From an uncultured Clostridia bacterium (GTDB lineage Bacteria; Bacillota; Clostridia; Christensenellales; Borkfalkiaceae), in contig CASDOP010000003.1 in assembly GCA_949282385.1 (NCBI GenBank), forward strand, positions 1 through 64,000: DNA of 64,000 nucleotides, written 5' to 3'. The position numbers and the translations under genes are program-made. Positions 1 through 64,000 of this stretch are shown one piece after another (the first letter of the stretch is position 1; each line of letters begins with the position of its first letter). The notes beneath the pieces were generated by a model. The model did no database searches and had not been told where the DNA came from. It saw only the letters and a program-made list of their open reading frames with translations.

Positions 1-667
<667 letters not shown>

Positions 668-881
668 AATTTGTATAAAACACAAACTTTAAAAAGTTCG
701 TGGCTCTATCTCGACTATTTAGTCATTATCTTTGCTGACTTTGCTTTGTGGTACTAATGTACTTCAAAGTTATTGACAGAAACTTTTTATCAAATTCGAT
801 AAATTAAATCGTTTCCTTCTATTCAATTTTTAAACTGCATTTACCGAACTTCGTTCGGCGCTCTGTCGCGAGAGCTTTTCC
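668..881 (-). other. 16S leader (pre-rRNA 5' region)
   Basis: This is about 215 bases between the nearest rRNA promoter and the mature 16S end. It is AT-rich and holds two small hairpins just after the transcription start (around 848-860 and 861-876). It contains no open reading frame worth calling. By position it should carry antitermination and RNase III processing signals, but I do not see a convincing boxA. Confidence 0.6.
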
Positions 882-911
882 ATATTAACATATTTGTTAA
901 TACTTTGTCAA
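882..911 (-). promoter_or_regulatory. rRNA promoter P1 (closest to 16S)
   Basis: On the minus strand TTGACA (906-911), 18-bp spacer, TAATAT (882-887). An A/T-rich tract directly upstream of the -35 box resembles an UP element. Confidence 0.75.
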
Positions 912-991
912 GCATTTTTTAAAACTTTTTTAAAAAGTTTTTTTGTTCCGCTCGGCTTGTCCGTTGGACATTTCCTTGCGACAGCTTGACT

Positions 992-1021
992 ATCATATCA
1001 CACTTGTTAATACTTTGTCAA
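992..1021 (-). promoter_or_regulatory. rRNA promoter P2
   Basis: On the minus strand TTGACA (1016-1021), 18-bp spacer, TATGAT (992-997). The surrounding sequence repeats that of P1 and P3. Confidence 0.75.
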
Positions 1022-1106
1022 GCATTTTTTAAAACTTTTTTGAAAGTTTTTTATTTTGTTTCGCTTGGCTTACCAGTGAAAGGTATTTCCTTGCGACAGC
1101 TTGGCT

Positions 1107-1136
1107 ATCATATCACATCAGTTAATATTTTGTCAA
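1107..1136 (-). promoter_or_regulatory. rRNA promoter P3
   Basis: On the minus strand TTGACA (1131-1136), 18-bp spacer, TATGAT (1107-1112). It lies in the third copy of the promoter repeat. Confidence 0.75.
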
Positions 1137-1227
1137 GCATTTTTCAAAACTTTTTTAAGTTTATTTAATGCTTTTTTGTTGCCCCGTGAGCGCATTTTTA
1201 AGTACCGCTCCGTAACACAGCTCGTTT

Positions 1228-1256
1228 ATAATATCAGCATTTATGCCTCAAGTCAA
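1228..1256 (-). promoter_or_regulatory. rRNA promoter P4 (most upstream)
   Basis: On the minus strand TTGACT (1251-1256), 17-bp spacer, TATTAT (1228-1233). It is unlike the repeated P1-P3 units and is probably the ancestral outermost promoter. Confidence 0.6.
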
Positions 1257-1372
1257 CATTATACCAAACTTTTCGACATTTTTTTATTTTGGATAATACA
1301 TATAAGATTTTGTTAATTTCTAACACAATTTATGCCCTTATACAGCCTTTTCGCCGCCCCGCGCGCTTTTGC

Positions 1373-1401
1373 TTGCATTGCTTTTCGTTTTAATATATTA
1401 T
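1373..1401 (+). promoter_or_regulatory. Promoter of the small membrane protein gene (leaderless)
   Basis: TTGCAT (1373-1378), 17-bp spacer, TATTAT (1396-1401). The ATG at 1408 is only six bases after the -10 box, so transcription should begin at or next to the start codon. Confidence 0.6.
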
Positions 1402-1407
1402 ATAAGC

Positions 1408-1641
1408 ATGAAACACGACATATTTAAAACTTTGAGGATTATATTCTGTCTGCTCGCCGTCGCATGTTGCGCCGTAATGATTTTCGTATTTGCCTACTTC
1501 GATTGGTGGTGGGGCGTGATGTGCGCGGTATGCGCCGTTCTATTTACCCTGCTCATGCTTCTGTTCAAGAGATTGCAGAGCGACTGCGAAGCCGAACAGG
1601 AAAAAACTCAAACCAAAGATTTTATAAATTCAGACAATTAA
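1408..1641 (+). CDS. Small two-helix membrane protein, unknown function
   Basis: This encodes 77 residues. Two hydrophobic stretches (about residues 9-28 and 33-52) are joined by a short turn containing several Trp residues, and a charged C-terminal tail follows. An in-frame ATG exists at 1369, but the ATG at 1408 sits six bases after a good promoter and gives a sensible charged N-terminus, so it is preferred. There is no Shine-Dalgarno sequence, which fits a leaderless message. No family is recognised. It stands alone, upstream of and divergent from the rRNA operon. Confidence 0.55.
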   Translation: MKHDIFKTLRIIFCLLAVACCAVMIFVFAYFDWWWGVMCAVCAVLFTLLMLLFKRLQSDCEAEQEKTQTKDFINSDN

Positions 1642-1647
1642 ATTATG

Positions 1648-1677
1648 CGGGCTGCGGCGCATGTGCGCCGCAGCCCG
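1648..1677. terminator. GC-rich hairpin after the small membrane protein gene
   Basis: Perfect inverted repeat with 14-bp arms (1648-1661 / 1664-1677) just after the stop codon. No long T tract follows. Confidence 0.55.
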
Positions 1678-1714
1678 TATGTTATCGCCCGCATATGTAT
1701 TTATATTATGATTA

Positions 1715-1751
1715 TATACGCGTGCGTGCGCACGCACATGCGCGCGCATAC
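1715..1751. other. Alternating purine-pyrimidine tract (Z-DNA-prone)
   Basis: Between two GC hairpins the sequence is almost entirely CG/TG/CA steps (gcgtgcgtgcgcacgcac, then gcgcgcgcatac). It codes for nothing credible. Confidence 0.5.
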
Positions 1752-1761
1752 AAATAGTTTT

Positions 1762-1792
1762 GGCTCGGGGGCGCAATCTGCGCCCCCGAGCC
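1762..1792 (-). terminator. Terminator of the NlpC/P60 gene
   Basis: Inverted repeat with 14-bp arms (1762-1775 / 1779-1792), just beyond the stop codon of the minus-strand gene, with T-rich sequence on either side. It may act in both directions. Confidence 0.7.
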
Positions 1793-1799
1793 TTAATTT

Positions 1800-2618
1800 T
1801 CAGAAAAATCTCTGGGACTGAATGTAATAGCCCCAGCGCGTCGCCGAAATCAATTCTATCTTTGCATAGTCTGACGCCGTATGCAGAATGTAATTGTTGC
1901 CGAGGTAAAGAGCGACGTGCCCGATGCGCTCAACCCCCGTATTGTTTTTGCGCGAAGAGTTTGTAAAGAACATAAGGTCGCCGCGCCTGAGCGCCCCGAC
2001 GACGGTCTGACCCTGCACAACCTGAGTGCGCGTGGTTACCTGAAGATTTACGTCCGCGCCCTTTTTGAAAATATACTGCATGAGCGACGAGCAGTCGAAC
2101 GCCTTTTCACTGAAGCCGGAAAGAAGCACACCCTTGCCGTTATGATAGCGCGTCGCGCCGTAAACGTATTTTACACCCATAAAGCGCGTGCCGTAATTTA
2201 TTACGCTTTCGACCTCGTCTGAAGACTGTTCAAATTCGACGAGCAGACAGTAATCTTTATAGATGTACGCCTCCATACCTTTGTAATAAGTCTTATACCA
2301 GTTACCGACCGTACCCTCGAGCGAATACAGCGTATTCTTTTCCGCAACGCCGAGAGAGTTGAAGCCCGTACCCGCTCCGCTGCGTATATTGACGCCGTCC
2401 GACGCCATTTTTATGTAAGTAACGTGATTTATGAGCGGCTGTTCGTTTTCGGGCAAATCTTCGGGAGGGTTCAACGGAGCGTCGGGCAGCACCGTTTCCT
2501 CCCCTTCGGTTATTCCGCCGTCGCCCGCATCGCCGCCCGTCGGTACCGTCGCGCAACCGGCAAAAGTCATCGCGGACAAAATCGCCAGCGCGCACAGCCA
2601 TTTGCTATTGCGTTTCAT
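1800..2618 (-). CDS. NlpC/P60 peptidoglycan hydrolase, SH3 domain, lipoprotein
   Basis: This is a 272-residue exported cell-wall hydrolase. The start at 2618 is preferred because a strong AGGAGGAT site precedes it and it opens with a lipoprotein signal (hydrophobic run ending FAGC at about residues 18-21). A Ser/Pro/Gly/Glu-rich linker follows, then an SH3-like domain (about 70-130) and a C-terminal NlpC/P60 domain. The catalytic Cys is in FDCSS, the His in IGHVALYLG, and a further His in ILHTAS. NlpC/P60 enzymes cut peptide bonds in peptidoglycan stems, and the SH3 part usually binds wall. It probably acts in wall turnover. It is a single-gene unit. Confidence 0.9.
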   Translation of the reverse strand: MKRNSKWLCALAILSAMTFAGCATVPTGGDAGDGGITEGEETVLPDAPLNPPEDLPENEQPLINHVTYIKMASDGVNIRSGAGTGFNSLGVAEKNTLYSLEGTVGNWYKTYYKGMEAYIYKDYCLLVEFEQSSDEVESVINYGTRFMGVKYVYGATRYHNGKGVLLSGFSEKAFDCSSLMQYIFKKGADVNLQVTTRTQVVQGQTVVGALRRGDLMFFTNSSRKNNTGVERIGHVALYLGNNYILHTASDYAKIELISATRWGYYIQSQRFF

Positions 2619-2702
2619 ATGTATCCTCCTGATTTTATTTGTATAATAATTATACATCAGGCGCGCAAAAGGCGCAATGCAAACATTTTTCCATAAATGG
2701 GA

Positions 2703-2736
2703 AAGCGCGCCAACGCTACAAAGCGTTGGCGCGCTT
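2703..2736 (-). terminator. Hairpin downstream of the DUF1858 gene
   Basis: Inverted repeat with 15-bp arms (2703-2717 / 2722-2736) directly after the stop codon of the minus-strand gene. Confidence 0.65.
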
Positions 2737-2748
2737 AAATTAAATCGA

Positions 2749-2949
2749 TCAGTCTTCGACGCCTTCGTTAAGTTTTGCAAGCAATGCGTCGAGGTCGTTG
2801 CCGTGAACGAAAACCGCTTCTTCGATGGTTTCGCCGTGTGCCATGGCGCAACCGAGGCAGTGCATGCCTACAGCCTGAAGAATTGCGGCGCTGTTGGGAT
2901 TTATTTTGAGGCAATCTGCTATAAGAGTGTCTTTGGTTATCTTAGCCAT
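2749..2949 (-). CDS. DUF1858-domain small protein
   Basis: This encodes 66 residues starting MAKITKDTLI, with GGAGAT upstream of the ATG at 2949. It matches the pattern of the DUF1858 / hybrid-cluster-protein-associated domain: a helix, then 'NPNSAAILQAVGMHCLGC' with a CxxC pair (CLGC), then a helical tail. Such proteins are common and usually free-standing in anaerobic Bacillota. A redox or metal role for the CxxC is assumed but not demonstrated. It is monocistronic, with its own hairpin terminator. Confidence 0.85.
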   Translation of the reverse strand: MAKITKDTLIADCLKINPNSAAILQAVGMHCLGCAMAHGETIEEAVFVHGNDLDALLAKLNEGVED

Positions 2950-3038
2950 AAATGGTATCTCCGTGTTTAATATTTTGTAAATACAGTATAACACAACGCG
3001 CGACTTTTTACAAACATTTTTATGCCGACTTTAAAAAA

Positions 3039-3065
3039 ATATGCGCACGACGCGCGTGCGCATAT
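3039..3065 (-). terminator. Terminator of the CorC/CNNM-type gene
   Basis: Arms 3039-3048 / 3056-3065, followed on the minus strand by seven T residues. Confidence 0.8.
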
Positions 3066-3079
3066 ATTAATCTGAAAAG

Positions 3080-4345
3080 TTATTCTTCTTCCTCTTCATG
3101 TTCTCTGGGAGCAACGGTAACCTGAAGTTCGGTTATGCGTCTGAACTCAGTCCTGGTTACGGTTATCGTCAGATTTTCGTAAACAAGAATGTCGTTCGCC
3201 GCGGGAACTTTGCCGAGCATATCCATTACCCAGCCGCCGACGGTCTGACTGTCGCATTCTATGTCGCCAAGGTAGAAATAATCCGCAAAATCATTGACGG
3301 AAACGCTGCCCAGCACCTTGAACTCGCTTTCTCCTATCTGGGAAATATCCGAAAGCACTTCGTCGTGTTCGTCCCAGATTTCGCCAACAAGTTCTTCGAG
3401 GATGTCCTCCATAGTAACAATGCCTATGACGTCGCCGAATTCGCCCGAAACGACAGCCATGTGAGACTTCGATTTCTGAAGCTGCTTGAGTACGTCGGAA
3501 ATCTTTGCCGTCGCAACGACGAATACTGCAGGTTTTACAACCTTTTCTATGCTGAAGTTCTTTTCGTCGCGCTGTTTGATGAAATCTTTTTCGTGAAGAA
3601 TGCCAACAATATGGTCAATCGTGTCTCTGTACACAGGCAAACGCGAAAAACGCGTTTCGAGGAAAATGTTGCACACCTCTTCTACGGGCGTAGCAATATC
3701 CACCGCGACCACATCGACTCTGGGGATAAGTATATCCTTTATTTCGAGGTCGTTGAACTCTATCGCACTCTTGATAAGCTCGGATTCCTGGGCGTTGATG
3801 CCGCCTTCGTGTTCGGCTTCGTCGACAATGTTCATGAGTTCGTCGTCTGTAATTGTGCTGTCTTCCTTGCTCTTGAATATCTTATTGAGCAACTTTTTCC
3901 AAAGCGAGAAAAAGAAATTTATCGGCAACAAGATATAAGCAAACGCATTTATTATGGGCGCCGAGAATGAAGCAAAAGTTTCGGGATATTCTTTCGCAAG
4001 GCTCTTGGGTGATATTTCGCCGAAGACGAGAACGAGAATAGTCAACGCAACAGTCGAAAGAACGGACGCAAGGTCCGAATTGCCGTTACACCACTGGATA
4101 AACAGCAACGTACCCATTGACGACGCCAAAATGTTGACTATGTTATTACCTATAAGAATGGTCGACAGCAACCTGTCATAGTTGTTGACGAGCTTCAATA
4201 TAAGCTTCGCCCTTTTATTGCCGTCTTCCGCTTTTGTCTTTATACGCACTTTATTGAGCGTAGTAAACGCCGTCTCGGTTGCCGAAAAATACGCCGACAA
4301 CACAAGACAGACAAGTATGATTATTATTAAAACTATCTGATTCAT
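3080..4345 (-). CDS. CNNM/CorC (HlyC-like) membrane ion transporter with CBS pair
   Basis: This 421-residue protein has the full architecture of the family: an N-terminal DUF21/CNNM membrane domain (about residues 1-190, starting with a long hydrophobic helix and the SAYFSATETAF motif), two CBS domains (about 205-325) and a C-terminal CorC_HlyC domain (about 335-415). It ends in an acidic tail. Members export or regulate Mg2+ (or Co2+), and the CBS pair binds ATP-Mg. TCCTCC sits just upstream of the start. It is the only gene of its transcript and has an unusually long, structured 5' leader, so ion-responsive control is plausible but unproven. Confidence 0.92.
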   Translation of the reverse strand: MNQIVLIIIILVCLVLSAYFSATETAFTTLNKVRIKTKAEDGNKRAKLILKLVNNYDRLLSTILIGNNIVNILASSMGTLLFIQWCNGNSDLASVLSTVALTILVLVFGEISPKSLAKEYPETFASFSAPIINAFAYILLPINFFFSLWKKLLNKIFKSKEDSTITDDELMNIVDEAEHEGGINAQESELIKSAIEFNDLEIKDILIPRVDVVAVDIATPVEEVCNIFLETRFSRLPVYRDTIDHIVGILHEKDFIKQRDEKNFSIEKVVKPAVFVVATAKISDVLKQLQKSKSHMAVVSGEFGDVIGIVTMEDILEELVGEIWDEHDEVLSDISQIGESEFKVLGSVSVNDFADYFYLGDIECDSQTVGGWVMDMLGKVPAANDILVYENLTITVTRTEFRRITELQVTVAPREHEEEEE

Positions 4346-4507
4346 AAAACTCCTCCAATTTATTTAAGCAACAGTGAAACAAATGCCGTTCCGCTTTACA
4401 AATTGAGAGGAGGTCTTTCCAAAACGAAGTGTGCGCGCAATCTCAATTCCTTGCACACGCAACTTGGCTTAGATGGGTCGTCCATATATCCCCCTTATTT
4501 AAAAATT
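4346..4507 (-). promoter_or_regulatory. Structured 5' leader of the CorC/CNNM-type gene (candidate regulatory RNA)
   Basis: This is a leader of about 160 bases between promoter and start codon. Two stems can form: an 8-bp helix 4401-4408 / 4441-4448 (AATTGAGA with TCTCAATT) and a 6-bp helix 4429-4434 / 4453-4458 (GTGTGC with GCACAC). The second starts inside the loop of the first and ends outside it, so the two are either a pseudoknot or competing folds. The segment 4460-4505 also contains GC-rich patches. I do not recognise a known riboswitch class and specifically do not see the M-box consensus. Confidence 0.45.
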
Positions 4508-4513
4508 TTTTAT

Positions 4514-4542
4514 ATTATATCATTTATTTAATCTAATTGCAA
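4514..4542 (-). promoter_or_regulatory. Promoter of the CorC/CNNM-type gene
   Basis: On the minus strand TTGCAA (4537-4542), 17-bp spacer, TATAAT (4514-4519). Confidence 0.75.
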
Positions 4543-4595
4543 GCGTTATAACGCATTATTTTGCTTTTAACACGCCTACAATAGTTTAAAACAAC

Positions 4596-5993
4596 TTAAT
4601 TTGCCAATTTTTCGCAATTACTCACGTCGTTGCCGGAGCGAAGTATTTTCATAGCGCCCCGATAAGCAAAAACAAAATATACAATTTCCGCTACGGCGGT
4701 TATCGTCCACGAAACGGGATAAAGCAGGTATAAAAGCGTCGTCGTTCCGCCTAACGGGAAGATAACGTAAACCCAGAAAATTCTGAAAACGCATGAACCG
4801 AGCATAACTATTATCGTCGGAACGAGCGTCTTGTTCAGACCGCGGGCGGCAGAAATCGTTCCGTCCATGAACGCGGAAATCGCATATGAAAGGCACATTA
4901 CCTGCAGCCTCTTAATTCCCGCCTCTATGACGAGCGGATCGCCCGTAAACAACGAAAGAAAGGCATTGCCGAAAAAGAGCAGCAAAAACCCGAAAACCAG
5001 ACCGAAAACAAAAGCATAACCGACGCTGACAAAATAGCAACGGAGTATTCTGTCGCGCTTGCCTGCGCCGTAGTTCTGACCGATGAAGCTCGTGCCTGCG
5101 GTATAGAATGCCGCCATTATTTCGAAAACGAGAGTATCGGCATTGACCGCTGCGGTGTTACCCTCCACCACCGTCTTGTCGAACGAGTTTATGCCCGACT
5201 GAATAAAGAGGTTTGCCGCCTGAAAGACGGCGTTCTGAACGCCGGCGGGAACACCCAAAAGGAGTATGCGCTTTGCTATGAGCTTATCCGCCTTAAAACA
5301 GCCGCGCCTGAGCTTGTAAGATCTGTCCGACCTGAATAGCGCAATGACTATCAGTACCGCCGACAACCATTGCGAAACCGACGAAGCCGTAGCCACGCCA
5401 GCGACAGACATTTTGCATACGATGACGAAAAACAGGTTTAAAACAACGTTGGTAACGCCCGCCACAGCGAGGAAAATGAGCGGCTTTTTCGTATCGCCGT
5501 CGGCGGAGAACACGCCGTTTCCGCAGTTATAAACAGACGTCGCAACAGAACCACTGAAGTAAATATATACATATAAAAGCGCGCCGTCCATGAATTCGGA
5601 TTTCGTACCCATGGCAGTGAGGACGGGACGCGCGAGAGCTATCGCGGCGACGGAAACGACCGCGCCGAACGCAATGCTCACGAGGAACGCCGTGTGCGAA
5701 GCGCGGGAAACGCCGTCGTCGTCCCCTGCTCCTATTCGCTGGGCAACTATGGAATTTATTCCAGTTCCAAGACCTATAAGAAGTCCGGTAAAGAGCGCGA
5801 CGTAAGTCGTTGTAGAACCTACCGCGCCAAGCGCATCGGGTGTACCGAAGCGACCGACCACGGCGACGTCCGACATATTGAAAAGAACCTGCAGCACGTT
5901 TGAAAGCATGAGCGGCAGGCTGAACATGAACATATTTTTAAGGAGCGAACCCTGCGTAAGCGAAAGCGTGCGCGCGCGGCGGACAGATGACAT
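4596..5993 (-). CDS. MATE-family efflux transporter
   Basis: This 465-residue integral membrane protein has twelve predicted helices in two homologous halves. The N-terminal 'SLPLMLSNVLQVLFNMSDVAVVGRFG' region and the 'GTGINSIVAQRIGAGD' loop are typical of MATE proteins; the second half repeats the pattern (FIGQNYGAGK). MATE pumps export cationic drugs or metabolites using Na+ or H+ gradients. AGAGG lies eight bases before the start. It has its own promoter. The substrate cannot be read from the sequence. Confidence 0.93.
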   Translation of the reverse strand: MSSVRRARTLSLTQGSLLKNMFMFSLPLMLSNVLQVLFNMSDVAVVGRFGTPDALGAVGSTTTYVALFTGLLIGLGTGINSIVAQRIGAGDDDGVSRASHTAFLVSIAFGAVVSVAAIALARPVLTAMGTKSEFMDGALLYVYIYFSGSVATSVYNCGNGVFSADGDTKKPLIFLAVAGVTNVVLNLFFVIVCKMSVAGVATASSVSQWLSAVLIVIALFRSDRSYKLRRGCFKADKLIAKRILLLGVPAGVQNAVFQAANLFIQSGINSFDKTVVEGNTAAVNADTLVFEIMAAFYTAGTSFIGQNYGAGKRDRILRCYFVSVGYAFVFGLVFGFLLLFFGNAFLSLFTGDPLVIEAGIKRLQVMCLSYAISAFMDGTISAARGLNKTLVPTIIVMLGSCVFRIFWVYVIFPLGGTTTLLYLLYPVSWTITAVAEIVYFVFAYRGAMKILRSGNDVSNCEKLAN

Positions 5994-6023
5994 AAAACGT
6001 TAACCTCTTTATATACTCAATGT

Positions 6024-6051
6024 AGTATAACATTTTAAATTTTTATGTCAA
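6024..6051 (-). promoter_or_regulatory. Promoter of the MATE gene
   Basis: On the minus strand TTGACA (6046-6051), 16-bp spacer, TATACT (6024-6029). Confidence 0.65.
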
Positions 6052-6137
6052 CACTAATTGCACCTGAAAGCGACAGATTTTATACAATTATAAAATTATG
6101 CAATCAATTTTTATTTTAAATTGTCGCCAAAAAGTAT

Positions 6138-6166
6138 TTGACAAAATGTAATTGATTTAGTAAAAT
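6138..6166 (+). promoter_or_regulatory. Promoter of tRNA-Arg
   Basis: TTGACA (6138-6143), 17-bp spacer, TAAAAT (6161-6166), about 40 bases before the mature tRNA. Confidence 0.75.
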
Positions 6167-6207
6167 AATTAGGCTGTTCGGGAAAGTCCGTGCAGTAAAT
6201 TGAATTT

Positions 6208-6284
6208 GCACCGTTAGCTCAACTGGATAGAGCGTTGGTCTACGGAACCAAAGGCTAGGGATTCGAACTCCTTACGGTGCACCA
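6208..6284 (+). tRNA. tRNA-Arg (anticodon ACG)
   Basis: A complete cloverleaf: acceptor 6208-6214 / 6274-6280 (7 bp), D-stem GCTC/GAGC, anticodon stem TTGGT/ACCAA with loop CTACGGA, T-stem around TTCGAAC with one G-U pair, discriminator A and encoded CCA (6282-6284). The anticodon ACG at 6242-6244 reads CGN Arg codons once A34 is converted to inosine. Confidence 0.95.
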
Positions 6285-6360
6285 CAAAAACGACGAAAGG
6301 CATGTACCTTTCGTCGTTTTTGTTTTGTAGCTAATCGGAGGCGAGTTGCGTAGCGGCGCA
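6266..6360 (+). repeat. tRNA-tail direct repeat, copy 1
   Basis: The copy starts in the T-loop of tRNA-Arg and runs through CCA, the terminator hairpin and 39 bases beyond it. It recurs 192 bp downstream with about three substitutions. Confidence 0.9.
6286..6321 (+). terminator. Terminator of tRNA-Arg
   Basis: Arms of 15 bp, 6286-6300 / 6307-6321, directly after CCA, followed by TGTTTTG. Confidence 0.8.
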
Positions 6361-6457
6361 AAAAATCTGTCTGTTGTTTTGAAAAAACGTATGCGCCGCC
6401 CGCTCGCGCGAGCGAAGCGACGCTTTGCCGAGAGGTCCCCTTGGTGGGTTTCGGCAA

Positions 6458-6552
6458 AACTCCTTACGGTGCACCACAAAAACGACGAAAGGCATGCACC
6501 TTTCGCCGTTTTTGTTTTGTAGCTAATCGGAGACGAGTTGCGTAGCGGCGCA
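6458..6552 (+). repeat. tRNA-tail direct repeat, copy 2
   Basis: This is the second copy of the T-loop-to-CCA segment plus terminator and flank. The body between the copies (6361-6457) is unique and carries a self-complementary CGCTCGCGCGAGCG core and a 'GCTTTGCCGAG' motif. A related motif lies at the same relative place in the tRNA-Ser repeat near 49.5 kb. The body has no coding potential. Confidence 0.9.
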
Positions 6553-6605
6553 CCTTACTGGCGCAATTACCTTATCATAAACACAATAATAATTTCTTTG
6601 ACTTA

Positions 6606-6633
6606 TTGAAATTTTAACTTTGCGTGTTATAAT
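6606..6633 (+). promoter_or_regulatory. Promoter upstream of the truncated epimerase
   Basis: TTGAAA (6606-6611), 16-bp spacer, TATAAT (6628-6633). Confidence 0.6.
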
Positions 6634-6663
6634 GAACTTATAGATTATTATGGAGTTATCATT

Positions 6664-6765
6664 ATGAAAATTTTAGTTACGGGCGGAACAGTGTTTGTCA
6701 GCAAATATATAACTGAATGCTCCATAAAAAATTATAATGAAATTTATGCGTGGTGGTACAAATGA
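6664..6765 (+). pseudogene. Remnant of an NAD(P)-dependent epimerase (SDR family), N-terminus only
   Basis: A 33-codon reading frame begins MKILVTGGTVFVSKY, the dinucleotide-binding start of extended SDR epimerase/dehydratases, but loses similarity after about 20 residues and stops. It keeps a promoter and a start codon. Its stop overlaps the start of the next gene (ATGA), so a deletion has probably fused an epimerase start to the following gene, which may now be translated by coupling. Confidence 0.6.
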
Positions 6766-7055
6766 AAATTTTTACAATTTGCGGAAGCATGCGCTTTTCT
6801 GCACAGATGAAAGAAATTGCCAAAAAGCTTGAAATTGAAAACGGCTATTGCGTATTGCAACCCATTTATTGTGACGGCAACACACTCAATGCAGAGCAAC
6901 TTAAAAGCCTTGCGGCGGCGCATTATAAAAAAATAGATATTTCAGATGGTATTTATGTCGTAAATGTCGGAGGGTATATAGGAAAATCGGTCAGCGAAGA
7001 AATAGACTATGCTCGCTCGCACAACAAAGAAATTTTATTTCACGAACAACAATGA
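6762..7055 (+). CDS. Nucleoside 2-deoxyribosyltransferase-like small protein
   Basis: This encodes 97 residues. The start at 6762 (MKIFTICGS) is preferred, overlapping the stop of the upstream remnant. The N-terminal 'ICGSMRF' and the C-terminal 'GGYIGKSVSEEIDYARSHNKEILF' pattern (Gly-rich loop, Glu-Glu, then 'A...N/GK' before a beta strand) match the nucleoside 2-deoxyribosyltransferase-like fold. The family transfers deoxyribose between bases or hydrolyses nucleotides. The exact substrate cannot be told from sequence. Confidence 0.7.
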   Translation: MKIFTICGSMRFSAQMKEIAKKLEIENGYCVLQPIYCDGNTLNAEQLKSLAAAHYKKIDISDGIYVVNVGGYIGKSVSEEIDYARSHNKEILFHEQQ

Positions 7056-7161
7056 CAGACAATTGGCGAATTCAAAATAAATAATTAATTCTGAAAGCAT
7101 GCATAACGCCTTGGACATTACGCAAAAGAAACAAATTAATCATTAATTACAATAAAATATT

Positions 7162-7193
7162 GCGGCGGGCGAATTTTTAAATTCGCCCGCCGC
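7162..7193. terminator. Convergent terminator
   Basis: A hairpin with arms of at least 12 bp (GGCGGGCGAATT type) lies between the plus-strand gene ending at 7055 and the minus-strand gene ending at 7223. T-rich sequence on both sides fits bidirectional use. Confidence 0.7.
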
Positions 7194-7222
7194 CTGTTTG
7201 TTTTTAGATTTATTATTAAAAC

Positions 7223-7636
7223 TTAAATCAACCCGATAAGCACTACGGATACCGCTATCGCGCCGCCCAGACACAAGAACCATATAATCAGAGCTATCCA
7301 GCCGATTGTCCGCTTGTTCAGCTTCATCTGGTAGATTATAAAAATGAGCGCGCCGACAAGACCCTGCACAAGAATGGCAAGTCCGCAAAGAAATGCAATT
7401 ATTGTTCCCAATAAATACAAAAGTCCTGCAAGTTCAAATTCTATTTTCGTTGCACAGAATACGCCGCCGAACACGAACAGCGCAACTACAACGGCAGATA
7501 ATACAGCCTGTATTATGCCGCGCACGCCCAGACTTACGCTGGTTTCTTTCTGCGCTTCGTCTGCTTTGATTTTATTATATTTTCTGTCAGCCTTTTCCCA
7601 GAAACGAATGATATTTCCCAGCCATGTTCTTGCCAT
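7223..7636 (-). CDS. Four-helix membrane protein, unknown function
   Basis: This 137-residue protein has a short basic cytoplasmic N-terminus (about 38 residues) and then four hydrophobic segments (about 40-60, 66-85, 86-106, 113-135). A Gly-rich hairpin connects helices two and three. AGGAGGAG precedes the start. No named family is recognised. It is monocistronic, with its own promoter and terminator. Confidence 0.7.
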   Translation of the reverse strand: MARTWLGNIIRFWEKADRKYNKIKADEAQKETSVSLGVRGIIQAVLSAVVVALFVFGGVFCATKIEFELAGLLYLLGTIIAFLCGLAILVQGLVGALIFIIYQMKLNKRTIGWIALIIWFLCLGGAIAVSVVLIGLI

Positions 7637-7666
7637 AAACGCTCCTCCTTACTATTTTGTATTAAA

Positions 7667-7695
7667 ATTATACCATACAAAAAAGTCAAGGTCAA
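7667..7695 (-). promoter_or_regulatory. Promoter of the four-helix membrane protein gene
   Basis: On the minus strand TTGACC (7690-7695), 17-bp spacer, TATAAT (7667-7672). Confidence 0.65.
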
Positions 7696-7766
7696 TAGTG
7701 CATTTTACGCAAAATTTCAAACTTTCAGAAGCAAAAAATTTTAAAGCACATAAATATTTATACAAA

Positions 7767-7973
7767 TGTTGATAACTTTATACATAATTAGATGTAAGCG
7801 CCCGAGAAAATGCCTGAAATTTAGCGATTTTTGTCGGTTTTTTGATAAATTGTTGATAACTTTTTATAAATGTTTGTTTTTTATTCATTCCGAAAATAAA
7901 ATTGTGCACAACTTTTTGTTGATAAACGGGCTGTTTTTTGCAGAAAACGGCATTTTTTAAGCAGTTATCAACA
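7767..7973. promoter_or_regulatory. Cluster of four DnaA-box-like 9-mers
   Basis: TTATCAACA (one mismatch from the DnaA box TTATCCACA) occurs on the minus strand at 7767-7775, 7851-7859 and 7917-7925, and on the plus strand at 7965-7973. All four lie in an AT-rich, gene-free stretch between dnaJ and the membrane protein gene. No other signal explains the 450-base gap. Confidence 0.5.
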
Positions 7974-8044
7974 ATGCGCGAGCGGTCGCAAAGCCGTTTT
8001 TCGCGCAACGTTTTATATTATGCAATGCCGCGCCAAACGAAAAA

Positions 8045-8071
8045 GCGCCCGCGGAAAAACTCCGCGGGCGC
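8045..8071 (-). terminator. Terminator of the grpE-dnaK-dnaJ operon
   Basis: Ten-bp GC arms, 8045-8054 / 8062-8071, followed on the minus strand by TTTTCGTTT. Confidence 0.85.
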
Positions 8072-8090
8072 GTAAATTATAAAAAGAAAT

Positions 8091-9245
8091 TTATTGTTTG
8101 TCTATCTGTCTGCCGTAAATAGCCGAAACGTTTGAAGAATACTTTTGCATGTTTTCGCACGATTTCAAAGGCACGCTGTCCTCGAAATCTGAAAGTTTTT
8201 TGAGCTGGTCGCGCGAAAGTTTGGTGGGAATGTCTATCTGCACGTCAACATACAGATTGCCGGTGCCGTTGACCGTTCTGACGCCCTTTCCCCTTATGCA
8301 GAAACGCGTGCCGCTCGCCGTGCCTGCGGGGACTGAAAGTTCTATGGTATCGTCTATTGCGGGAACCTGAATTTTTCCGCCGACCACAGCCGTTCTGTAC
8401 GATATGGGAACGGTAACGAAGAGGTCTCTGTCCTCCCTTCTGAGCAACTTATGCGGTTCTATCTGAAAATAGATATATAAATCGCCCGGCTCGCCGCCCT
8501 GAACCGCCTGACCGAAACCGCGCTTGCGCATGGAGCTGTCCTTATCTACGCCCGCGGGGATATTTATTGTAAAGCGCGTCTGGTTGCGCAATACGCCCGT
8601 ACCCTTGCAGTCGGGACATTTTTCAATTATATTTTTACCCGTACCCTTGCAGTCGGGGCAGACGCCCACCTGAATGGTTCTGCCGAAGATGGTATCCTGC
8701 TGATATTTAACCCTGCCGCTGCCGCCGCATTTTGCGCACTTTTTGAAAGCCGTTCCGCCCTTTGCGCCCGTACCGCTGCACGTGCGGCAAGGCTCATTGC
8801 GGAAATAGCTTACCTCTTTGGTACAGCCCTTTATGGCGTCGAGGAAAGAGAGCCTTATGGTCTGCTCGATATTTGCTCCGCGCGCGGGGCTTTGCCTCTG
8901 CGCTCCGCCGAAACCGCCGCCGAACATAGACGAGAATATATCGCCTATGTCGCCGAAACCGCCCGAGAAGGGGTTTCCGCCCGAGAAAGGATTGCCGCCG
9001 CCGAAACCGCCCATGCCGGGATGTTCAAGCTCGTAATCGTACTGCTTGCGCTTCTGTTCGTCGGAAAGCACGGCATTGGCTTCGTTTATCTCCTTGAACT
9101 TTTCAGCCGCGGCTGCGTCGCCGGGATGAAAGTCGGGGTGATACTGCTTTGCGAGCTTTCTGTAAGCCGATTTTATTTCGTCCTGCGTGGCGGTCTTGGA
9201 CACGCCAAGCACTTCGTAATAATTTTTCTTGTTCTCTGTTGCCAT
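8091..9245 (-). CDS. dnaJ: Chaperone protein DnaJ (Hsp40)
   Basis: This 384-residue co-chaperone delivers clients to DnaK and stimulates its ATPase. It is complete: J domain (1-70, with HPD), Gly/Phe-rich linker (about 75-125, many GGF/GNPF repeats), four CxxCxGxG zinc motifs ([32 protein letters not shown]) and C-terminal substrate-binding domains. It is the last gene of the heat-shock operon, 70 bases after dnaK, with a strong hairpin in between. Confidence 0.98.
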
Positions 9246-9266
9246 AATCTTTTATAAACCGTCATA

Positions 9267-9294
9267 GCAGCGCGCGGGCAATTCCGCGCGCTGC
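9267..9294 (-). terminator. dnaK-dnaJ intergenic hairpin
   Basis: Perfect 11-bp arms (9267-9277 / 9284-9294). No T tract follows on the minus strand, so it may attenuate or mark mRNA processing rather than end transcription. This could set the DnaK:DnaJ ratio. Confidence 0.55.
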
Positions 9295-9315
9295 CTGAAA
9301 ACTTAAATTACTTTA

Positions 9316-11722
<2,407 letters not shown>

Positions 11723-11895
11723 TTTTCTTTTCCCGTAATTGGTTTACAGTTTAAATATAACTCGCAAAAGGCGGCGTTAAACATTCGGACACAATTTTTT
11801 TAAATCTTTATCGATAAATTCGTCTGCAAAACGCCCAAAGAAAAAAGAGACGACAAAATGCGCGCATTTTGCCTTTTAAACATGCCCGCCCTCTC

Positions 11896-11924
11896 TTGAC
11901 GAAAGGTTTAAGCTGTGATAAAAT
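11896..11924 (+). promoter_or_regulatory. Leaderless promoter of the phosphatase gene
   Basis: TTGACG (11896-11901), 17-bp spacer, TAAAAT (11919-11924). The ATG follows six bases after the -10 box. Confidence 0.65.
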
Positions 11925-11930
11925 TACTGT

Positions 11931-12737
11931 ATGCACATAAAGCGACTGCAACTTAAAAAGCTGTTCAACACCCGCGACCTGGGCGGAATGCCCGCCGCGG
12001 ACGGTCGTGTTATAAGACACGGCAGGCTGATACGCAGCGGAAAACTTTATAAATTGCCCGACGAAACGGTTGAAAAACTCAAGGCGTTAAATCTTAAAAC
12101 CGTAGTCGACCTGCGCATTTTTACTGAATGCGAGGAATATCCCGATACTGTTATCGAGGGCGTTGAGTATATTCACCTCCCCCTGCTCTGCACGGCGACG
12201 CCGGGCATTACGAGGGAAAAGAGCATGACGCGCACCATGGCGATAGAATCGCGCAGGATCAAAAACGAATTCGGCACAGCGGACAATTACATGGTGGCGA
12301 TGTATAAAATGGTGCTCTTTTCGGAAGAACCAGTGGCATTGCTCAAAAAACTTATGCGGCTGATAATAGAAAACGACGGCTGCATTCTCTGGCACTGCAG
12401 CGGCGGAAAAGACAGGGCCGGACTGGTTACCATGCTGGTTGAAAGCCTTCTTGGCGTGGACGAAAAAATCATTGTGGAAGACTATGTCGCCTCTCACCGC
12501 TTCCAGAGGAGAAAATTTTTCTGGAACAGGTTCGGACTGGTGATTGCGCCCCTCGTGAGAAGGTTCAAAAAGATACTCTTCGGCATGATGGCGGCAAAGC
12601 CCAGATACATCACCGAAACGATGAACGAAATAAAGGCAAAGCACGGCAGCGTTATAAATTATTGCAAGGAAATGCTCGATGTTACCGACGAAGACATTGC
12701 GCTCATGCGCGAAAAGTACCTCGAGCCTGCAAAATAA
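11931..12737 (+). CDS. Tyrosine-protein phosphatase (DSP-like, Y_phosphatase3 type)
   Basis: This 268-residue protein carries the Cys-based phosphatase signature HCSGGKDRAG, with the nucleophilic Cys and the phosphate-binding Arg, and the upstream 'NTRDLGG' motif typical of bacterial and fungal tyrosine/lipid phosphatases of this group. A conserved Asp-Leu-Arg strand (VVDLRI) follows the N-terminal part. The substrate may be phosphotyrosine or phosphoinositide. There is no Shine-Dalgarno sequence, and the ATG coincides with the predicted transcription start. It is monocistronic. Confidence 0.88.
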   Translation: MHIKRLQLKKLFNTRDLGGMPAADGRVIRHGRLIRSGKLYKLPDETVEKLKALNLKTVVDLRIFTECEEYPDTVIEGVEYIHLPLLCTATPGITREKSMTRTMAIESRRIKNEFGTADNYMVAMYKMVLFSEEPVALLKKLMRLIIENDGCILWHCSGGKDRAGLVTMLVESLLGVDEKIIVEDYVASHRFQRRKFFWNRFGLVIAPLVRRFKKILFGMMAAKPRYITETMNEIKAKHGSVINYCKEMLDVTDEDIALMREKYLEPAK

Positions 12738-12768
12738 AAACGCGTAAGACTTAAAAAATTAAAAAAAC

Positions 12769-12798
12769 GCCGCGGCGGAAAATATTTTCCGCCGCGGC
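12769..12798. terminator. Bidirectional terminator between phosphatase gene and galE
   Basis: Perfect 15-bp arms (12769-12783 / 12784-12798), with A-rich sequence before and T-rich sequence after. Confidence 0.85.
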
Positions 12799-12830
12799 TT
12801 TTATTATTTATACATTATATTAATATTATT

Positions 12831-13847
12831 TCAGCATTTGTAGCCTTCGGGATTGCCGCTCTGCCACTTCCACTGGGAAGAACACATATCCTCGAGGGTA
12901 TATTCAGCCTTCCAGCCGAGTTCGCGGGCAGCTTTTTCCGACGAGGCATAACAAGAAGCAATGTCTCCGGGGCGCCTGCCTTCCATTACGTAAGGCAACG
13001 TTTTGCCGCACGCCTTTTCAAACGCGCGTATCATGTCGAGTACGCTGTACCCGTTGCCAGTGCCGAGGTTATAGGTGTAAACGCCAGCCTCTTCGCAGTG
13101 CCTTATGGCGGCTACATGACCGTTAGCGAGGTCAACCACGTGAATATAATCTCTCACGCCCGTGCCGTCCGGAGTGGGATAATCCCCGCCGAAGACGTGA
13201 ATGCACTTGAGTTTGCCCGAAGCTACCTGCGCAACATAAGGCATGAGGTTGTTGGGTATGCCCTTGGGGTCTTCGCCTATAAGACCGCTTTCGTGCGCGC
13301 CGACGGGGTTAAAATAGCGCAGCAGCACAACGCTCCACTCCTTATCCGCCGCATAGACGTCCTTCAGCATTATTTCCTGGAAATATTTGCTCGTGCCGTA
13401 AGGGTTGGTAGTGCCGCCCACCCTGCACGTTTCGTCCAGAGGAAGCCTTTCGGGCGTGCCGTAGACGGTTGCAGAAGAGGAAAAAACTATTTTTTTGCAG
13501 CCGTGCGTTCTCATTGCGTCGAGAAGAACGAGCGTGCCGCAGAGATTGTTGTCGTAATACTCTATGGGTTTAGCGCAGGATTCGCCTACGGCTTTAAGCC
13601 CCGCGAAGTGTATTACCCAGTCTATTTTACGCGATGAAAAAATCCCGTCTAACAGCGTCCTGTCGCGCACGTCGCCTTTTATAAATTCAACGTCTTTTCC
13701 CGTTATCTTTTTAACGCGCCTGAGGCTCTCTTCGCTGGCGTTGGAAAGGTTGTCGATAACCACGACCTCATAGCCGTTATTGAGAAGTTCCACAACGGTA
13801 TGGCTGCCTATATATCCCGCGCCGCCCGTTACGAGCACACACTGCAT
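12831..13847 (-). CDS. galE: UDP-glucose 4-epimerase
   Basis: This 338-residue extended SDR enzyme interconverts UDP-glucose and UDP-galactose (or their N-acetyl forms), feeding surface sugar synthesis. It has the NAD-binding GGAGYIGSH motif at the N-terminus, the catalytic Ser in [10 protein letters not shown] and the YxxxK pair (YGTSK). '[16 protein letters not shown]' and '[14 protein letters not shown]' are typical GalE segments. AGAGG lies upstream of the start. It stands next to glmS, consistent with nucleotide-sugar supply. Confidence 0.96.
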
Positions 13848-13943
13848 AATTTATACCTCTTTATAACAAAGTCTGCTGACATTATACTTTTTTGCAGGCA
13901 TTATGTCAACTATTTGTCGCAAAGGGCAATTACGCAACCGCAT

Positions 13944-15710
13944 TTATTCCACGGTAACGCTCTTTGCGAGGTTGCGCGGCTTGTCGGGGTCTCTGCCCGC
14001 CAGAACCGCCGCCCTGTACGCCACAAGCTGAAGAGCTTCGGCAGACAAAAAGTGAGAAAGATGCGCGGGAACGGGCGGAAGAAGCCAGACGGCGCTCACC
14101 CTGCCCGAAAACTCGTCGGATACGCTCTTTATCGTCGTAACGAGGGCGACTTTGCCCTTTCGGGACAAAATCTGTTCGACGGCGTTTTTGCTCTTTTCTG
14201 CGAGGCACTCGTCGCAGATTATGACGACGGACAGCACGTCTTCGTCTATGAGCGCGAGCGTGCCGTGCTTAAGCTCGCCCGCGGGATAGTCGTCGCTGAA
14301 GATATAACTCACCTCTTTGAGCTTGAGCGCCGCCTCCGTGGCGACGTCGGCGTCCCCTCCCCTGCCTATAAAAAATACCGCGCGCGAGGACACGCAAAGC
14401 TCTGCAATCCGCAGCGAAAGCAGCTCGTCGGCGGCGAGTTTTTCCGCCTCGTCCGCAACCTTTAAAAGCTCTGCCTTTCTGCGGGCATAATCGGGCAGGG
14501 CAGACATGAGGTGAAAGCAAGCGAGCTGCCCCGTATAGCTCTTTGTCGCAGCCACGCAAATTTCGCTGCCGGCGCAGACGGGCAGAACTTTGTCGGCTAT
14601 GCGCGTTATGGCGGAATATCCCGTATTGGTTACCGCGACGAGGTACGCGCCCGCCTCTTTCAGAATTTCCGCCGCCTTGAGAGTGTCTGCCGTTTCGCCG
14701 CTCTGACTGACGGCTATAACTACAGACCTGTCTGTAACCGCGGGCGGGTTATACCTCGCCTCGCTTGCAATTACCGCCTCGATAAAGGCGTCGTACGCGC
14801 CCGAAAAGAGGCGTTTCGCCGCCAGCGCGGAATTGTACGCCGTGCCGCAGCCCACAAAAATTATTTTGTCCGCGCCGCGCAGCCTCTCGTAAAGTCCGCC
14901 GCCCGCCGCCAGCGGAAATTTCTGGCAGGTGGCGCGTATCGTGCGGGCGTTGGAGCGTATTTCCCGCAGCATATGGTGGGAGCAATCGTCCCCGAGCCAC
15001 GCATACTGCTCCCTTTCTACGGGCATGAATTCCCGACTTACGGGCTTTAATTCGGCAGAATAAATTTTGCATTCGTCGCGCTCAACCATGGCGACGTCTC
15101 CGTCCTGCAACACGCAATAGTTATCCGCTCCGTCCGCCACAGCGGGAATGTCGCTCGCGGCGAAAAAGCCGCCATTGCCCCGCGCAATAATTACGGGGCT
15201 TCCCCTGCTAACGGCAATAAAACCTTTAAAATCTTTGCAGAGTATCGCCAAAGCCCAGCACCCCTTAAGGCGGGAACAGGTCTTTTTCACCGCGCCGATA
15301 ATATCGCCGTCGTAAACGCTGTCCAGTATGTGCGCGACGACTTCGCTGTCCGTCTGCGAAAGAAATATATGCCCCGCTTCGGCAAGTTGCGCCTTTAAGG
15401 GCGCGTAATTTTCTATTATGCCGTTATGCACTATGGCAAACCGACCGCAAAGATGAGGGTGAGCGTTGACATCGCTCGCTTCGCCGTGCGTCGCCCAGCG
15501 AGTGTGTCCGATACCCGTTGCCCCGCGCATATCTTCAAGGCATTTTGAAAGGCGGCACACCCTGCCGCTGCGCTTGACGGTATAAAACTCTCCGCCCGAA
15601 AGGGTGGTTATGCCCGCGGAATCGTAGCCGCGGTATTCAAGTTTTTCAAGTCCCGAATATATAATTTCTGCGGCGCGCTTATCGCCCGCATATGCCACTA
15701 TTCCGCACAT
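13944..15710 (-). CDS. glmS: Glutamine-fructose-6-phosphate aminotransferase (isomerising)
   Basis: This 588-residue enzyme makes glucosamine-6-phosphate from fructose-6-phosphate and glutamine, the committed step toward UDP-GlcNAc. The start at 15710 is fixed by MCGIVAYAG, because Cys2 is the catalytic nucleophile after Met removal, and by GGAGGGGAG upstream. An N-terminal glutaminase domain (about 1-220) precedes two SIS domains (about 275-420 and 445-585, with 'SQSGETADT' and the 'KSYTGQL' sugar loop). The gene overlaps the end of glmM by 13 bases, so there is no room for a glmS ribozyme. Confidence 0.97.
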   Translation of the reverse strand: MCGIVAYAGDKRAAEIIYSGLEKLEYRGYDSAGITTLSGGEFYTVKRSGRVCRLSKCLEDMRGATGIGHTRWATHGEASDVNAHPHLCGRFAIVHNGIIENYAPLKAQLAEAGHIFLSQTDSEVVAHILDSVYDGDIIGAVKKTCSRLKGCWALAILCKDFKGFIAVSRGSPVIIARGNGGFFAASDIPAVADGADNYCVLQDGDVAMVERDECKIYSAELKPVSREFMPVEREQYAWLGDDCSHHMLREIRSNARTIRATCQKFPLAAGGGLYERLRGADKIIFVGCGTAYNSALAAKRLFSGAYDAFIEAVIASEARYNPPAVTDRSVVIAVSQSGETADTLKAAEILKEAGAYLVAVTNTGYSAITRIADKVLPVCAGSEICVAATKSYTGQLACFHLMSALPDYARRKAELLKVADEAEKLAADELLSLRIAELCVSSRAVFFIGRGGDADVATEAALKLKEVSYIFSDDYPAGELKHGTLALIDEDVLSVVIICDECLAEKSKNAVEQILSRKGKVALVTTIKSVSDEFSGRVSAVWLLPPVPAHLSHFLSAEALQLVAYRAAVLAGRDPDKPRNLAKSVTVE

Positions 15711-17053
15711 TGCTCCCCTCCTCCGCTGACTGCGGCAGACAACCTTTCGCACAGTCTGACGCACAGGTTTTCGTCCTCGCCCTCGACCATTATTCTTATT
15801 AAATTTTCAGTTCCCGAAGGTCGCACAAGCACTCTGCCGCCGCTGCCGAGGAGCGCTTCGGCGCGCGCTTTTTCTTCCGCGACTACACGACTGAACGCCG
15901 CCTGCTTATTTTCTACGGCAACAGAGGCGCACACCTGGGGAAAAATTTTAAGACCGTCGGTAAGCTCGGAAGCGCGCACGCCCCAGTTTTTCATTGCCTG
16001 CGCCACGCACAACGCGGTTGCTATGCCGTCGCCCGTGTTTTCCACTTTACCTATTATTATATGTCCCGACTGTTCGCCGCCCAGCACGGCTCCGCAACGG
16101 CACATTTTTTCATAGACAAACCTGTCGCCCACGGCGCACCTTTCCACGGCTATGCCCAGCTCGCCAAGCGAGCGGACAAGCCCCGTATTGCTCATGACGG
16201 TGGCTACGATTTTTTTGCCTGCAAGCGCGCCTTCGTCGCTTAAGCTGCGGGCGAGAATATAAAGTATGCCGTCGCCGTCTATCACTCCGCCGTCCTCGTC
16301 AACACAGATACAGCGGTCGCCATCGCCGTCGAAGGCAAAACCTATATCCAGTCCGCGTTCGCGCACGAGGGCACGAAGCGCCGATATATGAGTTGAACCG
16401 ACTTTTAAATTGACGTTAAGCCCGTCGGGACGGCAACCCACGGCATGCACTTCCGCGCCGAGCGAACGGAACACCCTGCGGGCGATGTTATAGGCGGCGC
16501 CGTTGGCGCAGTCCAGACCTATTTTCATGCCCGAAAGCGGCACGGATATAACCGTCATGAGGTGCGCCATATAGCTGTTTCTGCCCGCGACATAGTCGAT
16601 TGCCGCGCCGACGGCGTCGCCGTCGGCGCGGCTTACGGGATACGACGACGGGTCATCGAGGTAATTTTCCAAAAGGTCTATTACCTCGTCGCCCAGCTTT
16701 TCGCCCTTGCCCGTAAGAAGTTTTATTCCATTATCGTAAAAAGGATTGTGGCTGGCGGAAATTACTATGCCGCAATCGAACATTCCGCACCTCGCCGCGA
16801 ACGAAACAGAGGGCGTAGTTGTAACGTGCATGATATACGCGTCCGCGCCCGCAGAAGTAAGTCCCGCGACGAGGGCGTATTCGAGCATATACGACGAGCG
16901 GCGCGTATCCTTGCCGATGACGGCGCGGCATTTGCCGCCGCTCAACGATTTGTAATAAGCGCCGAGGAACGCGCCCGTTTTAAACGCGTGTTCCGCCGTG
17001 AGCTGACTGCCCGCTCTGCCGCGAAAACCGTCCGTGCCGAAATATCTACCCGT
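15698..17053 (-). CDS. glmM: Phosphoglucosamine mutase, probable ACG start
   Basis: This enzyme converts glucosamine-6-phosphate to glucosamine-1-phosphate. The first in-frame ATG (16945) would give 415 residues and lose the conserved N-terminus. Reading further upstream in the same frame gives (M)GRYFGTDGFRGRAG, the family's essential opening, and about 451 residues, the usual length. The frame is closed upstream by TAA, and the only initiation candidates are ATC and ACG. ACG (17051-17053 on the minus strand) lies seven bases after GGGGAGG, ideal spacing. The active-site phosphoserine loop ISASHNP and the Mg loop DGDGDR are present. It overlaps the upstream gene by eight bases. Either non-AUG initiation or an ATG-to-ACG sequence error explains it. 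Confidence 0.85.
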   Translation of the reverse strand, partial: TGRYFGTDGFRGRAGSQLTAEHAFKTGAFLGAYYKSLSGGKCRAVIGKDTRRSSYMLEYALVAGLTSAGADAYIMHVTTTPSVSFAARCGMFDCGIVISASHNPFYDNGIKLLTGKGEKLGDEVIDLLENYLDDPSSYPVSRADGDAVGAAIDYVAGRNSYMAHLMTVISVPLSGMKIGLDCANGAAYNIARRVFRSLGAEVHAVGCRPDGLNVNLKVGSTHISALRALVRERGLDIGFAFDGDGDRCICVDEDGGVIDGDGILYILARSLSDEGALAGKKIVATVMSNTGLVRSLGELGIAVERCAVGDRFVYEKMCRCGAVLGGEQSGHIIIGKVENTGDGIATALCVAQAMKNWGVRASELTDGLKIFPQVCASVAVENKQAAFSRVVAEEKARAEALLGSGGRVLVRPSGTENLIRIMVEGEDENLCVRLCERLSAAVSGGGEQCAE

Positions 17054-17714
17054 TGAGATACCTCCCCGCGGCTCCGCCGCTCTTTACCGAAAGTTTGCTT
17101 CTGCCCACGACGAGGGCGTTTTCTTCTATTTCCCCGCTTAAAGTTGTGCCCGCGGCTACATATGCGCCGTCGCAGATATGCGCGGGAGCGATAATGTTGC
17201 AGTTACAGCCTATAAAACACCTGTCGCCGACGGTTGAACGGCTCTTTTTTCTGCCGTCGTAGTTGGCAAAGACTACTCCGCAACCGATATTTACTCTTTC
17301 GCCGAGGTCTGCGTCGCCGATATAGGCAAGGTGCGCCGCTTTACAGCCATTTCCGAGGGAAGAATTTTTTATTTCCACGAAGTCCCCCAGCCTGCAATCG
17401 TTTCCCGTTTCGCTGCCGTCGCGGATATTGCAGAACGGTCCCACCGTACAGCGTGCGCCTATTCGAGAGTGCGATATTTTGCTCTGTTCAATGCGCGCAT
17501 TTTCGCCGATTTCGGAATTTTCTATAATGCTGAAAGCGCCGATCACGGCGCCGCTGTCTATGCGCGTTTTGCCCGTAAGTCGGCAGGGCGAATGCAATTC
17601 GACGCCCGCAGAAATTTTGCAGTCCGCCTCCACCAGAATATCTCTGCCGAAGACGAGCACGCCGCATTTTTTCAGGCGGCGGAGAGATTGATATTTTATT
17701 TTTTCGCGACCCAT
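17046..17714 (-). CDS. Stand-alone GlmU C-terminal domain (left-handed beta-helix acetyltransferase)
   Basis: This protein of about 222 residues consists almost wholly of hexapeptide repeats (left-handed beta helix) with the GlmU active-site segment 'GVVFANYDGRKKSRSTVGD' and the 'IIAPAHICDGAYVAAGTTL' end. It should acetylate glucosamine-1-phosphate to GlcNAc-1-phosphate. The N-terminal uridylyltransferase half of normal GlmU (about 230 residues) is missing, so that step must be encoded elsewhere. The start is uncertain: 17741 is also possible and neither has a Shine-Dalgarno site. It is first in an overlapping operon with glmM and glmS. Confidence 0.8.
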   Translation of the reverse strand: MGREKIKYQSLRRLKKCGVLVFGRDILVEADCKISAGVELHSPCRLTGKTRIDSGAVIGAFSIIENSEIGENARIEQSKISHSRIGARCTVGPFCNIRDGSETGNDCRLGDFVEIKNSSLGNGCKAAHLAYIGDADLGERVNIGCGVVFANYDGRKKSRSTVGDRCFIGCNCNIIAPAHICDGAYVAAGTTLSGEIEENALVVGRSKLSVKSGGAAGRYLNG

Positions 17715-17877
17715 GTATGATATGATATGCGGCGAGCGCATATGTTTGTTACGATAAATATGTAAAGTCTTACATCCGCTCGCATTTCATATTCGGCGAG
17801 CGGAATATATAAAAAATAAAAACTGAAGACAAAATTTTTTGCGCAGAATATTACAGGGGTTTTTAATTGCACAAAAA

Positions 17878-17917
17878 AAGCGCCCCCTTTCCGATTTCCC
17901 TCGGAAATGGGGCGCTT
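17878..17917 (-). terminator. Terminator of the surface-protein operon
   Basis: A long hairpin with arms AAGCGCCCC.../...GGGGCGCTT, followed on the minus strand by seven T residues. Confidence 0.85.
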
Positions 17918-17961
17918 GAAATTATTAAATTGTTTTTTTGCGGCAAGCAGATTTTTTTTAA

Positions 17962-20900
17962 TCACTGCTTTTTATTTACTTCCGCAAATAGATCAATCGA
18001 GGCAAAATCCGCTGAAACTCCTTCAACCGATTGCCCGTCATAATTCATCGCCGTCGCACTTGTACCTGAAGGGGTAAACATGTCAGTCATATCGATTGCG
18101 CCGATACGGGTATTTCTTCCCGTGCTAACGGAAGTGCCGTTTACGGTAACGCTCGAAAGCGTGCAGAACGTGTATGTGCCGGGCTGGCTGATTACGAACG
18201 AAATTTCGTTCATTGCGCCCGTTACGGTGTAGATGTTGTCATTATCGTCCTTCTGTACGTTTGCGGAAGTGAACGTGCCTTCGATATAATTGCTGTCAGG
18301 TCCCTTGATAGCTATGGAAGAGATATTGGTGTCGCTCGTTGATCTTGCCTGAATTACAAGTTTACCCGTACCCTTGAAAGTTACGCTGAGAGCTTCGTAC
18401 CTGATTTCGAGAACGTTGTTTGAAGGTCCTCTGTAGTTTACTGTACCACCGGCAACGACGGTAATGAACGAGTTAACGCCTGCAAAATCTGCCTGAGTAA
18501 GAGCAAGAGTATTCAAGCTTGCATCAGAAACTGTTGCAGCAAGCGCATCGAAGCTGTAGTGATTTTCTACAGTCTGCTGTTCACCTACACTTATCCACTT
18601 TGCGTAAATGGGGGTATTGCCGTTTATAACCGTTGTGTCAAAGTCGAATGGTGTTGTAAATGTATTATCCTTATACCATCCGCCGAAAGTATAGCCGTCC
18701 TTTGTCGGAGCGGTAGGCATTTCAACTTTTCCGCCCGCATTTACAGTTATGGTATCAATTACCGAAGTACCATCCATAAATGTAACCGTATACGTCTGTA
18801 CAGCGTTTTGCGTCCACTTTGCATAGAGCGTTACATCTTCTGTAACAGGAGTATCAAAATTATACTCGTAACCTTCTGTGCATTCGGGAACAGTATACCA
18901 TCCGCCGAAAGTATATCCATCTCTTACAGGAATTTCAGTAGGACTATATGCTTTTTCTCCATCCTTGACTTCCTGGTCTTCAGGCATGTTATCAACAACT
19001 ATATAATCCTCGACATTTGTTGCAAACGAAACAAAATGATATGTATACTGCCTGGACACTTTAATTGTCAGATCTCTGCTGAACGTACGCACATCGTCTC
19101 CGTAATGGCATACAACCGTAACATTAAAGATATGAGTACCTTCTCCTATTGAAACAGTATTGTCGTCTAACACTTGACCGTTGTATGTTACGACAATGCT
19201 ATCAATTATATAATTGCTGTCACCCATACTAACAGTGAACATATTTTTATCTACATTAATCGCAGTCTGATCACCTGCAAGCTGACGAGGACCATTATAC
19301 TCATAATAGCAAACTAAAGCTGAAGGTCCAACTGTTATATCGTCAGGAATTGTAGTTCCTACAAGTTCTTTTACTTTATGAGTTTCGCCGTCAAAAGGCA
19401 TTTCTCCAACGCCATAATTTGTCGTAGCGTCAGCATAAACTCCGCTATCGTTAGTTGCTATTTTGTCCCCTTCTACAAACTTATCACTCTCATCATCAAA
19501 AGCAGTATAAAGAGTTATGCTTAATCTATATGGATCAGGTGCATTATTTCTCGTGTAAGAAATATAAATCGCTTTGGCGACTTCGGTTAAAAATACCCAT
19601 GTTTCAGTAGGATTATAGGCTTGAGTGCCCGTTACCAATTCCCCCTCTGAAATGCTGTCGCCGTCCTCGATAAAGTCGATATTGTCAAGCTCGTATCTTT
19701 CGGTTGCGGGAGGAAGACCGCCCTGCCCCGAAGAAACGCCTTCGACAGAGAGATAATAAAAGTTAACGCCACCACTTGTAGATTGTATCTGATAGACGCC
19801 AGGATCTTCAACTTCAAAATAACAACCTCTAGGATTAAGCGTACCGTCAGGCGCACCGGGAAGATATAACTGCATTATCATATCACTTTTTCTGTTATAA
19901 GTATCTTCCCTCTTTTCGCTAGTATATATATCGCCTGTTTGCGTTACTGCAAAGTCGCTATAATTTATATCTCCGCCCACTGTGCTATTGTCATATATTT
20001 TATATAAACCGACATATCTGTCATCCTTATTATTAGCCGCAGCTATTATAAATATCTTTGACGGATTGCCCTTGGAAGCACTTACTATGTTTACTTTTAT
20101 ACCGCCACGGTTGACGGCATAATTACCTGTTACTGCGGTATCGGAAACAGTTCCGTCCGAATTCATATAGTTATTATCTTCGCTCACGACATAGAGAGTA
20201 TTGCCCGCATCGGGAATACTGCCGCTCACGTCAGTCTTTTCAAAGTACCAAGCGTGGTCAAGCACATAAATTCGCGCTCCGCTCTGATCAACGACATTGC
20301 TCTGTATTTCTGCGGCTGTACCAGTAAGCTGCCCGGACAAAGACACTTCAATATCTTGACCTGCAACCGAAGTATATGTATTGCCTGTAGCCGACGGATA
20401 AAAAATGAAATTTGTTATTGTGGAGCTACGTATCTCATCGTTTACATTACTTGTAGCGACAGAGAAAGAGCCGAGACCGAGAGAATTATTTTCACCTGCA
20501 ACCAACCAGCTGTTTTCATATTTTACCGATACTTCGTCTTTATTAACATTATTAAAAAAGTTGCTGAGCGCATTTGTTCCGTCGCTTTGCGAAATTTTAT
20601 CGAATAAAATACTGGGTATAAAGTAACCTGTGTCGCCGTTATCAAAGCCTGCGCTGCCTGAGGTCATATTGTTCTGGGCAGCCTCGCCGAGTTCGCCGAG
20701 AATGCTGTTAAATGATTTGTAGCTTTCTACTTCGACGGCGAGATTGCCGTCCCTTACGCCTATCGATGATGCGTTTTCGCCGACATGACCTATCGCAAGT
20801 CCCACAACGCTGTTGCCCGACGAAGAATATTTTGAATTTTCCGACGATACGACTACCGTGGGATTATCGAGTATGAAGTTATGTACGTTGCTGCCTTCGG

Positions 20901-21387
20901 CGGTCTTGCCGAAAAAGCCGACTGCCTTGGAAAAGGCATACTCGGCTTCCGTTATGAGCGTATATGCCGTGCCGTAGCGCGAATTTCTGAGTTTGTTTTT
21001 ATCTGTGGTAACCTTGAGATTTGTAATAGTATATCCGTTGCCGTCAAAGTCGCCGTAGAAGGGATGAGCTTCCGTACCGATGGGCGGTATCCAGTCGTTT
21101 TCGGAAATTGTAATATTGTGGTTAACCTTAAAATAATACTTGGTATCGCCCAGTCTGCCCGTATTATTGAGCCAGGAAAGATTGTAAATATGCCTCTCGT
21201 TGGTAATGATAAACGGGTCTGTATACGTGCCGCTTCCGCTTTCGAAATACGCCGCGGACGCGCCTTCCATTTCAAGCTCGCGCTTTATCGCATCGTTATT
21301 AAACCACGCGAAAACATACCCTGCTATAAACAGAGCAAACATCGCGACAATTATTAAGTTTGCGATTTTTACGAGCTTTGTTCTCAT
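17962..21387 (-). CDS. Large exported surface protein with B-repeats
   Basis: This 1141-residue protein begins with a signal anchor (about residues 8-30, ending FAWFNND). A region resembling adhesin GLUG-type segments (about 45-110, 'GTYTDPFIITNERHIYNLSW') is followed by long low-complexity Ser/Thr/Asn/Gly-rich beta sequence. Two Listeria-Bacteroides B-repeats come next (about 800-950; each ends 'DGYTFGGWY...YAKW'). The C-terminus is a beta-rich domain without LPXTG. It probably faces the outside and binds host or matrix material. It is downstream of, and six bases from, a smaller exported protein with a similar N-terminus, so the two are co-transcribed. Confidence 0.8.
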   Translation of the reverse strand: MRTKLVKIANLIIVAMFALFIAGYVFAWFNNDAIKRELEMEGASAAYFESGSGTYTDPFIITNERHIYNLSWLNNTGRLGDTKYYFKVNHNITISENDWIPPIGTEAHPFYGDFDGNGYTITNLKVTTDKNKLRNSRYGTAYTLITEAEYAFSKAVGFFGKTAEGSNVHNFILDNPTVVVSSENSKYSSSGNSVVGLAIGHVGENASSIGVRDGNLAVEVESYKSFNSILGELGEAAQNNMTSGSAGFDNGDTGYFIPSILFDKISQSDGTNALSNFFNNVNKDEVSVKYENSWLVAGENNSLGLGSFSVATSNVNDEIRSSTITNFIFYPSATGNTYTSVAGQDIEVSLSGQLTGTAAEIQSNVVDQSGARIYVLDHAWYFEKTDVSGSIPDAGNTLYVVSEDNNYMNSDGTVSDTAVTGNYAVNRGGIKVNIVSASKGNPSKIFIIAAANNKDDRYVGLYKIYDNSTVGGDINYSDFAVTQTGDIYTSEKREDTYNRKSDMIMQLYLPGAPDGTLNPRGCYFEVEDPGVYQIQSTSGGVNFYYLSVEGVSSGQGGLPPATERYELDNIDFIEDGDSISEGELVTGTQAYNPTETWVFLTEVAKAIYISYTRNNAPDPYRLSITLYTAFDDESDKFVEGDKIATNDSGVYADATTNYGVGEMPFDGETHKVKELVGTTIPDDITVGPSALVCYYEYNGPRQLAGDQTAINVDKNMFTVSMGDSNYIIDSIVVTYNGQVLDDNTVSIGEGTHIFNVTVVCHYGDDVRTFSRDLTIKVSRQYTYHFVSFATNVEDYIVVDNMPEDQEVKDGEKAYSPTEIPVRDGYTFGGWYTVPECTEGYEYNFDTPVTEDVTLYAKWTQNAVQTYTVTFMDGTSVIDTITVNAGGKVEMPTAPTKDGYTFGGWYKDNTFTTPFDFDTTVINGNTPIYAKWISVGEQQTVENHYSFDALAATVSDASLNTLALTQADFAGVNSFITVVAGGTVNYRGPSNNVLEIRYEALSVTFKGTGKLVIQARSTSDTNISSIAIKGPDSNYIEGTFTSANVQKDDNDNIYTVTGAMNEISFVISQPGTYTFCTLSSVTVNGTSVSTGRNTRIGAIDMTDMFTPSGTSATAMNYDGQSVEGVSADFASIDLFAEVNKKQ

Positions 21388-21393
21388 ACCTAT

Positions 21394-22164
21394 TTAAACC
21401 TCGGCTTCAAGTTGTTTTACCGTGAAAGATATATCCGTTTCGAAATTCATTGAAGTCGTAAAACTCATATTGTCCAGCCTGTACAGCCCGTTTGTTATCA
21501 GCGAACTGTCGTAATCCATGAAAAGATAGAGCGAAACCGACAGGCTTCCCGCTTCGGGACGCCAATTATCGCTGAGCGGCTGAGAAACAGTCTTACTTTC
21601 GGGCTGACCGTCCGTAACCGTTCCGCTCCAGAACCTTATAGCCGCAGAAGAGTCGGGAATAATTACTTTCTGCGGCGCTCCGTCGGCGTTTTCAGTAACG
21701 CCGTCCTGCAAAGTTTCGCCCTCCGCTTTGCCTGCCCCGAGATTATAAAGCACAACCGAATTCGAGAGCGCGCTGACATATCCGCCTGCCGATTGGGTAA
21801 CCGCAACTGTGCCTGAAGCGCAATTTACAGAAAGATTGCACCCGACGTCTTCACTGCTGACAATCAATGTTAGCTTAATGAGCACCGCCGTAGTACCCTC
21901 ATCCTCGTTATTGTAGCTGGGCATGGTCTTCTGGTCATCGGGAATAGGCGCATTGTCAACCAAATAGTAGCCTTCCCTATGTCTTGTTAGCCTGTATCTT
22001 TCAACTTTCAGGTCAACCAGCTCGGGACCGAGTACGGACGTGCTTATGCCCTCGCCGCGGACGTCGCTTTTGTTTGCGAACCAAGCGAAAATCGCCCAGA
22101 CGCAGAACGCCAGGCTGACGACGAGACATATTACCGATATAAGAAGCCGCCTTGTTATTTTCAT
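21394..22164 (-). CDS. Exported protein with FAWF-type signal anchor
   Basis: This 256-residue protein has an N-terminal helix (about 8-30) ending 'AIFAWFANKSDVRGEGIS', much like the large protein downstream ('FAWFNND'). The rest is beta-rich and soluble, with no transmembrane segment. The pattern recalls SipW-dependent/TasA-like exported proteins, but this is resemblance only. It is the first gene of a two-gene operon, and the pair may form one surface structure. Confidence 0.65.
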   Translation of the reverse strand: MKITRRLLISVICLVVSLAFCVWAIFAWFANKSDVRGEGISTSVLGPELVDLKVERYRLTRHREGYYLVDNAPIPDDQKTMPSYNNEDEGTTAVLIKLTLIVSSEDVGCNLSVNCASGTVAVTQSAGGYVSALSNSVVLYNLGAGKAEGETLQDGVTENADGAPQKVIIPDSSAAIRFWSGTVTDGQPESKTVSQPLSDNWRPEAGSLSVSLYLFMDYDSSLITNGLYRLDNMSFTTSMNFETDISFTVKQLEAEV

Positions 22165-22359
22165 TCGCTCGTTTCCCGTGCGGGCACCGTGCGCCGCGCA
22201 TTAACTACATTTATAATAAGTCAATTTATATTGTAAACCCTGATATGCGTTTTGTCAACAATACCTCAAAATTTATATGGCTGCTTTTACGCAAATTTGC
22301 CGCAAAAATTTCGCAGATACGCCCCGACGCTTTATCACAATCAACAAATAAATTTATAC

Positions 22360-22388
22360 TTGACATATCCGCGCGCCTGTTGTACAAT
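22360..22388 (+). promoter_or_regulatory. Promoter of the ilv-leu operon
   Basis: TTGACA (22360-22365), 17-bp spacer, TACAAT (22383-22388). The leader is about 64 bases. I see no T-box consensus, leader peptide or terminator in it. Confidence 0.75.
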
Positions 22389-22458
22389 ATTAAAATAATA
22401 TTTATACTTTAATTTCTGCATAAACGCATAAATACTCAATTGCATAAGGAGAGAGTGA

Positions 22459-24129
22459 ATGAAACTTAAAGGCGCAGATATACTTATAAACTGCCTCCTC
22501 GAACAGGGGGTAGACACAATTTTCGGTTATCCCGGCGGCGCGGTGCTAGACATTTACGACGCGCTCTATCGCAACGGAAAAATTAACCATATCCTCACGG
22601 CGCACGAACAGGGCGCGGCGCACGCCGCAGACGGCTACGCGCGCTCCACGGGCAAAGTAGGCGTTTGCTTTGCAACCTCCGGTCCCGGCGCCACAAATCT
22701 CGTTACCGGCATTGCCACGGCTTACATGGACAGCATTCCCCTCGTAGCCGTTACGGGCAACGTGGGCATAAACTTCCTCGGCAGGGACTCCTTTCAGGAA
22801 GTCGACATCTGCGGCATAACCATGCCCATAACCAAACACAACTTCATCGTAAAAGACGTAAAAGACCTTGCCGAAACGATAAGAAGAGCTTTTTATATAG
22901 CAAATTCTGGCAGAAAGGGTCCCGTTCTTATAGATATTCTCAAGAACGTGCAGGTTGCGGAGTGCGAATACGAACCCGCGCAGCCCTATCCCCTCAAGGA
23001 ATTTGCGATTGACGAAGAAAAGGTTGCCAAGACGGCAGAAATAATAAATTCTGCCAAAAAGCCCCTCATAATCGCGGGCGGCGGCGTGATAGCTTCAGAC
23101 GCTTCGCGCTACCTCAAAGAGTTTGCAAAAAAGCTCAACGCTCCCGTAACTTATACCCTCATGGGCAAGGGCGCGATTGCCGACGGCGATCCCCTCTGCA
23201 TAGGCATGCTTGGCATGCACGGCACAGTTTCCGCAGCAAAATCGCTCATCGCGAGCGACGTGATAATTGCGCTCGGCACGAGATTTTCCGACCGCGTTGC
23301 GCTCAACCGCGACCTCTTTGCGAACGGCAAAAAGGTCATTCACATAGATATAGACAACGCAGAGTTCGACAAGAACGTAAAAACTTCCATACGCGTGCTT
23401 GCCGACATAGAAACTTACCTTAAAACCGTTCTGCCCCTCGTCAACAAAAACGAGAGCAGCGAATGGATGGACGCCGTAGCAAAATTCGAGGAAAGCGAAA
23501 AACTTAAAGTAGACACCTCGATTATGGCTTACAAGATACTCAAAAAGGCATGCAGAATCGCGCCTGCGGGCAGCCCCGTGGTAGCCGACGTAGGTCAGCA
23601 CCAGATGTGGGCGGCACAGTACTTTGCAGTTGAAAATCCCAGACAGTTCTGCACATCGGGCGGTCTCGGCACGATGGGTTACAGCATGGGCGCGGCGATA
23701 GGCGCATGCTTCGGCACGGGCAAACTTTCCACCGTCGTAATAGGCGACGGCTGCTTCGGCATGAACATGAACGAACTTATGACGGCGGTTACTCAGGGCA
23801 CGCCCATGGTAATACTGCTTATGAACAACGGCGTTTTAGGCATGGTAAGGCAGTGGCAGAAAATTTTCTATGGCAGAAGATTTTCGCAGACCACCCTCGC
23901 AAGGCGCACCGATTATGTGGCGCTTGCAGAAAGTTTCGGCGCGAAAGGACTTACCATCGCAGACGAAAAAGATATTGAAAGCGTGCTTAAAGAGGCTTAC
24001 TCCTATGCGGAGAAAAATTGCGCCCCCGTCGTCGTTGACTGCCGCATATCCTGCGACGAAAACGTTCTGCCCATGATTAAGCCGGGCGACACATACGACG
24101 CGCAGCTCGAAAAAATGGAGGAAAACTGA
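22459..24129 (+). CDS. ilvB: Acetolactate synthase, large (catalytic) subunit
   Basis: This 556-residue thiamine-diphosphate enzyme condenses pyruvate into acetolactate (or acetohydroxybutyrate), the first common step of valine, leucine and isoleucine synthesis. It carries the conserved 'HEQGAAHAADGYAR' with the catalytic Glu, the FAD-type middle domain ('TLMGKGAI', 'GMLGMHG') and the ThDP motif 'GDGCFGMNMNEL...NN' near residues 430-460. AAGGAGAGAG precedes the start. It is first in the operon and one base from ilvN. Confidence 0.97.
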   Translation: MKLKGADILINCLLEQGVDTIFGYPGGAVLDIYDALYRNGKINHILTAHEQGAAHAADGYARSTGKVGVCFATSGPGATNLVTGIATAYMDSIPLVAVTGNVGINFLGRDSFQEVDICGITMPITKHNFIVKDVKDLAETIRRAFYIANSGRKGPVLIDILKNVQVAECEYEPAQPYPLKEFAIDEEKVAKTAEIINSAKKPLIIAGGGVIASDASRYLKEFAKKLNAPVTYTLMGKGAIADGDPLCIGMLGMHGTVSAAKSLIASDVIIALGTRFSDRVALNRDLFANGKKVIHIDIDNAEFDKNVKTSIRVLADIETYLKTVLPLVNKNESSEWMDAVAKFEESEKLKVDTSIMAYKILKKACRIAPAGSPVVADVGQHQMWAAQYFAVENPRQFCTSGGLGTMGYSMGAAIGACFGTGKLSTVVIGDGCFGMNMNELMTAVTQGTPMVILLMNNGVLGMVRQWQKIFYGRRFSQTTLARRTDYVALAESFGAKGLTIADEKDIESVLKEAYSYAEKNCAPVVVDCRISCDENVLPMIKPGDTYDAQLEKMEEN

Positions 24130-24130
24130 T

Positions 24131-24661
24131 ATGAACGATGTCAAAGAATATACGATAGGCGCACTCGTTTCCAACCGAAGCGGCGTACTTACAAGAATTT
24201 CGGGTCTGTTCTCGCGCAGAGGCTACAACATTGAAAGCCTCACCGTATGCGCGACGGAAGACCCCGACATTTCGAGAATGACGGTAATTCTTCGCGGCGA
24301 CGAATACATGCTATATCAGATGATCCGCCAGATGGACAAACTCGAGGACGTCAAAAAGATAGGCTGCGCGAACGAGCTTGACTGCGTTTACAGGGAGCTG
24401 CTTCTCGTAAAGGTAAAAGCCGAAGCCGAAGTTCGCAACCAGATAGTGCAGATAAAGGAAATTTACAAGGCGAAAGTAGTTGACCTTTCGATTGACACCA
24501 TGATACTCGAACTGACGGGCGACCCCGAAAAACTTGACGCGTTCATGAAGGTCATAGAGCCTTACGGCATACTCGAAATGCAGCGCACGGGCGTTACCGT
24601 GCTTGCGCGCGGACAGCATACCCTCAAAGACAGGGATTGCTACGGCGATCACATAAATTAA
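24131..24661 (+). CDS. ilvN: Acetolactate synthase, small (regulatory) subunit
   Basis: This 176-residue protein has an N-terminal ACT domain (about 6-80, 'NRSGVLTRISGLFSRRGYNIESL') and a C-terminal AHAS-regulatory domain ('LELTGDPEKLDAFMKVIEPYGILEMQRTG'). It binds valine and tunes the catalytic subunit. The symbol ilvH is used in some genomes for the same protein. Confidence 0.95.
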   Translation: MNDVKEYTIGALVSNRSGVLTRISGLFSRRGYNIESLTVCATEDPDISRMTVILRGDEYMLYQMIRQMDKLEDVKKIGCANELDCVYRELLLVKVKAEAEVRNQIVQIKEIYKAKVVDLSIDTMILELTGDPEKLDAFMKVIEPYGILEMQRTGVTVLARGQHTLKDRDCYGDHIN

Positions 24662-24722
24662 AACTCTACGCCGCGGCGCTTCGGATGCGCGGCGGCGATA
24701 AAACTATAAGGCGAAAAAGATT

Positions 24723-26387
24723 ATGGAAAATATATTCAGTACTAGCGTAGACATGAGTTCGCAGCGCTCGCTTTTAAGGGCGCTCGGCTGGACAGACGAC
24801 GAAATGAAAAAGCCCATAGTGGGCATAATTTGCGCCCAGAGCGAGATTATCCCCGGACACATGCACCTCGACGACATTGCCAAAGCCGCGTCAGAAGGCG
24901 TTATAGCCGCAGGCGGCAAGCCCGTAATTATGCCCTCGATAGGCGTATGCGACGGTATTGCCATGGGACATGCGGGAATGAAGTATTCCCTTCCCTCCCG
25001 CGAAATCATAGCCGACAGCGCGGAAATTCTCCTGCGCGCGCACGGCGTTCAGGCGGCAATATTCGTAGGCAACTGCGACAAGATTATTCCCGGCATGCTC
25101 ATGGCTGCGGCAAGAGTAAACATACCTTCGATATTCGTTTCCGGCGGTCCCATGCTTGCGGGACGCGTTCACGGCAAGAAAACTTCGCTTTCGACGATGT
25201 TCGAGCAGGTCGGCGCATACAACGCAGGCAAAATCGACGCAGAAGAGCTTAAAAACTTTGAATGCAACGCCTGCCCTACCTGCGGTTCGTGTTCGGGAAT
25301 GTTCACGGCGAACAGCTTAAACTGCCTGTGCGAAGCGCTCGGCATGGCTCTGCCCGGCAACGGCACGCTGCCCATGGTCTATTCGCAGAGGCTCGCCCTA
25401 GCGAAGAATGCGGGCAAAGCCGTTATGAACCTGCTCGAAAAGAACATACGCCCCTCCGACATCATGACGCCCGCGGCTTTCAGAAACGCCGAAACGGTGG
25501 ATATGGCGATAGGCGCTTCCACCAACACCGTTCTCCACCTCATAGCCGTCGCGCGCGAGGCAGGTCTGGGTGCGGATAAGATTTCCGTCGACATTCTCAA
25601 CGAAATTTCGGAAAAAACGCCCAACCTCTGCCGCCTTGCGCCCGCAGGCGAACATTACATTGAAGAACTCAACGAGGCAGGCGGCATTTCCGCTGTCATG
25701 AAGGAACTTTTAGACGCCGGTCTTTTAAACGGCGACGTCATGACCGTTTCGGGCAAGCCTTTAAAAGATGTCGTCAAAAACGCTTACAATCTCGACACAG
25801 AAATCATACGCCCCATGTCCAATCCCTATTCGGCACAGGGCGGTCTTACCATATTGAAGGGCAACCTCGCAACCGAGGGAAGCGTCGTCAAAAAGAGCGC
25901 GGTAGACCCCAAGATGCTCAAACACAGCGGTCCCGCTCGCTGCTTCGACAGCGAAGAGGAAGCTATGAAAGCCATCTCTTCGGGCGCAATCAAGGCGGGC
26001 GACGTCGTCGTTATACGCTATGAAGGTCCCCTCGGCGGTCCCGGCATGAGAGAGATGCTCACCCCCACCTCCGCCATTGTGGGCGCAGGTCTGGGCGATA
26101 CGGTAGCGCTCATCACCGACGGAAGATTTTCGGGCGCGACGCGCGGCGCGGCGATAGGTCATGTCTGCCCCGAAGCTGCGGCAGGAGGTCTTATCGGCAT
26201 ACTCAAGGACGGCGATATTATCGACATCGACATCCCCTCCTGCTCGCTCAACGCGCGCCTTTCCGACGAGGAAATAAAGGCGAGATACGCAACTTTCAAA
26301 CCCTTGGAAAAGCCCGCTTACGGCTACCTGAAAAGATACCGCCAGAGCGTTACTTCCGCATCCGAAGGCGCGATATTCAGGAAATAA
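24723..26387 (+). CDS. ilvD: Dihydroxy-acid dehydratase
   Basis: This 554-residue Fe-S enzyme makes the 2-keto acids of valine and isoleucine. Cluster-ligating cysteines are visible in 'GNCDKIIPGM' and 'CPTCGSCSGMFTANS'. The C-terminal 'TDGRFSGATRGAAIGHVCPEAA' segment is diagnostic. Ketol-acid reductoisomerase (ilvC), the intervening step, is not in this operon. It lies 60 bases after ilvN. Confidence 0.97.
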   Translation: MENIFSTSVDMSSQRSLLRALGWTDDEMKKPIVGIICAQSEIIPGHMHLDDIAKAASEGVIAAGGKPVIMPSIGVCDGIAMGHAGMKYSLPSREIIADSAEILLRAHGVQAAIFVGNCDKIIPGMLMAAARVNIPSIFVSGGPMLAGRVHGKKTSLSTMFEQVGAYNAGKIDAEELKNFECNACPTCGSCSGMFTANSLNCLCEALGMALPGNGTLPMVYSQRLALAKNAGKAVMNLLEKNIRPSDIMTPAAFRNAETVDMAIGASTNTVLHLIAVAREAGLGADKISVDILNEISEKTPNLCRLAPAGEHYIEELNEAGGISAVMKELLDAGLLNGDVMTVSGKPLKDVVKNAYNLDTEIIRPMSNPYSAQGGLTILKGNLATEGSVVKKSAVDPKMLKHSGPARCFDSEEEAMKAISSGAIKAGDVVVIRYEGPLGGPGMREMLTPTSAIVGAGLGDTVALITDGRFSGATRGAAIGHVCPEAAAGGLIGILKDGDIIDIDIPSCSLNARLSDEEIKARYATFKPLEKPAYGYLKRYRQSVTSASEGAIFRK

Positions 26388-26403
26388 TGCGCGCCCGTGA
26401 AAA

Positions 26404-26409
26404 TATAAT
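26404..26409 (+). promoter_or_regulatory. Internal -10 box before the DUF4097-like gene
   Basis: TATAAT at 26404-26409, six bases before the ATG at 26416. There is no clear -35 box and no Shine-Dalgarno site, so a leaderless internal transcript is possible. Confidence 0.4.
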
Positions 26410-26415
26410 AAATTT

Positions 26416-27150
26416 ATGGATAATTCTTCACAACTTGTAAACGACATAACTTCTATAAGCTGCTCTGCCGACAACTGCCGCATGGAAATTTTAGCTTCGG
26501 CTGACGAACACGTTACGGCGGACTACTCGCGCGGAATTAAAGTTTCGCTCGAAAATCAGGGAACGCAGCTCGTTGTAAGGCAGAGCAAAAGCATTTTTTC
26601 TAAAATTTTCAGAACGCCCAAAGTTGTGCGCATATTCGTTCCCGGGCATATAGTGCCGGCTCTTTGCGTTTCGGGCGAGAACGTGCAGACCGTCATAGAC
26701 GGCGGAATTTACGGCGCAGTCGAGTGCAACGCCAAGCGCGGCAGCCTGCATGCGGAGAACGCCGCAATGGAAAGTTGCGACATAAACGCCGAAAATTTTA
26801 CGCTGGACGCAATCAAATGCACCGTAAAGGGCAGCATAATCGCTTCGCTCAACTCGGGCGACATAAGTTTTGAGCATACCTTTGCCACTCACATAAGCTG
26901 CCGCACAAAATGCGGCAACGCGGGCGCGATTGCGCTCAACTGCAAGGATACCCTTATAGAAGTGGGCGAAGGCAGCGTTACCGCGACGATTGTCGGGGAC
27001 GAAAGCACTTTTGACGTAATAGTGAACGCCAAAGAGGGTACTTGCAACAAGGAAAGCATAAAAATCGAAGGCAACGACGGCGCGTTCAAGGCGTACGTTG
27101 CAAAAGGAAATATTTTTGTTGACTTTATAAATTCCGAAAGGGAGGTTTGA
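26416..27150 (+). CDS. DUF4097-like beta-helical protein inside the ilv-leu operon
   Basis: This 244-residue protein is nearly all short beta strands with regular Ser/Thr/Cys/Asn turns (for example 'NAKRGSLHAENAAMESCDINAENFTL'), the pattern of DUF4097 putative adhesins. No signal peptide or membrane segment is seen, so it should be cytoplasmic. It sits between ilvD and leuC, 28 and 4 bases away, and keeps strand and spacing, yet has no known part in amino-acid synthesis. Confidence 0.65.
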   Translation: MDNSSQLVNDITSISCSADNCRMEILASADEHVTADYSRGIKVSLENQGTQLVVRQSKSIFSKIFRTPKVVRIFVPGHIVPALCVSGENVQTVIDGGIYGAVECNAKRGSLHAENAAMESCDINAENFTLDAIKCTVKGSIIASLNSGDISFEHTFATHISCRTKCGNAGAIALNCKDTLIEVGEGSVTATIVGDESTFDVIVNAKEGTCNKESIKIEGNDGAFKAYVAKGNIFVDFINSEREV

Positions 27151-27154
27151 TTGA

Positions 27155-28414
27155 ATGGGAATGACAATGAGCCAGAAAATTCTGGCATACCACGCAGGTC
27201 TTGAAAGCGTTGCGGCGGGACAACTTATTTCCGCAAAGCTCGACCTCGTTCTGGCAAACGACATAACGGGTCCCGTGGCAATAAAAGAATTTGAAAAGGC
27301 AGGCGTTTCCGCCGTCAAGGAAAAGGATAAAATTGCGCTTGTAATGGATCACTTTGCGCCCAATAAGGACATTAAGAGCGCACAGCAGTGCAAAATCTGC
27401 CGCGAATTTGCCGAAAAACAGGACATAGCAAACTTTTTCGACGTAGGCAAGATGGGCATAGAACACGCCCTTCTGCCCGAACAGGGACTTGTAGGCGCGG
27501 GCGACCTCGTCATAGGCGCGGACAGCCACACCTGCACTTACGGCGCGCTCGGCGCGTTCTCGACGGGCGTAGGCTCGACCGACATGGCTGCAGGCATGAT
27601 AAGCCAGACATGCTGGTTCAAAGTTCCTGCGGCAATCAAATTCGTGCTCAAGGGCAAGCCTGCGAAATACATATGCGGCAAGGACATAATTCTGCACATT
27701 ATAGGTCTTATCGGCGTGGACGGCGCGCTCTATAAATCTATGGAGTTCACGGGCGACGGCATCAAGTACCTTTCGATAGACGACCGCTTCACCATCTGCA
27801 ACATGGCAATCGAAGCCGGCGCGAAGAACGGAATTTTCCCCGTAGACGAGGTTGCCCTCGACTACATGAAGGGCAGGTTCAAGCGCGAGGTGAGAATTTT
27901 CGAAGCCGACCCCGACGCAGAATACGAAAGAACGATAGAAATTGACCTTTCCAAGTTGGAGCCTACAGTTTCCTTCCCCCACCTCCCCGAAAACACAAAG
28001 ACGCCCGATGAATGGGGCGACATTAAAATCGACCAGGTAGTTATTGGCTCATGCACTAACGGACACATCTCCGATTTGCGCATCGCGGCAGAGATTTTAA
28101 AGGGCAGAAAGGTTGCAAAGAACGTAAGAACTATTATAATTCCCGCAACAAACGAAATTTATCTTCAGGCTGTGCATGAGGGATTGGTAGACATATTCAT
28201 CAATGCCGGCGCGATAGTTTCCACCCCCACCTGCGGTCCCTGCCTGGGCGGCTACATGGGCATTCTCGCAGAGAACGAAAGAGCCGTTTCGACTACTAAC
28301 CGCAACTTCGTAGGCAGAATGGGACATGTTACGAGCGAAGTTTACCTCGCTTCGCCCTACGTTGCGGCAGCGTCTGCGGTAACGGGCAGACTTACTTCAC
28401 CCAAGGAGCTTTGA
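27155..28414 (+). CDS. leuC: 3-isopropylmalate dehydratase, large subunit
   Basis: This 419-residue aconitase-family subunit carries the 4Fe-4S cluster. Ligand cysteines lie in '[11 protein letters not shown]' and '[10 protein letters not shown]'. The start [15 protein letters not shown] is standard for the bacterial/archaeal-type large subunit. With LeuD it isomerises 2- to 3-isopropylmalate in leucine synthesis. Confidence 0.96.
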
Positions 28415-28415
28415 T

Positions 28416-28907
28416 ATGGACGTTAAAGGAAAAGTTTTTAAATTCGACAACGACGTCGATACAGACGTTATTATTCCCGCAAGATATTTAAACACCACGT
28501 CGGAAAGCGAACTCGCTTCTCACTGCATGGAAGATATTGACGCGCAGTTCACCAAAAAGGTGCAAAAGGGCGACATTATAGTTGCAGGCGACAACTTCGG
28601 TTGCGGTTCTTCGCGCGAACACGCGCCCATAGCGATCAAGGCGAGCGGCGTAAGCATTGTAATCGCTAACAGCTTTGCGCGCATTTTCTACCGCAATTCC
28701 ATTAACATCGGTCTGCCCATTCTCGAATGTCCCGAAGCCGTAAGCGGAATAAATGACGGCGACGAAGTGGGCGTCGACCTCGCCGAAGGCGTCATTTACA
28801 ACCTCACTACGGGCAAGAGCTACAAGGCGCAGCCCTTCCCTCCCTTCATACGCGAAATAATTGCAGACGGCGGGCTTTTGAAAAATCTCGCAAAGAGAGG
28901 TCTTTGA
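28416..28907 (+). CDS. leuD: 3-isopropylmalate dehydratase, small subunit
   Basis: This 163-residue swivel domain partner of LeuC has the usual '[11 protein letters not shown]' and '[17 protein letters not shown]' segments. It is one base after leuC and one base before leuB. Confidence 0.96.
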
Positions 28908-28908
28908 T

Positions 28909-29982
28909 ATGAAATACAATATTGCCGTACTCGACGGCGACGGAATAGGTCCCGAAATTTGCGCGGGAGCGATTAAAGTTTTAAATAAAGTAGGCGAAAA
29001 ATTCGGACACGAATTTTGCTTTTCGCACTATTCCATAGGCGGCTGCGCGATAGATTTGTGCGGCGAACCGCTGCCCGAGGACAGCGTTAAAGGCTGCCTT
29101 GCAAGCGACAGCGTGCTTTTGGGCGCGGTGGGCGGATATAAGTGGGACGATATGCCCGTGGACAAGCGACCCGAAAAGGGACTTCTTAAAATCCGCAAGG
29201 CGATGGGATTGTATTCCAACATACGCCCCGCAAAGCTGTGGAAGAGCCTCGCAAAGGCTTCTCCCCTCAAGTTCGACCTCGTAAAAGACGGCGTTGAAAT
29301 AATAATAGTGCGAGAGCTGACGGGCGGCATTTACTTCGGCGACCGCGGCGAAGGCACGGGGGAAGACGGCGAATATGCGTGGGATACCGAAAAATACTCG
29401 GTAAAAGAAATCGAGCGCATTACGCGAATTGCCTGCGAACTCGCCGTAAAGAGAAGCAAAAAGCTTGTTTCCGTGGACAAGGCAAACGTGCTTGCAAGCA
29501 GCAGACTGTGGCGCAAAACCGTACACGAATACTGCGCCAAAAACTATCCCCAGATTGAAGTGCGCGACGTGCTCGTAGACAACATGGCTATGCAGATAGT
29601 AAAAAACCCCGCACAGTTCGACGTAGTGGTAACGAGCAATATGTTCGGCGACATACTCTCCGACGAAGCCGCACAGGTTACAGGCTCTATCGGCATGCTC
29701 GCCTCCTCCTCTCTCGGCGACGGAACGCGCGGACTTTACGAACCCATTCACGGCTCCGCGCCCGACATTGCAGGCACCGACACGGCTAACCCCATAGCGA
29801 CAATTCTTGCAGCTGCGATGATGCTTCGCGACAGCTTCAACCTCGTAAAGGAATACGCCGCGATTGAAATTGCCGTACAGAAAGTTTTAGACGAAGATTT
29901 CCGCACGGCTGACATCATGGAGGAAGGCAAAAAGCTCGTTTCGTGCAGTCAGATGAGCGAACTTATAGCACAGCGCATATGA
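28909..29982 (+). CDS. leuB: 3-isopropylmalate dehydrogenase
   Basis: This 357-residue NAD-dependent decarboxylating dehydrogenase has the substrate segment 'ELTGGIYFG', the metal-binding 'DILSDEAA' aspartates and the NAD-binding 'EPIHGSAPDIAGTDTANP' motif. It produces 2-ketoisocaproate, the leucine precursor. leuA is not in the window. Confidence 0.97.
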   Translation: MKYNIAVLDGDGIGPEICAGAIKVLNKVGEKFGHEFCFSHYSIGGCAIDLCGEPLPEDSVKGCLASDSVLLGAVGGYKWDDMPVDKRPEKGLLKIRKAMGLYSNIRPAKLWKSLAKASPLKFDLVKDGVEIIIVRELTGGIYFGDRGEGTGEDGEYAWDTEKYSVKEIERITRIACELAVKRSKKLVSVDKANVLASSRLWRKTVHEYCAKNYPQIEVRDVLVDNMAMQIVKNPAQFDVVVTSNMFGDILSDEAAQVTGSIGMLASSSLGDGTRGLYEPIHGSAPDIAGTDTANPIATILAAAMMLRDSFNLVKEYAAIEIAVQKVLDEDFRTADIMEEGKKLVSCSQMSELIAQRI

Positions 29983-30647
29983 TTGAAGAAAACGTTAAAA
30001 AACTGCTTGAAGAAATTCCCGAAAAGAACGCTTTCGGCGAAAAGGTAACTCTCGTCGCCGCAGTCAAAATGCAGACGCCGGAAGCGATTAACCAAGCCAT
30101 ATGTGCGGGGATAACCGACATAGGCGACAATCACGTTCAGGAATTCAAAGAAAAATACGACAGCATTTGCGGCAATCCAAAAAGGCACTTTATAGGACAT
30201 CTTCAGACCAATAAAGTCAAATACCTTATAGGAAAAACTGATTTGTATCATTCGGTGGACAGGCTTAACCTTGCCGAAGAAATTTCCAAACGCAGCGCTG
30301 GCGCAGGCATTGTCAGCGACGTTCTCGCAGAGATAAACATAGGCAACGAGCTTTCAAAAAGCGGCTACGACATAGCCCGGGCGGAGGACGCATGCAAAGC
30401 TATTGCCGCACTTCCCGCACTCAGACTTAAAGGGCTTATGGCTATGCTTCCCTTTACGGACGACGAACAGCTTTTAAGAAAGCTGGCTACGCGCATGCGC
30501 GAAGAATACGACAGGCTGAAAGGCATTTTCCCCTCGTTCGAACATCTCTCTATGGGCATGAGCGGCGACTGGAAACTGTGCATAGAATGCGGCAGCAACA
30601 TGGTTCGCATAGGCACGGCTATTTTCGGCGCAAGACACTATAACTGA
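29979..30647 (+). CDS. PLP homeostasis protein (YggS/PROSC family)
   Basis: This 222-residue alanine-racemase-fold protein binds pyridoxal phosphate. The PLP lysine is in 'LVAAVKMQ', with 'GDNHVQEFKEKY', 'HFIGHLQTNKVKYL' and 'LSMGMSGDW' following in family order. The start at 29979 (MIEENVKK) overlaps the leuB stop (ATGA). Homologues buffer PLP and affect branched-chain amino-acid and keto-acid balance, which fits its place at the end of this operon. Confidence 0.92.
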   Translation: MIEENVKKLLEEIPEKNAFGEKVTLVAAVKMQTPEAINQAICAGITDIGDNHVQEFKEKYDSICGNPKRHFIGHLQTNKVKYLIGKTDLYHSVDRLNLAEEISKRSAGAGIVSDVLAEINIGNELSKSGYDIARAEDACKAIAALPALRLKGLMAMLPFTDDEQLLRKLATRMREEYDRLKGIFPSFEHLSMGMSGDWKLCIECGSNMVRIGTAIFGARHYN

Positions 30648-30680
30648 TTGCGTTAAACCATTTTCAAATAAAAAAAACTT

Positions 30681-30714
30681 AAGCGCGGCGCGGGAATATT
30701 CCCGCGCCGCGCTT
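30681..30714 (+). terminator. Terminator of the ilv-leu operon
   Basis: Perfect 15-bp arms, 30681-30695 / 30700-30714. Confidence 0.85.
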
Positions 30715-30831
30715 TAAATATTTAAAGTTAACAAAATTTACGCTTTTATTTTGTTATAAAAGCCCATTATTATATGATATATTTATGTGTGTATAATAAC
30801 AGGCGCAAGCCTTGATAATATGGAGGATAAG

Positions 30832-32462
30832 ATGAGAAAATGCACCAACTGCGGCGCGGAATTTGAAAGAAACTTCTGCCCTGCATGCGGAACTGAAGCG
30901 GCGCACCGCAAAAATGCCCGTCATGCGGCAAAGAATGCGACGAAAGCGACAAGTTCTGCTCCAATTGCGGATATCGCTTTGAAAGCGAAAGCAACACCGA
31001 AGTAAAACAAAGCGAAACCGCTTTTGTCCAGACAAACGCCGACGGAGTGCAGCCTTACGACGCGCAGAGTGAAATTTCCGTTGCACAGGCAACAAACAGC
31101 GACTTAAAGAGCGAAAACAATACAAAGAGAGGTAAAACAAGCGCGATAGCGGACAAGTTTACCCCCGTGAACATCTATAAAATACTAAAATATGTTCCTG
31201 CGGCACTGTTTGCGCTTTTTTCCGTGCTGATTTTTATTTTCTATGCCGCGGACGTTGCCGTCATTCCCGGCGAAGAGGACTTCCCCTCGATAGGACTGGG
31301 CAATGTTTATTCCATGGTGAGCGAATTGTCCGCACTCAAAGGTTCGATGGCGGCGCTCATAGTTTTTGCCGTATTCGGATTAATTCTTGCGGCGGCTATG
31401 GTTGCTCAGTACTTCGTTCCCGCGCTTAAGAACAGAAAGTTTAAACTCAAAGACAAAACTATTTCTCTTGAATTGCTGCTTACTTGTGCTGCGGCTGTGT
31501 TTACTTTTATTTACTTTATTATCGGTTGCGCAGTATGCGGCACTATAGCGGCTGAAGACGGCGGCTTCGGCATATTCGCCGCTGGCGCATGCCCTATACT
31601 CATAATAGTATTCTCGCTGCTCTTCCTTATTTTTATTGTCGGTTCGCCCGTGGCAAGATATATAATGCCCAAAAAGATTGAAACGGTTAAGATCGCTGTA
31701 GCTGACGAGGAGAAAAACGCAAAAATTGCCGAGGCGGAAAGACAGGAACGCATCGCGCAGTTCAAGGCTACCCACCCCGCACCTGCCGAACCTCAACCCG
31801 TTGCAAAAATTGCTCGTCCGCAAAAAACAAAAGAAATGAAAATAGTTTCTGGTTATGTCAAATTTAAAAGAATATTTGGCATTTTTAACTTAGGAATAAT
31901 TTTAATATACGCGTTAGTGATGGTTTTAAACTTCGCCTCCCCTTCAAGAACAACAGCTTTCGCTATAGCTATGCCAATTTCGGTTATAGGACTTATTGCT
32001 GTCTGCATTATAATAGGTTTCATTCCGTTGAAAACATTCCCCGAAAAAAAGATGCGCGCACATGCAGGAATTATTATTATTTGTATTATTTATTTATTCC
32101 TTGCCATATTATCTATTGCCGAGGGAATTTATTTCGGATTTTTATATTCTGAACCCGACACAACAGGTGCTAATCTTATAGCCGGTTTTATATTAACCGG
32201 ACTTGGAACTACATTGACTTTAGTTGCAATTATAATACTTGTAGTTTTAAGAGTAAAAAGAAACAAAGTCCTCATACTTTTCTTCGACGAAAAAAATCCA
32301 GACAAGGACAAAAAACCCATAAGAACTTACGAAGAAGTTGCAAAACCTTATATGGATTATCTTAAGGCAAAACAGGAATACAAAAACTACCTTGCGCAAA
32401 AGCGCGCATATAAACATAAACTTCGTCTTTACAATAACGGAATGGAATACGAAAAAGCGTAA
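30832..32462 (+). CDS. Double zinc-ribbon membrane protein, interrupted by a frameshift
   Basis: The first frame starts MRKCTNCGAEFERNFCPACG after GGAGG and stops early (31005). The second zinc ribbon, CPSCGKECDESDKFCSNCG, and all the rest (to 32462) are in another frame. The switch falls at a run of five A at 30910-30914; one more A would join them. The joined protein is about 540 residues: two CxxC ribbons, a linker, then about seven membrane helices in two groups (roughly four, then three after a charged Ala/Pro/Lys loop) and a Lys/Tyr-rich tail. No family is recognised. Sequence error and true mutation are both possible. Confidence 0.65.
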
Positions 32463-32468
32463 TTAAAA

Positions 32469-32495
32469 AAATGCCGCTCGCAAAGAGCGGCATTT
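32469..32495 (+). terminator. Terminator of the zinc-ribbon membrane protein gene
   Basis: Eleven-bp arms (32469-32479 / 32485-32495) followed by a T tract. Confidence 0.85.
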
Positions 32496-32645
32496 TTTAT
32501 TTACACAAAAGTTTATGGCGCATTTTTTTGCCGTCGGGCGCGCCTTGCCTTGACTTAGCTTTTAATATATTTTACAATATTATTACACTATTATTTACAG
32601 ACAATTTACATTTTTTTAATAAAATGCAGATTGAGAGGAAATTTT

Positions 32646-33419
32646 ATGCCGTCTACTTACGCGCATTACAGATTTGCAAACGAGGTTCTGCCCCTGCTCC
32701 CGCGAGATGTCCGCGCAATTGCGGAAAGCAACAAAGAGCTGTATTTTATGGGCTGCCACGGACCCGATATTCTGTTTTATTACAAGCCGCTCACGCACAA
32801 CGCCATAAGAAAGATGGGCGACGAAATGCACATTAAAAAGGCTAAACCCTTCTTTGAAGGAGCAAAGCAGACAGCTTCTTCAAGCGAAGCAGCGTTGAGC
32901 TATGCATTGGGATTTATTACCCACTTTGCGCTCGACAGCGAGTGCCACGACTACGTTGAAGCGCGCCGCAAACAGCTGGGAATTACTCACACTAAAGTTG
33001 AAGTAGAATTTGACAGGTTTCTTTTGGAAGACGACGGCAAAGACCCTGTTAAAAGAAAACTTGCAGAGCACATAATTGCAGACGAAAAGTATGCGAACGT
33101 TATTGCGCCTTTTTTCGACCTCAAGCCAAAACAGATAAAACGCGCTCTTAAAGATATGAAAAAGGTATGCGACATGTTCGTAGTTCCAAAAAAATTCAAG
33201 CGCTCGATAATAACTTCGCTTTTAAAGATGTTCGGCGGCGACAGCCTCAAGGACCAGGTTATGGGATATTTCCCCGACCCCGTCTGCGAGCAGAGCAACA
33301 AGGTACTTTTTGAAAAATTTGAAGGCGCAAAACCTGTCGCCAAGAGGCTGATTGTCAACTTCTGCGTCAACCTCAACAATAAAGGTCTGGACGCCCGCTT
33401 TGATAAAAATTACGAATAA
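32646..33419 (+). CDS. Zinc-dependent phospholipase C-like protein
   Basis: This 257-residue all-helical protein begins MPSTYAHYRFANEVL. Histidines and aspartates expected to bind zinc are spread as in the family: YAHYRF, MGCHGPDILFY, 'FITHFALDSECHDY', 'KVEVEFDRFLL'. The start at 32646 has GAGAGG upstream. There is no signal peptide, so it may be cytoplasmic rather than a secreted toxin. It is 10 bases before, and probably co-transcribed with, the MFS transporter gene. Confidence 0.85.
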   Translation: MPSTYAHYRFANEVLPLLPRDVRAIAESNKELYFMGCHGPDILFYYKPLTHNAIRKMGDEMHIKKAKPFFEGAKQTASSSEAALSYALGFITHFALDSECHDYVEARRKQLGITHTKVEVEFDRFLLEDDGKDPVKRKLAEHIIADEKYANVIAPFFDLKPKQIKRALKDMKKVCDMFVVPKKFKRSIITSLLKMFGGDSLKDQVMGYFPDPVCEQSNKVLFEKFEGAKPVAKRLIVNFCVNLNNKGLDARFDKNYE

Positions 33420-33429
33420 GGATAAAAAA

Positions 33430-34776
33430 ATGGAAGCTTCCGACGCACAAAAGATTAAAAAAAGCACTTTTACCACTATTGAAAAAAAGTGGATAATGTA
33501 TGACGTAGGCAATTCGGCTTTCACCCTGCTCATTTCGGTATTTATTCCTATAATAGTAGGAAATCTGTGTACCGAAAACGGAATGACTGAAGACGAATAC
33601 CAGACTTTCTGGTCGCTGATAACTTCGATTATCACGCTCGTCGTGGCCGTTATAAGCCCCGTTATAGGCACATTTGCGGACGGCGAAGGCATGAAAAAAC
33701 CGCTGTTTTTCGGCTCTGCCATCGTTGGCATAATAGGCTGCGTGCTGCTCGGCATGCCGCTGCCGCTTGCGGGATTTATTGCAGTATTTATCGTCAGCAA
33801 AATTTCCTACAACATAAGCCTTGTATTCTACGACAGCATGCTCACGGACGTAACCGACATGGAGCGCGTGGACAAAATTTCTTCTCACGGATATGCGTGG
33901 GGATACATAGGCAGCTGCGCACCCTTTATCGTGAGCATAGGCATTTACGCCCTGTCGCTCTTCGATTTACTCCCCGATATGTGGGCGTACATGATTATTT
34001 TTATTCTCAACGCCGCATGGTGGCTTGCGTTTACGCTGCCGCTCACCAAGAGCTATAAACAGCGTCACTTCGTAAAGCGCGAACCGCACGCGATAAGGCA
34101 GTCGTTCAATAGGCTTTTTTCCGTGTTTAAGGAAAAAGTTCCCAACAAAAAGGGCATTCTCATTTTCCTTTTGGCATTCTTCCTCTATATCGACGGCGTT
34201 TATACCGTAATCGATTTGGCGACGACTTACGGTTATGCCCTTCACATTGACCAGATACAGCTCGTTTTAGCCCTTCTGCTCACGCAGATAATAGCTTTCC
34301 CCTGCGCGATAATTTCGGGCATACTCGCTAAAAAATACGACAACGGCAAGCTGATAATATTCTTTATAACGGGCTATCTCGGCGTTGCGTTGTTTGCGAT
34401 ATGGCTGACGCAGGCATGGCAGTTCTGGTTCCTCGCCGTGTGCGTGGGACTTTTGCAGGGCGGCGTGCAGGCGCTTTCGCGCTCGTACTTCGCAAAGATA
34501 ATCCCCATCGACAAGAGCGGCGAATTCTTCGGAATTATGGACGTTTTCGGCAAGGGCGCGTCATTCTTCGGAACTTTGCTGGTTGCAATAGTAACCGACC
34601 TTACCAACAACATAAACTACGGCGTAATTCCCATCTCCTGCCTTATCGGCGTAGGTCTTGTAACATTTGTATTTGCGTACATTGAAATTCGCAATTACGA
34701 AAAGCACCACGGCAAAAGCATTCTTTCGGACAGCCCCGAACTGACTTCAGAAGAGAATACTGAAAATAACGATTAA
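33430..34776 (+). CDS. MFS transporter, UMF1/Atg22-like
   Basis: This 448-residue protein has twelve membrane helices. The opening 'KKWIMYDVGNSAFTLLISVFIPI' and 'ALSRSYFAKIIPIDKSGEFFGIMDVFGKGASFFG' are characteristic of the UMF1 group. The start at 33430 follows AAGGA. Substrates in bacteria are unknown; fungal relatives export amino acids from the vacuole. A good terminator follows. Confidence 0.9.
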   Translation: MEASDAQKIKKSTFTTIEKKWIMYDVGNSAFTLLISVFIPIIVGNLCTENGMTEDEYQTFWSLITSIITLVVAVISPVIGTFADGEGMKKPLFFGSAIVGIIGCVLLGMPLPLAGFIAVFIVSKISYNISLVFYDSMLTDVTDMERVDKISSHGYAWGYIGSCAPFIVSIGIYALSLFDLLPDMWAYMIIFILNAAWWLAFTLPLTKSYKQRHFVKREPHAIRQSFNRLFSVFKEKVPNKKGILIFLLAFFLYIDGVYTVIDLATTYGYALHIDQIQLVLALLLTQIIAFPCAIISGILAKKYDNGKLIIFFITGYLGVALFAIWLTQAWQFWFLAVCVGLLQGGVQALSRSYFAKIIPIDKSGEFFGIMDVFGKGASFFGTLLVAIVTDLTNNINYGVIPISCLIGVGLVTFVFAYIEIRNYEKHHGKSILSDSPELTSEENTENND

Positions 34777-34793
34777 AACGATTGAAAATAAAG

Positions 34794-34824
34794 AAGCGGT
34801 CGCGCACAATGTGCGCGACCGCTT
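34794..34824. terminator. Convergent terminator
   Basis: Fourteen-bp arms (34794-34807 / 34811-34824) between the MFS gene and the minus-strand lipoprotein gene. Confidence 0.8.
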
Positions 34825-34867
34825 TCCATTTATCGCTGAAATAAATATTTTAATATATACAAAAATC

Positions 34868-35473
34868 TTAATCCGAAGAAGGCACGCTGTCGAGATAATA
34901 ATTTACAACATTACCTTTACCTGTCATTTCATGCAGACATATCTCTATCTTATATAAACCATCTTCGTCAGGAATTTTATTCCACACAAAATCGAGCTGA
35001 ATGACATTTTTCACTTCGCGCCCGCCAACCTCTTCGTTACGTTTGCCAAGAGGAGTAACGGTGTAATAAAGACGATAAACAATCGTATCGCCAAGACCAT
35101 TTACATAATATGTTTTAGTTTCGTCATAGGCAATGTGAAACCATATTTTAAATGTGTCGAGGTGTCCCGAATAGAACTTTTGACAATAATTTGCTATGGT
35201 ATAATCGCCGTTTTTAAAGTTTTCAAACACATTGTTAAGATATGAGTTAAAATCTTCCTCCCTCGCCATCTTTGCTTCATATTGAAGATATGCAGAATTA
35301 TCTTCTCTGTACTGCACCTCGTCCACTGCGCCTTCAGGAGGGCTCATCCATTCGATTGAATACATCTTTAACGCCTGTTCGCTGAACAGTTCTGTAGGCT
35401 CTTCACAGGCTGAAAAACTCAACGTCACAAGCATACTCATTATAATTAACAATATATATTTAAGTGTTTTCAT
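34868..35473 (-). CDS. Lipoprotein, unknown function
   Basis: This 201-residue protein has a clear lipoprotein signal (hydrophobic 6-19, lipobox FSAC, Cys about 23). The mature part is mixed alpha/beta with many Tyr and Asp and resembles no family I know. The gene is distinctly richer in A/T than its neighbours. It is 8 bases downstream of a secreted protein gene, and the two form one transcript. Confidence 0.7.
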   Translation of the reverse strand: MKTLKYILLIIMSMLVTLSFSACEEPTELFSEQALKMYSIEWMSPPEGAVDEVQYREDNSAYLQYEAKMAREEDFNSYLNNVFENFKNGDYTIANYCQKFYSGHLDTFKIWFHIAYDETKTYYVNGLGDTIVYRLYYTVTPLGKRNEEVGGREVKNVIQLDFVWNKIPDEDGLYKIEICLHEMTGKGNVVNYYLDSVPSSD

Positions 35474-35481
35474 AAAACTCC

Positions 35482-36843
35482 TTAAAATCTGTTGCTCATT
35501 TCAACAATGTACTTATAAAAAAGATTAGCCGTGCATTTTCTTATTTCAAAGTCTGGAAATTCTCCATCATGCAACAAAAATTTCACATCAACCCAAAATA
35601 ACTGATAGTAAGTGTGGTCAGATAATGCGCCGTTATTATAATCTATATTCATAGAATTGAAGACTTCATTCTGAAAATCTTTAAGCATATTGCCCGTGGA
35701 AGGCCGCTCAAGCTCACGGGTAACAGAATATATGAATTCGTAGTATCTGTTACAATTTGTTGCGCTATCATTACTTATTTTTGAATAATATGCCGCCACA
35801 CATTCAGAAAGCAAATTGTCAGCGTCCAAAAACAGCTTGGTTATATTCATAGCGTCTATGTCCGCAAGAAGATCGGAAGCTGGAAATTTTGTAACAACTG
35901 AATTTCCTATATAACTATTCAGATAATTATTAAAGTCAATATGTCCCAATGAAATATTATAACTAGGTATTTTATTTATATCTTTTATGCTATCAGCAAG
36001 CTGTTCTGTAATTTGATGCAGATCGCCAAGCCAGGACACAATGTCGCGCTGGTGACCATATATTAAAATCGAATCCACTATTAAGCACTCATCCGTTTGT
36101 GAATAAATTCCATCTATTGCGGCAAACATATGTAAAAGGTCAATGGTCTGACCTGATTCCAACGGGTCAGGCAACATATATTTTTTATTCAGTATTTCAT
36201 CACTTGCAGCTATTCCGCAAGGCTCTGTATAGGAACTTGAATTTTGCAGATAACTTGCAAAAAATTCTAATGTTTTAAGCTTCTGGGAAGAATAATTACT
36301 TTCTTTGTCGTTTACATACGAGTAGAAATCTTGGTTAACTTCACCACAAACTAAATCCCATGTGCCACCATAGCCTGACACATACTCTCCATTTAGTCCC
36401 CTGATATAACCAAGCACTAAATTATTAATTGTTTCATTAGTTACGCTTTCGTCATTATCCATTAAATAAAATACAGCATAATCTTCAAGCTTACCTATCA
36501 TAAACAATAAATAATCTATTGTATTATAATTTTCTGTCTTATTAGGTGTCACGTAAACGTAGTTATCAACATATCTATCACTCTCTACAACGTAATTGCC
36601 ATTTTTTTGCTCTATACTGGCAAAATCATTAATTTCATCCAAATTGCTATCATCTATTATCAGAGTATACTTAGATACCCCATCCGAATTACCGCCATCA
36701 TGAATTATGTTTGATATAATAGGTGAAGCCGCAGCAAAAGCAACTGTGGTTGAATTAATAAAAGAAAACACCATTATTATAGACAACAAAATGGCAAAAA
36801 TCTTAAGTTTACAACTAAATTTAAAATTAAAAAATTGTTTCAT
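35482..36843 (-). CDS. Secreted protein, unknown function
   Basis: This 453-residue protein has an N-terminal signal peptide (about 12-37, ending TVAFAAA). The rest is Asn/Asp/Ser/Tyr-rich and mostly helical, without membrane segments, wall-anchor motif or recognisable catalytic signature. Codon use is strongly A/T-biased compared with genes on either side. It is co-transcribed with the lipoprotein gene and may have been acquired with it. Confidence 0.65.
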   Translation of the reverse strand: MKQFFNFKFSCKLKIFAILLSIIMVFSFINSTTVAFAAASPIISNIIHDGGNSDGVSKYTLIIDDSNLDEINDFASIEQKNGNYVVESDRYVDNYVYVTPNKTENYNTIDYLLFMIGKLEDYAVFYLMDNDESVTNETINNLVLGYIRGLNGEYVSGYGGTWDLVCGEVNQDFYSYVNDKESNYSSQKLKTLEFFASYLQNSSSYTEPCGIAASDEILNKKYMLPDPLESGQTIDLLHMFAAIDGIYSQTDECLIVDSILIYGHQRDIVSWLGDLHQITEQLADSIKDINKIPSYNISLGHIDFNNYLNSYIGNSVVTKFPASDLLADIDAMNITKLFLDADNLLSECVAAYYSKISNDSATNCNRYYEFIYSVTRELERPSTGNMLKDFQNEVFNSMNIDYNNGALSDHTYYQLFWVDVKFLLHDGEFPDFEIRKCTANLFYKYIVEMSNRF

Positions 36844-36870
36844 AACTTCTCGCTTTAATTCGTTTATTTA

Positions 36871-36899
36871 ATCATACACCTTAAAATTGTAAAAGTCAA
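36871..36899 (-). promoter_or_regulatory. Promoter of the secreted protein / lipoprotein pair
   Basis: On the minus strand TTGACT (36894-36899), 17-bp spacer, TATGAT (36871-36876). Confidence 0.65.
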
Positions 36900-36960
36900 C
36901 TAATTAATCAAATAAAACAATTACAGACAATTTATTATTAATAAAACGCAAATAAAAAAA

Positions 36961-36980
36961 GCCAACCCCAACGGGTTGGC
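36961..36980 (-). terminator. Terminator of the rpsF-ssb-rpsR operon
   Basis: GCCAACCC / GGGTTGGC arms extended by A/T pairs, with a T tract on the minus strand. Confidence 0.9.
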
Positions 36981-36993
36981 TTTTTGAATTTAA

Positions 36994-37239
36994 TTATTCG
37001 CCTTTGAAAGGAAGCAGAGCTGCTATTCTTGCGCGCTTGATAGCCTTGGAAAGTTCTCTCTGGTGCTTTGCGCAGGTACCGCTCATTCTTCTGGGGAGCA
37101 TTTTGCCCGACTCGGTAACGAACTTCTTGAGGCGGTTTACGTCCTTGTAGTCGATAACTTCTACCTTTTCCTGGCAGAAAACGCATACCTTTTTGCGGGG
37201 CATCTTTTTATAGCTCTTCTTAACGGGTTTTTCTTCCAT
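36994..37239 (-). CDS. rpsR: 30S ribosomal protein S18
   Basis: This 81-residue protein has the bS18 core '[50 protein letters not shown]'. Its N-terminus has a CVFC pair plus a later Cys and His (TCAKH), so it is likely a zinc-binding form. It is last in the operon. Confidence 0.97.
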
Positions 37240-37272
37240 TTTATTTCTCCTTGAAAAATTCCTTACAACGCA

Positions 37273-37695
37273 TTAAAAAGGAATGTCGCCGTCGTCATCG
37301 AAAGACTGCAGCGAAGGCTTGCGCTTGTCGCCCGAAGATGCGGGTGCAACGTCGCTTTCGTAGCCGCTGTCGCCGCCGCTTGAACGGGGAGACAGGAATT
37401 CTACGTCGTTGCAGTTAATGTCGACAGCAGTGCGCTTAACACCCTGATTGTCTTCGTAGTTGCGAAGTTCTACAGAGCCCATTACAGCCACTTTATTGCC
37501 TTTTTTAGCGTATCTTGCAACATTCTCGCCCAATCCGCGCCATGCCGTGCAGTTGAAAAAGTCGGTCTGTCTTTCGCCGCCCGAAGTATAATTGCGGTTT
37601 ACGGCGATAGAAAAGCGGCAGATTGCAACGCCCGAAGACGTTTCGGTGAGTTCGGGGTCGCGGGTTAAGTTGCCAATCAAAAATACTTTGTTCAT
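37273..37695 (-). CDS. ssb: Single-stranded DNA-binding protein
   Basis: This 140-residue protein has an N-terminal OB fold (about 1-105; 'MNKVFLIGNLTRDPEL', 'FFNCTAWRGLGENVARYAKKG') followed by a short flexible linker and the acidic tip DDDGDIPF that docks partner proteins. It lies between the two ribosomal protein genes, the usual Bacillota order. Confidence 0.97.
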   Translation of the reverse strand: MNKVFLIGNLTRDPELTETSSGVAICRFSIAVNRNYTSGGERQTDFFNCTAWRGLGENVARYAKKGNKVAVMGSVELRNYEDNQGVKRTAVDINCNDVEFLSPRSSGGDSGYESDVAPASSGDKRKPSLQSFDDDGDIPF

Positions 37696-37712
37696 TTTCT
37701 TTTCCCTTGTTT

Positions 37713-37997
37713 TTACGCTTTAACGGTAATAACTCTTCTTAAAACTTCTGCTGAAAGACCTGCAACGCGGTCAAGCTCCTTAACAACGCCGCCTTCAGCT
37801 TCAAAGGTCATAAGAACATAGTAGCCTTCCGTCTTGTAGTTGATAGGATAAGCCAACTTCTTTACGCCCCACTTGTCAGTGGATACGACCTTGCCGTTGA
37901 AGTCTGCGACGATAGCGGAGAACTTTGCTTCGAAGGCGTCTTTTGCCTCGTCAGCGAGCGCGCTGTCCAATACGTAGAGCATCTCGTAAGTTTTCAT
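37713..37997 (-). CDS. rpsF: 30S ribosomal protein S6
   Basis: This 94-residue bS6 begins MKTYEMLYVLD and ends 'LSAEVLRRVITVKA'. An in-frame GTG nine bases upstream abuts the GGGAGG site. The ATG at 37997 has normal spacing and gives the conserved N-terminus, so it is chosen. Confidence 0.96.
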   Translation of the reverse strand: MKTYEMLYVLDSALADEAKDAFEAKFSAIVADFNGKVVSTDKWGVKKLAYPINYKTEGYYVLMTFEAEGGVVKELDRVAGLSAEVLRRVITVKA

Positions 37998-38022
37998 GGA
38001 ATTCACCTCCCGGACTTATTCG

Positions 38023-38085
38023 GCGTACCGTCTGGCGGTACGCAAGGTGTACGCGGAATTTTTCCCGCGGACGCACTTCGCCTTG
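38023..38085 (-). promoter_or_regulatory. rpsF leader hairpins (candidate S6:S18 autoregulatory site)
   Basis: Two hairpins lie upstream of rpsF: a perfect 8-bp stem 38023-38030 / 38036-38043, and an outer one closed by 38043-38047 / 38081-38085 with an inner GC stem and an internal bulge containing CCG. rpsF leaders that bind the S6:S18 dimer carry a conserved bulged CCG. The match here is by eye only. Confidence 0.5.
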
Positions 38086-38147
38086 CGGCAAAATGCTTAA
38101 ATATAATACATTATTGATATTTAATTGTCAAACGTTTTTACTGCAAT

Positions 38148-41108
38148 TTATGGCTGCCCTATCTGATTAGCTATGCCGGAAAGGATATTTATGGCGTCGA
38201 GCATTTCGTCTATCGTGCAATACCTGACCTCCTTCATGACATAGGTCGTGCCGAGAATGGTTTCCGTGGTTATATCGGGGTTATTGATTTCATCCTGCGT
38301 CGCTTCGCGCAAAGGAACTGCGTTATGCGAAGGTTCAGCAATAATTCCGGCTTCATAGAAGTCCTGCAAAGTCGAAGTCTTCATATTTGCGGTGGAATTT
38401 TTCATCATTTCGCCGAGGTTGTTCACGGTATAGCTTACTTCATAGCCTTCGCTGTATGTGAGCAGATACCATACGCCCTGCGCCTTGCCGCGAGAATAAT
38501 ATGTTGCAGCGGTGTCGAATGCCGCAAGCCTGCCGTCGCCGTTTACGAGTTCATATTTACCCTGGGCATTCATCGTGTAGTACAGATACTGCGCATCAAA
38601 GTTTTGTGCGGTAACTTCGTACCAGCCGCTCGCATAAATTTCGTCCGCGTACAGATCCTGCACGGTTATGTTCATAACTGTTTCGGAAAGTCCGTCTATC
38701 GTGGAATCTGCGACGAGGCTGAGTATTTTATCGTCGGGATCGATGGTTATGAGATCTTTGATTTTGAGCGTAGTTGTAAGACTGTCTACCCTGTCAGCTA
38801 CCGTGTTGAGGGTAGTTCCCGCATAATCGTAAGGAAGACCGTCTTCGCCGATTTCCTGTATTTTAGAACCGTCGGAAGCCGTTATGCCGACAACTATGCC
38901 TTGTTCGATAACAAGCACGCAATCGGTTGTAGTTGTGCCGTCGGCATAATTGTAAGTTGCGGTGTAGTCAGTTCCGTTGAAAGTAACGTCCGTTACGCCG
39001 AATGCGAGGTAGAGAAGGATATCGTCGTCGGTTGTAATGTCAATCGCGTCGGAAAGAACGATTTCGTCCACTGCCGAAGCGATGTCGTCGATGACGTAGC
39101 CGGCAAGTTTATTCATAAGTCTGCCGTCTTCTTCGGTTATCCTGACCACGTCGCCTATCGTGAGGGCGGAAGTCAGTCTGGAAATCTGGTCGGTAGAGCC
39201 GCTTATCGACGTCTTCACGCCGTCAAGCCAGCTACCCAAAGCCTCATCGTAATAGCTTACGCGGCTTATTACTCCGTTGGCGTCGGTATAAATTCTCGCT
39301 TTCGCCGTAGCGGGTTCAGCTCCGTCTTCAAAGATGTGATAGGTGCCTTCGTAATAAGTCGAGCTGCCGTCAGTCATTGCGCCTGCGGTTATGTCAGCGG
39401 CATTCATCGTTACGGAATAAGCCGTGAACATCATAATGTTGTTGTTCTGCGACGAAGAAGATACTTTTATGTCGACGAAATCGCCGAGCGCGAGAACGTC
39501 AGTTATGGTTGTAACTCTGTCGGAAAGTTCTTCGACCGTAGCCGCATTCACCGGCGTTCCGTCTTCGAGAGCAACGGAAATAATTATGCCGTCGCTATCG
39601 GTATTTACAGTGCAGTTTGCGGTGCTTGAGCCGTCTGCATAGTGGTATTTTGCCGAATAGGTATTTGAACCCGTTTTGACCATATCTGTAATGCCGTAGC
39701 CTATGTATGCAATGACTTTGTCGCTTACATTTATGTCGATGAGAGTATTTACGCCTATATTCTGAATTACATCGCTTATCTCTTCGACTTTGGTAGGTTC
39801 TATCTCTTCGCCCGTCAGGGGGTCTATTACCGTATCGATTAAGCCGTCAACCGTATTTACGATGACGTTCTTTTTGAGCGTTACGCCGTTTTCGGTGTAC
39901 TGATATACAGCCGTGTAATAGCCGTGAGCCGCATCGTACTTGATGTTGTTTATGCGATAAGCTATGAAAGCCATTATATCGTTTGAAGGTTCAACGTCAA
40001 GTATAACGGGAAGTTCGAGCTTGCCTACTCTGCCGTCGAAGTCCATATTGCCTTCGAGGAAGTCGCCGAGCGAAATGCCCTCAAACAGGGCGTTTATGAC
40101 TTCGCTCTCCTGTCCCATCATCTCGGTAAACGCCACGTCGGCGTCGAGGTATTCGAGAGATTCAAACGTTGTGTTGCTGTCTATGAGTTTGCCGAGCGTT
40201 ACTTCCTTGCCTTCAAAGTAAACCTGCTCGCCGTTTTCGTCGTAATAGTAGTTACCGCTTATGTGCATGGGTTCCGAACCGTAAGTTGAGTAATACGCCA
40301 CATCGTCCGCATATTCGCTCCAGATAAATTCGTCGTTCAGATCCTTTTTGGTAACTATGTAATTTTCGCCGTCGTAGTAGAAATACTGCCTGTAGACGTC
40401 ATAGCCGGCGTCGTTGACCGCATTGGTTTCAGTCAGCCAGCGGGACGCGTCGAGATTGGTGGGATATGCGGCTACGCCTGCTTCGCCGCTCATGCGGTAG
40501 TAACCGCCGAGGTCGGTATTGTATTCGTACTGGTCGTAGTAAACAAGGTAGCTTTCGCCCGTTACGGGATCGTCTACAAACTTCGCTTCTGCACCGCGCA
40601 GCAGCGTCTGCAGAACGATGTTGTTTTCAAAGATGTTGTCTTCGCCGAGCTGAAGTCCTACCACAAGCTCATAGGGGCGGATATTCATAACGATATCTTC
40701 CCTGACATACGTGCCGAGGTTGACCACGCTCTGTTTTTCAAATTCGTCAGCGTCTATGTAAATGCCGTAATTTTCAGCCTGAACATACAAATCGTCGAGC
40801 ATTGCGCCGAGCGCGGGCGACAAGTCCACAATCGTAGAAATCGAAAGCTGGTCTACGTTGCCTGCGATACCCATGATTTTGTTATACAGGTCGAGAACGG
40901 TAGTAACGCCGTTGGTCGTGTTTATTATCTGATTATTGCGTCCGTCGTCGTTTTCGTAGCCGAAGAAATTAAAAATGGAATTGATGTCGGTATAGAGCAG
41001 AAAATAGCCTGCACCGACTATTACGCCTACTTCAACAATGATGGCAAACAGGAAACCGAGAAAGAACGCGATAACCCCTCTAAGTACATTTGAACCGCCC
41101 TTAGCCAT
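38148..41108 (-). CDS. Large membrane-anchored repeat protein, unknown function
   Basis: This 986-residue protein has one N-terminal helix (about 10-36), then a long acidic, Asp/Thr/Tyr-rich exterior with no Cys-based or wall-anchor motif. A unit of roughly 130 residues recurs about four times (about 350-850). Each contains a phrase like 'I..YIAYGITD....G..Y.A.Y.YADG', then 'TD..GII..V...DG', then 'VEELSDRV..ITDVLALGDFV.I'. It is a single-gene transcript with no recognised family. A surface or envelope scaffold role is an inference from layout only. Confidence 0.6.
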   Translation of the reverse strand: MAKGGSNVLRGVIAFFLGFLFAIIVEVGVIVGAGYFLLYTDINSIFNFFGYENDDGRNNQIINTTNGVTTVLDLYNKIMGIAGNVDQLSISTIVDLSPALGAMLDDLYVQAENYGIYIDADEFEKQSVVNLGTYVREDIVMNIRPYELVVGLQLGEDNIFENNIVLQTLLRGAEAKFVDDPVTGESYLVYYDQYEYNTDLGGYYRMSGEAGVAAYPTNLDASRWLTETNAVNDAGYDVYRQYFYYDGENYIVTKKDLNDEFIWSEYADDVAYYSTYGSEPMHISGNYYYDENGEQVYFEGKEVTLGKLIDSNTTFESLEYLDADVAFTEMMGQESEVINALFEGISLGDFLEGNMDFDGRVGKLELPVILDVEPSNDIMAFIAYRINNIKYDAAHGYYTAVYQYTENGVTLKKNVIVNTVDGLIDTVIDPLTGEEIEPTKVEEISDVIQNIGVNTLIDINVSDKVIAYIGYGITDMVKTGSNTYSAKYHYADGSSTANCTVNTDSDGIIISVALEDGTPVNAATVEELSDRVTTITDVLALGDFVDIKVSSSSQNNNIMMFTAYSVTMNAADITAGAMTDGSSTYYEGTYHIFEDGAEPATAKARIYTDANGVISRVSYYDEALGSWLDGVKTSISGSTDQISRLTSALTIGDVVRITEEDGRLMNKLAGYVIDDIASAVDEIVLSDAIDITTDDDILLYLAFGVTDVTFNGTDYTATYNYADGTTTTDCVLVIEQGIVVGITASDGSKIQEIGEDGLPYDYAGTTLNTVADRVDSLTTTLKIKDLITIDPDDKILSLVADSTIDGLSETVMNITVQDLYADEIYASGWYEVTAQNFDAQYLYYTMNAQGKYELVNGDGRLAAFDTAATYYSRGKAQGVWYLLTYSEGYEVSYTVNNLGEMMKNSTANMKTSTLQDFYEAGIIAEPSHNAVPLREATQDEINNPDITTETILGTTYVMKEVRYCTIDEMLDAINILSGIANQIGQP

Positions 41109-41290
41109 ATTACCTCCGATGTGCGCGCATGCGCCCGATTATTGTGTCAGAACTTACTCCGCGGCAAAGCGCATAGAAAAAAGCGCTCCGAACGCGTTAT
41201 ATTATAAGTCGATATATATTATAACTCTATTTGTCTGCAAAATCAACTGTAGGAACGAGAAAAGAATGTTATTTTATTCCAAATAGTCTT

Positions 41291-42544
41291 CTAACGCGCG
41301 GCAAACTGCCGACGGGCGAGCGCAATCAGCCTTTCCCGCTCGTTCTGACAGCCGTCTGCGGCGCACTCGTCGAGAAGAAAACGCAAAATTTCAGCCGTCC
41401 GTTCGCGGGCAAATCCCGCATTTGCAAGCTCTTCCGCGCCGACGGCAAGCTGTCCCGCGCCGAAAGGAACGCCCTCATCGAGCATTTTTTCGTATTCCTC
41501 GAGCCACAGTGAGCTTTGCGCGCCGAAAATGCGTGCAAGGCGCGCGGCCTTAGCGACATAACTTCCTTTCCCTACAAGAAAACGCCTGAGCGAAACTTTG
41601 TCCTCTCCCCCTCCGCCGAACGCGGCGAGAGAGGCGACGCACGAAGCGCGCTCCGCCGCGCGAACGGGATAGCCTGCCGCCGCGCACTCTTTGCAGGCTT
41701 TTTGCATGTCGCGGACGAAATCGGATATATTATCCCCTCCCGCGCACGACGCCGCGAGAAGCGCGGAAAAACGAAGATTTTCGGGTACGAGGGCAAAAGA
41801 AGCAAAAAAATTTTCGTCCGCGCGAAAATCATTAAAAAGCACGGCTGCCCCGCCCGTCCTTGCCAGAACTTCAAGCGCGGCGGCGTGTCCGCCGTCAACC
41901 GAATATTTTTTGTCGGCGAGCAGTATGCCGTCCAGCTCCCGCCTTATAAAGGCGGCGGGCAGGTCGCGCAGAAGCTCTGCGCAACGCGCCGCGCCGTCAA
42001 CGCTCTCATCGTCAGGCAAAAAGCCCAGTTCGCCGCAAAAACGCGCGAGGCGCATTATTCTTAAAGCGTCCTCCCCGAACAGTTTTTGCGGACAGGCGAC
42101 GGCGGTTATCCTTCGCGCGGCGATGTCGTCCGTTCCGCCGAGCGGGTCGATAAATTTTTCGCCGCAGACGTCGTAATAGACGGCGTTGCATTTGAAATCG
42201 CGTCTCAAGGCGTCCGCAGAAATATCGTTTGTGAACTCCACCGCAGACGGTCTGTGTCCGCGACCGCTGTAAATATCCTTGCGGAAGGAAGTAAACTCGA
42301 AAAGCGTTCCGTACGAGACGAGTTTGAGGCTGCCCGTAAGAGGAAAGCTCGCTTTTATCTCCATGCCGACGGAAAGCGCGGAGCGAGCAACTTCTTCGGC
42401 GGGCAGGGGCGCGCATATATCCCAATCGACCGAAGACCTTTTAAGTCCCGCAAGGTAATCGCGGCAAGCTCCTCCCACCACATACAGTCTCCCGTTGCAG
42501 ACAGAGGCGAGTTCTTTAAGTTTTTGAGGTATAATTTTAATCAT
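41291..42544 (-). CDS. tRNA nucleotidyltransferase / poly(A) polymerase family (CCA-adding type)
   Basis: This 417-residue class II nucleotidyltransferase has the head motif 'YVVGGACRDYL', catalytic acids in 'SVDWDIC', the 'RRDFKCNAVYYD' segment and 'GEDALRIMRLARFCGELGF'. The last 200 residues are helical. It should add or repair CCA ends. The tRNA-Arg in this window encodes CCA, so repair is the likelier role for at least that species. No Shine-Dalgarno site is seen and the leader is very short. Confidence 0.9.
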   Translation of the reverse strand: MIKIIPQKLKELASVCNGRLYVVGGACRDYLAGLKRSSVDWDICAPLPAEEVARSALSVGMEIKASFPLTGSLKLVSYGTLFEFTSFRKDIYSGRGHRPSAVEFTNDISADALRRDFKCNAVYYDVCGEKFIDPLGGTDDIAARRITAVACPQKLFGEDALRIMRLARFCGELGFLPDDESVDGAARCAELLRDLPAAFIRRELDGILLADKKYSVDGGHAAALEVLARTGGAAVLFNDFRADENFFASFALVPENLRFSALLAASCAGGDNISDFVRDMQKACKECAAAGYPVRAAERASCVASLAAFGGGGEDKVSLRRFLVGKGSYVAKAARLARIFGAQSSLWLEEYEKMLDEGVPFGAGQLAVGAEELANAGFARERTAEILRFLLDECAADGCQNERERLIALARRQFAAR

Positions 42545-42557
42545 GATTACGTTTTTA

Positions 42558-42609
42558 ATTATAGCATATTTTTATTTTGATTGCAATTATCGCGACAATA
42601 TAGTATAAT
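42558..42609. promoter_or_regulatory. Divergent promoters sharing one -35 box
   Basis: TTGCAA at 42581-42586 is its own reverse complement. To the right, a 17-bp spacer leads to TATAAT (42604-42609) for the lipid kinase gene. To the left, a 17-bp spacer leads to TATAAT on the minus strand (42558-42563) for the CCA-adding-type gene. Two polymerases could not use it at once. Confidence 0.7.
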
Positions 42610-42681
42610 TAATCTGAATTACTGTTTTTTAAACGCTGAAGAGTTGCGCTTGAGCGCCTCGGCGCGCACGTAAGAGAAAAT

Positions 42682-43578
42682 ATGTATCACATAATAATCA
42701 ACTCAAACAGAATAAAAGGCAGAGCCGCGCGCCAACTCGACGAGGTTAAAAACGTTTTCGACAGAGCGGGCAAGAGCTATTGCCTGCACTTTACAAGATA
42801 TGCGGGACACGCGCGCGACATAGCGGCAAAGCTGACCCAAACAAACGAAAAAGTTACGCTCATAGCCATGGGCGGGGACGGCACTCTGCACGAGGTTCTG
42901 AACGGAATACGCGACATATCCCTGTGCGAACTGGGCATTATACCCGCAGGCAGCGGCAACGATTTCGCCGCGGCGATAGGCATTCCCAAAGACGCGAGAT
43001 ACGCCGCGCAGATTATAGCTTTCAAAGCGCCTTCAGCCATAGATTACATAGAACTTTCGAGCGGACTTCGCTCGATAAACGCCATAGGCTGCGGCATGGA
43101 CGCGGAAATAATTAGAAATGTGATGAAGTCCGACAAACTTGGCAAGAGCAAGTATATTTTAGGATTTTTCAAGAGCGTTTTTACATACAAAGCCAAGCCG
43201 TTCACCCTGATCTGCGAGGACGGCAGCGCGAGAGAATACAACGGTCTGATCGCGTGCGCGGGCAACGGTAAGCAGATTGGCGCGGGAATTAAACTTTTTC
43301 CCTCCGCAGAAGTTGACGACGGCGTTATGGAAGTAATGATTGTCGAATACAAATCGCCCTTAAAATCCTTTATGACGTTCGCAAAACTCTTTTTCGGCAA
43401 ACTCGAAAAGGTCAGGGGCGTAACCAAGATACGCTGCAGAAAAGCCACGCTCGTGCCGCACACGGAAAAAATTATAGTTCAGGCGGAGGGCGAACTGTAC
43501 GAAACGCAGGGCGGCTATCCGCTGACCGCAGAACTGATCTGCGGAAAACTTTCATTCTATCTACCGCACAATGATTGA
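42682..43578 (+). CDS. Diacylglycerol/lipid kinase family protein
   Basis: This 298-residue protein has the DAGK catalytic signature 'MGGDGTLHEVLNGI' (nucleotide-binding GGDGT), 'GIIPAGSGNDFA' and a C-terminal 'VQAEGEL' strand. It phosphorylates diacylglycerol or a related lipid at the membrane. Its end overlaps the next gene by eight bases, so the kinase and the phosphatase are translationally coupled. Confidence 0.93.
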   Translation: MYHIIINSNRIKGRAARQLDEVKNVFDRAGKSYCLHFTRYAGHARDIAAKLTQTNEKVTLIAMGGDGTLHEVLNGIRDISLCELGIIPAGSGNDFAAAIGIPKDARYAAQIIAFKAPSAIDYIELSSGLRSINAIGCGMDAEIIRNVMKSDKLGKSKYILGFFKSVFTYKAKPFTLICEDGSAREYNGLIACAGNGKQIGAGIKLFPSAEVDDGVMEVMIVEYKSPLKSFMTFAKLFFGKLEKVRGVTKIRCRKATLVPHTEKIIVQAEGELYETQGGYPLTAELICGKLSFYLPHND

Positions 43579-44641
43579 AAAATATTATAAACGCATGCTC
43601 GAAAGCGTGCCTTCGGGACTTATAGTAACCGACAAAAATTTAAAAGTAGTGTACACCAACGCGGCGTTCAAAGCTCTCTTCCCCGACGCGGCAACGCGCG
43701 GCAATCTGGGCAAAGTCGTGGGGTGCAACCGCGATTTCAGACATTGCGGCTCGACCGACTGCGCGAAAAGATGTTCCTTTTTGCAGGCGTTCGAAGACAC
43801 GCTGTATTCTGACAGGGAAACCATGCAGAGGGTTAAGCTCGCCATGCGCAGCGACGAGGGCGAAAAAGAGCTTTCGTTCGCGCTCACCGTAAAGCCGCTC
43901 GGCGGCGGACTGTGCATGGGAATTATAGACGACGCTCTCGAAACCGAAATAGCGAGCGAACTGCGCTCGGCAAGGAGCATTCAGCAAAAACTTCTGCCCG
44001 CAGGCAAGTGGGTTGCGGGGAAAAGATATTCGTACATGTACATCCCCTGCCGCGATATAGGCGGCGACCTGCCCGAGATTTTTGCCGTGGGAAATTCGGC
44101 TTGCGGCGTTATTGCAGACGTGTCCGGCAAGGGCATTTCCGCGGGCATGCTCACCGCGTTCGTCAAGGCGGCATACGACAAGACGGCTTATTCCCCAGCG
44201 CAGGCGATAGCTTCGCTTTCGACGCGCTTCCGCGAACTTGACCTCGACGAAAAAAACTACGTTACCGTCGCCGCCGCGCGCATAGACGAGGACAGCATAA
44301 CCTATTCCATGGCGGGGCACAACGTACCCATTCTTCTCAAATCGGACGGCGGCATAACGCGCATCATGCTCAACGCCCCTCCCGTTTCCAACTGGTTCGA
44401 CAATCCGAGATATTTCGAGGACGCAATCCCCTACAAAAAGGGCGACATTCTCGCGCTTCTGACGGACGGAGTTACCGAGTGCAAGAACGAGCGCGGCGAA
44501 ATGTTCGGCGTGGAGGGCGCGATACGCACGCTGTCGTATGCGCGGACGGGCGAAGAGTTTATAAAAGACCTAGAAACCAACCTTAAAAATTTCTGTCATA
44601 ACCTCAACGACGACATAACGGCTATAGCCTTCGACCTTTAA
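43571..44641 (+). CDS. PAS domain - SpoIIE/RsbU-type PP2C serine phosphatase
   Basis: This 356-residue protein has an N-terminal PAS domain (about 5-120) with a Cys-rich loop (CN...HCGSTDCAKRC), a short linker and a C-terminal PP2C domain (about 155-355; 'DIGGDLPEIF', 'GVIADVSGKGISAGM', 'YSMAGHNVPIL', 'LLTDGVTEC', 'DDITAIAF'). Such enzymes dephosphorylate anti-anti-sigma proteins. The Cys cluster, seen in other Bacillota PAS phosphatases, could sense redox state or metal. No anti-sigma partner is adjacent. Confidence 0.9.
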   Translation: MIEKYYKRMLESVPSGLIVTDKNLKVVYTNAAFKALFPDAATRGNLGKVVGCNRDFRHCGSTDCAKRCSFLQAFEDTLYSDRETMQRVKLAMRSDEGEKELSFALTVKPLGGGLCMGIIDDALETEIASELRSARSIQQKLLPAGKWVAGKRYSYMYIPCRDIGGDLPEIFAVGNSACGVIADVSGKGISAGMLTAFVKAAYDKTAYSPAQAIASLSTRFRELDLDEKNYVTVAAARIDEDSITYSMAGHNVPILLKSDGGITRIMLNAPPVSNWFDNPRYFEDAIPYKKGDILALLTDGVTECKNERGEMFGVEGAIRTLSYARTGEEFIKDLETNLKNFCHNLNDDITAIAFDL

Positions 44642-44648
44642 AAGAAAA

Positions 44649-44682
44649 AGCCGCCGCGCGGAAAAATTCCGCGCAGCGGCTT
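44649..44682 (+). terminator. Terminator of the lipid kinase - phosphatase operon
   Basis: An interrupted GC hairpin directly after the stop codon. Confidence 0.75.
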
Positions 44683-44710
44683 CAATATTTACCCGTGAAA
44701 AACATAAAAA

Positions 44711-44750
44711 ATGCGCGTTGGCAGGCACATATGTGCCTGCCAACGCGCAT
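44711..44750 (-). terminator. Perfect 40-bp palindrome, terminator of the pyridoxal kinase gene
   Basis: Arms of 20 bp (44711-44730 / 44731-44750) with no spacer, followed on the minus strand by six T residues. Confidence 0.8.
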
Positions 44751-44763
44751 TCTGCGCAATTTA

Positions 44764-45576
44764 TCATTTTTTAAGCTGGGAAAAGAGTACGTCTTCAAAC
44801 TGAACGCCGTAGCCGTGATTATCGCCCGTGGCTTTAAGACAATCGGCAACCAGCCTGCCCGCGACGGTGCAGGCTTCCTCCATGCTTGCGCCGTTGAGAT
44901 AGCGCGCCGTGAACGCCGCGGCGAAAATATCGCCAGTGCCGTGCGAAAACCTGGGAAGTTTTTCTTCGGTAACGTAGCTGAACGCGCCGTCCTTGTAAAT
45001 ACATTCGCCTATTCCGCCGTCAAGCTCCACTCCCGTTATAACGACAGCCGCGCCCGTGATCAGGTTAAGCCTGAACGCTATGCCCTCGATATAATCTTTG
45101 TCGTATTCCGTTCTGTATTCTTCGCCGAGAAGATAGCACGCCTCGGTGAGATTGGGAAGTATTATGTCCGCACGCTTCAAAAGTTTTGCCATAGCAGCAA
45201 CGTAATGCTCGTCGAAGCCGCCGTAAAGTTTGCCGTTGTCGCCGAACGCGGGGTCAATTATGACGGGCGCGCCCTCTTCGGAAAATTCGTCGAACGCACG
45301 CTCGCAGAGTTCCATTATCGAAACCTTGCCGAGGTATCCGAGAAGAAAACCCGAAAACTTTATGTCGTTATTCTTCCAGTTATCGAAAATAACTGGAATT
45401 TCGTCCGTCAGGTCGAGGTAAGACCAGCTTTTAAACATGGTGTGGTTGGAAAGAACCGCCGTGGGGAGTATTGCCGCCTCCACTCCGTAATGGGAAAGCA
45501 CGGGGAGCGCCACCGTGAGCGAACACTGCCCCACGCAGGACAAATCCTGCACCGTAAGAATTTTTTTGCCGTTCAT
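44764..45576 (-). CDS. Pyridoxal/pyridoxamine kinase (PfkB/ThiD-like)
   Basis: This 270-residue ribokinase-fold enzyme phosphorylates B6 vitamers. It has 'LTVQDLSCVGQCSLTVALPVLSHYGVEAAILPTAVLSNHT' at the N-terminus, 'VIIDPAFGDNGKLY' in the middle and the anion-hole 'GTGDIFAAAF' near residue 225. The start at 45576 (MNGKKIL) has AAAGGA upstream. It salvages PLP, the same cofactor handled by the YggS protein at 30 kb. Confidence 0.9.
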   Translation of the reverse strand: MNGKKILTVQDLSCVGQCSLTVALPVLSHYGVEAAILPTAVLSNHTMFKSWSYLDLTDEIPVIFDNWKNNDIKFSGFLLGYLGKVSIMELCERAFDEFSEEGAPVIIDPAFGDNGKLYGGFDEHYVAAMAKLLKRADIILPNLTEACYLLGEEYRTEYDKDYIEGIAFRLNLITGAAVVITGVELDGGIGECIYKDGAFSYVTEEKLPRFSHGTGDIFAAAFTARYLNGASMEEACTVAGRLVADCLKATGDNHGYGVQFEDVLFSQLKK

Positions 45577-45758
45577 TTTTTTTATTTCCTTTAACACAGC
45601 GCACACTGCGCTTTTTTTATGACGATACTTATGCTATCACTTTTCTGGCATTAACGCTATGCCCAATTCAATACTTTTTTATAATACCAGATTTCCACTT
45701 TGAGTCGACTGCGGCGCGGCGTTTCTATGCGGACGAAAACGGCGGCGTAAAAAAATTA

Positions 45759-45793
45759 AAAAGCGCCGCGCGCTTTCGCGCGCGGCACTTTTT
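45759..45793. terminator. GC hairpin between the pyridoxal kinase gene and radC
   Basis: Long arms (AAAAAGCGCCGCGCG and its near complement) flanked by A and T tracts. It lies upstream of the kinase gene, so it most likely ends a short transcript coming from about 45.95 kb. Confidence 0.65.
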
Positions 45794-45800
45794 AATATGG

Positions 45801-45930
45801 AGAGAAAATATTGAAAACTCATGATGAGCGTGTGTGCCTTGGAATTGCCCGATAAGCGCGTGCTATGCGCGCATAATCGGTTCCTTTTTTGAGGTAAACG
45901 AATTTTTCCTTCCGTTTACATATATAATAT
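45801..45930 (-). ncRNA. Candidate small structured RNA, unclassified
   Basis: A gene-free stretch of about 500 bases between the pyridoxal kinase gene and radC contains two hairpins, 45841-45884 (GGAA closing pair, CCGAT/ATCGG, GCGCG/CGCGC, asymmetric bulges) and 45894-45919 (GTAAACG / CGTTTAC). A strong terminator follows on the minus strand (45759-45793). A TATATT/TATTAT-like -10 region lies near 45925-45935. It does not match 6S, SRP or tmRNA by eye. The strand is uncertain, because the 45841-45884 hairpin plus TTTTTT would also end a plus-strand RNA. Confidence 0.35.
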
Positions 45931-46081
45931 AAACCGAAAATGTAAAAACTAAAATGCTTTTTTGTGAAAATTTTGTAATAATATTGCGAAATTGCAGAAT
46001 TTATCGGTTTTTCCGACAAAACGGCTGTATTCCGACAGAAAACAATGCCGACGGAACTGCGCGGAAAAAACTTATAAAAGA

Positions 46082-46105
46082 GCCGCGGCGCATAAGCGCC
46101 GCGGC
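46082..46105 (-). terminator. Terminator of radC
   Basis: Ten-bp GC arms, 46082-46091 / 46096-46105, followed on the minus strand by TCTTTTATAAG. Confidence 0.75.
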
Positions 46106-46138
46106 AAGGCATAAAATATATTCAGCACAACCGGCATT

Positions 46139-46840
46139 TCATACGCCGAACATTTTTGCCGCGTCGACGCGGCGCTTGATTTCATCCAGCCTGTCTGTGA
46201 GGAAATAACTGAAAACGCCGTCCACGTCCGAATAAATGCAGTGATCGTAGAACCTGACGTTGTTGAGGCTGCAAATCAGCATGACTTTTGCGGTGATGTC
46301 GTCGTCCGAAGGCGAGGGCAGCGAAGAACAGCCGACGTGATTGTGCGCCATATACACGCCGTAAGGCTTGTTTACGGAAATAATTTTGGTTATTTCGTCG
46401 GGGCGAACCTCCACTTTGCCTGCGTCCCCGTCGCCGAAGGAGAAAATGCGGCGCACTTTGCCGTTTTTATCCATAAGATAAAATTCAAGCACCTCGGTCG
46501 AATTGCCCTTGAGCCTGGCGCAGACGAAATCTTTGAACTGCGCAATGTTTCTGATGACGGAAAAGCCTTCGCACCTGTTGCCGAGGTCGAGGCATTTGCC
46601 TATGCACCTCAAGTACAGCGCGACGTTTTCGCCCACTCCTTCCACCGTGCAGAGTTCGTCGACGTCGGCGTGCAGAACTTCGTTTATGCTGGGAAAACGC
46701 GCCAAAAGCGCATGAGCTATTGGATTGACGTTCTTCCTCGGATAGGCGTTGAAAAGAAGAATTTCTAAAATTTCGTGTTCAAAAAGGTTGTCGCCGCCCT
46801 TCAACTTTTCCCAAAGGCGTTTTCTGTGCCCTTCGTGCAT
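46139..46840 (-). CDS. radC: RadC family protein (JAB/MPN+ metalloprotein)
   Basis: This 233-residue protein has an N-terminal helix-hairpin-helix part ('VEGVGENVALYLRCIG') and a C-terminal JAB domain with the metal motif 'AHNHVGCSSLPSPSDDD' (HxH...SxxD). RadC proteins are widespread; the historic DNA-repair label is not well supported. The start at 46840 (MHEGHRKRLW) follows GAGGGG. Confidence 0.9.
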   Translation of the reverse strand: MHEGHRKRLWEKLKGGDNLFEHEILEILLFNAYPRKNVNPIAHALLARFPSINEVLHADVDELCTVEGVGENVALYLRCIGKCLDLGNRCEGFSVIRNIAQFKDFVCARLKGNSTEVLEFYLMDKNGKVRRIFSFGDGDAGKVEVRPDEITKIISVNKPYGVYMAHNHVGCSSLPSPSDDDITAKVMLICSLNNVRFYDHCIYSDVDGVFSYFLTDRLDEIKRRVDAAKMFGV

Positions 46841-46884
46841 TATTTTACCCCTCACATTAATTTTTAAAAACAGCTTGAAATTAT

Positions 46885-46913
46885 TTTACCACAAATAATA
46901 AAAAGTGTATAAT
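46885..46913 (+). promoter_or_regulatory. Promoter of the PepV gene
   Basis: TTTACC (46885-46890), 17-bp spacer, TATAAT (46908-46913). Confidence 0.6.
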
Positions 46914-46946
46914 AATTTCACTCTTAAAATAAGACAAGGAAACAAT

Positions 46947-48203
46947 ATGGCAAATTATTTCAACGACATCGTAAAAAATCTTTCGCAGGCAATAAAATAC
47001 GACTCCTCGCAGGCTCCCGCAAAAGAGGGCATGCCTTTCGGCGAAGGCGCGGCAAAGTGCCTGGATTTTTATCTTTCACTTGCCGATTTCATGGGATTTG
47101 AAACTAAAAATTACGACAATTACATAGGCGAAGTATGCTGGGGCAGCGGCAAAGATTTTGCCGTTCTCGCTCACCTCGACGTCGTTCCCGCAGGCAGCGG
47201 CTGGGAACACGACCCGTTCGGCGGCGAAGTTGACGAAGCAGCAAAAAAAATCTGGGGCAGAGGCACTATGGACGACAAGGGTCCGGCAATGATTGCGCTC
47301 TACGCCATGAAGGCGCTCAAGGACGAAGGCTTCAAGCCCTCGCGCAGAATAAAGCTCATACTCGGCTGCAACGAGGAAACGGGCTGGGCTTGCATCGACC
47401 ACTACAACGCCGTGGCAAAGATGCCCGAAGAGGGCATTTCGCCCGACGCCGATTTCCCCGTAATTTACGCCGAAAAAGGCATTCTGCAGACAAAATTTGC
47501 CTTCCCCGCGAAAGGCGTTGCGTTCAGCGGACTTAAAGGCGGCAACAGACCCAACATGGTCTGCGATTACTGCGAAGCGACCGCTACAGCCGACGAGGCA
47601 AAACTTGCCGCTCTCGGCATGAGCGCCGAGGACGGAAAAGTTATTTCCCGCGGCAAGAGCGCGCACGGTTCCACCCCCGACAAGGGCATTAACGCGATTG
47701 CGCCCATGCTCGCATATCTCGGTCTGGACGACATGAAAAAGGCGCTTTTCGATGAAAATATGGGACTTAAAGGCATGGCTGACAGCACAGGTCCGCTCAC
47801 TTTCTCGCCCAACCTCATAGAACAGGACGGCGACAAAATTTTCGTTACATGCGACATACGCTATCCCGCGACCTACGAAAAGAGCGCGATAACCGACGTA
47901 CTCGACAAATGCGGAATTGAATACGAAGTGCTGCACTATCAGGCGCCCCTCTTCAACGACGCGCAAAGCCCGCTGATAAGTACGCTTTTGAAAGTTTACA
48001 ACACCGTTACGGGCAAGAACGCCAGCCCCATAGCAATCGGCGGCGGAACTTACGCAAGAGCGCTCAAATACGGCGCGGCGTTCGGTCCCGAGGAGGACGG
48101 CGAAGAGAGTACAATTCACCAGGCAAACGAATATATCACTTTCGAAAAGATAGAAAAGTGCTTTGAAATTTACAAACTTGCGCTCAGGGAGCTGTGCGGT
48201 TAA
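46947..48203 (+). CDS. pepV: Dipeptidase PepV-type (M20 family)
   Basis: This 418-residue di-zinc peptidase hydrolyses dipeptides in the cytoplasm. Zinc ligands are in 'VLAHLDVVPAG' (His-x-Asp), 'GRGTMDDKGP', 'GCNEETGWACIDHY' (catalytic Glu-Glu) and 'SPDADFPV'. The C-terminal His is in 'IHQANEYI'. A lid domain lies in the middle. The start at 46947 has AAGGAA upstream. It is monocistronic. Confidence 0.94.
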   Translation: MANYFNDIVKNLSQAIKYDSSQAPAKEGMPFGEGAAKCLDFYLSLADFMGFETKNYDNYIGEVCWGSGKDFAVLAHLDVVPAGSGWEHDPFGGEVDEAAKKIWGRGTMDDKGPAMIALYAMKALKDEGFKPSRRIKLILGCNEETGWACIDHYNAVAKMPEEGISPDADFPVIYAEKGILQTKFAFPAKGVAFSGLKGGNRPNMVCDYCEATATADEAKLAALGMSAEDGKVISRGKSAHGSTPDKGINAIAPMLAYLGLDDMKKALFDENMGLKGMADSTGPLTFSPNLIEQDGDKIFVTCDIRYPATYEKSAITDVLDKCGIEYEVLHYQAPLFNDAQSPLISTLLKVYNTVTGKNASPIAIGGGTYARALKYGAAFGPEEDGEESTIHQANEYITFEKIEKCFEIYKLALRELCG

Positions 48204-48263
48204 ACGAACGGGCAAAACAGAGCGTGAAATAACTCAGGCTTAAAACATATCTGCAAAATAATG

Positions 48264-48296
48264 AAGCGGCGGAGCGCAAAGTGCGCTCCGCCGCTT
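48264..48296. terminator. Convergent terminator
   Basis: Fifteen-bp arms (48264-48278 / 48282-48296) between the PepV gene and the small membrane protein gene. Confidence 0.85.
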
Positions 48297-48299
48297 TTA

Positions 48300-48509
48300 T
48301 TATTCCTGTTTTTCCTCTTTTTCTTTGTTTATGGCTTTATCCGTGCGAGCCAGCTCGCAGAGTACGGGAATTGCTCCGCCTACGCCCGAAGCTACAGCCA
48401 CAATTCCTATAAAGTCAAAGTACGCCATATACACTACTCCCGCCAGCGTTATTGCGCCGAGGACGATGAGAGCTACTATAAGAACCTTTTTGAGCGTGAT
48501 GTTTTTCAT
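48300..48509 (-). CDS. Small two-helix membrane protein, unknown function
   Basis: This encodes 69 residues: two hydrophobic helices (about 9-30 and 33-51), then a charged tail with a Lys/Glu-rich end. It lies 16 bases downstream of the GDSL hydrolase gene, so the two are probably one transcript. No family is recognised. Confidence 0.6.
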   Translation of the reverse strand: MKNITLKKVLIVALIVLGAITLAGVVYMAYFDFIGIVAVASGVGGAIPVLCELARTDKAINKEKEEKQE

Positions 48510-48525
48510 TTGCAGTCCCCGAAGA

Positions 48526-49134
48526 TTACATGAGGTGTTTGCGTATTGCCTTGATTGCGGTATTGGCTATTATGTCCGAGCCTTCAAACGTGGGATGAAC
48601 GCCGTCTTCGGCATACTCGGTGTAAGGCGTGGTTATGCACAGACCGTTGAACATTTCGTCGTAAGCGACGAATTCGTCGCACATTTCCACGCATACGCGG
48701 TGAATGATTTCAAGTTCCTTTTCAAAAAGAGGGCGCATGCGTTTTTTGTCCGGCGCGGGAAGAAGGAACGGTTCGAGGAAAATTACCACTATGCCTGCAT
48801 CCTTGAGCTTTTTAATAAGCGTTTTAAGATCGCGCTCGAACTGTGCGAGATTGAGTTCCTTGCCATACTTGAACTTGTGTATGACATTGTTTATACCTAT
48901 CATTATGACGACCGCGTCCGGCGCGTAATCGATAACGTCTTTCTGCACGCGCGCAAGAAGGTCGCACACCTCGTTGCCCGTTATTCCCTTGTTAATAAGA
49001 GAAATGTCCATGTCGGGATAAATGGGTCTGAGCTTATCCGCAAGAATTTTGACGTAGCCGTTGCCGAGAGAATTTTCGTCGTTTCTGTCCCTCTCGCAAT
49101 CGGTTATCGAGTCGCCGAAGAAAACAATTTTCAT
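48526..49134 (-). CDS. SGNH/GDSL-type hydrolase
   Basis: This 202-residue esterase-like enzyme has block I 'VFFGDSITDC' (catalytic Ser), block II Gly around 'LINKGITGNE', block III 'VVIMIGINNV' and block V 'YAEDGVHPTFEGSDIIA' (catalytic Asp and His). There is no signal peptide. Likely substrates are acyl or acetyl esters on sugars or lipids. Confidence 0.92.
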   Translation of the reverse strand: MKIVFFGDSITDCERDRNDENSLGNGYVKILADKLRPIYPDMDISLINKGITGNEVCDLLARVQKDVIDYAPDAVVIMIGINNVIHKFKYGKELNLAQFERDLKTLIKKLKDAGIVVIFLEPFLLPAPDKKRMRPLFEKELEIIHRVCVEMCDEFVAYDEMFNGLCITTPYTEYAEDGVHPTFEGSDIIANTAIKAIRKHLM

Positions 49135-49224
49135 ATTAGCCCTCTGTTGCTTTGTTGTAATATTTTAACACACGCTCTTAAGTTTTGCAAGTGTGAAGAG
49201 GATATTTATATTTTATTTTTAAAA

Positions 49225-49257
49225 CGCCCCGACTTTGCTCAGCGCAAAGTCGGGGCG
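49225..49257 (-). terminator. GC hairpin upstream of the GDSL hydrolase gene
   Basis: Thirteen-bp arms (49225-49237 / 49245-49257) followed on the minus strand by TTTTAAAAATAAAA. It should end transcripts coming from the tRNA-Ser locus. Confidence 0.75.
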
Positions 49258-49310
49258 GCAAGCAGCATAATTTGCGCAAACATGTTCGTTTAAGGCACTC
49301 ATGCTCATTT

Positions 49311-49421
49311 TTCGGCAAACCGCTCGCGTCTCCCACCTCAAATCTCTCCATTTCTCTCTTGCATTAAAAAAAACAGGGCGCATTAGCGTCCTGTTTTTTG
49401 GCGCGGATGGCGAGATTTGCG
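49311..49421 (-). repeat. tRNA-Ser tail repeat, distal copy
   Basis: It contains the last part of tRNA-Ser (T-loop to CCA, minus strand about 49399-49420), the same terminator hairpin and the same flank (reading ...GCGAGCGGTTTGCCGA on the minus strand) as the copy 200 bp to the right, with a few substitutions. Confidence 0.85.
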
Positions 49422-49498
49422 CCTTTGCGGCGCGCCCCGAAAAACAGTCCGCAGGACTGTTTTGTTTGCCTTATTGCTTTGTTCCCACTCATGCATTC

Positions 49499-49618
49499 GC
49501 TCGGCAAACCGCTCGCTCCCGCTCGCGTCTCCCCCCTCAAATCTCCCCATTTTCTCTCTTGCATTAAAAAAAACAGGACGCATTAGCGTCCTGTTTTTTG
49601 GCGCGGATGGCGAGATTT
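49499..49618 (-). repeat. tRNA-Ser tail repeat, proximal copy
   Basis: This copy is joined to the tRNA-Ser fragment at attL. The body between the copies (about 49422-49498) holds a hairpin (AACAGTCC / GGACTGTT) and a GC-rich segment, with no credible gene. The period is exactly 200 bp over the hairpin. Confidence 0.85.
49571..49596 (-). terminator. Terminator after tRNA-Ser
   Basis: AAACAGGACGC / GCGTCCTGTTT arms followed on the minus strand by a T tract. Confidence 0.8.
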
Positions 49619-49660
49619 GAACTCGCGCTACGGTTTCCCGTACTACTCCCTTAGCAGGGG
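49599..49660 (-). tRNA. 3' fragment of tRNA-Ser (GCT) = prophage attL
   Basis: Read on the minus strand: anticodon loop CTGCTAA (anticodon GCT at 49653-49655), 3' anticodon stem GGGAG, a long class II variable arm (TACGG GAAA CCGTA), a perfect T arm (GCGAG TTCAAAT CTCGC), acceptor 3' strand CATCCGC, G and CCA. The 5' anticodon stem no longer pairs (CACCC) and there is no D arm or 5' acceptor, so homology stops in the anticodon stem. This is the scar left when a tyrosine integrase inserts a phage into the anticodon arm. Confidence 0.88.
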
Positions 49661-49668
49661 TGTCGTAT

Positions 49669-49773
49669 AAATTGTCTGTTTATCAATATATTGAATTAAT
49701 AATAAGCAAAAAACAGTATATATTGTAGATTACAATTAAATGCAAATTGTCTATTGTCTATAAATTGTCTATT
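49669..49773 (+). promoter_or_regulatory. Integrase arm-type sites (three direct repeats)
   Basis: AAATTGTCTRTT occurs at 49669-49680, 49744-49755 and 49762-49773, between attL and the integrase gene; the last two are 18 bp apart. Position and number fit arm-type binding sites of a tyrosine integrase or Xis sites. Confidence 0.6.
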
Positions 49774-49789
49774 CTGAGGGTAAAAAAAT

Positions 49790-50869
49790 TCATGAGAGTA
49801 GAGCACGTTCAATTCTGCCGACCGCATCTGCGGTCAGAACTTCGTCGGCGGTAGCATAGTGCTCTGCCGTAATCTTATAGGACGAGTGCCCCATCATTCG
49901 GAACGTCGTGTCCAAATCCACGCCTAAACGCTTGCAGGCGTTTGCAAAGGCATCGCGCAACTTGTGGAACGTGGTCTCTTTCAGACCGTTGTCTTTTAGG
50001 AACTTTGAAAATGCGTTAGATATGGTGTTCGGCTGAATGTTGGATCCGTTCTTATTGCAGCACACAAACGGGCTGGATATGCCGTTACGCGACTTGTAGT
50101 GGTGCAGTTCAGCATACAACCCTTCCGAACATACAAAGGTGCGACGGCGGTTCTCGGTCTTCTGACTTTTGATGAATGAGCGTCCGTTTACTGTGACGAT
50201 AGCCTTGTCGAGCGTCAGACGATACTTTCCGTCCTTTAAGCGTTCAAAGTCGCTCTCCTGCAAGGCACAGACTTCCTCCCTCGTAGCCGCAAAGAAGCAG
50301 GCACAGAGCACAGGCGTGTATAACTTAGAGCCACTCTCCTTGAGCTTTGCAAAAAGAAGTTTGATATCCTCAAAATCATATGCAGGAATTTTCTTCGGGC
50401 GGTATGTCGGCATATCTACGAACTCAAAGGGGTTCTCGCTCAACCAGCGCTTTTTCCGCGCGTAGTTAAACGCCGCATTCATGACCTTACGTATTTCCAC
50501 ACACGTAGAAGGCGAGTCAAGGTGCATGTCGATGAGCTTCTGACACATACGCTCGTTAATCTGTTTGATAGGCAGATGATCAACATATTCGGTAACATAG
50601 GAAATATACAGGTCGTATTTTTCCAACGTCTTAGGCGAGACGTCGCGCTTGACAAGACTTGCCCTCCACTCCTTACGGAGCTGCGCAAAAGTAACTTTTT
50701 CAGACGAAAGCGTTTCACCCTCAAGACGCGCTTTTTCCTGAACTTCCCATAACTGAGCGGCTTTTCGCGTCGGAAAACCGCTTTTGTACGGTCGCTGCGT
50801 ACGCCCAAAGCAATCTTTATAGTAGAATCGGGCAGCGTAGTTTTTGCCTTTCTCAATTTCAATTACCAT
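49790..50869 (-). CDS. int: Tyrosine-type phage integrase
   Basis: This 359-residue site-specific recombinase has an N-terminal arm-binding domain (about 1-60), a SAM-like core-binding domain (about 60-150, 'TFAQLRKEWRASLVKRDVSPKTLEKY') and a catalytic domain. The active residues are Arg197 (AATREEV), Lys237, His302-x-x-Arg305 (FHKLRD), His328 (MGHSS) and the nucleophile Tyr338 (AEHYAT). It faces attL, as expected. It overlaps the upstream HIRAN-like gene by seven bases. Confidence 0.96.
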   Translation of the reverse strand: MVIEIEKGKNYAARFYYKDCFGRTQRPYKSGFPTRKAAQLWEVQEKARLEGETLSSEKVTFAQLRKEWRASLVKRDVSPKTLEKYDLYISYVTEYVDHLPIKQINERMCQKLIDMHLDSPSTCVEIRKVMNAAFNYARKKRWLSENPFEFVDMPTYRPKKIPAYDFEDIKLLFAKLKESGSKLYTPVLCACFFAATREEVCALQESDFERLKDGKYRLTLDKAIVTVNGRSFIKSQKTENRRRTFVCSEGLYAELHHYKSRNGISSPFVCCNKNGSNIQPNTISNAFSKFLKDNGLKETTFHKLRDAFANACKRLGVDLDTTFRMMGHSSYKITAEHYATADEVLTADAVGRIERALLS

Positions 50870-51462
50870 AAATCCTCCTCTTCATCTCTGACATCCGTAA
50901 TTTCAATTTCACATTCATAATCAGAGTTAGGGTTGTCACTTTCTTTAGTTATACTGAACACGGTCGCATTAAATTTTGTATTCCTACCGTATTTTTCAGT
51001 TAACTCCTCAGCCACATCTTCGGGAAGATAACCAAGCCTTTTATTAAGGCGTATATGTTCAACAGCGTAACCATTTGGGTAATCTTTGGTATGATCAGGG
51101 ATAACTACGAGTTCATCATCTTCTTCGCACAGACTTAAATACCTTTGACGACTTTCAAAGTGAACGCCAACAATTTCAGTAAAAAGCGAAATTTCTGAAT
51201 CATGGATAATTTTAGTGTATTCCACTCTTTGTTTTGCGATTTCTTTATTTGCTTGATTTCTTAACTCGCTTCTGATTTTAGATTCAATTATTAACAAGAA
51301 AATGGCTAAGATTGAAAAAATTAAGCCCAATATTAAAGCAAATATTGATGAGGTACTGAAATAAATTATATAAAGAACAACGGCTAAAATTAAAGGGGTG
51401 TAGCATAATACAAAACGCGTAATTAACCCTAAAGATTTAAGCCATTCCTTGAATTTTTTCAT
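50863..51462 (-). CDS. Membrane-anchored HIRAN-like protein
   Basis: This 199-residue protein has two N-terminal membrane helices (about 15-35 and 39-60) and a charged helix. From about residue 95 there is a domain resembling HIRAN: a strand with 'ELVVIPDHTKDYPNGYAVEHIRL', then 'RLGYLPEDVAEEL' and a final strand 'KFNATVFSI'. HIRAN domains bind DNA 3' ends or damaged DNA in eukaryotic and bacterial proteins. The gene sits between the repressor and integrase genes and is expressed in lysogeny by position, a usual place for superinfection-exclusion or defence genes. The function is not known. Confidence 0.6.
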   Translation of the reverse strand: MKKFKEWLKSLGLITRFVLCYTPLILAVVLYIIYFSTSSIFALILGLIFSILAIFLLIIESKIRSELRNQANKEIAKQRVEYTKIIHDSEISLFTEIVGVHFESRQRYLSLCEEDDELVVIPDHTKDYPNGYAVEHIRLNKRLGYLPEDVAEELTEKYGRNTKFNATVFSITKESDNPNSDYECEIEITDVRDEEEDLW

Positions 51463-51464
51463 TA

Positions 51465-52124
51465 TTATAATTCCCTTATTAAATTTACGACTTTACCGAT
51501 GACGCGGCACTGCTCCAGATCATAACCTGAAAGTCTTTTTGTCTCGTACTCAGGATTAGCAGGAACAAGCTCCAACCAGTCTTCCCCGTTTACATAATTA
51601 ACCTTTTTAACGGTAGCATCCTGACCATCGTAGATAACTACGGCAAGGCAGCCGCTATCTACGCTATCAGTTCTCAAGCATAAAATTGTGTCTCCGTCTA
51701 AAAGTTTAGGATACATGCTATTCCCGGATACTTTCAAAGTGAAATACTCGGAAGCGGGACGACCTTTAAGCATAGATACAGGAATGTCTACTTTCTTCCC
51801 TGTCGGAATTTCGTCGATACAGCCACCGTAACCGGCACGCACAGTACCAAGTTCATCAAATGCCACTATTCCTTCTACAGGATAAACATTTGAGGGTTCG
51901 ACAGCTCCATTCAGTTCATCCGTCCAACCCATCAAATAAGCCGGAGAAACCATAAGCGCATTAGCAAAATCCTCAATTCGGGGTTGTGTAAGCAAATTAA
52001 CACCGCTTTCGATTTTAGCTATTGAAGATCTTGAAGTGTAACCGAGCCTCTTAGCAAGCGCATCTTGAGATAAGCCAAGCATGATTCTGCGCTCTTTAAT
52101 TCTTTCGCTTAATTTACTTTTCAT
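51465..52124 (-). CDS. Phage repressor, HTH XRE plus S24 (LexA/CI-like) peptidase
   Basis: This 219-residue repressor has an N-terminal XRE helix-turn-helix (about 5-65) and a C-terminal S24 domain. Self-cleavage should fall at Ala97-Gly98 (TVRAGYG). Ser136 (SGNSMYP) is the nucleophile, and Lys173 or Lys174 the base. It is therefore SOS-inducible. The start at 52124 follows GGAGGAAAT; the longer frame upstream lacks a ribosome site. It should bind the palindromic sites in 52165-52260 and 52485-52499. Confidence 0.95.
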   Translation of the reverse strand: MKSKLSERIKERRIMLGLSQDALAKRLGYTSRSSIAKIESGVNLLTQPRIEDFANALMVSPAYLMGWTDELNGAVEPSNVYPVEGIVAFDELGTVRAGYGGCIDEIPTGKKVDIPVSMLKGRPASEYFTLKVSGNSMYPKLLDGDTILCLRTDSVDSGCLAVVIYDGQDATVKKVNYVNGEDWLELVPANPEYETKRLSGYDLEQCRVIGKVVNLIREL

Positions 52125-52151
52125 ATATTTCCTCCATCTACAGGTAAGTGC

Positions 52152-52180
52152 ATTATAACACGCTTGTGAAAATAAATCAA
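52152..52180 (-). promoter_or_regulatory. Lysogeny promoter (repressor, HIRAN-like, integrase genes)
   Basis: On the minus strand TTGATT (52175-52180), 17-bp spacer, TATAAT (52152-52157). The -35 box lies inside an operator copy. Confidence 0.75.
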
Positions 52181-52182
52181 CA
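52165..52182. promoter_or_regulatory. Operator copy 1
   Basis: TGTGAAAATAAATCAACA, two differences from copy 2. It overlaps the -35 box of the lysogeny promoter. Confidence 0.65.
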
Positions 52183-52208
52183 AAAATTAAAAAAATTCCA
52201 CAAAACTG

Positions 52209-52237
52209 TTGACAAATAATAAACATGATGATATTAT
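52209..52237 (+). promoter_or_regulatory. Early lytic promoter (Cro-like gene onward)
   Basis: TTGACA (52209-52214), 17-bp spacer, TATTAT (52232-52237). The start point falls at the second operator. Confidence 0.8.
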
Positions 52238-52242
52238 TCTAA

Positions 52243-52260
52243 TGTGATTATAAATCAACA
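52243..52260. promoter_or_regulatory. Operator copy 2
   Basis: TGTGATTATAAATCAACA, an imperfect form of the palindrome GTGATTT-T-AAATCAC. It covers the start point of the early promoter. Confidence 0.65.
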
Positions 52261-52282
52261 TTACACAAGGAGGAAAACCGAG

Positions 52283-52483
52283 GTGACAGATTCCAGAAAA
52301 TTAAGAGCCATAATAATCGAAAGAGGCATGACGCAAAGCGAAGTAGCCGATAAACTCAATATTTCGCGCACCTCTTTTAATTATAAAGTAAATAATAAGC
52401 GCGCGTTCAACTCTGACGAAATGTTTAAGCTCTGTGAAATTTTAAAAATAGAAGACCCTAAGCCAATTTTTTTTGCAAATTAG
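52283..52483 (+). CDS. Cro-like HTH regulator
   Basis: This 66-residue protein is essentially one XRE helix-turn-helix ('MTQSEVADKLNISRTSFNYKVNNKRAFNSDEMFKLCEIL'). It starts with GTG at 52283, nine bases after AAGGAGG; an in-frame GTG further upstream (52244) lies at the transcription start. Position opposite the repressor gene suggests a Cro role. An exact operator palindrome follows its stop codon. Confidence 0.85.
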   Translation: MTDSRKLRAIIIERGMTQSEVADKLNISRTSFNYKVNNKRAFNSDEMFKLCEILKIEDPKPIFFAN

Positions 52484-52484
52484 C

Positions 52485-52499
52485 GTGATTTTAAATCAC
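52485..52499. promoter_or_regulatory. Operator copy 3, exact palindrome
   Basis: GTGATTTTAAATCAC: seven-base arms around one T. It lies two bases after the Cro-like gene. Confidence 0.6.
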
Positions 52500-52540
52500 A
52501 TAATAAAAGCCCCGCACGTTTGCGAGGCATTCTATAAAGC

Positions 52541-52942
52541 TTACATAGTGGTGAAATTTGCAAAAACAAATCTGGAAGGCTTTTCGGTTGTGATTGCTAT
52601 GGCACTGAATTTCCATGTTGCGCCAGCCGAAAGATAATTAATGTTGTCCAATGCAGTTCCTATTATATTGTCGTACTTATCATAGACGGTAAAAGTCACA
52701 TCCGCATAAGACAAGGTTCTACCACTTACATTGGTGATAACCCCGGTTATTGTTAGTGCGTATGTCCCACCAAGGTTGTCAATATCCCACTCAATACTTT
52801 CTTCATCTATTACAAGCATGTTCGCAGGTGTTGACGATGGCGGCGGATTATTGTCGTCCTTAAATATGTTACAGGCATATATAGAAAATCCTAATAGAAC
52901 CATTATTGCAACACAGACAAATAGAAGCGATATTTTTTTCAT
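52541..52942 (-). CDS. FxLYD-domain lipoprotein
   Basis: This 133-residue protein has a lipoprotein signal (lipobox ending YAC, Cys about 24), a Pro/Ser linker and one FxLYD-type beta domain ('ITGVITNVSGRTLSYADVTFTVYDKYDNIIGTALDNINYLSAGATWKF'). It is encoded against the early genes and so is probably expressed in lysogeny. Such genes are typical lysogenic-conversion cargo. The function is unknown. Confidence 0.8.
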   Translation of the reverse strand: MKKISLLFVCVAIMVLLGFSIYACNIFKDDNNPPPSSTPANMLVIDEESIEWDIDNLGGTYALTITGVITNVSGRTLSYADVTFTVYDKYDNIIGTALDNINYLSAGATWKFSAIAITTEKPSRFVFANFTTM

Positions 52943-53009
52943 ATTGCGTACCCTCTCTTAAGTCAATTATAACACAACCCTGTTGCCACCGCAAGGTAAA
53001 GGAGTAATT

Positions 53010-53315
53010 ATGACAAAAAATTTTAATACGGGCGGACTGATTCCTGTCGAAGATATCTACAACGCCAATGATTATCGCCGAAAGGCAAGATCAAAACCGG
53101 CACCCAGCGAAAAAAAGACAAGCCTTGAGCCGATGTTATCCATAATGGACGCGGCAAAGTTAGTCGGCGTCAATCGCAAAACCATTGATAAAGCGATAAA
53201 TAGCGGCGAACTCCCCTTCTACCCCATTGGCGCCAAGGCGCGCAAGATTAAAGAATCGGACCTTCAAAGATGGATAGAATCAAAGCGCACCATCTTCGGC
53301 AGCGAGGTGAATTAA
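53010..53315 (+). CDS. Excisionase-like helix-turn-helix protein
   Basis: This 101-residue protein has a disordered N-terminus and a MerR/excisionase-type winged helix at the C-terminus ('LSIMDAAKLVGVNRKTIDKAINSGELPFYPIGAKARKIKESDLQRWI'). The start at 53010 has AAGGAG. It could be Xis or an early regulator. It is followed directly by the next gene. Confidence 0.75.
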   Translation: MTKNFNTGGLIPVEDIYNANDYRRKARSKPAPSEKKTSLEPMLSIMDAAKLVGVNRKTIDKAINSGELPFYPIGAKARKIKESDLQRWIESKRTIFGSEVN

Positions 53316-53513
53316 ATGAAGTGGGAAACAGAGTCATCGAATTGCTGGAAGGCAGTCGGACAATGCGGCACATTTACTATTCGGCGAAAAGGAAAAATGT
53401 TCTGGCCTGAGTACACAGGTCAGGGCGGGCGCCATTTCAAGCTCCCCCCTTCGGATAAAATTTCCAGAGCTAAAACAATGTGCCAGGATAACTACTACTG
53501 GGAGGCAAATTGA
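53316..53513 (+). CDS. Small phage protein, unknown
   Basis: This encodes 65 residues with several Trp, Tyr and Cys. The ATG follows the previous stop codon at once. No family is recognised. Confidence 0.55.
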   Translation: MKWETESSNCWKAVGQCGTFTIRRKGKMFWPEYTGQGGRHFKLPPSDKISRAKTMCQDNYYWEAN

Positions 53514-53514
53514 T

Positions 53515-53865
53515 ATGTCGAAAGAATTTATGAAACGACTTCTTCAAATCGCCGAAAAATTGAACGACGAACAGGAAAAAATGTGCAACGGCAGAGAAGT
53601 GTGCGCAGGTTGCCACTGGTTCGATAATCTCAATCTCGGCGCCTCGGACAGTTTTTTAGGGTGCGGACAGTACATAGCCGCAAAGAAAATTCTTGCGAGG
53701 GAGCAGCTGATAAGGGTTATGCTTGACGACTATGAAGGTCCTGCTTGCGAATTCTGTGACTATAGCAGGAAGGACGGCAACTTATGCGCAATACACCAGG
53801 AGCGCGGCAATGACGCCTGCTTTGAGGGAATGATGGCATGGCTGGATGCCGAAAACTTTGATTAA
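53515..53865 (+). CDS. Cys-rich phage protein, probable zinc binder
   Basis: This 116-residue protein contains cysteine groups (CNGREVCAGCHWF; CEFCDYSRKDGNLC; later single Cys) fit for binding one or two zinc ions. The N-terminus is a short helix. GGAGG precedes the ATG. The function is unknown. Confidence 0.6.
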   Translation: MSKEFMKRLLQIAEKLNDEQEKMCNGREVCAGCHWFDNLNLGASDSFLGCGQYIAAKKILAREQLIRVMLDDYEGPACEFCDYSRKDGNLCAIHQERGNDACFEGMMAWLDAENFD

Positions 53866-53878
53866 CGGAGGCGACTGG

Positions 53879-55426
53879 GTGGAACTTCTACAGCTTACAC
53901 AATCAACGATAGAGATATTTGACGTCAAAGATATTAAGAACTTACGCAAAGGAATAGAGCAGGCTGTTATACATAACGATTTTTCAAAGTATTTAGAGTT
54001 TGAAAAATTAGTGGGGGATCTGACTGTTGATTGGTTGCAAAAGATATTTCAATATTACGAGGCTGACAGAGCTAAGAAAAAGCAGGATTACACGCCCAAA
54101 AGCCTTGCAGGACTGGTTGCGCGATTGACACAAATGGAATATGACGTTTGCGTTGACCTGTGCGCAGGAAGCGGTGCTCTTACCATTCAAAAATGGGCTG
54201 TGGATAAAAGCGTGAAATTTATCTGCTTAGAGTATGACGAAACGGTTATACCGTATCTGCTTTTTAACCTTGCCATACGTAATATTAGAGCAACTGTAAT
54301 CAACTGCGATGTTCTGAGTGGTGACGTGATTGCGAAGTATGAAGTTATAAGCTCGGAAAAATATTCAGTAGTTTCGATGGAGAAAGATAAGACTTTTAAA
54401 GTGGAGGCAAAAACATGCATATCCAATCCTCCATTCAATATGCGCTGGGAAATTCCAGTCTGCGCAAATATGCAAGAAAGGTTTTGTATGTACGGCTTGC
54501 CGCCCGAAAGTAATGCGAATTACGCATTTGTTTTAACGGCGTTGAGTTATGCAGATACTGTAGCGATGATTTTGCCTGCTTCTATTTTGGTTTCAGGTAA
54601 TAAAAAAGAGTGCGAGATAGTAAAGCGGTTGATCGAAAACAATTTTATTGAAGCTGTTATATCTTGTCCTGATAGGATGTTTGAATCTACTTCAATTGCG
54701 ACATGCGTAATCAAGTTAAACAAGCGCAAGAAACATTCGAATATAGAATTTATTGATATGCGCGATCACTCCGATAGTGAACAGCGAGAGCAGAATGGAC
54801 AGTTTGGCGGTGCTTCTCACATGAGAAGGACTTACATTAAAACAGTAAATGTCTTTTCTGATGAGCAGATTCAATTTATTTTATCGGCAATTCAAGAGCA
54901 GAGAAACGAGGTCAACAAATGCGTTTCCGTAACTATTGCTAAAGTAAAAGAATGCGGGTATATGCTTAACCCATCAAGGTATATTGGGATTAAAGAGGCA
55001 GAGACGGATCACAGGTCTTACGCGGATATCATCAGAGATTTAAACCACTGCATTGAAATGAAAAACTCCTGTAAGCTGACGATAAATGAAACTATTGCCA
55101 AGCAGTTAGGCTTCGATGTCGAGTCGTTTAAAAGCGACAAAGAACTTGGCGATGAAGAATTTTTGCAAAAGATATCCGGCGTTAAACTTCTCAAAAAAAA
55201 TTACATAACCTTTACCAAGAACAAAAACGAAGTTACTTTTTCGAATGGTAGCAAAGAACTTGTTTCTCCGGTTTTTATGTTGTTGTTTAATCAATGGAAG
55301 CAGCTAATATATATGTGGAACATTGAAGAAAATAGGTATTTGGCAGAGTTAAGAGACTGTTTATTACCGGACTTAATGCTTGGTAAAATAAGTGTTAATG
55401 ACGCGGATACTGATACCGAGCAATAA
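53879..55426 (+). CDS. N6-adenine DNA methyltransferase (HsdM-like) with HsdS-like tail
   Basis: This 515-residue protein has SAM motif I 'VCVDLCAGSGAL' (about 92-103), catalytic motif IV NPPF (about 184) and an HsdM-like core. The C-terminal 40 residues ('QLIYMWNIEENRYLAELRDCLLPDLMLGKISV') resemble the end of HsdS subunits, where the phrase 'LRD.LLPKLM.G.I' is usual. No target-recognition domain and no nuclease is present. The GTG at 53879 has GGAGG seven bases upstream and is preferred to the ATG at 53846. It may protect phage DNA from host restriction. Confidence 0.85.
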   Translation: MELLQLTQSTIEIFDVKDIKNLRKGIEQAVIHNDFSKYLEFEKLVGDLTVDWLQKIFQYYEADRAKKKQDYTPKSLAGLVARLTQMEYDVCVDLCAGSGALTIQKWAVDKSVKFICLEYDETVIPYLLFNLAIRNIRATVINCDVLSGDVIAKYEVISSEKYSVVSMEKDKTFKVEAKTCISNPPFNMRWEIPVCANMQERFCMYGLPPESNANYAFVLTALSYADTVAMILPASILVSGNKKECEIVKRLIENNFIEAVISCPDRMFESTSIATCVIKLNKRKKHSNIEFIDMRDHSDSEQREQNGQFGGASHMRRTYIKTVNVFSDEQIQFILSAIQEQRNEVNKCVSVTIAKVKECGYMLNPSRYIGIKEAETDHRSYADIIRDLNHCIEMKNSCKLTINETIAKQLGFDVESFKSDKELGDEEFLQKISGVKLLKKNYITFTKNKNEVTFSNGSKELVSPVFMLLFNQWKQLIYMWNIEENRYLAELRDCLLPDLMLGKISVNDADTDTEQ

Positions 55427-55494
55427 ATTTTTAATGCGTATTACCCCGCCCAAAAGTGGGACGAATTTGTAGAAAAAGCAGTAGCAGGTTAAGG

Positions 55495-55545
55495 AAGTTG
55501 GTATAATTCCAACTTCGACGGCAAAATCAAGCGGGAAACCCGCTT
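55495..55545 (+). promoter_or_regulatory. Two hairpins before the 55564 gene, extended -10 site
   Basis: AAGTTGG / CCAACTT (55495-55501 / 55509-55515) enclose TATAATT in the loop, preceded by TGG as in extended -10 promoters. A second stem, AAGCGGG / CCCGCTT (55529-55535 / 55539-55545), follows. Together they may form a promoter with a leader hairpin. Confidence 0.4.
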
Positions 55546-55563
55546 GCCTTGGAGGGCTAAAAA

Positions 55564-55887
55564 ATGGACATCGAAGTTATCGGAGGCGGCACCCACAAAG
55601 CGCGCAAGTCATATGTTTGCGATATGTGCGGACGCAGAATTGAGGTTGGCGAAAGGTATGAACAGACATTCTGCAAAGACATTGATAGCAGCAAGACGAT
55701 AACCTATCGGCTACATAAACGCTGCGGTGAAATTGTGGGTAAGTTTAATAGAATGCATGGTGCAATTCCCGATGAATTGAGCTTTCGGCAAGTTGCAGAA
55801 TGGGTACAAGAAGACTGCTGTCCCCACTGCCCCCTCAGCGGAGGAACGGAATGCACTGGTGACATATTTACCTGTAAGGGATTTTAA
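55564..55887 (+). CDS. Zinc-ribbon phage protein, unknown
   Basis: This 107-residue protein has an N-terminal zinc-ribbon-like pair (YVCDMCGRRIEVGERY, then HKRCG) and a C-terminal Cys cluster (CCPHCPLSGGTECTGDIFTC). GGAGGG precedes it. Proteins of this type are common in phages of gut Bacillota and have no assigned role. Confidence 0.6.
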   Translation: MDIEVIGGGTHKARKSYVCDMCGRRIEVGERYEQTFCKDIDSSKTITYRLHKRCGEIVGKFNRMHGAIPDELSFRQVAEWVQEDCCPHCPLSGGTECTGDIFTCKGF

Positions 55888-55898
55888 GGAGGGACGGA

Positions 55899-56117
55899 AT
55901 GTTAAAGGCATATGACATAAAAACGGGCGAAGAGGTCAAAGAAGGCGACACCATAATCGACTTCCGCGGCGATAAAGCCATATTCACAGGGGCAATCAGA
56001 GCGACGGACCCACCTAAGGACGGCAAGGTTTGCTTCAGAACAAAAGAATCCAGATTCCCGGGCGAGTGCTACGCGCATGTGTTCGGGCTGGTCGTCAGAG
56101 AGGTGCGTGATGTTTGA
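55899..56117 (+). CDS. Small phage protein sharing a domain with the DUF3310 protein
   Basis: This 72-residue beta-rich protein begins MLKAYDIKTGEEVKEGDTIIDFRGD. This is clearly related to the start of the DUF3310 protein at 56708 (MLRAFDRNTGREIKPGEIITDIFGH), so both have the same small N-terminal module. Confidence 0.6.
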   Translation: MLKAYDIKTGEEVKEGDTIIDFRGDKAIFTGAIRATDPPKDGKVCFRTKESRFPGECYAHVFGLVVREVRDV

Positions 56118-56724
56118 GCAAAAGGTTAAACCTCTGTTCGATAAATTGCTGTTAAAATTAGCTGTTGCTTTGGATTATTTCGATGATGGCGATAACGCCA
56201 CGGCAAAACAGAAAATTGAAGAAGCTCATGAGTTGACAAATTCGTTATTTCACACAGCTTCAGAAGTTTTTCAAACGCTTCAAACTAACTACGATGACTT
56301 AGCCAATAAATGGAACAACCAGCGGTGTCTGTATAGCTACGATGGCGAATATATGGAATACTGCGCAAATGGTCCATGCCCGCATGAAAAAGCGACAGTT
56401 TCTGAAGATGAACTCAAACGCATTCGTGCACAAAAGATAGAAACCGAAATAATAAACATTGTAAAAAGTCACTGCAACCGCCAAGGAATTGCAAAAAAAT
56501 GTCCCGAACGTATAGCGCACGGACTTTATTACGCACACTTCCGCAAGGCGGACGAGGTCATCGATGAGTTTGCAGACAACCTTAAAGCAAAGATAGAAAA
56601 TTACACTTACGAGAATACCGAAGGCGCAGATTATTGCTGTTTATTAACCGAGGAATTAATTGATATGATAAACCAATCTGCCGACGAGATGAAAAAGGAG
56701 GCGCTTAATGCTGAGAGCGTTTGA
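56110..56724 (+). CDS. Phage protein, unknown
   Basis: This 204-residue mostly helical protein starts MFEQKVKPLF at 56110, overlapping the previous gene by eight bases, and ends overlapping the next by 17. A Cys/His patch (CLYSYDGEYMEYCANGPCPHE) could bind a metal. No family is recognised. Confidence 0.6.
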   Translation: MFEQKVKPLFDKLLLKLAVALDYFDDGDNATAKQKIEEAHELTNSLFHTASEVFQTLQTNYDDLANKWNNQRCLYSYDGEYMEYCANGPCPHEKATVSEDELKRIRAQKIETEIINIVKSHCNRQGIAKKCPERIAHGLYYAHFRKADEVIDEFADNLKAKIENYTYENTEGADYCCLLTEELIDMINQSADEMKKEALNAESV

Positions 56725-57151
56725 CCGTAATACCGGCAGAGAAATAAAGCCGGGTGAAATTATAACAGACATATTTGGTCACAAAAGTTTTTTGATGGCA
56801 CTTGACGAAGGCAAAGTATTGTACAGAGATTCTGCCGACTATGGAATTGCAAAAACCTCCAGCGACACTTTCTTTAACCTTATAGTCAAAGACGACAACA
56901 AACAGCCTGCAAATGCAGAATACCAAGCAGATAACACCAATCCGTATTACTACAGGCAAGGGATTGAAGTCATAGATTTCATAGAGTGCTACGGATTGAA
57001 TTTTCACAGAGGCAATGCCGTCAAATATATAGCTCGTGCCGGCAAAAAAGATCCTTCGAAAGAAAGCGAAGACCTGAGAAAGGCAATCTGGTATTTGCAG
57101 CGCGAATTGCAAAGAATTGCTACTTCAGAACACTCGGAGGAAAAATCATGA
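56708..57151 (+). CDS. DUF3310-domain phage protein
   Basis: This 147-residue protein has an N-terminal module like the 55899 protein and a C-terminal DUF3310 domain ('YRQGIEVIDFIECYGLNFHRGNAVKYIARAGKKD...DLRKAIWYLQREL'). DUF3310 proteins are nucleotide-kinase-associated or of unknown role in many Bacillota phages. The stop codon overlaps the next start (ATGA). Confidence 0.82.
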   Translation: MLRAFDRNTGREIKPGEIITDIFGHKSFLMALDEGKVLYRDSADYGIAKTSSDTFFNLIVKDDNKQPANAEYQADNTNPYYYRQGIEVIDFIECYGLNFHRGNAVKYIARAGKKDPSKESEDLRKAIWYLQRELQRIATSEHSEEKS

Positions 57152-57396
57152 GCGCTTCAGATTACGGAATAAACATGAGTCTCGACTACTCTGATGCGCC
57201 GCAGCCTAAACTTTCATTCGGCATAGACGGCAAATTTTCAGTCGTATCGCAGATACTCGATAACTTAAGGAGCAAATATGCTCACACAGCAATCGCCTCA
57301 CTCCCCCACTCCGTCTTATCTTATGAAATGAATGTGGCATACGCGATTGCTTTTGAACAGCAAATGGAGATATCAAAATCAAAATGTGGACAGTAA
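57148..57396 (+). CDS. Small phage protein, unknown
   Basis: This encodes 82 residues, with GGAGG before the ATG at 57148. No family is recognised. It overlaps both neighbours by a few bases, as is usual in tightly packed phage operons. Confidence 0.5.
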   Translation: MSASDYGINMSLDYSDAPQPKLSFGIDGKFSVVSQILDNLRSKYAHTAIASLPHSVLSYEMNVAYAIAFEQQMEISKSKCGQ

Positions 57397-57632
57397 CTTT
57401 ACCATATCCGCCTAACGCGGAAGTCTGGATCCCCGAATGCAACCATCTCGGAAACTGGCACGCGATACGTTGTAAGATTCGCAACTATATGATTTACGAA
57501 GACGGCGATATCGAAGTAGCCTTAATGGACCGCAACAGCAGATACAAATTCGCAACCCCAAATAACTTATGCGAAAGCGAAAGCGCTGCGCTCGAGCTTG
57601 CAAAAAAACTTCAAGCGGACCGCGCAAAATAA
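57384..57632 (+). CDS. Small phage protein, unknown
   Basis: This 82-residue beta-rich protein with a helical C-terminus ('SAALELAKKLQADRAK') begins inside the previous gene. No family is recognised. Confidence 0.5.
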   Translation: MWTVTLPYPPNAEVWIPECNHLGNWHAIRCKIRNYMIYEDGDIEVALMDRNSRYKFATPNNLCESESAALELAKKLQADRAK

Positions 57633-57657
57633 TTCTGCCGCTTCTCTGCGGCATTAT

Positions 57658-57757
57658 GGCGATATAGTTAAACAGGTATAACTGCTTGCCCCCCTTCAAT
57701 CATATTTCCCCCATCAAACTATGGCAGGCATTGAGGGTTCAAATCCGTCTATCGCCA
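57658..57757 (+). ncRNA. tRNA-like structure with enlarged anticodon arm
   Basis: It folds like a tRNA: acceptor GGCGATA (57658-57664) / TATCGCC (57750-57756), D-stem GTTA/TAAC, T-loop TTCAAAT with a 5-bp stem holding one mismatch, and discriminator A with no encoded CCA. The anticodon stem GCTTG/CAGGC can extend to 7 bp (GCTTGCC/GGCAGGC), but the loop is about 36 bases instead of 7 and pyrimidine-rich. The variable loop is only three bases. It may be a degenerate tRNA, a tRNA with a short insertion, or a tRNA mimic. Confidence 0.5.
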
Positions 57758-57762
57758 CAAAT

Positions 57763-57778
57763 TTGCAATCAACTGCAA
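57763..57778 (+). repeat. 16-bp near-palindrome, left copy
   Basis: TTGCAATCAACTGCAA, directly after the tRNA-like fold and next to the ribosome site of the 57795 gene. Its reverse complement recurs at 61475-61490 with one difference. Confidence 0.6.
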
Positions 57779-57794
57779 AAGGAGGACCAATTTA

Positions 57795-58775
57795 ATGAAT
57801 GAAACCTACAAACAACTCATGATTTTGCCCGAAGGCGAACTGACCCCCGGGCAGAAAGATTTTTTAGCTGTACATAACGAAATGCTTATGGCAGGGCGCA
57901 AAGCCGCCGATTGCTTAATCATTATGGCTAAAGATATGAAGAAAATGCGCGACGAAGAACTCTACAAAGAAGCGGGCTTCGCCACATTCAAGGAATATGT
58001 CGAGGATGCGCTCGAAATAAAAGAACGCCAGGCATATAACTGGATAAGCGTGCTTGACCTTCCTCCCGAAAAGCTCCAGATTCACGCCGGAATGGGCGTA
58101 ACAAAACTCGCACTTATAGCCTCCGCCTCTCCTTCCGTTCAGGAAGAAGTTTTGAGCGATGAAGACGTCGAAAGTGCCACCGTCAAACAGCTTCGGGACA
58201 GAATTAAGGAGCTTGAGGATGCGGACAAAGAAAAAACTTCGCAGCTCGATATTTTTATTGAGGAAAAGAACAGAAATAAAATCGAACTCGATAAAGCCAA
58301 AAGAGAAAAAGCCGATGTTGAAAACAGCCACAAACGACTTGCCGATAATCTCCGACACGTCGAAGATGCGCTTGACGCCGCAAAGAAAGCTCAGCAAGAT
58401 GCAGAGAAGCTTGTTGCTGAAAAAAATGAAAGGATTAAAGAGCTTGAGGATAGCCTTTCAGCGGCGGCAGCTCCTGCCGAACCGCAGACCGTCGAAGTCG
58501 AGGTCGAAAAGATTGTCGATAACCCCGAAACTATCAAAGAGCTGGATGCGGCACGCGAAGAACTCAGGCAGTTAAAGGAAAATAGTGCTAACGCGAAGAA
58601 AACTGCTGAAGCGTTGGCGATGTTCAAAGCAAATCTTATAACCATGAATGACAGCCTCGACAAGTGTCTCGAAGCTATTGACCATATAGAGGAAAGCGAT
58701 GTCGATCTCGCGGAAAAGTGCACGCAAAAGCTGTGGGCGTTCCGTGATGTCATAAACAACGTGTTGGAGGGCTGA
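57795..58775 (+). CDS. Coiled-coil phage protein (DUF3102-like)
   Basis: This 326-residue protein has an N-terminal part (about 1-110) resembling phage DNA-binding DUF3102-type proteins ('MRDEELYKEAGFATFKEYVEDALEIKERQAYNWISV'). A long Lys/Glu/Ala coiled coil (about 125-220), a Pro/Val hinge and a second coil complete it. AAGGAGG precedes the start. The likely role is a DNA-linked scaffold in replication or partition; this is an inference. Confidence 0.65.
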   Translation: MNETYKQLMILPEGELTPGQKDFLAVHNEMLMAGRKAADCLIIMAKDMKKMRDEELYKEAGFATFKEYVEDALEIKERQAYNWISVLDLPPEKLQIHAGMGVTKLALIASASPSVQEEVLSDEDVESATVKQLRDRIKELEDADKEKTSQLDIFIEEKNRNKIELDKAKREKADVENSHKRLADNLRHVEDALDAAKKAQQDAEKLVAEKNERIKELEDSLSAAAAPAEPQTVEVEVEKIVDNPETIKELDAAREELRQLKENSANAKKTAEALAMFKANLITMNDSLDKCLEAIDHIEESDVDLAEKCTQKLWAFRDVINNVLEG

Positions 58776-58777
58776 TC

Positions 58778-59134
58778 ATGAAGAAACTTGACTACCTGAA
58801 GATGCTCATTCAGGATAACGAAACCGAGACACAGCCCACAAAGGAGCTGCACGAGGACGTCATTGAGTGTACTATCGAGGCGCTCTCCCAAAGCGGCGAC
58901 GATATCGAAGTCGACCAGTCTGTCGGCCTTGGTGACCTCTACAAGATTATTGAGGATGCGGGCAAAAAATCGTCGGCGCGTTGTGTGCCGCCGACAGTCG
59001 CCGCCAAGCTTATCGCCCAGCGCCTGGGCGTTGAGTACGAAAGACCTTTTGACATTCTGAAAGCACGGTTCTTTGCCACGGAAATGCCTAAGACCGCGCC
59101 CCGCCGTTCGAGAATTGACCTCGACGACCTTTAA
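58778..59134 (+). CDS. Phage protein, unknown
   Basis: This 118-residue acidic, mostly helical protein lies two bases after the coiled-coil gene and 10 before the PcfJ-like gene. No family is recognised. Confidence 0.55.
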   Translation: MKKLDYLKMLIQDNETETQPTKELHEDVIECTIEALSQSGDDIEVDQSVGLGDLYKIIEDAGKKSSARCVPPTVAAKLIAQRLGVEYERPFDILKARFFATEMPKTAPRRSRIDLDDL

Positions 59135-59144
59135 GGAGGCGGCT

Positions 59145-61073
59145 ATGTGTATGTGCGGATATGGCTACTATTCAAAGCCGAGAGAAAAAACCCAGAAGGG
59201 ATTACTATTAAAAATACAACATATGTCTACACGGCTGCCCTCTGACTTCGAGGAGTTTGAACATTCTGACTTCTTGAAAATAATGTTCTATGAAAGATTT
59301 GACAGAAAGCATGTTACCGGCTTTTGTGAGTGCGGTGCAGCTGTACATCTTACAAAAGCGCAGTCGGGAAGAATCATAGAGTGCCCCGCCTGTAAGAGCA
59401 AAGTTAGATTGACACGAAAATCCTTCCAAAACATATCACAGCGTAATTACAGCTGTTTTGTCAACCGATTTGAAAACGGTTGGGTCGACAGAATGTTCAT
59501 AGTAGAAAAATATAGTGTACTGAAAGACGGCGAAGTCGAAGTTAGCTATAAGCACTGGGAAGAACAGAGAGATTACTTTGATGGCGAAAATCATTATTCC
59601 TTTCATCCAATTTTGGGCAATGACGAACGATGGGCAAAAGGTGCAGGCAGGATACACGGTATGGGCTACAATTCTTGGCGAATTGAAGACAAACCGCTTA
59701 GGACATATCCTAAAAATATACCAAGGCTGTTCAGGGGAACCCCCTTTGAATATTCGCAGATAGAGACAGCAATAGCCATCCACAATGTCAATCCGTTCTA
59801 TTACCTGCGAAAATATAAAATTTATCCTAAGTTAGAGCTTGTCTATAAGGTAGGGCTCTATAAGCTCGCAGCTCAAATTGTTGAAACACCAATAAGTTGG
59901 GGCATGTCAAACGAAACACGAAGGATAATAGAGAATATAAAATCTCTTAAAGATCTGGGTATAGACAAAAAGGAAGAGCTTGAAGAGTGCAGAGATTTGC
60001 CTGTAACTATTCTCATTGCGAGGAAGGAAGTTAAACGCTGGAAAATACCCGATGAACAAAAAGCGGATGCATGGGATTTTATCGCAGCTTTAAACAATCA
60101 TAGTGGCGAGGATATGGTTTATTCCTTTATGTCACGCAAGAGTTGGTATAAATACTTTCTGACGCAGACGGAAGAATATTGTTCACCAGAATCCTTTATA
60201 AGCGACTATACGGATTACATTTCAGACTGTAGCCACTTAGGATTAGATCTTGACGACACTATGATTTCCCGTCCAAAATCGTTGAAAAATGCACATCAGG
60301 CTATTATCGAAGAAATTGAAATTCAAAAGACGCAGGTCTATGACGCCCTTATTGAGACTGCGTGGGAAAGTATGCATAATCTTGTGGAATGGCAGGACGG
60401 CAATTTTATGGTCATAATGCCGAGAACGTCGCGAGAAATAGTAAACGAAGGACAGAGACAGTGCCACTGTGTAGGACGATATTGCGAGCGTGTAGCGATG
60501 GGCGAAAGCGTTATTCTTTTCATTCGTAAATGCTTGGATCCTGATAATGGCGGATATACCGCCGAAATTAAAAAGGATATGCGCTGTCTTGATATCGTGC
60601 AATGCAGAGGTTACAAGAACGCCGAAGCACCTGCGGAGGTTAAATCTTTCCTTGAAAAATACAAAAATTGGTTTGAATACCGTTCGATTGGTGACTATAA
60701 CTCCGACAGTCTTATGGTCAAATATTTTAAAGCGGTACATAAACGTGACGGAAAATATATAAGCGACAGAGACAAGAAAATGGAATTTATTGTTGGTGAA
60801 TGGAAAGAGGAAATCGATACAGACACTAACCCTGATAATGTAGCTGTAAAAGGTCTGCATGTCGCTTCAATGGAATTTGCACAAAAATTTGGTGACAGTT
60901 GGAATGATGTTGCCATTCTTGAGATCGAAACAAACATTCATGACGTAATTATCCCTGACGCTAAAGACCAGGTGCGCACATCAAAATTTAAAGTAATCAG
61001 AGAAGTGCCATTTGAAGAGATGGGCGATTGGGGCGAAAAACACATGAAAAAATCAAATACGGAGGCGGCATAA
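59145..61073 (+). CDS. PcfJ-like phage protein
   Basis: This 642-residue protein has an N-terminal zinc ribbon (CECGAAVHLT...CPACK, about 60-90), a long middle part and a PcfJ-like C-terminal domain ('VNEGQRQCHCVGRYCERVAMGESVILFIRK...GYTAEIKKD...DIVQCRGYKNAEAP'). PcfJ occurs in conjugative plasmids and phages without a known biochemical role. The start at 59145 follows AAGGAGG. Its stop overlaps the next start by one base. Confidence 0.8.
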   Translation: MCMCGYGYYSKPREKTQKGLLLKIQHMSTRLPSDFEEFEHSDFLKIMFYERFDRKHVTGFCECGAAVHLTKAQSGRIIECPACKSKVRLTRKSFQNISQRNYSCFVNRFENGWVDRMFIVEKYSVLKDGEVEVSYKHWEEQRDYFDGENHYSFHPILGNDERWAKGAGRIHGMGYNSWRIEDKPLRTYPKNIPRLFRGTPFEYSQIETAIAIHNVNPFYYLRKYKIYPKLELVYKVGLYKLAAQIVETPISWGMSNETRRIIENIKSLKDLGIDKKEELEECRDLPVTILIARKEVKRWKIPDEQKADAWDFIAALNNHSGEDMVYSFMSRKSWYKYFLTQTEEYCSPESFISDYTDYISDCSHLGLDLDDTMISRPKSLKNAHQAIIEEIEIQKTQVYDALIETAWESMHNLVEWQDGNFMVIMPRTSREIVNEGQRQCHCVGRYCERVAMGESVILFIRKCLDPDNGGYTAEIKKDMRCLDIVQCRGYKNAEAPAEVKSFLEKYKNWFEYRSIGDYNSDSLMVKYFKAVHKRDGKYISDRDKKMEFIVGEWKEEIDTDTNPDNVAVKGLHVASMEFAQKFGDSWNDVAILEIETNIHDVIIPDAKDQVRTSKFKVIREVPFEEMGDWGEKHMKKSNTEAA

Positions 61074-61474
61074 TGAAAGAAACAAATGAACCCATCCTTG
61101 CCTGCCCGTTCTGCGGACAAACCAGACTGGATGTTATACGCAATGAAAATTTAGAAACGGGCGTTGATAAAAAATTGATAGGCGCCCTCTACTGCAACTG
61201 TTCCGACGCACAACGATTTCGGGCAAAGAAAAAAAGTAAAGACGGCTTAAAGGATATAATCGACGAGTTTGCGCACTACGCCGAAAGTAAAGGCATAGCC
61301 ATCAAGGACGCGGACAAGTTGGTCCTTAAATCAAACGCCGAGGCTGTAATCGACAATCGCTTTGACAGCATGACAATCAAAGTAGACACGATTACAGTTA
61401 AGCTGTCGCTCGACAAGGACGGAGCATTAAAATTCGGCGTCGTCTACAAATACGGATATAGTCAGCTGACATAA
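61073..61474 (+). CDS. Phage protein with zinc-knuckle start, unknown
   Basis: This 133-residue protein has CPFC near the N-terminus and CNC further on (likely zinc ribbon), then a helical and a beta-strand part. It overlaps the PcfJ-like gene (TAATGA) and ends the block bracketed by the 16-bp palindromes. Confidence 0.6.
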   Translation: MKETNEPILACPFCGQTRLDVIRNENLETGVDKKLIGALYCNCSDAQRFRAKKKSKDGLKDIIDEFAHYAESKGIAIKDADKLVLKSNAEAVIDNRFDSMTIKVDTITVKLSLDKDGALKFGVVYKYGYSQLT

Positions 61475-61490
61475 TTGCAGTTGACTGCAA
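61475..61490 (-). repeat. 16-bp palindrome, right copy
   Basis: TTGCAGTTGACTGCAA with seven-base arms, starting at the base after the 61073 gene's stop codon. It is the inverse of the left copy, with one base changed. Confidence 0.6.
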
Positions 61491-61497
61491 AAAAATA

Positions 61498-61528
61498 AAG
61501 CTCTGCGGGGAATTTTCCCGCAGAGCTT
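61498..61528 (+). terminator. Terminator of the early operon
   Basis: AAGCTCTGCGGG / CCCGCAGAGCTT arms (61498-61509 / 61517-61528). Confidence 0.75.
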
Positions 61529-61740
61529 AACCACAGACAAACTTAAAGAATATCTGCAACCTACATTATTTATTATATAGGATATTCTTCCCTTTGTCAA
61601 CAAACCCGCGCTCAGAGGGCTTTCCCGTCCTCGTAATGGGTAGTAACTTCTCGCTGTTAGCCAATTTAAGAGCACACAAAAGCAGGGGTTGCCAAGCGGC
61701 TGGGGTGCAACCCCAGAGAGCGTCATCGCCGGAGGCAAAG
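61529..61740 (+). other. Noncoding region before the HUH replication gene
   Basis: About 210 bases without a credible gene. It holds a hairpin GGGGTTGC / GCAACCCC (61685-61692 / 61707-61714) with a 14-base loop, and GGAGG for the next gene. Given the HUH protein that follows, a nicking origin here is possible. Confidence 0.4.
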
Positions 61741-62601
61741 ATGAAAAAAAGAAAGGGCTACGATATAGCCGGGTATGTAGACGATATCTACACCCATCCA
61801 TTTGAAGATACGAGAGAAGAACGCATTGAAGCCGCACTTCGCTCAAACAACATCTCCCACTATCGGGTTAAAACCATAATTTCCGGACCAATTGTAGAAT
61901 CAGAAATCTATCCCGTTTGGAATTCAAGAAGATATGCGCCGCCAAAGCCAAAGAGTAAAGGATCTTCGACCGCACAGAAAAATCTCAACGAAAAGAATGC
62001 GAGAAAAAAGTTCTGCAGACTTCTTAATGCAAATTTTACCGCAGACGACATCTGGGCTACATTTACCTATGACCAACAACACAGACCTGAAAATGTTGAT
62101 GGCGCAATCAAAGAGATGCAGAAATACATCAAGCGTCTTTCAGCATACGTCAAAAAACATTCTCTTCCTCCCCTCAAATATCTGTATGTGACAGAATATA
62201 ACGACGAGGAAGGAAAGGGAAACAAGGTGCGCATCCACCACCACCTTGTGACAAATTTCCGAGACAGGGACGTCGCCGAACGGCTATGGAAGTGCGGCGG
62301 CAGAACAAACACAAGACGACTTCAACCTGACGACTTCAACCTCGAAGGTCTCGGTCGCTATCTGACCAAAGGCAAGCGCCGCTGGAACTCGTCTCTTAAC
62401 CTTGAAAAGCCTAAGGTCTATACAGCTGACAGTAAATTCCGTTCTGTTCGCCAGGTCGAAAGTCTTTTAATTCCGACGAAAGCTGCGGAAAAGCTGTCCA
62501 AGCTGTATCCCCATTTTATCGTACTCGAACCGCCGAAGATTTATACCAATGCGCTATACGGCGGTTATTACATATACACCAGGATGCGGAGGGCTGAATG
62601 A
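61741..62601 (+). CDS. HUH-type rolling-circle replication protein
   Basis: This 286-residue protein has all three motifs of rolling-circle Rep proteins in order: motif 1 'IWATFTYD' (about 104-111), motif 2 'KVRIHHHLVTN' with HHH at 166-168 for metal binding, and motif 3 'LGRYLTKG' with the nicking Tyr207 and Lys210. It resembles the ORF2/G2P-type Rep found in phages of Bacillota. The start at 61741 (MKKRKGYDIAGY) follows CGGAGG. It should nick an origin to start replication. Confidence 0.8.
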   Translation: MKKRKGYDIAGYVDDIYTHPFEDTREERIEAALRSNNISHYRVKTIISGPIVESEIYPVWNSRRYAPPKPKSKGSSTAQKNLNEKNARKKFCRLLNANFTADDIWATFTYDQQHRPENVDGAIKEMQKYIKRLSAYVKKHSLPPLKYLYVTEYNDEEGKGNKVRIHHHLVTNFRDRDVAERLWKCGGRTNTRRLQPDDFNLEGLGRYLTKGKRRWNSSLNLEKPKVYTADSKFRSVRQVESLLIPTKAAEKLSKLYPHFIVLEPPKIYTNALYGGYYIYTRMRRAE

Positions 62602-62795
62602 TGACTACTGCCGAGAAAATATCCAGAATGGTCAAAAAGAAGGAACAAAAGTTGAAAGAGATCTGCCTCGACTGCAATGTGTGGCCTTGTCGGGGAAATT
62701 GCCAGAAGTTCAAGACGCAAAGTGCCGCCGTTAAAAAGTGGTACAAAATCAAAGTGGCAAAAATCAAAGCGCAAAAAAGCAAGGGGAAAAAGTAA
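62598..62795 (+). CDS. Small basic phage protein, unknown
   Basis: This encodes 65 residues (or 64 if started at 62601). It is very Lys-rich, with a CLDCNVWPCRGNC cluster able to bind zinc. It overlaps the end of the HUH gene. Confidence 0.55.
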   Translation: MMTTAEKISRMVKKKEQKLKEICLDCNVWPCRGNCQKFKTQSAAVKKWYKIKVAKIKAQKSKGKK

Positions 62796-62796
62796 T

Positions 62797-63177
62797 ATGA
62801 GCAATAATATCGCAAATGCACGCAAAGAGATAAGATCCTACCTCAGAGGATACAGGTTTTGTCTGTCGAAAGCCAATTCAATCGAGGGTATGCTGCGAAA
62901 CGGTGTAGTAGCCGATTGTGTTCGCGGAGAGCTTGTCCGCGTAAAGGACAAAGCGGCTGAACAATGCGCTAACGTGCAAATCATAATCCGTTGCGTCGGC
63001 GGCATTGAATACGAAGTTCTGAACGCGCATTATATTCTCGGCAAAAAGCCTAAGCTCATAGCGCGGGAAATGCGGTATAGCGTCGGGTACATTGCCAATG
63101 TGGAAGCTGCCGCGATTAAAAAATTAGCCGAAATCAAAGAAGTTTTATCAATAATCCATGCCGCTAAAGACGACTGA
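62797..63177 (+). CDS. Phage late-gene regulator, sigma-70 region 4-like
   Basis: This 126-residue protein has a helical N-terminus and a C-terminal helix-turn-helix like sigma region 4 ('LNAHYILGKKPKLIAREMRYSVGYIANVEAAAIKKLAEI'). It resembles ArpU/RinA-type regulators that sit just before the packaging genes of temperate phages. GGGG-rich sequence precedes the ATG. Confidence 0.7.
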   Translation: MSNNIANARKEIRSYLRGYRFCLSKANSIEGMLRNGVVADCVRGELVRVKDKAAEQCANVQIIIRCVGGIEYEVLNAHYILGKKPKLIAREMRYSVGYIANVEAAAIKKLAEIKEVLSIIHAAKDD

Positions 63178-63545
63178 AAAGCACATTTTAAGAAAAATAC
63201 TCCATTTTTTTAGTGCAACTCATTAAAAAATGTGAATTTTTGTTAAAAACTCATTAAAAAATGTGAAAATTTACTGTTTATAATTTAATCAAATTCAAGC
63301 ACATGCAGTTTCAGGCATATGCCACCACTCCCTCTTCCGGGAAAACAAATTATAAACTTGTGTATAGGGGGGGGTATCCACTACCCCACCCTTATTTTTC
63401 AACAACGACGCCGGGAGTTACACACATATTTTTGACGGAAAATAAAGATTTCGTCGAAAAATCGGCGCAAATCAGTAAAAAACCAATCAAATTTTCAAAA
63501 ATTAAGCGGCATAAAAGAACATCGGAGGCGGCAAATCGATAGGAG
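63178..63545 (+). other. Noncoding region before HNH/terminase (candidate cos and late promoter)
   Basis: This is 368 bases without a credible gene. A 20-bp direct repeat, AACTCATTAAAAAATGTGAA, occurs at 63217-63236 and 63248-63267. A run of eight G at 63367-63374 leads into a hairpin GGGGTA / TACCCC (63371-63376 / 63382-63387). Position before HNH and the small terminase is where cos and the late promoter are usual in such phages. Confidence 0.5.
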
Positions 63546-63878
63546 ATGAAATATGAAGAGCGTTCGGAAGTTAAGCGTAAGTTTTACAACTCGACGGCAT
63601 GGCGAAAGCTCAGTGCGTACTACGCAGCAAGTAAAGGCTGGATCTGCGAACGCTGCAAAAACAAAAACGTCGATTTCACCAAACCGATATACGGTCAGCT
63701 CCACTGCCATCATATCCAGGAATTGACCGATGACAATATTCAAAATCCCGACATAGCTCTGAACGAGGACAACCTTATTCTTCTGTGTCGGGTATGCCAT
63801 AATCGGCAACATTCAGACAGCGAGGTACTGGCACCCGGTCTATATTTTGACGAAAACGGAATGCCAAAAAAGAAATGA
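63546..63878 (+). CDS. HNH endonuclease (packaging-associated)
   Basis: This 110-residue nuclease has a CxxC pair (CERC), the HNH core 'LHCHHIQEL' and 'NEDNLILLCRVCHNRQH'. In head-tail phages HNH proteins beside terminase help cut cos ends. The ATG at 63546 abuts AGGAG with no spacing, but an in-frame stop just upstream leaves no better start. Its stop overlaps the terminase start. Confidence 0.92.
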   Translation: MKYEERSEVKRKFYNSTAWRKLSAYYAASKGWICERCKNKNVDFTKPIYGQLHCHHIQELTDDNIQNPDIALNEDNLILLCRVCHNRQHSDSEVLAPGLYFDENGMPKKK

Positions 63879-64000
63879 GCAAAGGACGGAAGGCAACACC
63901 TGCAGAATTGAAGGACAACGACAAGTATAAAGACAAAAGCGTTATTGAACGGCAGAAATTGCGAACACCAAAGTGCGACTCTGCCGCGCTCCGCTGTCCC
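63875..64000 (+). CDS. Phage terminase small subunit, P27-like (partial)
   Basis: The first 42 codons run off the window (MSKGRKATPAELKDNDKYKD...LRCP). The start overlaps the HNH stop (ATGA). Position and the basic, Pro-containing start fit the P27 family of DNA-packaging small subunits; the diagnostic part is outside the window. Confidence 0.65.
   Translation, partial: MSKGRKATPAELKDNDKYKDKSVIERQKLRTPKCDSAALRCP

Follow-up and report, generated by a model that had tools for sequence, protein, structure and literature searches.

Mobile DNA at tRNA genes normally measures kilobases and brings its own integrase. The 64,000-nt stretch of DNA analyzed here (the window), from an uncultured Clostridia bacterium, raises the question of what places a second copy of a tRNA 3′ end only about 200 bp behind the first. 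A preliminary description of the window reported such a repeated tail, running from the T-loop to CCA, 200 bp apart at a tRNA-Ser and another at a spacing of 192 at tRNA-Arg(ACG), and proposed one mechanism for both. The two repeats are present, the first as 49399-49419 and 49599-49619, and the second follows the same plan. The features around the tRNA-Ser repeat are given in the order in which they are read on the tRNA strand, with the basis of assignment in brackets.

49661 to 64000, no strand: prophage splitting the tRNA-Ser gene, running on to contig position ~85,160
49790-50869, minus: prophage integrase, just inside the 49660 boundary
49599 to 49660, minus: 3′ half of the host tRNA-Ser(GCU), anticodon loop to CCA, split by the prophage (intact ortholog at locus L219)
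49599 to 49619, minus: proximal tail CAAATCTCGCCATCCGCGCCA, from C56 of the T-loop to CCA (repeat comparison)
49566 to 49598, minus: intrinsic terminator of the tRNA, hairpin and T run (inverted repeat)
49538 to 49548, minus: anti-tail GGGGAGATTTG, pairing with the tail so as to enclose the terminator (inverted repeat, cross-locus comparison, folding)
49420 to 49537, minus: class B structured body of 118 bp, its end hairpin abutting the distal tail
49399 to 49419, minus: distal tail, the same as the proximal tail at every base (repeat comparison)
49366 to 49398, minus: terminator copy after the distal tail, 1 mismatch (inverted repeat)
49312 to 49349, minus: second, truncated unit, consisting of an anti-tail and the start of a class B body (direct repeats)

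The segment 49351-49419 matches 49551-49619 with one mismatch in 69 positions at a spacing of exactly 200, and a flanking part of 34 nt has its second copy at a spacing of 199. The tail is thus doubled, as described, but this is not a plain tandem duplication: the order on the minus strand is tail, terminator, anti-tail, 118-bp body, tail, terminator and the start of a second truncated unit, i.e. an A-B-A layout. The anti-tail at 49538-49548, an inverted copy of the start of the tail, had been missed. Folded as single-stranded DNA, the unit has a z-score of -4.9, with the pairing of anti-tail and tail enclosing the terminator. A truncated class B unit is also found after the intact tRNA-Ser gene at L219.

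The tail and terminator repeat belongs to tRNA-Ser, as claimed, but the gene itself is not intact. Neither ARAGORN nor Rfam found a complete tRNA-Ser at the repeat site; the 5′ half lies at contig ~85,170-85,207, ~35.5 kb off and beyond the prophage. The closest relative (genome G046; L219) carries the same tRNA-Ser whole and without the prophage, next to a GDSL-type protein that is 99% identical to ours. The prophage junctions share a common core of only ~11 bp (CTTAGCAGGGG, anticodon loop and stem), and because they have so little in common the tRNA-Ser(GCU) is not rebuilt. At its far end the prophage has its own complete tRNA-Ser(GCU) (C3:84904-84991) with another tRNA beside it. Such an arrangement is named tRNA-dependent lysogeny (PMC10865867), and the prophage in the anticodon loop of tRNA-Ser(GCU) is a candidate case of it from the Clostridia. 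The tail repeat, on the host side, is independent of this arrangement.

Some further observations concern this prophage and its surroundings. ATTGTCTATAAATTGTCT motifs recur on both sides of the attachment core (49661-49682 and 49739-49775; 1008-1030 of L009) and are probably integrase arm sites, and the core sits within a palindrome, ACGACACCCCT..AGGGGTGTCGT. Inside the prophage, 57658-57757 on the plus strand gives a tRNA-like Rfam match of 100 nt and 38 bits with no ARAGORN call. Elsewhere in the assembly, contig C1 starts near a tRNA-Ser(CGA)-like 3′ part with a class A unit (C1:290-510; L046), and an integrase adjoins tRNA-Ser(CGA) at C2:1498-2157, which together suggest another split tRNA.

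The tRNA-Arg(ACG) unit consists of three parts.

6208 to 6284, plus: tRNA-Arg(ACG), intact, with the proximal tail at 6264-6284
6285 to 6455, plus: terminator, imperfect anti-tail and class C body, with the end hairpin at 6427-6455
6456 to 6476, plus: distal tail, 2 mismatches

Its class has one copy in the genome and is distinct from that of the Ser unit. The motif TTTGCCGAG, put forward as common to the two units, is weak: class B keeps only GGTTTGC, and CCGA follows in 1 of 6 aligned bodies. It also fails as a link between the units, which belong to different body classes, and was rejected as a recombination site because it is not conserved. What the units truly have in common is a duplicated tail, an anti-tail after the terminator and a hairpin abutting the second tail. 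The idea of one mechanism behind both tRNAs is nevertheless supported, since the T-loop break and the unit size recur at other tRNAs and in about two thirds of the same-genus genomes sampled.

The genome-wide work was done on tRNA flanks, for which 51 ARAGORN tRNAs were fetched. When the 3′ flanks were checked for other tails, these were found, so the objection that other tRNAs lack them does not apply. The tRNA's own tail is repeated within 600 bp in 7 of 50 tRNAs of the genome (allowing up to 4 mismatches in 21 nt), compared with 0.03 expected from swapped tails. Downstream repeats occur at Arg-ACG, Thr-CGT (3 extra tails), Val-GAC (2), Ser-GGA, Ser-UGA (3) and Leu-CAG; the split Ser-GCU also repeats its tail and Leu-AAG does so imperfectly. 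The family is present in 40 of 61 same-genus genomes, and units also sit after tmRNA. In an order-wide sample of 297 genomes, the positives all belonged to either the same genus or a single sister genus within its family. Apparently, the tRNA-tail units are an undescribed family of gene-less DNA elements of ~190 bp from one family of uncultured Clostridia; searching the literature for such repeats turned up nothing comparable.

Complete units, i.e. those with both tails, measure 167-211 bp (median 186, n = 72), which leaves no room for an integrase gene. They share the plan tail (T-loop to CCA), terminator, anti-tail, structured body of ~98 or 118 bp, and tail again, with the end hairpin of the body adjoining the distal tail. 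The first base of the tail is C56 of the T-loop. Of 62 proximal tails, 48 are preceded by GTT, and 40 of 62 distal tails follow GCG, a base triplet of the element. The anti-tail, located after the terminator, matches positions 56-65 of the local tail; it fits its own tail at 9.45 of 10 positions and those of other tRNAs from that genome at 6.43 of 10. The fetched loci contain 168 distinct tRNAs, of which 75 have a distal tail and 93 do not; anti-tails accompany 63 of the former and 7 of the latter, and several of these 7 are truncated units. The class A body (~98 bp) has three hairpins between AGGGGAGGCAAGC and CCGTGCGC, followed by an end hairpin whose loop is GCTCAA, and the class B body (~118 bp) is that of the Ser unit of the window. 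Further body types occur at Arg-ACG/Ala, Gly and Thr, although loci outside this genome were mostly picked by their match to the class A model and the other classes are therefore undercounted. A further hairpin module (GATGAGCGAG..GCGCGAACGGTGACC), which may be a repeat family in its own right, lies within unit bodies at L050, L080, L091 and L092, and in reverse at L084.

The covariation of the bodies allows one to ask whether they fold as DNA or as RNA. In class A (89 distinct bodies), each of the 27 body pairs has changed on both sides (413 cells; 0 of 500 shuffles), and sliding the pairing partners abolishes this covariation. G.U pairs are tolerated in RNA helices. Among 2299 class A body cells, G.T accounts for 28 and A.C for 22, compared with 105 and 10, respectively, in the acceptor and T stems of tRNAs from the same loci; the G.T share is 1.3% versus 8.5% in tRNA stems. 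Fisher tests give p = 5e-7 for the G.T:A.C ratio and 4e-25 for the G.T share, values that are optimistic given that the sequences are related. The scarcity of G.T in the bodies therefore favors DNA folding, or hairpin copying at the DNA level, and speaks against RNA folding of the body helices. Mismatches in the second hairpin are GA/AG in 60 cases versus TC/CT in 6, a bias that points to the strand with the tRNA sense as the one that folds. Tail:anti-tail pairing and DNA-type body pairs are the observations that bear on a possible likeness to attC cassettes, in which inverted boxes surround a variable hairpin and fold in one DNA strand. Comparing units from 6 loci with Rfam yielded nothing plausible, and a known RNA family was rejected on this ground; a guide-RNA scaffold, with the tail as guide and GGTT as PAM, is disfavored by the few G.U pairs.

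Class A bodies at different tRNAs of the same genome are 81.5% identical, whereas those at the same tRNA of different genomes reach 72.0%, against a background of 71.8%. For 13 of 57 bodies the nearest relative sits at another tRNA of the same genome, compared with 1.5 by shuffling. The proximal terminator is similar to the unit's own distal terminator in 32% and never to those of other tRNAs in the genome. Because of these body identities, the anti-tail fit and the terminator pattern, the body is to be regarded as shared, and the tail, terminator and anti-tail as local. The preliminary description had called for strains to be compared for gain or loss; in the assemblies used, which are MAGs, one per species, the tRNA-Ser(GCU) locus lacks a unit in at least 6 relatives (L225-L230), has a truncated one in L219 and is occupied in further genomes. 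The overall pattern could come from mobility or from gene conversion, of which the empty sites and scattered occupancy favor mobility. The case for movement comes from the likeness of the bodies, neither excision nor a fresh insertion having been observed.

The genome contains 8 tyrosine recombinase genes; a recombinase linked to the units, a unit with cargo or an autonomous partner was not found. The bodies had no match in phage, plasmid and viral collections, and a phage or plasmid origin was set aside on that basis; two exact viral hits of the end motif fall within a phage coding region and are hence attributed to chance. Y1 transposase (PF01797) was detected neither in this genome nor in the unit-rich genomes G002, G016, G026 and G037, and a RAYT/Y1 transposase was rejected as the driver, being unrelated to unit number. 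Cas1 (PF01867) and reverse transcriptase (PF00078) were likewise not detected in this genome, and this absence excludes them as general drivers.

The position of the units behind tRNA genes, the doubled tRNA end and its inverted copy suggest small mobile DNA tied to tRNA ends. Our leading reading, which we hold tentatively and with somewhat less than even confidence, is that the units are non-autonomous mini-elements that would be folded as single-stranded DNA at the T-loop and served by a tyrosine recombinase in trans. A unit at the 3′ end of a tRNA or tmRNA gene would bring or make a second copy of the tail (T-loop to CCA), such that the tRNA stays whole. The strand with the tRNA sense would act as folded single-stranded DNA, in which the hairpin of tail and anti-tail may imitate a double-stranded T-arm half-site adjoining the end hairpin of the body. 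The putative recombinase would exchange the unit at the T-loop, a step modelled on the integron attC site or on filamentous phages, whose attP is folded. A gene-less integron-like system is possible but rather doubtful: here, T-loops of tRNA and tmRNA genes would take folded single-stranded DNA cassettes, with a tyrosine recombinase of the cell or of a phage moving them and the recombination box (tail and anti-tail) rebuilt for each host tRNA.

These readings must be weighed against explanations that need no dedicated mobility. Local duplication of tail and terminator, with the anti-tail arising by fold-back (palindrome template switching at the terminator hairpin), arrays by unequal crossing-over and similar bodies by ectopic gene conversion, would account for the perfect or near-perfect tandem units (L025 units 1-2, L061, L083, L086), for the homology of proximal and distal terminators in 32% and for the greater likeness of bodies within one genome. 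It cannot, however, create a body that is conserved in sequence and structure throughout the genus, after tmRNA and numerous unrelated tRNAs, and it is at odds with units starting at the same T-loop base and with empty sites that lack an anti-tail; we consider it rather unlikely. We regard it as improbable that the copies are genes for a structured non-coding RNA whose 3′ end resembles that of a tRNA, the anti-tail and distal tail forming an acceptor/T-arm mini-helix with CCA and a terminator. Strong covariation, the strand bias of GA/AG mismatches and the CCA, often with a terminator, after the distal tail would fit such an RNA, but G.U pairs are nearly absent, with G.T about equal to A.C, Rfam gave no match for the units of the 6 loci, and inspection of the sequences revealed no space for a promoter between terminator and anti-tail.

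Decayed attL/attR remnants of ordinary phages or islands using the tRNA T-loop are about as improbable. A T-loop breakpoint with a displaced tRNA tail is a hallmark of such elements (PMC4383910), and several arrays abut phage or recombinase genes; against this stand the narrow range of unit sizes and the conserved and covarying bodies without a match in phage, plasmid or viral collections; nor was a larger element bounded by such ends observed. Finally, short hairpin-rich repeats, a tRNA 3′ target and direct repeats each resemble the products of one or other of RAYT/IS200-type transposases, reverse transcriptases and casposase/Cas1. That one of these enzymes made the units is nonetheless very improbable, as their genes are absent from this unit-rich genome, and Y1 also from the four other genomes named above.

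Comparison with known systems shows which traits of the units are shared. tRNA and tmRNA genes host islands and prophages of the Islander class (PMC4383910), and tRNA gene fragments have also been described (PMC9897764). The units resemble these islands and prophages in the tRNA/tmRNA target, the T-loop break, the target kept whole, the 3′ fragment displaced to the far end, the occupancy in tandem and the tRNA 3′ end directly repeated at both ends of the insert (72 complete units). Unlike kilobase islands, they are gene-less and ~0.19 kb long, with an inverted tail copy, a conserved folded body and bodies common to different tRNAs of a genome. Integron attC hairpins imitate double-stranded sites (PMC2727003), and attC cassettes likewise form arrays at a fixed site; their inverted boxes around a variable hairpin and Watson-Crick structure on one DNA strand may have a counterpart in the units. 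The units differ in having no genes and no known integron integrase, in the tRNA T-loop as the fixed site, in a putative folding strand that is the tRNA's and in pairing boxes that follow the local tRNA. Like REP/BIME sequences and MITEs, they are short, hairpin-rich intergenic repeats that carry no genes and are present in many copies, but they are bound to tRNA ends and flanked by tails in a genome without Y1 transposase. Casposons insert in tRNA genes (PMC6614799), at the 3′ end and with target duplication; this duplication is 14-15 bp, whereas the tail of the units is 21 nt or longer, and the units have an anti-tail and lack Cas1 and terminal inverted repeats.

If the mobile reading is true, a large family of gene-less units of ~190 bp, each with direct and inverted copies of the local tRNA tail and with helices evolving in a DNA-like rather than RNA-like manner, would represent a novel means by which selfish or structural DNA occupies tRNA ends. 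The units would offer a simple natural test system for single-strand DNA recombination outside integrons. They also yield false tRNA fragments and make genomic islands harder to map in these genomes.

Three minor observations concern the wider set of loci. The tmRNA genes at L057 and L115 have the T-loop TGCAAGT instead of TTCRANT, are found by Rfam and missed by ARAGORN, and have tail units downstream. The hairpin AAAACAGCGGAYACCCGCTGTTTT has several short matches in G024, G054 and G013, where the class A model hit is absent or weak. The tail arrays at L127, L135, L157, L160 and L173 abut the C-terminal coding end of an apparent large serine recombinase, and it looks as if these tRNA ends are also the target of a different class of element.
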